Origin: a virus
Reading direction: 5' to 3' (one strand)
IMG/VR virus record: IMGVR_UViG_3300020473_000081
Span: 1 to 32,706 of that record
DNA: 32,706 nt
The translations under genes and the position numbers were made by a program. The notes beneath the pieces are model-generated. The model searched no databases. It had not been told where the DNA came from and saw only the letters and a list, made by a program, of their open reading frames with translations. This document shows, in pieces, positions 1-32,706 of this stretch; the stretch's first letter is position 1, and each line of letters begins with the position of its first letter.

Positions 1-2657
1 GTTGTAGTACCACCTGCTGAGTCAATTGTTAGGTTGCCAGAAGCAGTATCAATTTCATTATCACCAGTTACACCTATTTGAATATTGTCAATAGATGCAC
101 CACCATTGGCATCCAGCAGTCCTGTGACCGTAGCAATACCAGATACAGTAAGGTTACCTGCTGTTTTCAGAGATGCTACATTAGCAACATTACCTAGTGA
201 CTTCCATGCAACAGTTTCAATAGTGTCACCTACAGTAGCACCAGGTGCTGCCAAGGTAACTGTGTTTGCATTAGTCTCAGTATAGTCTTCACCAGTGATT
301 AGTCTTACACCGTTGTGATATACTTCAATGAATCCGTCGGTATAACCAGCAGAAACTGTAATAGCAGTTTGACCTTGAGTTGCAGTTGTTGTTTCTGATG
401 TAGTATAGGTAGTAGCAGCAACACCACTAAGTGCAACGTCTGCTATTCCGTTTGATACTGTGAAAGTATCTACACCAGCTCCAGTAAATTTGAATGCAGT
501 AACAAGACCAGCATGACCTGTATTCTTGATAGCACCGACTTGTGGTATAACACCACCATCAGAATTTCTTGGTGGGTTTGCTAATGTTAATTGCCCTGAA
601 ATATCATGTGCAGAACCGTTTACATCTAAATTTCCACCTATAGTTGCGTTACCTGTACCAGTTACAGCACCAGTAACAGAAAGAGTAGATCCATTAAATG
701 TAAGGTTACCACTGTCTTCAAGAGCACCTGAAGTACCAGCTATGACAACTCTGTTGTCTGTTAGATCAGATACAGTAGCAGATGCTAGAGTTGTTTCTCC
801 AGTAACACCTAAAGTACCAGCAACGGTAGCATTGATATCAACATCTAGTGTGTCAATATGAGCAGTACCATCAATGTATAAGTCTTTATATTCAAGATCT
901 GATGTACCTAAGTCAATCGCACCGTCAGTTGCAGGTACAAGAGCAGCATCAAATCTACCTGTTGGGGTGATTGTATCAGATGTTGCGTTACCTAGGTCTA
1001 CGTTACCGTTAGCAACGAATGCACCGTTAGCAGTAACAGTTCCAGAGGCAGTAAGAGCACCTGTTAGTCCTAGTGTAGAACCATCAAATGTTAGGTTACC
1101 ACTGTCTTCAAGAGCACCTGAAGTACCAGCTATAACAACACGATTATCAGTCAGATCACTAACTGTAGCAGATGCTAGAGTTGTTTCTCCAGAAACACCT
1201 AATGTTGTAGATACTGTAGCAGCACCTGTAAGTGCTAATGTAGTACCATCAAATGTTAATTTATTACTGTCTTCAAGAGCACCACCAGTACCAGCAAGAA
1301 CAATACGGTTATCAGTTAGATCAGATACTGTAGCAGATGCTAAAGTTGATTCTCCAGAAACACCTAATGTCGTAGATACTGTCGCTGCACCAGTAAGTGC
1401 TAATGTAGTACCGTTGAATGTTAGTTTGTTACTGTCTTCTAATTCACCAGCTGTACCAGCGAGTACAACACGACCTGATGTAAGATCTGAAATTGCTGCT
1501 GAGTTAGCAACTAATCCACCAGCTATGTTAGCACCACCGTCTGCATCTATAGCACCATTGATGTCAACAATTCCAGTAAATGTAGATATACCAGAAACTT
1601 TTAATGTAGTAGCATCTAACTGTCCAGCAGTTGTGATACCTGATACGTTTATAGCAGTAAAGTTAGCACCTGCACCACCACCAAGGAAGTAATCCTTTAG
1701 AGTTGTAGCAGTTACTTTTCTATTTGTACCATTAGCACCATCATCAATGACCAATAGGTCAGCATCAGCAACTGTAGTAGTTGCGGTTGCACCGTCGATA
1801 TCTACAGCAGTAAGTGGAAGAGTTCCAGCAGTAGCACCAGCAACCGAACCATTGAAGGAACCTGTTGCTAAAGTAATTCCAGCAGCAGCGAATGTTGTAT
1901 GAGTAGATCCATCAATTGCTGCTACAATAGTTCCAGTACCACTGTCATCAACAGTAACACTTGAGTTTCCTTCAGAGATAGAAGTAGTATCAATAGAAGC
2001 AGTAGAAGTATTTGTAACTCTACCTTTAGCATCTACTGTAATAACAGGAATTGCACTTCCAGATCCAACTGTTCCAGCAGATACACCAGAAGCAGAAAGT
2101 GTAATTACTCCACTATCACTAGCAGTAGCATCTCCAGAAGCAGCAGAATAGATATACTTCTTTACCCTACTAGCAGCACTCTTTCTATTAGTACCACCAG
2201 CACCATCATCAACTACTAATAGGTCTGCATCAACTATGTCAGCACCTATATCTGTAGCACCGTCAATATCTAGTGCTGTTGCAGGTACGACACCAGCCTG
2301 TAATCCAGAACCAGAGTCCCATGATAAGTTACCACTAGCATCAGATTTCAAGAATCCGTGGTTTACAGCAGCACCTGGCAAAGTATAAGTAACATCTGAT
2401 GTTACACTACCTGGTGCTTTTAGAGTTACTTTATTACTTCCGTTATTACTACCTTCTACGAGGTTAACTCCAGAACCTGCAGTAGTAGTTTCTCTTGTCC
2501 AATAACGATGTGAACCGATAAGTTTATTAGCACCTGTAGTAGAGTCTATACCCACATACAGGTCAAACTTATCCACCGTCAGGGCTGGTTCTCCAGCTTG
2601 CAGTCCAGGGAGGTTTGCATAATTACCTCTCTTAAACTGTAGAATGGGGGATGCCAT
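1..2657 (-). CDS. Repeat-rich tail fibre-like structural protein (C-terminus beyond the left edge)
   Basis: An open frame runs from the ATG at 2657 to base 1 with no stop, giving 885 codons, so the C-terminus is missing. The N-terminus (LQFKRGNYANLPGLQAGEP) followed by a short LYVG segment resembles the N-terminal domain of phage tropism/fibre proteins (Mtd_N-like), probably the virion attachment end. The body is rich in Gly, Ala, Ser and Thr, with no Cys seen and very few Trp. It carries two repeat families: a DIDGAT...DADLLVVDDG unit (twice) and a VSDLTDNRVV...GALEDS unit (four times). Near residue 770 is a module with GFIEVYHNGVRLITGEDYT, common in cyanophage fibre proteins. A TATAAATA late motif lies 78 nt upstream of the start. 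Likely role: adhesin or fibre in host contact. Structural assignment is fairly sure; receptor-binding function is inferred. Confidence 0.8.
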   Translation of the reverse strand, partial: MASPILQFKRGNYANLPGLQAGEPALTVDKFDLYVGIDSTTGANKLIGSHRYWTRETTTAGSGVNLVEGSNNGSNKVTLKAPGSVTSDVTYTLPGAAVNHGFLKSDASGNLSWDSGSGLQAGVVPATALDIDGATDIGADIVDADLLVVDDGAGGTNRKSAASRVKKYIYSAASGDATASDSGVITLSASGVSAGTVGSGSAIPVITVDAKGRVTNTSTASIDTTSISEGNSSVTVDDSGTGTIVAAIDGSTHTTFAAAGITLATGSFNGSVAGATAGTLPLTAVDIDGATATTTVADADLLVIDDGANGTNRKVTATTLKDYFLGGGAGANFTAINVSGITTAGQLDATTLKVSGISTFTGIVDINGAIDADGGANIAGGLVANSAAISDLTSGRVVLAGTAGELEDSNKLTFNGTTLALTGAATVSTTLGVSGESTLASATVSDLTDNRIVLAGTGGALEDSNKLTFDGTTLALTGAATVSTTLGVSGETTLASATVSDLTDNRVVIAGTSGALEDSGNLTFDGSTLGLTGALTASGTVTANGAFVANGNVDLGNATSDTITPTGRFDAALVPATDGAIDLGTSDLEYKDLYIDGTAHIDTLDVDINATVAGTLGVTGETTLASATVSDLTDNRVVIAGTSGALEDSGNLTFNGSTLSVTGAVTGTGNATIGGNLDVNGSAHDISGQLTLANPPRNSDGGVIPQVGAIKNTGHAGLVTAFKFTGAGVDTFTVSNGIADVALSGVAATTYTTSETTTATQGQTAITVSAGYTDGFIEVYHNGVRLITGEDYTETNANTVTLAAPGATVGDTIETVAWKSLGNVANVASLKTAGNLTVSGIATVTGLLDANGGASIDNIQIGVTGDNEIDTASGNLTIDSAGGTT
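655..822 (-). repeat. Fourth, displaced copy of the 55-codon fibre repeat
   Basis: This unit again encodes ATVSDLTDNRVVIAGTSGAL, then LEDSGNLTF and a GSTLSVTGA end. The landmark actgtcttc is at 711, which is 390 bp from the nearest tandem copy. Relative to the 165-bp period that leaves a 225-bp (75-codon) interruption holding a different sequence (GRFDAALVPATDGAIDLGT region). Its nucleotide match to the third tandem unit is very high between about 700 and 800. Confidence 0.75.
1053..1496 (-). repeat. Three tandem 165-bp in-frame repeats in the fibre gene
   Basis: The segment actgtcttc recurs at 1101, 1266 and 1431, an exact 165-bp (55-codon) period. Each unit encodes a version of VSDLTDNRVVLAGT, then GALEDS, LTFDGTTLALTGA and TLGVSGETTLASA. 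The first two units are nearly identical over their length; the third (leftmost, 3' in the gene) diverges after LTGA. The strict period and in-frame spacing indicate unit duplication in a beta-structured fibre shaft. Confidence 0.85.
1686..1826 (-). repeat. Second fibre repeat family, copy 2 (DIDGAT/DADLL unit)
   Basis: Encodes VDIDGAT, then VADADLLVIDDGANGTNRK and TLKDYF. It matches the unit at 2151-2290 almost residue for residue in the core DADLLV(I/V)DDGA(N/G)GTNRK, showing an internal duplication about 465 bp apart. Confidence 0.7.
2151..2290 (-). repeat. Second fibre repeat family, copy 1 (DIDGAT/DADLL unit)
   Basis: Encodes LDIDGAT, then VDADLLVVDDGAGGTNRKS and RVKKYI. It is the N-terminal partner of the unit at 1686-1826. 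Both end in a short lysine-containing helix-like segment followed by an aromatic pair. Confidence 0.7.
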
Positions 2658-2697
2658 CTATAATTTTTTTGTATTGTTTACGCCACCTTCACATCTT

Positions 2698-2728
2698 CGG
2701 TATATACCGTAACAACTGTATATACAGT
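2698..2728. promoter_or_regulatory. Two tandem perfect palindromes sharing a GTATATAC core
   Basis: CGGTATATACCG (2698-2709) and ACTGTATATACAGT (2715-2728) are both perfect palindromes with the same 8-base centre, 18 bp apart centre to centre. They lie in the 87-base gap between the fibre gene and the 126-aa gene, just downstream (minus strand) of a TATAAATA late motif. As RNA each would form a short hairpin with an AUAU loop. Neither has a U-run directly after it, so they do not look like standard intrinsic terminators. A protein operator or a 5' leader structure is possible; function unknown. Confidence 0.6.
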
Positions 2729-2734
2729 CCAAAA

Positions 2735-2742
2735 TATTTATA
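2735..2742 (-). promoter_or_regulatory. T4-type late promoter motif TATAAATA
   Basis: Exact T4-consensus late promoter octamer on the minus strand, right after the stop of the 126-aa gene and 78 nt upstream of the fibre start codon. If the usual spacing holds, transcription would begin near 2728, at the edge of the first palindrome. No experimental support is available here. Confidence 0.6.
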
Positions 2743-2744
2743 TC

Positions 2745-3125
2745 TTAAAAAGTTCCACCATCCAAATCTACCCTATCATCTAATATATCATCTAAGTATT
2801 CTATTGTATCTGATGATAATCCAGTGCCAGTAGGTGCTCCACCAGGTACGGTGCTTGATCCAACTGCAGCGTCTACTACTTCATCTGGATTTACAAATTT
2901 AAATGTTCCACTAGGTTGATCAAATACTAATACCCATCTATTCTGGGCACCATCAGTACTAATATCACCGAGTTCGGATAAGTTTCGTGCCACGCCTCCT
3001 CCAGCTCCTCCTCCAGCTAATTTGATAGTAAAGTTACCTCCACCAGAAGTACCAAGAATGCCTCCTGTTGATGACAATCTAACGGTTTTGTTAGAACCAC
3101 TCTGTAGAGATACCTTGTATGCCAT
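2745..3125 (-). CDS. Small cyanophage virion-associated protein (126 aa)
   Basis: Intact 126-aa reading frame starting with MAYKVSLQSGSNKTVRLSS. A glycine-rich stretch (LAGGGAGGG) at about residues 38-46 is followed by a compact section LSELGDIS...RWVLVFDQPSGTFKFVNPDEV and an acidic end with LDDRVDLDGGTF. The VLVFD...FKFVNPDEV pattern is the type seen in short cyanophage structural or fibre-accessory proteins next to baseplate genes. The start overlaps the stop of the upstream 112-aa gene (TAATG), so translation is probably coupled. No catalytic motif, signal peptide or membrane segment is visible. Structural role is inferred from composition and position. Confidence 0.7.
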   Translation of the reverse strand: MAYKVSLQSGSNKTVRLSSTGGILGTSGGGNFTIKLAGGGAGGGVARNLSELGDISTDGAQNRWVLVFDQPSGTFKFVNPDEVVDAAVGSSTVPGGAPTGTGLSSDTIEYLDDILDDRVDLDGGTF

Positions 3126-3463
3126 TATGATATTGTAGGATTGATTAGTGCTTGACCACTAATGACTTTCTCTTTCTTACCATTAATATCATTAGTGATA
3201 AGAATATCATAATTATATCTCCCAACTGTAGCTATACCTGTCTGAACATCAGTTAATGAGATAGTAATCTCACCGTCAGCAGGTGTACTACCAAACGTCG
3301 CTCCAAAAGCAACATGACCATACGTACTATGATGCTTACGCATCTTTGCAGTTATGCTATGGTTAGTTAAATTAAGTGCTGTTCCGTCAGATTGAGTAAC
3401 ATTATATGTTGCCTCAAAATCAGTCCCTGCCTCAATTTCTATATTGACTCTTGGAACTGCCAT
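3125..3463 (-). CDS. Small conserved structural protein (112 aa), probably beta-sandwich
   Basis: 112 aa beginning MAVPRVNIEIEAGTDFEATY. The alternating polar/hydrophobic pattern (ALNLTNHSITAKMRKH, GEITISLTDVQTGI, GRYNYDILITND) suggests an all-beta fold like small phage baseplate or fibre-adaptor proteins that wrap a polymer-type sequence. It sits between the coiled-coil 64-aa gene and the 126-aa gene and is joined to the latter by a TAATG overlap. A late-promoter motif (AATAAATA) ends 24 nt upstream of the ATG. It resembles small proteins encoded beside cyanophage tail genes, but a precise family cannot be named by eye. Confidence 0.7.
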   Translation of the reverse strand: MAVPRVNIEIEAGTDFEATYNVTQSDGTALNLTNHSITAKMRKHHSTYGHVAFGATFGSTPADGEITISLTDVQTGIATVGRYNYDILITNDINGKKEKVISGQALINPTIS

Positions 3464-3486
3464 ATGATTATATTATTTTACTATAT

Positions 3487-3681
3487 CTATTTATTGAGCA
3501 GTAATGCTTTTAGTTCATCTATCTCAGATCTTAATCTATCTAATTCATTTTTTGTATCTAACCTAGAATCCCTATCCCTAACATATCTCTCATAAGCAAT
3601 AGTATCTGTATTTACTATTGCTGTTGTTGAGAGATCTCTTACAAGATTTTTATGATCTACTACTTTTGCTTTTTTCATCAT
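3487..3681 (-). CDS. Short coiled-coil protein (64 aa)
   Basis: 64 aa, highly charged (MMKKAKVVDHKNLVRDLSTT at the start). The last half, ERYVRDRDSRL...NELDRLRSEIDELKALLLNK, has heptad-like spacing of Leu and Ile and is predicted to form a coiled coil. The first ATG overlaps the stop of the 2347-aa gene (ATGA), and a second ATG follows at once, so either Met could be the start. Coupling to a giant baseplate gene and the coiled coil suggest a trimerising accessory or chaperone-like role, which is inference. Small proteins of this kind follow large structural genes in T4-like cyanophages. Confidence 0.65.
   Translation of the reverse strand: MMKKAKVVDHKNLVRDLSTTAIVNTDTIAYERYVRDRDSRLDTKNELDRLRSEIDELKALLLNK
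3488..3495 (-). promoter_or_regulatory. Late promoter-like motif AATAAATA
   Basis: Minus-strand octamer NATAAATA overlapping the last codons and TAG stop of the 64-aa gene, 24 nt upstream of the 112-aa gene. It fits the cyanophage late motif and is well placed to drive the 112-aa/126-aa pair. Confidence 0.45.
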
Positions 3682-6600
3682 GCCACCGCTATTGATCTGA
3701 AGTCTAATAATTCGGGATCTTCTGCTTGGTTAGTAGAAGAAAGAACAACCTTGATTTGGAATCCAGTAAACTGAGGTAGATCATCAACTGAATATTCATA
3801 TTCAATAAACTGATCTTCAAGACTTGCACTAATCTTTCTATCTGCTTGACCATTATTATTAGCAGGTGCTATAACACCACCACTAGAATCAAGGTTTTGA
3901 TAGCCAGGGAATAGTTCAAATACCTTATCAAGTTCGTCTGAATCAGATCTTTGGAGTCTATAAAGAACTCTTATATCTGCAGCTGCTGGTCTGTATGCAG
4001 CAAATAGAACTTTCAATGATGATGCAGGATTCTCTAATTTGATTACCTTAGTTAGATACAAGTTATTATGTGGATCATCTAGAGTATTAACTCTACTATC
4101 AGTTGAGTAATTTGATACGGGTGAGTTTACCCTAGAAGATTCAGTTAGAACTGAACTCTTGAATACATCAACAACTGGAGATACATTCTCGTCATCTGTA
4201 CTGAATACCATATCAAATGTAAATGATTTAGATCCAGGTAATGCAGTCATCTGTGCATCTTCATTGACCTTAGATGCAACCATTCTTGGTTCAGGGAATG
4301 TTGTTTTACCTACTAAAGAAACAGGTGAGTATCCTTTATCTGAGAATGAAGTTTCACTACCACTTATACTTGTAGCAGCAGTAGTTCTTACAGTTGCATC
4401 TATAGAAGTTCCTTCTGGTATACTGTGTGCAATATTAGGTTCAAGACTCTCGAACTGTATGTTTGTAGATGCCCTACCTCTATCTCCACCACCATTCTTA
4501 TCCTTAGTGAAGACAGTAGAACCAGTAAGTTTAACAACATAAGAATCAAGTGTTATATTATCTTGTATGCTAGATGTAGCATTGGTCAATTGATGTTCTG
4601 TATTGATCTTACGAAGAGATACACCTGATAGTTCATATTTCTGAACTGGAGTATCTATTTGATGTGTTTTAGCAAATGAATCATCAACACCTCTAGTGAT
4701 TGTACCAGTTAGTTGGTTGGTTCCAACAGTAGTGTATTTGATTATTTCATCTCCAATAAGAGCATAACCAGGATTACTTGCTGATACTTGAGCACCTTCA
4801 AACCAGTTGAACCCAGTACTACTTCCTACACTTACTGCAGTTGTAACACTCTGAGCATATCCAACAGTTAGTTTAGTTGGTACACTATCACCAGTTATAT
4901 TATCAATATCAACTCTATTACTGATGGAATGGTTTCCATGATTAGGATGAGTTACTCTGAAATGTAATCCATCATATTGATCCGTATTTGTTACAACTGT
5001 GCTAGGTTTGATATTAGGAAGTGTAGTTCCATCAGATATAATTGTATTTGTAGTATCAAACGTACCCTCACAGTTAGTAAGAATAAGTGAATTAGCTGCT
5101 GTAGTAACACCAACAGTTACAACTAAATTCTGTCCAAGACCCTTCGATCCAAGTGCAGCAGTAAGTGTGTCACCAACCTGATAACCAGTACCAGTATTAT
5201 AACCTTTGACTGTAGCACCAGTAATAGCACCTGCAGCAACGGTAACAACACCAACAGCACCAGAACCACTACCTGTAGAGGTTACAAAGTTGACTGTACT
5301 ATAAGTACCGTTTTCATATCCACTACCAGCATTTGTGACTGATAATGTATTTGCAGCCTGTCCAAGATGAGATAACTTATCAGCAACAACACCACGAGCA
5401 GTAGCGTTAGAAGTCTGTGTAATTACAGAACCAACGTCAGCACCTGTAACTGCGATAGAAGAAGTTAAACCTACAGTTACTCTCTTCGCATATGTTTCGA
5501 TTGGGTTCTCAGGTAGATTGTTTCTAGAACTAAAGTTATTCAACTGAGGATTATACATCCTAAGTGTACCAGTATCAGTTACGAATTTTGCTTTATATGC
5601 GGTATACTTCATATCCTCCAACTGTGATGGAGTCCATGTTCCAGCAGTCTGACCTTTGAATAGAGATCCAATAGTTGGCTGTTTAGTAACAATAACCTTA
5701 CCTAACTCAGATTCAGTTGAGGTAGCAATATCTGCCTCACCAATCTGACAAATCCATTGGTTATATTCAGCTGTTGCAGCAAGAACAACAAATGCATATT
5801 CACCTGTTGGTAAGTATATTGGCGATGGGAATCTAAAATTAGTTGGTATAGTAGCATCTAATGATATACTGACCTGATCAGGCTCTAATATAACTTCTGC
5901 ATTCTTTACCACATTCCTTGATGGATAACCATTCACCACATTTACAACTCTAAGTCCAAGTGGTATTGTTTCCGACTTGCTCTGGAAGAACATATCAACT
6001 GATGTCATAAAGATACCAGGTGTTTCTTCTACTTGGAATGTCTGTGCTAGTGGGTCATCATCCTGTTCCTGACGAGTTACTTCTTGAATTACAGTTACCG
6101 TTCTATCGATAATTTCAGTTATCTCGATAATAACTGGAGGTGGAATTACTGGAGGAGCAGGTTCTACTCTTTCAATAGTTGTTTCTGTAATAAGAGTTCC
6201 TTCTGAGAAATGATCAGCAGCAGCACGAGAGAAGTTTAGAGCAGGTACTTGATCCTGAGGCAACAAACTTGTCAATAAAGCAGTGTTAGTACCATTCTGA
6301 GCAAAGTTAGGTGGAATATAATATGAACCAACAACAGCACCATAGTCATCAGTAATCAATCTTATTTGACTTATTTCTGCCTCTGCACCACTAGTCTCAC
6401 CAACCAATCTCATACCAACAGTAGCAAATCCAAAGAAGTTTGCGTCTGACTTTTGAGAAAGAGAAGCAGTGTCAATGTTTAGAACTGTTGTAGTTTCTGA
6501 ATATGAGGATGATAAACCAACATTAGGAGCATATGGGTTGTTTGGATATACGATTGTTGGATTAGCAAAAGGACCATCTTTGTGGTTTGGTGCTGCTAAT

Positions 6601-9600
6601 CTAAATCTTAGATCAGTTCCTTGACTAGCATTCTGAGCAGAAACTGCATATCCATTTACAGTCTCACCTGTTTGGAATGCACCTTGTATAGGTGTTACTT
6701 CTAATAATTTTGGTATAGTACGATTCTCAATATCTAACATATCATTACCTGCAAACAGGTTGAAATGATTAGTACCTGGCTTGAGTCTTGTACCAATAAA
6801 CTGGATATTCTGTTCCCTCATATCAGGAATAGAATCTTCAGTTGTAATAATATCGTTAGAGAAACCTATACCACCATCTTCTACAAGAAATTCATTTTCT
6901 ACAAAGATATCTGATTCAGGGTTTAGTGTAAGATTACCTCTCCAACTTCTCATCATATATGGGTTTACGTTCTCAACTCTAGTTGCAAATGGTTGATTTC
7001 TATCAATAACCTCTTCATAATCCAAAGTTACAAGATCACCAGTTTTCCTGATGTTAGGTGATGCAAGGTCAGTTGCATATCTTGGATCAACAGTAAGATC
7101 TGGGGTTCCATTAGTTCCAACAATAGCACCTGATCCAATAAGAAGATCAATACTATCCTTTTTCTTTCTTGAAACTAACTTACCATCATCAATATCATAC
7201 TTCAAGAATGGAACAGTCTTATCTGCTACATTGAAATCATTAAAAGGATCAACAACAAAACCATTCTTAAATCTATCAAGACCAGTTGTAGGATCAGTAA
7301 TAACAAGACTTTCAGTTGCAGCTTCTAATAATGATAAGGAAGTAGTCTCCTCAAGATTCTCAATACGAGTCTCAAGTTTACCAATATCCTTCATCGTATA
7401 ACGTCTATTAGCAAGGAAAGTAATCTTTACTTCCTTTGTAGCATCATAAACATATGGTTTATAATCAATTCTAGCTAATTCAAATGCATCACTAATAGTT
7501 TCTGGTTCAACTGGTTTTACAGCAGGTGTACCTTGTTGTACAGTAAACCTCCCATCCCTATTGATAAACAATCTATCAATTCTACCTAGGTAATGATTAT
7601 AATCAAAGTTTATATTCTCATCAGATACGAGAACAGGAGGTGCTTGACCACCACCAGTGAATACTCTTGACTCAAATTCAAATGGAGATTTAGATCCAGA
7701 ATAAGCAGCAACTCTAGGTCTCAAATCTACAACATCAGTATTAGGTGTGTTATCATAAGATGGAACATTATCAAACTGATCCTTAGTGTAACTATTAGCA
7801 GTTACAAAGTCACCAGAATCTTCTGAATTAATTACATAATGATCGAAGTAAACCTTCAACTGTCCTTGTGGTTCTGGAAAATCTTGTTTTCTAACCAACC
7901 TACCAAAGTCATAATATTCAGATCTCTGTCCAGTGTCTAGTATAAAGTTCTTTCTAATGTTCTTATCACCTGGCGTTGAGGAAGAAAGAATAGTTCTTAC
8001 ACCACTTTCTTGGAAAGTAACTTCTTCATTTACTTTGAAGGTATTATTATTCTTGTATAATACTTCAACTGCGTTTGTACCACTTCTAGCAAGAACCATT
8101 GCAGCAGCACCAGAACTCTTACCTATACCAATCTCACCTAAAATTAGGTCAGTATTATTAGCATTAGGACCATTATAAGATCCAAGAGTCATTGCTGGAA
8201 CAGTAGGAACCCCAGTTCCTGATGATTCAAATACAGCAGCAACTGATACTACATCAGGTACACCTAAAGATATTTCTCTATCTTGAACTCTCAAACCATA
8301 TACTCCACTAGGAGTTAGACCATCTGTAATAGATGTACTAACACCAGAATAATTACGGTTAGAACCTGTAATGAGAGTAGTTGCTTCTCTAGTAAGTTGT
8401 TTCTGTTTAGACTTGACTTTAGATTTTTGTTGTGTACTATGTACAATCATACCAGTCTGACCAGTAGTAAGACCAGATATAGTTGCACCCTTACCACCAT
8501 TAGTCAAAGCAAATTGATCTGATGTTAGTGTTTCTACAGTACCATTTGAATATACAACAGTATACCTTTCCTCATCAAATGGAGCATATACCAAATCAGT
8601 TCCTGTCAATGGGGGTAAATCCATCTGACCAGAACCATTAGTTGCTTGACCTGTATTTTCTACTCTAATCGATATGGTAGATTCAGTAAGATCTACAGAC
8701 TCTACATTAGTGTTAGGTAAAGGTGCATATAAGAATCCACTCTTAGATGCTTTCATTTTACCTGCAAGAATCTTCAAATCACTAACAGTAATAGTAGAAC
8801 CTGGCAGTGCCTTATGGCAAACACCAGCAACTGTATGTGGAGCAGCAACTACAGTAATATTATTATTTGTAGGGCTAATAGCACTTACAACGTTGTAAGT
8901 AATATCAGTCTGAGCACCTTTATATGCAATAACATCCCCTATCTTGAAGTTCTTTACCCAACCAGTAGTACCACTAGTAATAACACCACCACTGGTTATA
9001 CTGAATGCACGTCCTGTAAGATCTTTCTTACTCTCTAAAACTACATCTGCAGCAAATGTTCTACTAGCAGCAGTAGATCTTACCGACTTCACATCATTGA
9101 TACTATACTCAGTAACCTCAGTAATAACTCTACCATCTAATGTACCATTGATTTTGATCTGTTCATCTTTCATGAACTGACCAGAAACCTGATGTAATGT
9201 GACAGTTGTAGAATTGGATACTGCAGAACGAAGATAACCTCTAGCACCAGTACGTGCACCTTCAATTACAGCAGGTAATGCAATAGTATGTGCTTGATTT
9301 ATTGTTAACTTTGTATCAGTTTGAATATCAAATAAGTATAATTCAAAGACACTTGTGTCACCAGTGTATCCAGCATTCTGTAATTTGTAATCATATACTC
9401 TTGCACGTCCTATAGAATCCCCTGCAGCAGTTGATTGATTAGAAGCTAGTCTTGCACTACGAAGATCAATAAAGTCTGATGTAGCAGCATTCAGCTTGAT
9501 CTGAGCAGCATTCAGTACATGGTTTACTCTTATCTTATTACCTGCTTCAAACGGAATAGCAGATGACTCAACAAGAGCAGTAGTTCTTGGTTTTTCAATA

Positions 9601-10721
9601 TCAACAAAATGAGAACCGTATGAATTACATTCATATCCCTTGACGTATGCTTTACCTGGACCTACACGAACACACATCAAATCCCTAGAAGGGGTATTAC
9701 CTTCGTTAGTTTTTGATCCAGTGTAAAATGCACCAAAGACAGAATACCTATCATTTAGAGATTCTTTTGCTTCTAAGTCAAACTTTGTAACGTAATAGTT
9801 TCCACTCTCATCAAACGTTCTACGAGCAAATTCTTTTGCTAACTCTCCATAAAGAGTCTTATCAATTATTTTCTTAACACCACCATTCTCTAATCTTTGT
9901 AATTCAATAAAAGTCTCATCTTGGAAATCATCTATATCTTTCTTACTAAGAACTAGACTAATTTTCAATCTATCTGCACCAGGTGCAGTAAAGTTAGAGA
10001 ACCCAGAAGCATTATCATATAAACTAGAATCATCAACAGCAGTTATAATCTCTTCTTTTACATTGAATCCTACTCTGTAGGATGGTGTATTATCATACTG
10101 ATCTAATATTATCGTTTCAGGTGATACTTCAACAAATGCTCCACGAGCAAACCACACACCTCTTGTAATTGTGAATGCAGATCCTACAGATGCAGCATTA
10201 GAATTTATAGCAGTAGCAAAATCAGATCCATTTGTTATGGTTGTTGATCCATAAGTAAAATCTGCTAATGTTATTAGATTTTCTCCATCAACAAATTGAT
10301 CATTCAAATAATCATCAGATGTCTTTTCATACTTGATGAATAAAGTTGTATTACTTGTTACAGACTCAATAGCAGGTATTACTTTTACTACTTTAGCAGT
10401 TATACCAGATGTCTTACCCTTTATACTTAAACCAATTAACTTCTTATAGTACAATTCTACAGGAACACCAAAAAATGTAGACTCTACTTTTACTGAAGTG
10501 TATTGGTTATCATATTTGAATACGCCAGGAATCACCATTGATCCCTCACGGAAAATATGTTTACCGAATTGTTCAACCTGTCCCTGTAGGATAGATTGTA
10601 ACGTTGTTAGTTCCCGTGCTTGTACGGGTGTGCCAGGTTTGAAGAGGACTCGATTATAATTTTTTGACGAATCGAAATCATCAAAGTATGGACTGACATT
10701 AAGGTTGGTGTTCTGTGGCAT
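3678..10721 (-). CDS. Giant virion structural protein with N-terminal DUF4815-like domain (2347 aa)
   Basis: 2347 aa. The N-terminus NVSPYFDDFDSSKNYNRVLF, followed by GTPVQARELTTLQSILQ and FREGSMV, is the signature of the DUF4815 family of phage structural proteins. A proline-rich hinge (PAPPVIPPPVI, near residue 1520) leads into a helical stretch and the motif DPLAQTFQVEE, which opens a second globular part with SVDMFFQSKS and LRVVNVVNGYPSRN. Around residues 1760-1820 are GSGYENGTY/GTGYQVGD modules also found in neighbouring proteins. It starts 4 nt after the gp8 stop and ends in an ATGA overlap with the 64-aa gene. Position after gp8 corresponds to T4 gp9/gp10 territory, so a peripheral baseplate or fibre-attachment role is likely; I see no clear T4 homologue. 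Confidence 0.8.
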   Translation of the reverse strand: MPQNTNLNVSPYFDDFDSSKNYNRVLFKPGTPVQARELTTLQSILQGQVEQFGKHIFREGSMVIPGVFKYDNQYTSVKVESTFFGVPVELYYKKLIGLSIKGKTSGITAKVVKVIPAIESVTSNTTLFIKYEKTSDDYLNDQFVDGENLITLADFTYGSTTITNGSDFATAINSNAASVGSAFTITRGVWFARGAFVEVSPETIILDQYDNTPSYRVGFNVKEEIITAVDDSSLYDNASGFSNFTAPGADRLKISLVLSKKDIDDFQDETFIELQRLENGGVKKIIDKTLYGELAKEFARRTFDESGNYYVTKFDLEAKESLNDRYSVFGAFYTGSKTNEGNTPSRDLMCVRVGPGKAYVKGYECNSYGSHFVDIEKPRTTALVESSAIPFEAGNKIRVNHVLNAAQIKLNAATSDFIDLRSARLASNQSTAAGDSIGRARVYDYKLQNAGYTGDTSVFELYLFDIQTDTKLTINQAHTIALPAVIEGARTGARGYLRSAVSNSTTVTLHQVSGQFMKDEQIKINGTLDGRVITEVTEYSINDVKSVRSTAASRTFAADVVLESKKDLTGRAFSITSGGVITSGTTGWVKNFKIGDVIAYKGAQTDITYNVVSAISPTNNNITVVAAPHTVAGVCHKALPGSTITVSDLKILAGKMKASKSGFLYAPLPNTNVESVDLTESTISIRVENTGQATNGSGQMDLPPLTGTDLVYAPFDEERYTVVYSNGTVETLTSDQFALTNGGKGATISGLTTGQTGMIVHSTQQKSKVKSKQKQLTREATTLITGSNRNYSGVSTSITDGLTPSGVYGLRVQDREISLGVPDVVSVAAVFESSGTGVPTVPAMTLGSYNGPNANNTDLILGEIGIGKSSGAAAMVLARSGTNAVEVLYKNNNTFKVNEEVTFQESGVRTILSSSTPGDKNIRKNFILDTGQRSEYYDFGRLVRKQDFPEPQGQLKVYFDHYVINSEDSGDFVTANSYTKDQFDNVPSYDNTPNTDVVDLRPRVAAYSGSKSPFEFESRVFTGGGQAPPVLVSDENINFDYNHYLGRIDRLFINRDGRFTVQQGTPAVKPVEPETISDAFELARIDYKPYVYDATKEVKITFLANRRYTMKDIGKLETRIENLEETTSLSLLEAATESLVITDPTTGLDRFKNGFVVDPFNDFNVADKTVPFLKYDIDDGKLVSRKKKDSIDLLIGSGAIVGTNGTPDLTVDPRYATDLASPNIRKTGDLVTLDYEEVIDRNQPFATRVENVNPYMMRSWRGNLTLNPESDIFVENEFLVEDGGIGFSNDIITTEDSIPDMREQNIQFIGTRLKPGTNHFNLFAGNDMLDIENRTIPKLLEVTPIQGAFQTGETVNGYAVSAQNASQGTDLRFRLAAPNHKDGPFANPTIVYPNNPYAPNVGLSSSYSETTTVLNIDTASLSQKSDANFFGFATVGMRLVGETSGAEAEISQIRLITDDYGAVVGSYYIPPNFAQNGTNTALLTSLLPQDQVPALNFSRAAADHFSEGTLITETTIERVEPAPPVIPPPVIIEITEIIDRTVTVIQEVTRQEQDDDPLAQTFQVEETPGIFMTSVDMFFQSKSETIPLGLRVVNVVNGYPSRNVVKNAEVILEPDQVSISLDATIPTNFRFPSPIYLPTGEYAFVVLAATAEYNQWICQIGEADIATSTESELGKVIVTKQPTIGSLFKGQTAGTWTPSQLEDMKYTAYKAKFVTDTGTLRMYNPQLNNFSSRNNLPENPIETYAKRVTVGLTSSIAVTGADVGSVITQTSNATARGVVADKLSHLGQAANTLSVTNAGSGYENGTYSTVNFVTSTGSGSGAVGVVTVAAGAITGATVKGYNTGTGYQVGDTLTAALGSKGLGQNLVVTVGVTTAANSLILTNCEGTFDTTNTIISDGTTLPNIKPSTVVTNTDQYDGLHFRVTHPNHGNHSISNRVDIDNITGDSVPTKLTVGYAQSVTTAVSVGSSTGFNWFEGAQVSASNPGYALIGDEIIKYTTVGTNQLTGTITRGVDDSFAKTHQIDTPVQKYELSGVSLRKINTEHQLTNATSSIQDNITLDSYVVKLTGSTVFTKDKNGGGDRGRASTNIQFESLEPNIAHSIPEGTSIDATVRTTAATSISGSETSFSDKGYSPVSLVGKTTFPEPRMVASKVNEDAQMTALPGSKSFTFDMVFSTDDENVSPVVDVFKSSVLTESSRVNSPVSNYSTDSRVNTLDDPHNNLYLTKVIKLENPASSLKVLFAAYRPAAADIRVLYRLQRSDSDELDKVFELFPGYQNLDSSGGVIAPANNNGQADRKISASLEDQFIEYEYSVDDLPQFTGFQIKVVLSSTNQAEDPELLDFRSIAVA

Positions 10722-10725
10722 TGTA

Positions 10726-12264
10726 TCAGAATTCTAAGATGATTTTGATATCTTCTCGTTGGTTTGTTGCTCTTGTCACTTCAGGTCTATTATCAATGTA
10801 TATGATGTTACCAGAGTATTTTTTGATCTCTGGGTTTGCCAATCCACTTGTATAGGATTGACCAAAGTAATAAGTTCTTGAATTGACTGTTGTTGAAACG
10901 CCAGTAAAACCAGTATCTATTGGCAATGTTGATGTTCCTGTTGTTGTAGTAACAGTCACATTCGTATTACCACCTGCACCTGGTGATGACGTGAATTTAT
11001 TTAGACGGTATCCATAGGTAGGTTTACTGCCTGTACTCGTATCCAACGCAAGGGATCTGTCTTGCCAATACTGTAAAGTTTTAGTTACCGCATCATATCC
11101 AATAATCTTACCAATTGCAGTTGATCCGATTCCAATAGTTTGTGTTACGTCACCGTCAACAGCAACACTCATACTGGCTGCAGCAACACCTGCAAGACGT
11201 AAACCATAAACTCCTGATGCACTAGCAGCAGTAAGTTGGTTATTTGTACCAAATATTTGAGGGTTTTCGACAATACCAATACGAGCAAACTGGTTTCCTG
11301 TTGGGAAATCAGGGTTTGTCACATCAGCATTTTCTATTCTTGAGTATATAAGAACCTTGTTTGCACCTAGTTCTCTATAGATGTCAGCACCGTGACCGCC
11401 TGGTGGTGGTACGATTACTGAGAATGAAGCACCAGCACCAGTTACAACACTGTCAAGATCTAGAGTTCCAAAACTATATCCTGTTCCACCGTTAGTAACC
11501 TGAACTGAATCTGGTTTACCGTTGATGAATGTAACAGATGCTAATCCATCTTGCCCATCACCTTTGATAGGCACATTGTTTTTCGTACCATTGAATTGAT
11601 ATGCTGCAGAAGATGTATTCTCTACAACAACACATTCTATCTTACCATCAACAGCAGCATTTCTTACATCTGCTACATCAGTATTAGTTGCCCAATCATC
11701 TGGTACAGGTATGTAATCAGCACTATCGAATTTGATAATGTCACTTGGTTTTATAGTATAAAGATACTTCCAAATGTAACCGTCACTTTCCAATCGAGGT
11801 TGAAGATCAGTATGAACTGGTTCCTGTAGTGATATAATGCCTTTACCACTATTTGCTGGAGCAGCTCCATTGAAAATACACTCATAGACTCTATAGTCCT
11901 TATTAATTACATAGAAATTAGAACCATATAAACTTGTAGAGCTTGTCTGCTTACTCAAGTTATTGATACTATAATCTTGACGATACATCTCGTATATCGT
12001 CCCTGTTTCCCAAGTTATTTTTTTAATAACTCGTAGTACGTCAGTACTGTTAATCTTTTTGGCAGATATTAGGGTATCGTAGATATTATCGTGATTATCG
12101 AAATTATCGATAGGTGATGGCGTATTAGTGTTCCAATCGGAAGCAACATCTGTTGCATTTGGAAGTCCAATAAAAACATAATAGCTGTTATCACTTGTCG
12201 AAATTCCGCTTACGAAATTCGTCGCATTCAAAACCCTAATCTGATCCGTGATGACGGCTGGCAT
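10726..12264 (-). CDS. gp8: Baseplate wedge subunit gp8
   Basis: 512 aa, longer than T4 gp8 (334 aa). Several stretches line up with T4 gp8: YRVYECIF in the middle, ESDGYIWKYLYTIKPSD against the T4 GDGYVWEYLFEIPPD region, YIPVPDDW against YIVVPWPEE, GNQFARIGIVENP against GFRQISIITNP, and the C-terminal NIIYIDNRPEVTRATNQRED against EMIYMENRPPIIMAMDQTEE. gp8 is a dimer in each of the six baseplate wedges and binds gp7 and gp10 in T4. The extra length includes an inserted Gly-rich module with GGTGYSFG. It follows the 1231-aa gene after 22 nt and precedes the 2347-aa gene by 4 nt. A CATAAATA late motif lies 19 nt upstream. Confidence 0.88.
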   Translation of the reverse strand: MPAVITDQIRVLNATNFVSGISTSDNSYYVFIGLPNATDVASDWNTNTPSPIDNFDNHDNIYDTLISAKKINSTDVLRVIKKITWETGTIYEMYRQDYSINNLSKQTSSTSLYGSNFYVINKDYRVYECIFNGAAPANSGKGIISLQEPVHTDLQPRLESDGYIWKYLYTIKPSDIIKFDSADYIPVPDDWATNTDVADVRNAAVDGKIECVVVENTSSAAYQFNGTKNNVPIKGDGQDGLASVTFINGKPDSVQVTNGGTGYSFGTLDLDSVVTGAGASFSVIVPPPGGHGADIYRELGANKVLIYSRIENADVTNPDFPTGNQFARIGIVENPQIFGTNNQLTAASASGVYGLRLAGVAAASMSVAVDGDVTQTIGIGSTAIGKIIGYDAVTKTLQYWQDRSLALDTSTGSKPTYGYRLNKFTSSPGAGGNTNVTVTTTTGTSTLPIDTGFTGVSTTVNSRTYYFGQSYTSGLANPEIKKYSGNIIYIDNRPEVTRATNQREDIKIILEF

Positions 12265-12283
12265 TATTTTGAAACTTTTTGTT

Positions 12284-12291
12284 TATTTATG
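12284..12291 (-). promoter_or_regulatory. Late promoter-like motif CATAAATA
   Basis: Minus-strand NATAAATA octamer that overlaps the stop codon of the 1231-aa gene and lies 19 nt upstream of the gp8 ATG. It is one of several such motifs placed in the few real gaps of the block. Confidence 0.45.
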
Positions 12292-15200
12292 TGTAATCTT
12301 GAAGTAACTTAGTAGATCTTACTACATGAGCCGCAGTTGATAGTCCAGTTAGACCATTTTGCGTATTTGTAGTAAAGGCAAAACCAACAGTACCTGTATT
12401 AAATTTAGTCCAACTATAGGAACCATAATAGGAACCTACACCTGAAGTCAATCCTGTAAAGTTCAATCCATGACCCGATTCAATCTCAACGTGGACTCTC
12501 ATCTTTTGACCAGAACCCACCTGTGTGAGGTGACTCACCTGATAGACACCATCAAGGAATTGTGTTGCAATTCCAACTGTCTCAAAGTTTGTGCCAATAC
12601 CAGATTTTGCAGTTACCCCTGCACCTACGTTTGATCTAGTAACAACAAAGTAATCTCCAGTAGAGATACCAGTCTTAGTTAGACCACCATACTGGTTTTC
12701 TCTCAAAGGAGAATCCAAAGGTATATAGAACTCAAATTGAATTCCTTTTACCGTTGAACCTATTCCAACAATAGAACCAGCATCACCGCTAACGGTAACA
12801 GTAGATTTTTCTACTATCGGATTAGTAAATCCAGTAGTACCAAAACCAATGTCATTTTTCTCTCCATCTATTATCTTGATTGCAAACTCATTGATATCAG
12901 GTGCTTCTGCTTTAGAGAATATCAATGAACCAGCATCAGTATATACTGCAGTATCATTGACACCAACATCTGCTATTATTCTTGCAGCAGGGAATACTCT
13001 ACCACCATAGATATCTCTTGCTTTACTTACCCTAACACCATCAACATAGAGATCATCTCTTTGCTTGCACCAAGTAACAGGTCTCTTAGGACTTACAGCA
13101 TTAGTAATACCTTGTTGTTTGTATAGTGTAGTTTGAAGAGTATCTCTTGAAACTATTTCTCTAACAATTCTCTTATCTTGTGCTACTATATTCTTCATCT
13201 GTGGTGAAGACATTATCTGTAAACTATCACCCTTCTTAATTTCTTGTATAGCAGTATCTGATGATATATCAGCATCTGTTCCTCTATAGAATAGAACTTG
13301 TAATTTAGATCCAGATTTAGGTGCTTCAGTAAATTTGATCTGTGTACCACCAGTAAATTCATATGCTGTAACTGGTTTTTGTAGTACATCATCTAAGAAA
13401 ATCAATAGCACATCATCTAAACTAATTGGCGAACCAGGATCTTTCTCTATACTGATTGCTTTGTTATTTTCTTTTATTGTAAACTGTGTTTTCTTACCAT
13501 CAAACTCACTAGAAAAATCATCTAAAATTTGCAATTTACCAAATACCCATGCAGCAAACTCATCATCTTGAGTTTCTTTTACAGTAAATTGAGTTGCTAC
13601 AAAATTAGTACCAGCACTAGAATCTGTTGGTATACCTGCAATAGATAATTTCTCTCCTACAGTATATCCATATCCAGTATTTGTTATAACGATATCTTCT
13701 ATACTACTTCCTGCACCGATTTTCACAGTTACAGAAGCACCAATACCAGTACTACCACTAATCAATTTTATATCATCATAAGCAACTGGAGCATCTACAG
13801 AAACATTGAATGGTTTATGAACTAACCCACCTCTATTATACCAATGATGTGCAGTTGTTGTTCCAGCATTTACTTGGAACTTAGTATTATCAACAACAGT
13901 TACCTCAAAAGAAGTTGCATTCTTATCATATGGTCTAGGTGCAAGAAGAGCACCCTGAGATCTACCGCCTGTTTTATAAAAAGTTGGTACAGTAGAAGGA
14001 CCAACTTGAATAGTAAATGTCTGAGCAGTTTTAGATATAATTACAGAACCAGCATAATACGGATCTGTAGTTCTAGGATAAGTATGAGTTGAAGCACCAT
14101 TATCTAACTGACATGTCATACCAAGACCAGTTATTATAACTCCACTACCTACTCCTAACCCATGATTGGTAGCAGTGGTAACTGTCATAATACCTGAGGT
14201 ATTATCATACTTCGCATTAGTAATTGTCTTAGATCCAGAGTAAGTACATGTATATGCTATACCTTGTAATTGAACTCTATCTCCTGTAGATAATCCATGA
14301 TCAGCAGAAGTTGTAACTGTGGTCAATCCAGTTTGATGATTATATGCAGCATCTGTAATAGTAGAAATATAATACCCAGATCCACCATCATCTAAGAATA
14401 TATCCTTTATAGATCCATCTACAACTGAGAAAGTACCACCAGCAGAAGTAACTGATTGTCCACCAACAATTCTAAATTTTGGTACTGTAAGACCAGTTCC
14501 TCTATATCCAGTACCAGTATAACCAAGAGAAACACTAGAAATAGTACCACCAGCAGATACTTTAGCAGTTATAATACCCACTGCTTGAGGTTGATATCCA
14601 AAACCATTTGTATTGGATATATCAGCAATAATACCTTTTCTAGGTAACCTATTAGCATTTACATTTGAATCACTATATCTCTCAGTAAAACCAGCAATAG
14701 CATTACCAGTAAATGTTACTGATGTGATACCAGGTGAAGGAGAATCTACAAACTCATAATCAATATCTGGTTTCTGGAATATATTGTTTATTAATACGGC
14801 ACCATAATCAGTACTAATTCCAATAGTATTAGCATTATCCTTTTTCAAAGTAAAGGTTTTACCAATACCAGTAAATTGATCAGCAACATCATCAAATACA
14901 TTATTACCAGTATAATCACTTCTTATAAATGATCTTCCTTGGAATGAACTACCTCTAAGTACATCAGCAAATAAAAGATTATGAGTTCCTATACCAGCAC
15001 TTGTTAAATTAATCTTATTTCCCAAAAGAGCATCTGCTCTATCTGCAGCAAAAGAGAAATTATTTGGAGCATTTTTTATCAAGAAATAATCAGCATTACC
15101 ACTCAAAGGAGATGGTGGATTAAGTGATCTAAGTTTTACTTTATCACCTGTACTAATCAATTCTGTTAGAACAGTAAAATTATCATTAGGAAGGTCAAAA

Positions 15201-15982
15201 TTTGCAGAACTTACACCAACAGTTTGTCTATTACCACCATAAGGAACATCTGCAAAATGTATAGTATCTTCAATAATATTGTAGTCACCATATACCTTTT
15301 GGATAGCATCTCCAACAGCATGTGTCTCTTGTATTGTTCCTAACCATGCTCTATCAACCAATACATTGTTAGCAACTCCACCAAATCCAACTGTTTGGAT
15401 TCTCATCACTTCATTACCAATTTTTATCAAATCAAATCTCTGATATCCTTGAGCATCAGTGAATAAAACTTCTCTATTTGGTATAGTAGCTGCTAATGTT
15501 GTTCCTCCATCAATTCTAGGATATAACGGTGACTGAATTACATTATCAAGAGAAATAACACATTTAGAATTTTGCTTTATAGCAGAAAAAGTATGAGTGC
15601 TTCCAGAACCTACAGTTGTCAATCCTATAGGTGAGTTTGATATTGCTAATGCTTTTGTTGCAGCAACTTTGAAGTGATCTTCATCTACTTTGATTACAAA
15701 TACTTCACTTGGTAGTGTAGTTGCAGCACCTACACCATTGACACCATGCTGTATACCAATTTGACCACTACCAGCAACATCTGTATATTGTATCTTTTCA
15801 CCTGTTACATAAAAATGATTTTTTATAGTAAACTGATCTAAACCCAGTAATAATACATTAGAATCTGATCCTACAAATTTATGAGCAAAGATAGGATCTC
15901 CCTTATGAGTTAACTTGAATTTCTTCAAGAAAGTCTCACCCTCAGAATTGAATATCTTATTCAGCGACGATAGTTGAAACAT
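12287..15982 (-). CDS. Large virion structural protein, probably baseplate/tail (1231 aa)
   Basis: 1231 aa, beginning MFQLSSLNKIFNSEGETFLK. It is beta-rich and modular. Modules of the type VTTSADHGLSTGDRVQL and VTTATNHGLGVGSGVII (about residues 560-610) recur in the 2727-aa neighbour. A GSGYYISTI/GYGYTVGEKLSI Gly-Tyr module is shared with gp8 and others. Two segments near residues 370-420 and 820-910 have the form VLINNIFQKPDIDYEF and LLIFLDDVLQKPVTAYEF, a polymer-like beta motif common in phage fibre proteins. The start overlaps the stop of the 2727-aa gene (TAATG). No enzymatic motif is evident. Placement between a gp7-like protein and gp8 argues for baseplate wedge or periphery; the exact T4 equivalent is not recognised. 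Confidence 0.78.
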   Translation of the reverse strand: MFQLSSLNKIFNSEGETFLKKFKLTHKGDPIFAHKFVGSDSNVLLLGLDQFTIKNHFYVTGEKIQYTDVAGSGQIGIQHGVNGVGAATTLPSEVFVIKVDEDHFKVAATKALAISNSPIGLTTVGSGSTHTFSAIKQNSKCVISLDNVIQSPLYPRIDGGTTLAATIPNREVLFTDAQGYQRFDLIKIGNEVMRIQTVGFGGVANNVLVDRAWLGTIQETHAVGDAIQKVYGDYNIIEDTIHFADVPYGGNRQTVGVSSANFDLPNDNFTVLTELISTGDKVKLRSLNPPSPLSGNADYFLIKNAPNNFSFAADRADALLGNKINLTSAGIGTHNLLFADVLRGSSFQGRSFIRSDYTGNNVFDDVADQFTGIGKTFTLKKDNANTIGISTDYGAVLINNIFQKPDIDYEFVDSPSPGITSVTFTGNAIAGFTERYSDSNVNANRLPRKGIIADISNTNGFGYQPQAVGIITAKVSAGGTISSVSLGYTGTGYRGTGLTVPKFRIVGGQSVTSAGGTFSVVDGSIKDIFLDDGGSGYYISTITDAAYNHQTGLTTVTTSADHGLSTGDRVQLQGIAYTCTYSGSKTITNAKYDNTSGIMTVTTATNHGLGVGSGVIITGLGMTCQLDNGASTHTYPRTTDPYYAGSVIISKTAQTFTIQVGPSTVPTFYKTGGRSQGALLAPRPYDKNATSFEVTVVDNTKFQVNAGTTTAHHWYNRGGLVHKPFNVSVDAPVAYDDIKLISGSTGIGASVTVKIGAGSSIEDIVITNTGYGYTVGEKLSIAGIPTDSSAGTNFVATQFTVKETQDDEFAAWVFGKLQILDDFSSEFDGKKTQFTIKENNKAISIEKDPGSPISLDDVLLIFLDDVLQKPVTAYEFTGGTQIKFTEAPKSGSKLQVLFYRGTDADISSDTAIQEIKKGDSLQIMSSPQMKNIVAQDKRIVREIVSRDTLQTTLYKQQGITNAVSPKRPVTWCKQRDDLYVDGVRVSKARDIYGGRVFPAARIIADVGVNDTAVYTDAGSLIFSKAEAPDINEFAIKIIDGEKNDIGFGTTGFTNPIVEKSTVTVSGDAGSIVGIGSTVKGIQFEFYIPLDSPLRENQYGGLTKTGISTGDYFVVTRSNVGAGVTAKSGIGTNFETVGIATQFLDGVYQVSHLTQVGSGQKMRVHVEIESGHGLNFTGLTSGVGSYYGSYSWTKFNTGTVGFAFTTNTQNGLTGLSTAAHVVRSTKLLQDYT

Positions 15983-18900
15983 TAGATCGTGAAGGTTACG
16001 TTAGAAGCGACGGAATCAGGTTTGTCTATAATAATTTCAGATACTCTTACCACATATGCTTTATTTGCTAGTGGAGTAAATCTAAGTTGTGAACTTGTAC
16101 CTGCCACAAGCATATCTGTAGCACGAATATCACGTTTAGGATCAGCAGCAGTGGATAAATTATTGTATTTTGAATAGTTGCTATTACCACCGTAACAGTT
16201 TGATGCAACTATAAAGACAGAATATTTATCGTCCGTTGTATTATGTATTTCCACATGATATCTGGCAGATGTATAAGTATTGAAATTCTTAGATGATATA
16301 ACTGTTGCAACAGGTGATCCAGTAGCAACTATAGTTGTTTTACTTCCATCTAACCTAGAATCACCAACTTCAATACCTGCGATAGGTATTCCTGTACCAG
16401 CAACAGTTGTAGCAACACCAACAACTGATGTAAGAGTTGAGACTGTTACTGCTTGATTAGCAGGTGCTGTGAAATTCAGTTTCAATACATTGCTAGTAAC
16501 AGTTGGAAGGAATGTTCCACAATCTGTTCCAGCATCCATAGTACCAAAGTTAGTATATTGTAAGTTATTAGCACCATCTACTAAGAATGTGTACTCATCA
16601 ATTTCTTTCTCACCTGTTATTTTAGCAGCAACTGTAATAGATCCAGACTTGAACTTAGTTGAATCAATATCAAGAATACTCTTTGTAGCAGGTGAAGCAG
16701 CAGAAGGTATAGCAGAAGTAACACCAACCTTCTTAAGGTTTCCGTGAGATGTTAGACCTGTACCAACAGAATCACCCATAACTTCCTTATAGAAAGTAAT
16801 ATCATAAGTGTAGACATTATTGTAAGGTGTGAAGTTTACAGAACAAACACCACCATTAGTAGAAGTAGAAAACTCACCTAAGTCAAAGGCATCAGAAACT
16901 TCTGAATAGGTGTTCATAAATCCTATGGTGCCATCATGAGAAGCAACAAACTCTGAATATTGAGTGATGTTGTAACTTATTCCTAATGAAGTATCAAGAA
17001 CAACCTGTGCATAATATTTGATAGCAGTAACAGAACCCATATCAAACTGATCAATTTCTACAGTTTGAATTAGATCAGGATCATTATAGAAATCTGGACT
17101 AATATCATCTATCTCCAAAACTCTATTAGTCTTACATAAGATAGAATCACCTGCTCTGAATGAGTTGAATACTATCTCATTACTCAATGATTGTAATGAA
17201 TCAGTATTTTCATGTACAAGGTCATGGTGATGCTTACAATCAATATCTGAATATGAGTTTATCAATACAACATTATCTGTAGCAGTAGAAGTACCAACCT
17301 GAACACTAGCACCAGTACCAACAGGTTCTGAATTGATTAGTAGATCAGAATGTTTCTTGAATCCAGCGATATGTGCCAGTGAATCAACTGGTTCACTCCA
17401 AGAAGATATGCCAACAAAACTCTTCAGTGAATATGCAAAGTTTTGATAGTAATCATTATCTTGTACTCTTTGATAGAACTCACTAAGTTTACCAGTATCT
17501 TTCTCCCATCCAAATCTTTTCTCTATCGTACTATCAACTTCAAAGTGACCTTCATAATCATCCATTGATTCAATAGTACCACCAGCAAGAGAATATCTAC
17601 CTCTTACTTTATCTCCTGTATTCAATCCAACTAAACTACTTACACGTAAAACACTTAGTTTCTTACCATTTCCTGTAATAACATTGACATCATCAGTCAA
17701 TGGTTCACCATCTAAGAATTGACCCTCACGTAGATTTAGTTTGAACTTAGCAATATCCTTATCATTAGATACAGATCCAAACTTCTGGAAATCATGGAAA
17801 CCAGGATCATTATCTACAGCATAAGTCAGTGTAGCAGAATCAATTTGTCCAAAGGCAGTATTGATACCTGTTAGTACAAAACTAGTGTACTCATGATCTG
17901 CAGAGTTGAAACCTAGTCCAGAACTTACACCAACATTCTCAACAAATACCTTATCACCTACAGCAAATGGTAATGGATTTGTTGTAGTAAATCCTGTATT
18001 AGGTGTCTGTAATTTTAGAGTTACATTAGGAGCAGAATATGTTGCACTTACAATACCAACTCCATTACTGTTATCTACAGCAAATAATTCACTATCACCA
18101 CTTGCTAAATTACCACCTCTACTAATAATTCTAACAGAACCAACTGCACCACCATTCAGTTCTACTGAGAACTTAGCATCTTGGCTAGTAGTATTTGTCT
18201 TACTGTTATATACAACCAAATTAGGTGGTGTAACATACTTCTTACCAGTAGATGTTATAGCAACACTATCTACAGCAAAGTTATCTTTCAGGAATACTAC
18301 CTGTGACACTTCTGCTTCTGGTCTTAATGTTTTATCTGAAGGATAGTCATATCCAAAATCAATAATCCGTACATTACTCAAAGCACCAATATTTGATCCA
18401 AATGAAGAGAATAACGCAGATGATCCAGTTGTAGATGCTACTGAAACATTAGGAAGATCTTCATATGAAAGTCCTCCAGATGTTAGTCTTACTTTACCAA
18501 CTCCACCTGTTACATTCTTAGATGTAGTTCTACAAGTTAATTGAGAAATACTGGTATATCCTACTCTTTCTGGTTTATCAAATATATTGAATTGATATGT
18601 ATTAGCAGTAACACTAGTAATACTATGTCTACCTGTGTACTTACTTGTATTGACTATTATCTTAGAATAATCAACAATATCCTTATTAATCTCTATAACA
18701 TCTGTTCCTTGAATAGTTGACAACTTGTAGTATAGAACTGATGGAACTTGTTCTGTAAAATGTACTCTTGTCTTACCACCAGTAATACCTGGTTGTATTG
18801 GAGTAGTAACTTCTATAGTAGATGCACCAGATCCAACAAACTGCTTCTGATAGTCTTGATCTAAGAAGAATTCTAACTTCTTATCTGCAAGAGTATTACT

Positions 18901-21900
18901 TGAGGTATCAAACTCTAAAGTGTCACCTATAGTAACATTTAGAGGTGGATTGACAGAAGAACCTATACTTACAAACCTTGTAACAGAATTGTAAGTTATA
19001 GCCACTGCACTGGTAGCAGAAGAAACAACTGTAAGATCTATAACATCATCAGGTCTTAGAGTATGGTTCTCTTTCGTAGTTACTGCAACACCAACCATCT
19101 CAATGGTTCCTGTTATAGCACCTCTGTTTGTCTTGAAGAAGTGAGTATTACCAATACCAGTGTTAGTGTCAAACATAACACGTTGTAGATCAGATCCAAT
19201 ACCACTCTGTGTAGTAACAATACCAATAGTATCGTTAGTAAGAACCTGAACAAAAACTTCAGGAGGTAATGGTGATTTAAATCCAGTATTGACATCTTTC
19301 ATAGCAGGTGTCTGGTATGTCAATGATGTACCAGCACCAGGTGAGTATGTAAGTCTCTCACCCTGTCTAAACTGATGAGGTATAAAGATAGACCTTGTAG
19401 GTATATTCTTAGATTGAGATCTTACTGTGATTGTATGAGCAATGCCAGGTCCGAATGTTAATCCTATACCAACATCATTAGCAGCATCAAAGTAAGTGAC
19501 TACATCACTTGGTGTATCTAAATCAACCGTATTCTGAAGATCGTAAGTGAATTCTTTTTCTAATCTTACAATATTAGATCCGAATGTATGTGCAGCAGCA
19601 ACTGAACCGTTTTGTGCTCTTATGAGTTGTAGTTTATTATTGAAAGTATCAAAACCATAAATCTTCAATTGCTCCGAATTGATAAGAACAATATCATCTA
19701 TTTGGAATTTATTATCTCTAGTTACATCTGGAAGATACTCACTTAGTAATATGCTAGTAGTTGCACCTACAGCATCCATAGTAATTCCAAGACCAGTTCT
19801 AACATCCCTTGAACTTAATTTTGTTATAGCCTCAAGTCCAGTATGAGTATCTGTTGATATACCAGATATTCTTACATATGATTGATTTGATATACCATGA
19901 GGAGTAGTAGTAAATCCAATAACTTTACCAGCACTAGTAGTAAGAACTACATCATTGAAAGTTGTAATCTGGGTTGAGAAAGAATCTATCGCTGGAGCAA
20001 CTAGTTCAACAACATCACCTATAGCACCAAAACCATCAGTATCAGTATTATCAAATACTAAGTTGTCACCAACGTTATAATTATCACCACCATCAATAAT
20101 ATTAACTTCCTCTAAAGAACCATCACTTATACCCAAGACTTGTGCATTGATTAATGTATGTTTTGATCCATTAGAAACGAACTCATACTCAGGAATATTG
20201 TATGAATTAGTATTTCTTACAAGACCCAACTTTACAGGATCTAACTTTTGATTAGTATCATCGTCAATATTATATTCATCTAATTCTGAATGATAACTAT
20301 CACCTACAATATATGGAAACTCAGGTTTTCTTACACCATTGAAAGGATCTGATGGATTGGAAGTTACATTTGCATTGACAGTTGTATAATATGCATATAC
20401 ACCGTTTGGATATTCTGGTGTAGCAGCAAATCTACCATTATGTTCATCCAGATCTCCAAAACCTTCACTATAAGTAAAGTCTTCTACAAAGAATCCAGCA
20501 GGGAACTTAGTTATACTAGGACCATCAGGTCTTTGACCAGATAACGGTCTATAACTTGACTCTATGTACTTTAGTGCACCATTTACATTTGCATAAGGAC
20601 CGTAGATAGGATTACCATCATAAGCATATCCTAAGATAGGAGAATGTGTTAGTCCAACATCACCTTTGAAGTCTCTAAGGTTTCTTGGAACGTAATAGTT
20701 TACATATGGGTTGCCATTGTCTTTTGCAATCTCATAGAAACCATCATCATCTTTGACATCTCCAAATTTAGCATATCTTTCAACCTGATTTACAGTCCAT
20801 GTCTTGATTTTACTAGAGAATATAGAATCTTTACCTGGTGTTTTAGCAACACATGTTGTACCTGCTTGGGTATATCCCATACCCTTATCAATCATATTGA
20901 TACTTGTTATCTTACCACCAGCAATTATAGCCTTTGCTTTAGCACCTGTACCATCACCAGTTATAATAATATCTGGAGTACTAAAGAAATTCTTACCACC
21001 ATCTTTTAGGATAATTTGTTCAATATGTCCATTACTGATCAGAGGTTGTAGATATGCATCTTTACCAATCACAATATCTACAGAAGGTACTAATTTATCA
21101 TTGATAACAGTAGATCCATAACCAGTACCACCAGTTTCTACATGTACCCCAATAATCTTACCTCGTACAATTGGACTCGCTGATGCAGCAGATGTTGTTA
21201 TTCCTTGTCTACCATCTATCTCAATTGATATAGGAGGATCTTGGAATGTATGACTACCAGCACCAGAATTTGATATACTTACTAGATCTGATAAATCTTT
21301 TTTGGTTGATAATCTAAATGAGTCATTATCTATCTTATCAACATAATATTCTGTATTATTTGTTAAGTTTCCAGCAACACTAGCAGCAGAATACTTAACA
21401 ATTTCTCCAGAATCAAAACCATGGCTAGGAATATTGATTGTATCAATGTGGTGATTTATAAAAGATGAAGGAATAGTAAGACTTCTATTCTTAACTGTAC
21501 CACCATTTACAACAAGAACCTTGTCAACTATTTGTCTCCTATCTGTAGTTGTAAACTTCTGAATACCTCCACCATTTGTAGTGAATGGAACTGAATTAAT
21601 ACCAGCAAGAGCACTAGCCTCAGTCTCTGCTAGATGAATACTGAAATCATCTAACTTGATAACAAAATAAGGTGCAGAATCTACTAAGTTACCTGGTGTT
21701 ATTCCAATACCTATTTCTGTGGTTCCACCAGATGAATATATTATCTTCTCACCATTCTTGAATCCATGAGGAGTTGAGAATACACATCTATCAGTATGTG
21801 TATTGACAATACCACCAGATGAAGTACTATCAAATTCAACCTCTTGTGGTTGAATTTTCATCTTTGCTTCTATTATAACATCTTTACTATTACCACCAAT

Positions 21901-24165
21901 GAAATTGACATTAGGAATTTCTTCATAATCAAGTCCCTTACCATCAACTAAAACTTCCGTTATTGTACCTTCAACTTGTGTTGTACATATTGCAGAAGTA
22001 ACTCCAGTAGTATGTCCATCCTGTACAATAGACAAAGTAGGTGGATTGACTACATCATATCCTGAACCTTGATTCAGTACCTCTACAGAAAGTAGAGGAC
22101 CATGATAAACTTTATCAGTTGATTTATATGAATATGCTTCTACACCATTAGCAAATAATCCTATTGGTCCTTGAATGGTATTTGTCTTTACATCTCCAAA
22201 TTCAGGTTTCTTGAATCTTCTAAGAATCTTCTGTGCACCAAGATCAGTACCATAAACGACCTGTGGGGTCAATGTATGAGTTGATACACCTATTATGTCA
22301 TCAGCGTCAAATACGTTGATAAACTGCCCTCTACGGACGTTATCTGCAGAGTATGCTAACGACAGTGTATTGATATCATGTGATTTGACATAGTATGGAA
22401 CATTATCATCTAAATTTGATAAAGTTCCTATACCTGAAACATACGAATATACAACTAAATCACCATCATTGAAATTATGATTAGGTGATGTTAGTCTAGT
22501 TGTAGTTGCTCCAACACCAATATTATTAAATGTTCTTATTCGTTTCTGAGGATCAATATCCCAATGAGGTAAACTGTTAGATGCGACATATACCTCGTCA
22601 TTATTAGAATAACTGTTTTGTACATCAGCAGTATACCCAAGTTGGGTTTTTATATTCCTTCTGAAATAATATGTTTTAGTAGTATCTAAAACAACAGTAC
22701 TAACTTCTATCTTATTATCTGATATAATATCTGTGATAGTACCTGATGACACTGCATTATCAGGATCTACGATGTCAATCGTGTCACCAACAAATAAATC
22801 ATGTGATTGGTTTAGTGTAAATCTATAACTACCAGGTGCAATAATATCAATTCCATAAAGACCATACTTAGATGCAGTGTTATGAATAAAGGTTGTCCAT
22901 CTAGGATCTTTTTGTTTCTTACCTAAACTCTTTACATTGATACTACTCTCTTCTTGTTGATTTATAGCATTTCCAACAAAATTACTAAGAACACCTAAGA
23001 CATTTAGATCTACTCTCTTAGCAAGATTACCATTCTCATATGAGTAAGCGGTTAGACCAGCAGTTACAGTTGATCCAATACCACAAGGCGAAGTTATACT
23101 TGATACACCTAAGAACTGTGTATAATTCTTATCAGTATAGGTAAATGTCCTATCCTCAAAACTTAGTGTACCACTAGTATCAAACCCAACAGTAGAGTCA
23201 ACATTGAGAATAGTTCCGAATGCAGGTGTACTCTTTGTTAGGAAGGTTTTACCTACTTGCTCAAATTTACCAACAGTTGTTCCTTTAGATAAAGCAACTT
23301 TATAATATGTTTTTCCACCAGCAAGATAACGTTCTACACTGTAGATAGATCCACTAGTTTGTATAGGTGTAGTATCCTGTATTAGACTCTGACCCTCAAT
23401 ACTTAATGCATCACCACTTACTACATCACATACTAAAACATCATTTACAATATAATCAGCATCTGATGGTCTTACTAAAAACTTAGATGGTTGAATCATC
23501 TCAACTGGTTCACCATACAGTGCACCAAATAATATCTTAAATGCTTCTTCTGTACCCTTAGACTTATAGAAATCTTTTGCTTGTCTAATAAAATTAGACT
23601 GGTTCAATTCCTCGTTTAGAGGTCTCTCAGAGAAACCTGGTAAGAATTGTACCTTGAGTTTCTTTAGAAACTCCTTTAGAAATATATTACTAAGATTTGT
23701 TACCCTTGATTCTGCTTGATGTGTTCCAATACCTGTTTTAGTAAATGTAAGGTATTCTGGAGCATTAGTCTTACTATTTTTCTCTATACCACTAAAACCC
23801 CTAACACAACCCGTGAAAGAGGTAGATCCAATACCAGTATAAGTTATTATCTCATCATTTATCTTTAGTAGACCCCACTGCTTAGGCCAACCCTTCGTAG
23901 AATCAACATATATCGTATCAACCAAACCATTTGCATAAGAAGTCGTGGATGTAAATCCAGTCATCACCTCATTATTAATATAATCAAGACTCTTATACTC
24001 AACAAGATTATCAGCGATATCGATTGCACCGCCTTGAAACTCTTGAGAAAAATAGTATTGTTTTAGAAATTCACCAAAGAAAGGATTTTCAGAATCAATA
24101 TACTGAGGTACTTGACTTTGAATTACTTCGTTAATCTTTACTTTTGTGAATGATGTTGTAATCAT
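15982..24165 (-). CDS. Giant gp7-like baseplate structural protein with internal YHYH-like domain (2727 aa)
   Basis: 2727 aa. Near the N-terminus (residues 188-230), NQSNFIRQAKDFYKSKGTEE followed by FKILFGALYGEPVEM matches a segment of the T4 gp7 C-terminal part (ARFFESRSYDFYSTKGIEAS, then YKFLFKVLYNEEVEI). In T4, gp7 is the wedge initiator that binds gp10 and gp8. Residues about 1170-1275 resemble a YHYH domain (HSPILGYAYDGNPIYGP, DEHNGRFAATPEYPNGVYAY). The rest is a chain of beta modules: HGF..GE.V.YS units and GGTGY/GSGYDVVNPP units. Its place directly after gp6 fits gp7 order in T4. Its start lies 22 nt after the gp6 stop. Assignment as gp7 equivalent is likely but rests on one segment plus synteny. 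Confidence 0.8.
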   Translation of the reverse strand: MITTSFTKVKINEVIQSQVPQYIDSENPFFGEFLKQYYFSQEFQGGAIDIADNLVEYKSLDYINNEVMTGFTSTTSYANGLVDTIYVDSTKGWPKQWGLLKINDEIITYTGIGSTSFTGCVRGFSGIEKNSKTNAPEYLTFTKTGIGTHQAESRVTNLSNIFLKEFLKKLKVQFLPGFSERPLNEELNQSNFIRQAKDFYKSKGTEEAFKILFGALYGEPVEMIQPSKFLVRPSDADYIVNDVLVCDVVSGDALSIEGQSLIQDTTPIQTSGSIYSVERYLAGGKTYYKVALSKGTTVGKFEQVGKTFLTKSTPAFGTILNVDSTVGFDTSGTLSFEDRTFTYTDKNYTQFLGVSSITSPCGIGSTVTAGLTAYSYENGNLAKRVDLNVLGVLSNFVGNAINQQEESSINVKSLGKKQKDPRWTTFIHNTASKYGLYGIDIIAPGSYRFTLNQSHDLFVGDTIDIVDPDNAVSSGTITDIISDNKIEVSTVVLDTTKTYYFRRNIKTQLGYTADVQNSYSNNDEVYVASNSLPHWDIDPQKRIRTFNNIGVGATTTRLTSPNHNFNDGDLVVYSYVSGIGTLSNLDDNVPYYVKSHDINTLSLAYSADNVRRGQFINVFDADDIIGVSTHTLTPQVVYGTDLGAQKILRRFKKPEFGDVKTNTIQGPIGLFANGVEAYSYKSTDKVYHGPLLSVEVLNQGSGYDVVNPPTLSIVQDGHTTGVTSAICTTQVEGTITEVLVDGKGLDYEEIPNVNFIGGNSKDVIIEAKMKIQPQEVEFDSTSSGGIVNTHTDRCVFSTPHGFKNGEKIIYSSGGTTEIGIGITPGNLVDSAPYFVIKLDDFSIHLAETEASALAGINSVPFTTNGGGIQKFTTTDRRQIVDKVLVVNGGTVKNRSLTIPSSFINHHIDTINIPSHGFDSGEIVKYSAASVAGNLTNNTEYYVDKIDNDSFRLSTKKDLSDLVSISNSGAGSHTFQDPPISIEIDGRQGITTSAASASPIVRGKIIGVHVETGGTGYGSTVINDKLVPSVDIVIGKDAYLQPLISNGHIEQIILKDGGKNFFSTPDIIITGDGTGAKAKAIIAGGKITSINMIDKGMGYTQAGTTCVAKTPGKDSIFSSKIKTWTVNQVERYAKFGDVKDDDGFYEIAKDNGNPYVNYYVPRNLRDFKGDVGLTHSPILGYAYDGNPIYGPYANVNGALKYIESSYRPLSGQRPDGPSITKFPAGFFVEDFTYSEGFGDLDEHNGRFAATPEYPNGVYAYYTTVNANVTSNPSDPFNGVRKPEFPYIVGDSYHSELDEYNIDDDTNQKLDPVKLGLVRNTNSYNIPEYEFVSNGSKHTLINAQVLGISDGSLEEVNIIDGGDNYNVGDNLVFDNTDTDGFGAIGDVVELVAPAIDSFSTQITTFNDVVLTTSAGKVIGFTTTPHGISNQSYVRISGISTDTHTGLEAITKLSSRDVRTGLGITMDAVGATTSILLSEYLPDVTRDNKFQIDDIVLINSEQLKIYGFDTFNNKLQLIRAQNGSVAAAHTFGSNIVRLEKEFTYDLQNTVDLDTPSDVVTYFDAANDVGIGLTFGPGIAHTITVRSQSKNIPTRSIFIPHQFRQGERLTYSPGAGTSLTYQTPAMKDVNTGFKSPLPPEVFVQVLTNDTIGIVTTQSGIGSDLQRVMFDTNTGIGNTHFFKTNRGAITGTIEMVGVAVTTKENHTLRPDDVIDLTVVSSATSAVAITYNSVTRFVSIGSSVNPPLNVTIGDTLEFDTSSNTLADKKLEFFLDQDYQKQFVGSGASTIEVTTPIQPGITGGKTRVHFTEQVPSVLYYKLSTIQGTDVIEINKDIVDYSKIIVNTSKYTGRHSITSVTANTYQFNIFDKPERVGYTSISQLTCRTTSKNVTGGVGKVRLTSGGLSYEDLPNVSVASTTGSSALFSSFGSNIGALSNVRIIDFGYDYPSDKTLRPEAEVSQVVFLKDNFAVDSVAITSTGKKYVTPPNLVVYNSKTNTTSQDAKFSVELNGGAVGSVRIISRGGNLASGDSELFAVDNSNGVGIVSATYSAPNVTLKLQTPNTGFTTTNPLPFAVGDKVFVENVGVSSGLGFNSADHEYTSFVLTGINTAFGQIDSATLTYAVDNDPGFHDFQKFGSVSNDKDIAKFKLNLREGQFLDGEPLTDDVNVITGNGKKLSVLRVSSLVGLNTGDKVRGRYSLAGGTIESMDDYEGHFEVDSTIEKRFGWEKDTGKLSEFYQRVQDNDYYQNFAYSLKSFVGISSWSEPVDSLAHIAGFKKHSDLLINSEPVGTGASVQVGTSTATDNVVLINSYSDIDCKHHHDLVHENTDSLQSLSNEIVFNSFRAGDSILCKTNRVLEIDDISPDFYNDPDLIQTVEIDQFDMGSVTAIKYYAQVVLDTSLGISYNITQYSEFVASHDGTIGFMNTYSEVSDAFDLGEFSTSTNGGVCSVNFTPYNNVYTYDITFYKEVMGDSVGTGLTSHGNLKKVGVTSAIPSAASPATKSILDIDSTKFKSGSITVAAKITGEKEIDEYTFLVDGANNLQYTNFGTMDAGTDCGTFLPTVTSNVLKLNFTAPANQAVTVSTLTSVVGVATTVAGTGIPIAGIEVGDSRLDGSKTTIVATGSPVATVISSKNFNTYTSARYHVEIHNTTDDKYSVFIVASNCYGGNSNYSKYNNLSTAADPKRDIRATDMLVAGTSSQLRFTPLANKAYVVRVSEIIIDKPDSVASNVTFTI

Positions 24166-24187
24166 TAGGTATTTGCCGTAGTAGTAT

Positions 24188-26071
24188 TTACCCTCTTATT
24201 TTCTCGCCATTTGTGTAACTAGACTGAATATTGAATCTAGTACCAGATGTATTAGCACCCGAAGCGATAGAGTCTTCTCTCATATAGAAATTGCTATTAG
24301 CAACAGAGAATTGTAAATACAACTCTTTTCTTGCAAGAACATCATTTGATTCAGGTATTGCTTGCACTTCAACGATGTTATTTGGTTTTACGGTACTAGT
24401 TATATTCGCAGTATTGATAAGGACTTCACCCTTTTTATAATCAACAGTTCCAAAAGTAGTTGAAATTACTTTTGCTGTATTGTCAGCTTCAAGACTGAAT
24501 AAGAATATATTACCCTTAGTTGTTCCTTCTACACGTATATCAGAGAAGTAAACAGTATCAGATATACCACTTACAGTAAATCCAGTAGATTTGATGTTAT
24601 AAGCATCTCCTCCTATATGGAATTCATTATCATAACATAGTTCATATTGCGTAAATTGATTGATCTGTGCATATAAATTTCTTCTTATTCTTACAGTAGT
24701 AATATTTGAAGTAATTGTAGTGCTTACATTATCAATAAGTGAAAGAACTTTACTATATTTGAATCTACCACCAAATTTATTCAATTCAGGTCCAGATGCA
24801 AATGATGTTAATGAATTAATAACATCAGTCTTCATATTCTCAGGATCTCCTACAAAGTTTGCATTGTAGTAAATCCAACTATCAATTTCTACAAATAAGA
24901 ACTTCAAGTCAACCATAGTAGGTAAAATACCTGCTACTGAATAGTTCTTTAGAGAACTAAGTATTTGTTTCTTAGTAAACTCAGATAAGAATGATCCATT
25001 CTTAGGTTTAGCAGCAATGTAAACCTGACCATATCTAGGAGGAGTAAGTTCCTCACCACCAAAAGCACTTATAGATTCTATATTGGGATATACAGAAGGT
25101 ACAATTGCTTCGTAATCACTTGCAGTAACTGCCCTATGTTGTGTTGAGTATAACCTAGGAGCATAGTATCTAATACTCTGCAAATTCTCTATATCGTCAC
25201 CATTTTCACTAATATAATTGGGAATAATGATCGCAGTAAAATCACTTATTGTTGCATCGTTCTCATCAGACAATGTACCAGTAAATGTTAGACGTGAAAC
25301 ACCATTACCATCCTTACCATTAGTCTTGATGTATGAAACATCAACAACATTACCATTGGTTAGTTTATTACCGAATATACCATCACCAAATAAGATTTCA
25401 TATTTCTCATCAGTTGTTTCCTGAATCAAATAGATCTTAGATGTAGACGTAATACCAAGTATATTATCAACTAACGCATATTCTTCAATTGTTGTACTTG
25501 AGGCATTTTCCCTTACGTTGACACGTATAGTTGAGGTATCAATACCATCGTTAGGTAAAATGAACCTCTGATTCGGTTGAGAGTCATCGATAATAAATGT
25601 ATTGGACAAATATTGTCCTTGAAATACCCTAATGATACCTTCAGCTTCACCATTAAGTGCAGTTCCAGTAACCTGTTCAGGTATAGAAAAGACATAGTTT
25701 ATACTATCAACATTACCATTACCAATAATACCTGGTTCAAATTTTAGAGTAGTAGTTGCTGCAGGTAAGTCAGATATGTTATAACTGACATCTGTTACTG
25801 CTGCTCTTCTTGACCTAGGAACATATCCTATATTTCTTGCTAATGATACTACATTCTCTCTCAAAGTTGCACTATCAATGAAAGTCTCATTGACAACCAT
25901 ATTGGTATTATATGCTGTACTATATGAGTTGTACGCTAATAGATTGATTAATACGGACAGATTAGATCCCTCAAAGTCCATATCAGTGAAATTAGAGTTT
26001 TCTCTGATATAATCTTTGATGGAACTTTTTATATCCTCAAAATTTAAATTTGTAAATTGTTGCAGTGCCAT
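24188..26071 (-). CDS. gp6: Baseplate wedge subunit gp6
   Basis: 627 aa, close to T4 gp6 (660 aa). The N-terminal part FEDIKSSIKDYIRENSNF, DMDFEGSNLSVLINLLAYNS and TLRENVVSLARNIGYVPRSR aligns with T4 gp6 (YDFEGSRLNVLCDLLAYNT, LRSSVVQAAQDNGYLPTSK). The middle EKYEILFGDGIFGNKLTNG is a typical baseplate J-like segment, followed by SIRYYAPRLYSTQHRAVTAS, also conserved in gp6/gpJ proteins. gp6 forms the continuous ring that joins the six wedges around the hub. The ATG shares a base with the gp25 stop (TAATG), so translation is coupled. Confidence 0.93.
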   Translation of the reverse strand: MALQQFTNLNFEDIKSSIKDYIRENSNFTDMDFEGSNLSVLINLLAYNSYSTAYNTNMVVNETFIDSATLRENVVSLARNIGYVPRSRRAAVTDVSYNISDLPAATTTLKFEPGIIGNGNVDSINYVFSIPEQVTGTALNGEAEGIIRVFQGQYLSNTFIIDDSQPNQRFILPNDGIDTSTIRVNVRENASSTTIEEYALVDNILGITSTSKIYLIQETTDEKYEILFGDGIFGNKLTNGNVVDVSYIKTNGKDGNGVSRLTFTGTLSDENDATISDFTAIIIPNYISENGDDIENLQSIRYYAPRLYSTQHRAVTASDYEAIVPSVYPNIESISAFGGEELTPPRYGQVYIAAKPKNGSFLSEFTKKQILSSLKNYSVAGILPTMVDLKFLFVEIDSWIYYNANFVGDPENMKTDVINSLTSFASGPELNKFGGRFKYSKVLSLIDNVSTTITSNITTVRIRRNLYAQINQFTQYELCYDNEFHIGGDAYNIKSTGFTVSGISDTVYFSDIRVEGTTKGNIFLFSLEADNTAKVISTTFGTVDYKKGEVLINTANITSTVKPNNIVEVQAIPESNDVLARKELYLQFSVANSNFYMREDSIASGANTSGTRFNIQSSYTNGEKIRG

Positions 26072-26475
26072 TATAATCTTGTTGGTTCGAGTATAAAGTT
26101 GACGGTTTGTGTTGGTGACGATAAACCAACAATATCGTATTCTATGCTTATATCCAAAGCATTATCATCAGGAGTTGCCTGAACACCTATTCCTGTCAAT
26201 CTGACTCTGGGTTCATGATTAGTGATAGTTAGTTCTATCTCTGTTCTTATAGGATCAACAAAATCTGAGGTTGCAAGTTCAAATAAAGAACCCTCAATCC
26301 TAGTACCAATCAACCTATTGAAGAATATTTCACCTACCTGTATACGCACCAAATTTTGCACAGCCCGCTTTATAGCGTCTTCATTTTTCAAGACGAGTAT
26401 GTCATTAGTAACAGGATGTCTTTTGAAGGATAACGAAATATCCTTAAAACCCCTTGAAAATGTTTGTGCTGGCAC
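26071..26475 (-). CDS. gp25: Baseplate wedge subunit gp25
   Basis: 134 aa, almost the same size as T4 gp25 (132 aa). It has the gpW/gp25 family pattern: a start with FSRGFKDISLSFKRHPVTN, the central GEIFFNRLIGTRIEGSLFE and the later TITNHEPRVRLTGIGVQATP, equivalent to T4 AVRNYEPRIDKLAVNVIPV. gp25 clamps the sheath-proximal end of the wedge and primes sheath assembly. The start is a GTG at 26475, with only a weak TGGAAA purine run upstream. Two late-promoter octamers lie about 20-35 nt upstream, making this the first gene of the baseplate transcription unit. Confidence 0.92.
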   Translation of the reverse strand: MPAQTFSRGFKDISLSFKRHPVTNDILVLKNEDAIKRAVQNLVRIQVGEIFFNRLIGTRIEGSLFELATSDFVDPIRTEIELTITNHEPRVRLTGIGVQATPDDNALDISIEYDIVGLSSPTQTVNFILEPTRL

Positions 26476-26495
26476 CAGTTTCCAGAATCTTGGTA

Positions 26496-26510
26496 TATTT
26501 ATTATTTATT
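26496..26510 (-). promoter_or_regulatory. Tandem late promoter-like motifs (AATAAATA twice, 7-bp step)
   Basis: AATAAATAATAAATA on the minus strand contains two NATAAATA octamers sharing one base, between the stop of the 61-aa gene and the GTG of gp25. The doubled motif immediately before the first baseplate gene supports a late promoter here. Confidence 0.6.
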
Positions 26511-26517
26511 GCGGAAT

Positions 26518-26703
26518 TTAATAGTCATCTTCATGACCAAGATACTTTACTTCTACAGTATCTGGATGAGGGTAACCAACGGAGTAAAATTCATCTGCTA
26601 GTTCTTGAGTGATATCTAGCATTTCATCTTCATCTATTCCTTCTCTGATGATTACTCCCTCAACGTAAATATTATACAACTCGTGCATCGTTGAGATAGT
26701 CAT
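26518..26703 (-). CDS. Small acidic protein of unknown function (61 aa)
   Basis: 61 aa, acidic (EGIDEDEMLDITQELADEFY in the middle). It begins MTISTMHELYNIYVEGVIIR and ends KYLGHEDDY. No known motif is recognised. It lies between an intrinsic terminator (upstream side) and the tandem late motifs (downstream side), so it may belong to its own short transcript. A second Met at residue 6 is an alternative start. Length, strand and codon pattern are consistent with a real gene; small proteins of this kind are frequent beside cyanophage gp25. Confidence 0.65.
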   Translation of the reverse strand: MTISTMHELYNIYVEGVIIREGIDEDEMLDITQELADEFYSVGYPHPDTVEVKYLGHEDDY

Positions 26704-26717
26704 TTTTGACTATGTAT

Positions 26718-26744
26718 AAAAAAAGGATCCCTTTAGAGGATCCT
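26718..26744 (-). terminator. Intrinsic terminator overlapping the glycosyltransferase stop codon
   Basis: A 7-bp stem AGGATCC/GGATCCT (26738-26744 and 26724-26730) with a 7-base loop is followed on the minus strand by a run of T to 26718. The TAA stop of the upstream glycosyltransferase-like gene lies in the loop. This separates the glycan-modification genes from the baseplate block. Confidence 0.75.
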
Positions 26745-27485
26745 CATCTTTTCGTGTCCTACTCTTGCCTTAGGATCACACCATATTTCAAAACCTGCTT
26801 TTATTGCATCTAAACAGAAAGAAACATCTTCACCACACATATCTTGAACTTCCCCTGATTCAAATACCTGCATTTGAGGAGCAAACCAAGGATACTTCAT
26901 CTCTTCATGTTCAAATATACCTTTTTTGATAAGCAACCAACCAAACCCTGCATAATCAACAGTAAAAGGTTTACGTCTCTTAGTAATGCCATCTAACATC
27001 TCATGGTTCATTACACCACCATTTTCTTTGAAATCACCTTCTTCTAACCAATGTGCTACTGATGATGTATTTCCATCTTCAGTTACATACCAACCAGAGG
27101 CAATATCCTTGTTCATACAAACAAGACGATAGAACTGTTCAATACCAAAAACAATATCACTATCAATCCATAACTGATAATCATACGTCAACTTACCATC
27201 CCAAGGAAGTTGGTCTGGTCCTCGTAGAACATTTGCACCTAGACACTTACATCGTGCAAAGTTCACCATTGAACTGTAGTCTTGTGATATCTGTATACTT
27301 GCTCCTTGCTGTACCAACTCAAAACAGAGTGATACGAAATTCTTGAGGTATGTGTATGAGACTCCTCTACCTGGTAGACAAAAGACAACGCTTTTGCCTT
27401 TGATCATTTCTCTTCCTTTTTCTAAAGAGTAATCATCCTTATCTGCAGTTGGTGATTTAGAAACCACCTTAAATCCTTTTGCCAT
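26733..27485 (-). CDS. Glycosyltransferase-like protein, GT-A type (250 aa)
   Basis: 250 aa. The N-terminal VVFCLPGRGVSYTYLKNFVS resembles the start of a nucleotide-sugar-binding fold. YQLWIDSDIVF places a DSD (DxD) metal/nucleotide motif at residues 108-110, and the C-terminal GEDVSFCLDAIKAGFEIWCD plus VGHEK is typical of GT-A glycosyltransferases (acidic catalytic region at 219-220, His 244). AGFGWLLIKKGIFE in between is the usual acceptor-side segment of phage and viral members. It probably transfers a sugar onto a glycan or protein; donor and acceptor are unknown. It lies 22 nt downstream of the first SGNH gene and ends in an intrinsic terminator. A promoter-like element precedes it. No signal peptide is seen, so it acts in the cytoplasm. 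Confidence 0.75.
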   Translation of the reverse strand: MAKGFKVVSKSPTADKDDYSLEKGREMIKGKSVVFCLPGRGVSYTYLKNFVSLCFELVQQGASIQISQDYSSMVNFARCKCLGANVLRGPDQLPWDGKLTYDYQLWIDSDIVFGIEQFYRLVCMNKDIASGWYVTEDGNTSSVAHWLEEGDFKENGGVMNHEMLDGITKRRKPFTVDYAGFGWLLIKKGIFEHEEMKYPWFAPQMQVFESGEVQDMCGEDVSFCLDAIKAGFEIWCDPKARVGHEKMRIL

Positions 27486-27506
27486 AACTAAGTGTCAGTC
27501 ATATAC

Positions 27507-27536
27507 ATTATAACAGATTATATAGGTAGTCTGCAA
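27507..27536 (-). promoter_or_regulatory. Candidate sigma-70-type promoter before the glycosyltransferase gene
   Basis: On the minus strand TTGCAG (27536-27531) and TATAAT (27512-27507) are separated by 18 bp, and the -10 lies 21 nt upstream of the ATG at 27485. The region is AT-rich, so a chance match is possible. It overlaps the 3' end of the SGNH gene. Confidence 0.35.
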
Positions 27537-28107
27537 CCCTCTTATGTCCAAGTTGAGATAAGTGACCTCTAGGTCTCCAATTTTCATCCTGACCCCAAAA
27601 ACCACGTTTTCCTTTTCCTACTATTTTCTTGATACTATGCAATTTGAAATCTGAAATATCATAGAAGTAACAATCACCCTTACACCATTTTCTAGGTTCT
27701 ACACTCCAATGTATTACTTTTATATTCTTCATCCTACAATATGAATCAACAAGTAATATATTCTTCCACATGTTCTCATTATCTAATCTAGAATTTTGAA
27801 ATGATGTGTAAAATATTTTTGATATTGGTTTAGTTATTGCCCTACCATCCTTGTATACTTGAGGTATGATACCTTCTACCATACCTGAATCGTAAAAATG
27901 CTCTCTTCTGTTCTTATATGTCCATTGCATTATCACTTGGTCAACATCATGATCCTTTAGATGCATCAATGTTCTTCTAGCGATATTATCATTACTAGAA
28001 GCACATTTAGAAATGTTTTCTGCTCCTAGTATTTCAGCATAAGTTTGTTCTCCTTCCTCTAATTCATCTCCCCAAGTGAAGGAACACCCATTACATAACA
28101 GTGACAT
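27508..28107 (-). CDS. SGNH/GDSL-type hydrolase-like protein A
   Basis: 199 aa from the chosen ATG at 28107; an ATG at 28134 would add nine residues (MLDYLSTST). I prefer the shorter form because the two related proteins in this window begin just ahead of the same motif. It opens MSLLCNGCSFTWGDELEEGE with the block I Ser in GCSF. SSNDNIAR supplies a candidate oxyanion-hole Asn, and GHLSQLGHKRVADYL at the end carries the catalytic-type His. The Asp normally three residues before that His is absent. The family includes esterases and O-acetyl transferases or esterases acting on glycans. It overlaps the carbamoyltransferase 3' end by 17 nt, suggesting coupled expression and a shared substrate. 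Confidence 0.68.
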   Translation of the reverse strand: MSLLCNGCSFTWGDELEEGEQTYAEILGAENISKCASSNDNIARRTLMHLKDHDVDQVIMQWTYKNRREHFYDSGMVEGIIPQVYKDGRAITKPISKIFYTSFQNSRLDNENMWKNILLVDSYCRMKNIKVIHWSVEPRKWCKGDCYFYDISDFKLHSIKKIVGKGKRGFWGQDENWRPRGHLSQLGHKRVADYLYNLL

Positions 28108-29476
28108 TGTACTTGTGCTCAAATAATCTAGCATCTTCGATGTTATTTACCATCGGTTTTCCTCTAACATTCAAAGATGTGTTTAGTAGAACTGGACAAC
28201 CTGTACGTTCGTACCATGCCTCCAGTATGGGTCTCAGGATGCTTTCAGACGTTTCTGGGACTGTTTGTACCCTAGCAGAGTTATCAACGTGTAAACAAGC
28301 AGGTATATCGTCCTGACGCTTGCATTGATAAGTATAAGACATATACCTAGAATGGTCAGGCATGTCAAAATAATCATGGCAATGCTCTTCCAGAATAGCA
28401 GGGGCAAATGGTCTGAATTTCTGTCTTTGCTTGATATCGTTAACGAGGTCTTTGGTTGAAATTTCTCTTGGATCCGCAAGTAGACTTCTGTTACCAAGAG
28501 CCCTAGGACCAAACTCTGCACGACCATTTGCAATACCAACGATCTTATTTTTGAGTAAGCACGATACCACCTCCTTCGGATTGACCTTACGCTTGATGTT
28601 ATAACCAAGGTAAGGTGAGAATTGAACTTTTGATCCATCTGCCAATAATGCTGCACCTAAGGCACCTCCAGCGTCTCCAGGACAAGGCATAATCCATAAA
28701 TTGCACCTTTCCCTAAGTTTTGTGTTTACAACACAGTTGAGAGCAACTCCACCCCCATAACAGATATTATCGCTATATTTCTTCGCTTTGTCAAATATTA
28801 TCTCTAATTCCTGTTGTAGTATCCTTTCCGCACTCTTAGCAACGTCATATACCCCATATGGGATTTCTTCTTTACGAATACCCTTATGATTGTTTTTATG
28901 TAAGAAACGTTCAACACAATTCATATAAACGGGATTTCCGAATGCTGCCATCCCCATAAAGATATATTCTTCATCTAACGGTTTCAAACCTGCCCATTTG
29001 GTCAATGCACTGTACCAAAGACCTATAGAGTTAGGATACTTCCTAGACCACACTTTTTTGTACTTTGCCTTACCATCAACCATTTTTGCAGTCCATATTG
29101 AACTACAATCCCATTCTCCGATAGAATCAACAACTACACACGCTGCTTCATCAAATGCCGACGTTTGGAACGCTGCAGCAGCGTGAGACTTGTGATGTTC
29201 GTGATATTCAGTTGGTTCTAGTGAATAATATCTTTCATTCTTTACAGTTTCAAATTGACCAGCAAATAACTGTCTACTCTTCTTCCAGAAGGGCATTTCG
29301 TAAAATGCCACTGTATCATCCTTTTGATAAGTCTTTGCTGCAATAATTGCACCTAAATCCAAATTCTTATCATGTTTCTTTTTTGAGTATCTTTCAGAGT
29401 GCGTTGCAAATGAAATTTTGCCATTATTGACTACGGCAATTGCAGCATCGTGAAATCCTTCAGAAAATCCAATCAT
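28091..29476 (-). CDS. NodU/CmcH/TobZ-family O-carbamoyltransferase
   Basis: 461 aa. The N-terminal Kae1-like part starts IGFSEGFHDAAIAVVNNGKI and has the metal-binding YHEHHKSHAAAAF at residues 91-103, VVVDSIGEW at 115-122 and YGGGVALNCVVN at 240-251. The C-terminal YrdC-like part has GRAEFGPRALGNRSLLADPR (318-337), FRPFAPAIL and NTSLNVRGKP. These enzymes use carbamoyl phosphate and ATP to make carbamoyl-adenylate and carbamoylate a hydroxyl on a sugar or antibiotic; NodU acts on Nod factor. All core motifs are present, so it is probably active. It is somewhat shorter than TobZ at the C-terminus. Start codon overlaps the stop of the 29-aa ORF (ATGA), and its end overlaps SGNH gene A. Confidence 0.93.
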   Translation of the reverse strand: MIGFSEGFHDAAIAVVNNGKISFATHSERYSKKKHDKNLDLGAIIAAKTYQKDDTVAFYEMPFWKKSRQLFAGQFETVKNERYYSLEPTEYHEHHKSHAAAAFQTSAFDEAACVVVDSIGEWDCSSIWTAKMVDGKAKYKKVWSRKYPNSIGLWYSALTKWAGLKPLDEEYIFMGMAAFGNPVYMNCVERFLHKNNHKGIRKEEIPYGVYDVAKSAERILQQELEIIFDKAKKYSDNICYGGGVALNCVVNTKLRERCNLWIMPCPGDAGGALGAALLADGSKVQFSPYLGYNIKRKVNPKEVVSCLLKNKIVGIANGRAEFGPRALGNRSLLADPREISTKDLVNDIKQRQKFRPFAPAILEEHCHDYFDMPDHSRYMSYTYQCKRQDDIPACLHVDNSARVQTVPETSESILRPILEAWYERTGCPVLLNTSLNVRGKPMVNNIEDARLFEHKYNVTVM

Positions 29477-29562
29477 TCTTCGTCTTCGTAGATATACGGA
29501 TCTTCACGTTTTAATTTCCAGAGTTTATACTCTCCATAGATCCAATTCCAGAGTTTTTTCAT
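29473..29562 (-). CDS. 29-aa coupled leader ORF upstream of the carbamoyltransferase
   Basis: ATG at 29562, TGA at 29473-29475, encoding MKKLWNWIYGEYKLWKLK followed by an acidic tail (REDPYIYEDEE). It is rich in Trp, Tyr and Lys, then Glu/Asp. The stop overlaps the ATG of the carbamoyltransferase by four bases. A CATAAATA late motif is 19 nt upstream. The overlap, the placement of the motif and the otherwise unexplained 114-base gap support a real gene. Function unknown; it could be a translational coupler or a small interaction peptide. Confidence 0.6.
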   Translation of the reverse strand: MKKLWNWIYGEYKLWKLKREDPYIYEDEE

Positions 29563-29581
29563 AGTTTTGATTAATGCGAGG

Positions 29582-29589
29582 TATTTATG
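29582..29589 (-). promoter_or_regulatory. Late promoter-like motif CATAAATA
   Basis: Minus-strand NATAAATA octamer 1 nt beyond the stop of SGNH gene B and 19 nt upstream of the 29-aa ORF. It would drive the 29-aa ORF, carbamoyltransferase and SGNH gene A, and possibly the glycosyltransferase up to the terminator at 26,718. Confidence 0.55.
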
Positions 29590-29590
29590 A

Positions 29591-30262
29591 CTAATTTTTG
29601 AACATTTTAGCAGTTTTTATGATAAACATCAAGTCTAACGCAATTCTCATGTGCCCTAATTCATTTGGATGCCTATATTTTGCTTTTGCGTATCTTTTAC
29701 CATTATTGAGTTGTAAAGTGTATTCTAATGGCGTAGAATCATCGGAAGTGAGTAAAGCAAGTGGAACATTGTTTACTTTGCAGTGATTCTTAATTGTAGT
29801 GTGTGCGATTTGTTCATATGCTCTTCCATACTGTTCTTGGTAGATGTTTTTATAATAGTAGTTCCAAAATTCTTTATCAATTGGTTTTATACCTTTTCTA
29901 ATTTCTTCTTCTCTACTCTTAGCTTTAAAGTCACCTCCATAGTCCACATCAGTCGCATTATGGATTGTTATATTAGTCCAACCCTTATTTTTCTTATTTT
30001 TCTTATTTTTTGGTACTCTATGCGGATCATAATACTCCAATCTCTCAGGAAAGGTTAATTGGATGATTGCAAGGTCATATTTGGTTATATCATTCTCTAC
30101 AAGCAGGTTACGAACGATTCTAGCATTACTAGCACTACATCTAGCAATATTATAAACTTCTGCCCCCATTTTGTTTCCAAGAAGGGTACTATACCTAGTT
30201 TTTTCAGGATCTTTCAGTTCTTGACCGTAACTGTAAGAACATCCATCAACATAAATTTTCAT
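29591..30262 (-). CDS. SGNH/GDSL-type hydrolase-like protein B (223 aa)
   Basis: Begins MKIYVDGCSYSYGQELKDPE, with the block I Ser at residue 9. CSASNARIVRNLLV has a candidate oxyanion Asn at 46, DLAIIQLTFPERLEYY is the central strand, and RHPNELGHMRIALDL (His 198, His 204) is the C-terminal catalytic block. No Asp occurs three residues before His 198. Residues 85-94 form a Lys/Asn tract from a 9-bp tandem repeat. It is similar in layout to the genes at 27,508 and 32,090, so the three form a paralogous group. Its start is 14 bp from the divergent plus-strand gene. Likely role: ester hydrolysis or acyl transfer on a glycan, by family inference. Confidence 0.72.
   Translation of the reverse strand: MKIYVDGCSYSYGQELKDPEKTRYSTLLGNKMGAEVYNIARCSASNARIVRNLLVENDITKYDLAIIQLTFPERLEYYDPHRVPKNKKNKKNKGWTNITIHNATDVDYGGDFKAKSREEEIRKGIKPIDKEFWNYYYKNIYQEQYGRAYEQIAHTTIKNHCKVNNVPLALLTSDDSTPLEYTLQLNNGKRYAKAKYRHPNELGHMRIALDLMFIIKTAKMFKN
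29984..30010 (-). repeat. Three tandem 9-bp repeats inside SGNH gene B
   Basis: The unit cttattttt (plus strand) occurs three times in a row and encodes KNKKNKKNK in the minus-strand protein. It is in frame, so copy-number changes would only lengthen or shorten a basic surface loop. Confidence 0.8.
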
Positions 30263-30276
30263 AGTCTATATATCAT

Positions 30277-31200
30277 ATGAAACCAACCCTTTTATTGAAT
30301 CCTGGTACAGGATGGGCTGCTACAACACCATTCTACTATACTTTAGCGTTAGATAACAAATTTACTCATGCAGGGCATCTAAAAGAGAACAGTTATCTGT
30401 ATACACTAAAAAATCCAGAATATGAATCTTATTTTCTTAAAAAGTGGGAGAAGAATCAAGATCAGCATCTAGTAAATGAAAATACACTAAATCATTTCTC
30501 TGATGAATACATGAATGACTTTATTAATGGTAAAAGGGATATAGACAAATATATTGATTACTATAAAAAGCATTTTGAAGAAATTGATAGACCTAGTGTT
30601 GCAGACTTCAGTAATTACAACCTATCAATGAAAGAAGATGATCTAAAATCAATTGCAGACAAATTAAGAGAACATTTCAACATAAAAGTGACTATGCAGT
30701 TCCGAGAACCTGTAAAAAGGTTTTTTTCAGAAACTGGATCTATAATATCGTTCAATAAGAACCGAAAATCATTATTGAATGTATATAAACAGGATTTGCG
30801 GATGACAATGCTCATAAGAGCACAAGATCACACTGGATTGTTTTTATATCGCATTAAAAAACGAGATTTCTCAAATCTTTGCTTTTATATGAAAAATTAC
30901 AAAAAATTTGCAAACGTTTTTGGTAGAGAAAACGTATTACCCATCATAATGGAGAAATTTTGGGATCCTGATCAATTCAAAGAGCAAACTGAGAGATTAT
31001 CTAACTTTTTGAATTTCAAAATTACCAAAATTCATGAAAATGCATATTTTCCAGATAAAGGTAACGAAGCACCCCAACTTGCAGGTCTACCAGACCAATG
31101 GAAGTCTGATATTGATAAATTGACAGACAAAGTGTATAATGAAGCTGCTGCAGTAATGAAAAATTTTATAATAGCATGGAAAGACCTACACTCCTACTAA
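30277..31200 (+). CDS. Sulfotransferase-like protein 1 (307 aa)
   Basis: 307 aa on the plus strand. The N-terminal LLLNPGTGWAATTPFYYTLA (residues 5-24) has the form of the 5'-phosphosulfate-binding loop of PAPS-dependent sulfotransferases. GHLKENSYL follows as in carbohydrate sulfotransferases. VTMQFREPVKRFFSETGS (138-155) corresponds to the 3'-phosphate motif, with Arg 143 and Ser 151 in the expected places. FGRENVLPIIMEKFWDPD and RLSNFLNF fit the later family pattern. It probably moves sulfate from PAPS to a glycan hydroxyl or amine. The last 25 nt overlap the start of a paralogue. It is divergent from SGNH gene B with a 14-bp gap, so its promoter must lie inside that gene. The loop is not a canonical GxxGT, so activity is uncertain. 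Confidence 0.72.
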   Translation: MKPTLLLNPGTGWAATTPFYYTLALDNKFTHAGHLKENSYLYTLKNPEYESYFLKKWEKNQDQHLVNENTLNHFSDEYMNDFINGKRDIDKYIDYYKKHFEEIDRPSVADFSNYNLSMKEDDLKSIADKLREHFNIKVTMQFREPVKRFFSETGSIISFNKNRKSLLNVYKQDLRMTMLIRAQDHTGLFLYRIKKRDFSNLCFYMKNYKKFANVFGRENVLPIIMEKFWDPDQFKEQTERLSNFLNFKITKIHENAYFPDKGNEAPQLAGLPDQWKSDIDKLTDKVYNEAAAVMKNFIIAWKDLHSY

Positions 31201-32132
31201 ATCCTGGTAGTGGATGGTCTGCTACAAGTCCATTCCTCTATACACTCGCACTTGACAACAAATATTGTCATCATGCTCATCAAAAAGAAAACTTTTATCT
31301 GAAATTACTTTCAGAACCAACTCAAGAGCGAGTTGAGCATGTAAGAAACATATTCATCGGTAAAAAGCAAAATAAAAGAAAACGAGATCATCCATTTGGT
31401 AGAGTTTTATCGCAAAGTAATGATTATGCGAAGAATTTAGACTTTACTGACTTCATTTCTGCACCATACAACCTCGATACGTATATTTCCTACTATAAAC
31501 AACACTATGAGAACATAAAACATGAATATCAGGCAGTTTGCGACTTCTCAAACGCAAATTTTAGTCTTCCTTTGTCATTTTTACAAGAAATTGCTCCAAA
31601 ATTACAAGAACACTTTGATATAAAGGTCACAATGCAGTTTCGTGACCCCATCAGACGGTACTTTTCTGAAATTGGGTCAATTATCAATGACAATCCGAAC
31701 GCAGCGACCAATTTCAAAGAACAATTGTTCATCAAAGCACGTAGACATCGCAAATTATTCTTTTATCGTCTTGAATCTAAGCATTTTTCAGATAACTGTA
31801 AATATTTGACTGCTTATTTGAACTACTCTTCTGTTTTTGGCAAAGAAAATGTCCTACCAATCATTATGGAGGACTTTTGGAGTGAAGATCAAACAGAGAT
31901 GTTGTCAGACTTCCTAAATTTCAAAATTACTGCGGTACATGAGAACGCATATGTACCAGATATGGGTAAAAATGCTCCGAAGTATGATTACTTGGAGGAT
32001 CAATGGTCATCAGACATCGAAAATCTAAACCCAGAGAAAGCAAAAGAGGCAATGAAGCACATGAAACACTATTATAGTGACTATAAAAATTATTTTGGCA
32101 GTATTCCTGAGAGATGGGAAGCAATAAGTTGA
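31176..32132 (+). CDS. Sulfotransferase-like protein 2 (318 aa)
   Basis: 318 aa, a clear paralogue of the preceding gene. It opens MERPTLLLNPGSGWSATSPF, has HAHQKENFYLKLL, and the 3'-phosphate motif VTMQFRDPIRRYFSEIGSII (Arg 156, Ser 164). FGKENVLPIIMEDFWSED, LSDFLNFKIT and VHENAYVPDMG match the first copy closely. It differs in a Lys/Arg-rich insert (KKQNKRKRDHPFG, about 63-75). The ATG lies within the 3' end of gene 1, in another frame, giving tight coupling. The 3' end overlaps the convergent SGNH gene C by 43 bp. Two diverged copies may sulfate different positions or acceptors; that is inference. Confidence 0.72.
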   Translation: MERPTLLLNPGSGWSATSPFLYTLALDNKYCHHAHQKENFYLKLLSEPTQERVEHVRNIFIGKKQNKRKRDHPFGRVLSQSNDYAKNLDFTDFISAPYNLDTYISYYKQHYENIKHEYQAVCDFSNANFSLPLSFLQEIAPKLQEHFDIKVTMQFRDPIRRYFSEIGSIINDNPNAATNFKEQLFIKARRHRKLFFYRLESKHFSDNCKYLTAYLNYSSVFGKENVLPIIMEDFWSEDQTEMLSDFLNFKITAVHENAYVPDMGKNAPKYDYLEDQWSSDIENLNPEKAKEAMKHMKHYYSDYKNYFGSIPERWEAIS

Positions 32133-32680
32133 TGTCCGAGAGGGGATGGGTGACCTTCTAACCAATATTTACCTCCATTCTTAGGATGACCAAGTAAATC
32201 TTGGTGTTGGAGCATATCAGACCATGATGTTAGGTCTTCATATACGCATTTCTCCAACTCATCACCTCTTTTATTAGCAAATCTCCAGAAGTAATGTGGA
32301 ATACCACGTTTTTTTAGGTATGATTCCATCACAAAAACGTTTTTCCAGAAGTTTGTATAGTGTAATTGGTTAGAACTGATCCATTTATAGTAATAACGAG
32401 GCACACTATTCGTAGGACTCACACTTCCTGGTGTATATGACCTCCATTTTCCTTTTGCCCAGTGAGAAAAACGTGTTACAAGCGTAAATTGTACAATTAC
32501 AAAGTCACAAGTGTTATTTTCTAACCATTCTATCGTTTCTTTAACAATCAAATCATTACATTTACCTGATTCTGCGAGATTTACATGCTCATGTCCAAGC
32601 AAATATGAGTATCTTTGCGTTTCTGGGTGCTCTAATTCCATACCATAGGTATGACTACACCCATTGAAGAATATTTTCAC
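32090..32680 (-). CDS. SGNH/GDSL-type hydrolase-like protein C (196 aa)
   Basis: 196 aa from a GTG start at 32680. It begins with KIFFNGCSHTYGMELEHPE (Ser 9), then SGKCNDLIVKETI with a candidate Asn at 42, DFVIVQFTLVTRFSHW as the central strand, and EGHPSPLGHQLIASHL (His 177, His 183) at the C-terminus. As in its paralogues, the Asp normally preceding the catalytic His is missing. Its final 43 bp overlap the end of sulfotransferase-like gene 2 on the other strand. The upstream region leaves the window after 26 bases, so its promoter is not seen. An alternative start further upstream cannot be excluded. Confidence 0.7.
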   Translation of the reverse strand: MKIFFNGCSHTYGMELEHPETQRYSYLLGHEHVNLAESGKCNDLIVKETIEWLENNTCDFVIVQFTLVTRFSHWAKGKWRSYTPGSVSPTNSVPRYYYKWISSNQLHYTNFWKNVFVMESYLKKRGIPHYFWRFANKRGDELEKCVYEDLTSWSDMLQHQDLLGHPKNGGKYWLEGHPSPLGHQLIASHLSGILPK

Positions 32681-32706
32681 AGATATAAAGTGTAATTAGG
32701 GTCATC

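Follow-up and report, generated by a model that had tools for sequence, protein, structure and literature searches.

A hypervariable array of putative glycan-decorating genes upstream of a conserved baseplate block in related viral contigs

LPS-gene islands are already known from marine T4-like phages (PMC7029224, PMC3037559). Pelagimyophages and cyanomyophages carry polysaccharide-type hypervariable islands or a host recognition cluster (PMC7029224), and the hot-spots of cyanophage genomes include the gp46-gp25 interval in addition to LPS clusters (PMC3037559). Carbamoyltransferases and the gp46-gp25 hot-spot have both been noted before in marine T4-like phages (PMC7029224, PMC3037559); the main text of PMC7029224 mentions neither sulfotransferases nor carbamoyltransferases. 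Annotated genomes of cultured cyanophages include single sulfotransferases, and our literature search found no full text linking a cyanophage with both a carbamoyltransferase and a sulfotransferase. The rhizobial Nod factor system co-encodes the two chemistries, with NodU for carbamoyl and NodH for sulfate.

We analyzed a 32.7 kb stretch of a virus record, hereafter the window, which encodes gp25, gp6, further baseplate genes and fibre-type genes. Seven genes predicted to decorate glycans were all found as open reading frames at the coordinates expected. They are named GT (glycosyltransferase), CARB (carbamoyltransferase), ST (sulfotransferase-like) and SG (SGNH), the number after ST or SG being the start coordinate. 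Like the marine T4-like islands (PMC7029224, PMC3037559), the locus has variable content between syntenic core flanks in or near a structural module, with polysaccharide-type genes. Unlike them, it is made up for the most part of SGNH and sulfotransferase paralogs in multiple copies, at a fixed site beside CARB-GT-gp25. As far as we could search, the array composition, this fixed site and an ST clade without the loop lysine are undescribed. Carbamoyl and sulfate chemistries appear together as in Nod factor synthesis, the analogy drawn in the original prediction. However, a chitooligosaccharide synthase is absent among the seven genes and CARB scores 158.6 bits against the NCBIfam NodU equivalog, far under its curated cut-off of 1000, so the likeness is one of chemistry only.

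The conserved flank is a baseplate block on the minus strand. It comprises the baseplate wedge genes gp25 (26071..26475), which has two AATAAATA elements upstream, and gp6 (24188..26071), assigned by profile matches. Adjoining gp6, in the gp7 position, is the gene for a giant baseplate-region protein (15982..24165) whose position matches that of gp7 in P-SSM2 and whose family was found in 53 loci. GT (26733..27485, minus strand) is a conserved neighbor of gp25 in cyanomyoviruses, and its relatives are present in 103 phage records. It matches phrog_1574 (1e-113), with a weak second PHROG match to a glycosyltransferase (1.3e-5) and no match in the PDB or Pfam. Across 71 sequences, over half of its positions reach 97% conservation or more, among them D108-S-D110 (DxD), E219-D220 and H244. 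With these motifs kept, GT is a probable GT-A glycosyltransferase. The original enzyme identities hold up overall, this one only as probable. Between GT and gp25 lies a conserved small protein of 61 aa (26518..26703, minus strand; PHROG match phrog_3252). A comparable small ORF adjoins GT in Kyanoviridae.

CARB (28091..29476, minus strand) encodes 461 aa and matches the Pfam domains Carbam_trans_N (1e-33, 117.6 bits) and Carbam_trans_C (2e-53, 181.2 bits), both above cut-off. By sequence its assignment to the NodU/TobZ-superfamily carbamoyltransferases is certain, and it would be an O-carbamoyltransferase of the NodU/TobZ/NovN type. It has the N- and C-domain motif blocks of these enzymes and is shorter than the solved NodU/TobZ relatives (576-702 aa). 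A conserved 29-aa micro-ORF (MKKLWNWIYGEYKLWKLKREDPYIYEDEE; 29473..29562, minus strand) runs into CARB in the window and is present in 30 of the 71 related loci described below. Immediately downstream of CARB is SG_27508 (27508..28107, minus strand; probable start 28107, longest ORF from 28134), and an SG gene adjoins CARB in 48 loci.

The second and third SGNH proteins are encoded at 29591..30262 and 32090..32680 (SG_32090), both on the minus strand. The only family match of the window SGNH proteins themselves in Pfam, PHROG or NCBIfam is a sub-threshold one, of SG_27508 to DUF6071 (5e-6). Among 72 relatives, 18 match DUF6071 and seven match Lipase_GDSL_2. The AlphaFold model (pLDDT 90.7) aligns with GDSL hydrolases (4rsh) at Z 15.6, and the Ser, Gly, Asn and His of the family are kept in 97, 90, 99 and 98% of 171 relatives. 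Family profiles and this confident model place all three in the GDSL/SGNH fold, as first proposed. The fold and the four residues are common to SGNH/GDSL hydrolases and acyltransferases (TesA, carbohydrate esterases, PatB; DUF6071). The array proteins differ in that their block I mostly reads GCS rather than GDS and in being stand-alone, of about 200 aa and in multicopy arrays. Nor do they conserve the catalytic aspartate of DxxH, the H-3 position being mixed, and for this reason we do not claim hydrolase activity. A Ser-His dyad is possible by analogy; a dyad in place of a triad occurs in some carbohydrate esterases.

The two ST genes are on the plus strand (ST_30277, 30277..31200; ST_31176, 31176..32132) and their products are 47% identical. 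Neither has a significant match of its own in Pfam, PHROG or NCBIfam. The family profile matches PDB sulfotransferases (3rnl, 1.4e-9), and six of 48 relatives match Pfam sulfotransferase families. The AlphaFold model (pLDDT 93.5) aligns with 3rnl and 1nst at Z 17.6 and with 3rnl, NDST1 and the 3-OSTs at Z 15.6-17.6, the matches ranked after 3rnl being glycan N- and O-sulfotransferases (NDST1, 3-OST). The family profile and this confident model place the ST pair in the predicted glycan-sulfotransferase fold. Profile searches and structure prediction therefore put neither the ST nor the SGNH proteins in an unrelated fold. The array STs also have the RDPxxRxxS 3'-PB and KE motif of glycan sulfotransferases (NDST1, 3-OST) and the bacterial 3rnl. 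In 188 paralogs the 3'-PB motif (R..S, spacing 8) retains Arg in 96% and Ser in 95%, is found in both window proteins (REPVKRFFS in ST_30277, RDPIRRYFS in ST_31176), and is accompanied by an invariant Glu and the KE motif.

The 5'-PSB loop is different. Where glycan sulfotransferases have a lysine, the 188 paralogs have W in 70%, F in 17%, H in 8%, Y in 3% and K in about 0%; the window loops are GTGWAAT (ST_30277) and GSGWSAT (ST_31176). Lacking the 5'-PSB Lys/Arg, the STs are named here for their fold and not as proven PAPS enzymes, and with the canonical PAPS-loop lysine replaced in nearly all of them sulfate transfer is not assured. The change may mean altered donor binding or lost activity; strong conservation outside the loop argues against decay. 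Two different queries of 50,697 phage records found the family in one virus only, the uncultured AG-345-D19, which encodes a distant relative with a canonical PKSGTT loop. ST_31176 used alone as a query retrieved no relatives, whereas an alignment that took in AG-345-D19 did. A non-exhaustive pattern scan of genomes with profile A1 gave one match, a contig in a Rhodospirillaceae MAG with a ThyX-like gene and split carbamoyltransferase genes comparable to those of L191. As this sole match looks viral, no cellular source for the STs was identified. Five related records (three over 118 kb; one of the five 192 kb) encode no detectable APS kinase, the controls being positive. On these five records phage-encoded PAPS synthesis was rejected, and PAPS would have to be supplied by the host.

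To place the window among its relatives we compared 71 viral loci around CARB relatives (66-98% identity). In these contigs the order CARB-(SGNH)-GT-gp25-gp6-gp7 recurs almost without change. Upstream of CARB, SGNH and ST paralogs form an array in both orientations, with up to nine SGNH and eight ST genes per locus. Some arrays also hold radical SAM, 2OG oxygenase, aldolase, epimerase and HNH genes, and the sugar-pathway-type cargo of arrays and relatives includes an NAD epimerase, an HpcH/HpaI aldolase and a CMP-sugar cytidylyltransferase. Locus pairs at least 95% identical in CARB/GT/gp25 have on average 66% of array genes in common, those at 90-95% have 20% and those below 80% almost none, some of these values being depressed by incomplete contigs. 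L118 and L119, with 8 and 12 array genes, are 97.5% identical in CARB/GT/gp25 and share 10% of array genes; L048 and L122, 96.9% identical, share none. L115 is rearranged relative to the window: its ST_30277 ortholog is directly beside SG_32090, and ST_31176 is missing, with another ST in its stead.

The seven genes had been described as a compact cassette. All are present side by side, but the description is incomplete: GT belongs to a GT-gp25-gp6 block also found in cyanophages with no array at that place (S-T4, Sf-CH8, P-SSM2), and the SGNH and sulfotransferase genes represent just one of the states that a hypervariable array takes. Within a locus, the best pairs of paralogs have a median identity of only 31-35%, and the nearest relative is in another phage for 186 of 190 ST and 173 of 174 SG proteins, so the array consists of reshuffled old paralogs, not fresh tandem duplicates. 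Median ortholog dN/dS is 0.14 for ST and 0.16 for SG, against 0.07-0.11 for CARB, GT, gp25 and gp6; the array genes are under purifying selection, slightly relaxed relative to the flanks. Given the gene order in 71 contigs and dN/dS of 0.07-0.16, the array is not due to chance. Metagenome assembly errors are an unlikely cause of states that recur in many contigs, though single cases may be affected. Two related records encode psbA, so the clade is likely one of cyanophages. The baseplate block of the original prediction is present (gp25, gp6), and the host assignment applies to the clade and not to the window itself.

We propose that a hypervariable array for glycan decoration occupies the site upstream of the conserved GT-gp25-gp6-gp7 baseplate block and that the segment represents one of its haplotypes. 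CARB would add carbamoyl to sugar hydroxyls, the ST pair, if active, would add sulfate, and the SGNH trio would probably transfer acyl groups onto sugar hydroxyls or remove them, with every ST or SGNH paralog having its own acceptor site. Phages would exchange, gain, lose and invert array genes between constant flanks, and each lineage would therefore have a different decoration set. None of the seven proteins has a transmembrane-like segment, and all look soluble and would act in the cytosol. The most likely acceptor would be the surface polysaccharide of the host, or precursors of it in the cytosol, modified in infection such that receptor or competitor binding is altered. The pairing of a single constant GT with many variable decorators suggests an acceptor that is not built by the phage and is as changeable as host polysaccharide. 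We put decoration of host surface polysaccharide at a little short of an even chance, slightly likelier than a target on the virion.

Alternatively, GT may act in the cytosol on a baseplate or fibre protein, and the glycan it adds may be decorated by CARB, ST and SGNH, giving a lineage-specific tail surface; we consider this doubtful though a serious competitor. GT is strongly conserved and fixed beside gp25 in cyanomyoviruses. The slot, however, falls in the accessory hot-spot that cyanophages have between gp46 and gp25 (PMC3037559), so closeness to the baseplate genes counts for little. In two related records, L186 and L188, STs sit between a pair of tail-fibre-type genes, and the ST of AG-345-D19 adjoins a fibre-type gene. 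A T4-type late-promoter-like element, CATAAATA (29582..29589, minus strand), heads the micro-ORF-CARB-SG-GT segment of the window, 25 nt before the micro-ORF. This haplotype, together with the STs between fibre-type genes, fits virion decoration as well as or better than a host target. The late motif had been read as favoring the virion. It is present as predicted, but its placement at -25 to -30 is common to 12 of 31 micro-ORF loci, which limits the timing argument to some haplotypes. Overall, NATAAATA precedes gp25 in 61 of 69 loci, compared to 0 of 70 for GT, 7 of 180 for ST and 6 of 167 for SG (about 4% of SG/ST), so most array genes lack it and the motif is a weak argument for the virion. 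No clear common promoter emerged from the 6-mers enriched upstream of array genes; the top-ranking words resemble repeated coding sequence, for example that of the micro-ORF. A simple glycan made by the phage itself also accords poorly with a single GT and many decorators.

That the decorated product is a small molecule or a secreted metabolite, of the Nod-factor or antibiotic kind, is improbable. The solved CARB relatives TobZ, GdmN and the novobiocin enzyme do act on small molecules, yet the array has no scaffold synthase, the enzyme numbers change too fast for a single defined product and the best-characterized ST matches are polymer-acting enzymes. It is also quite improbable that the array is mainly selfish, its paralogs spread by recombination or HNH homing with no strong benefit. 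An HNH endonuclease is found among the SGNH genes in 14 loci, adjoining at least one SGNH gene in all 14, and turnover is rapid. Against this are the purifying selection and the near-invariant active-site residues of 171 SGNH and 188 ST divergent paralogs. Carbamoyltransferases, glycosyltransferases and 2OG oxygenases are known from phage DNA-modification systems, but hypermodification of phage DNA bases with carbamoyl, glycosyl or other groups is very improbable here, as the ST and SGNH folds indicate sugars and esters; a Tet_JBP search gave no match in five related records and none in control genomes either. An anti-phage defence role was rejected, the only link being a weak RmrA match to ST_30277 (6e-4, 17 bits).

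If the host polysaccharide is indeed the target, uncultured cyanophages of the open ocean would alter surface-sugar chemistry by swapping enzyme genes and not by fibre mutation, a possible route to rapid shifts in phage-host specificity and competition. Array turnover in near-identical viruses suggests an arms race over surface sugars. A more specific idea, which we regard as rather unlikely, is a combinatorial glycan code, where a shuffled pool of genes for acceptor-specific sulfotransferases and SGNH acyl-enzymes, beside the baseplate genes, would give each lineage its own sulfate, acyl and carbamoyl signature and the ST clade would bind its donor without the loop lysine. The locus would also point to a clade of phage sulfotransferases whose changed donor loop is directly testable. 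In longer related records, copies of ST and SGNH genes are also found at several further places, some of them between fibre-type genes.

An HNH endonuclease gene lies among the SGNH genes of the hypervariable array in 14 loci (L117 4125-4523, L118 1741-2139, L122 7596-7994 and 11 more), adjoining at least one SGNH gene in all 14. The endonuclease is possibly a homing-type driver of array turnover. Sulfotransferase-fold proteins often accompany P-loop proteins with the motif GPQGSGNHLxxxxFSLH, encoded near fibre-type genes (L186 6141-6776 and 11191-11871; L188 11413-12820).

Leading into the carbamoyltransferase gene of the window is a 29-aa micro-ORF (29473-29562, minus strand), conserved in 30 of the 71 related loci. 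It is rich in Trp and Tyr, with the pattern KKLWNWIxGEYKLWKL..DPYIYE. Directly upstream of the carbamoyltransferase gene in 24 loci is a family of ~355-aa proteins (L149 8947-10014 and similar genes elsewhere), one member of which had no match in a Pfam search. Proteins of ~440 aa adjoin the cassette in L002 (2585-3904) and L115 (3571-4935). By eye their sequences appear amidinotransferase-like; a Pfam search of the L115 copy returned no match.

Contig L185, which was binned to a Rhodospirillaceae MAG, looks viral from its gene content: it carries a ThyX-like gene, split carbamoyltransferase genes and one sulfotransferase gene.

The window opens within a repeat-rich fibre-type gene (3-2657, minus strand) whose 885-aa product is truncated at the open end. 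Two plus-strand ORFs (526-861 and 874-1692) lie antisense within this gene and are probably spurious.
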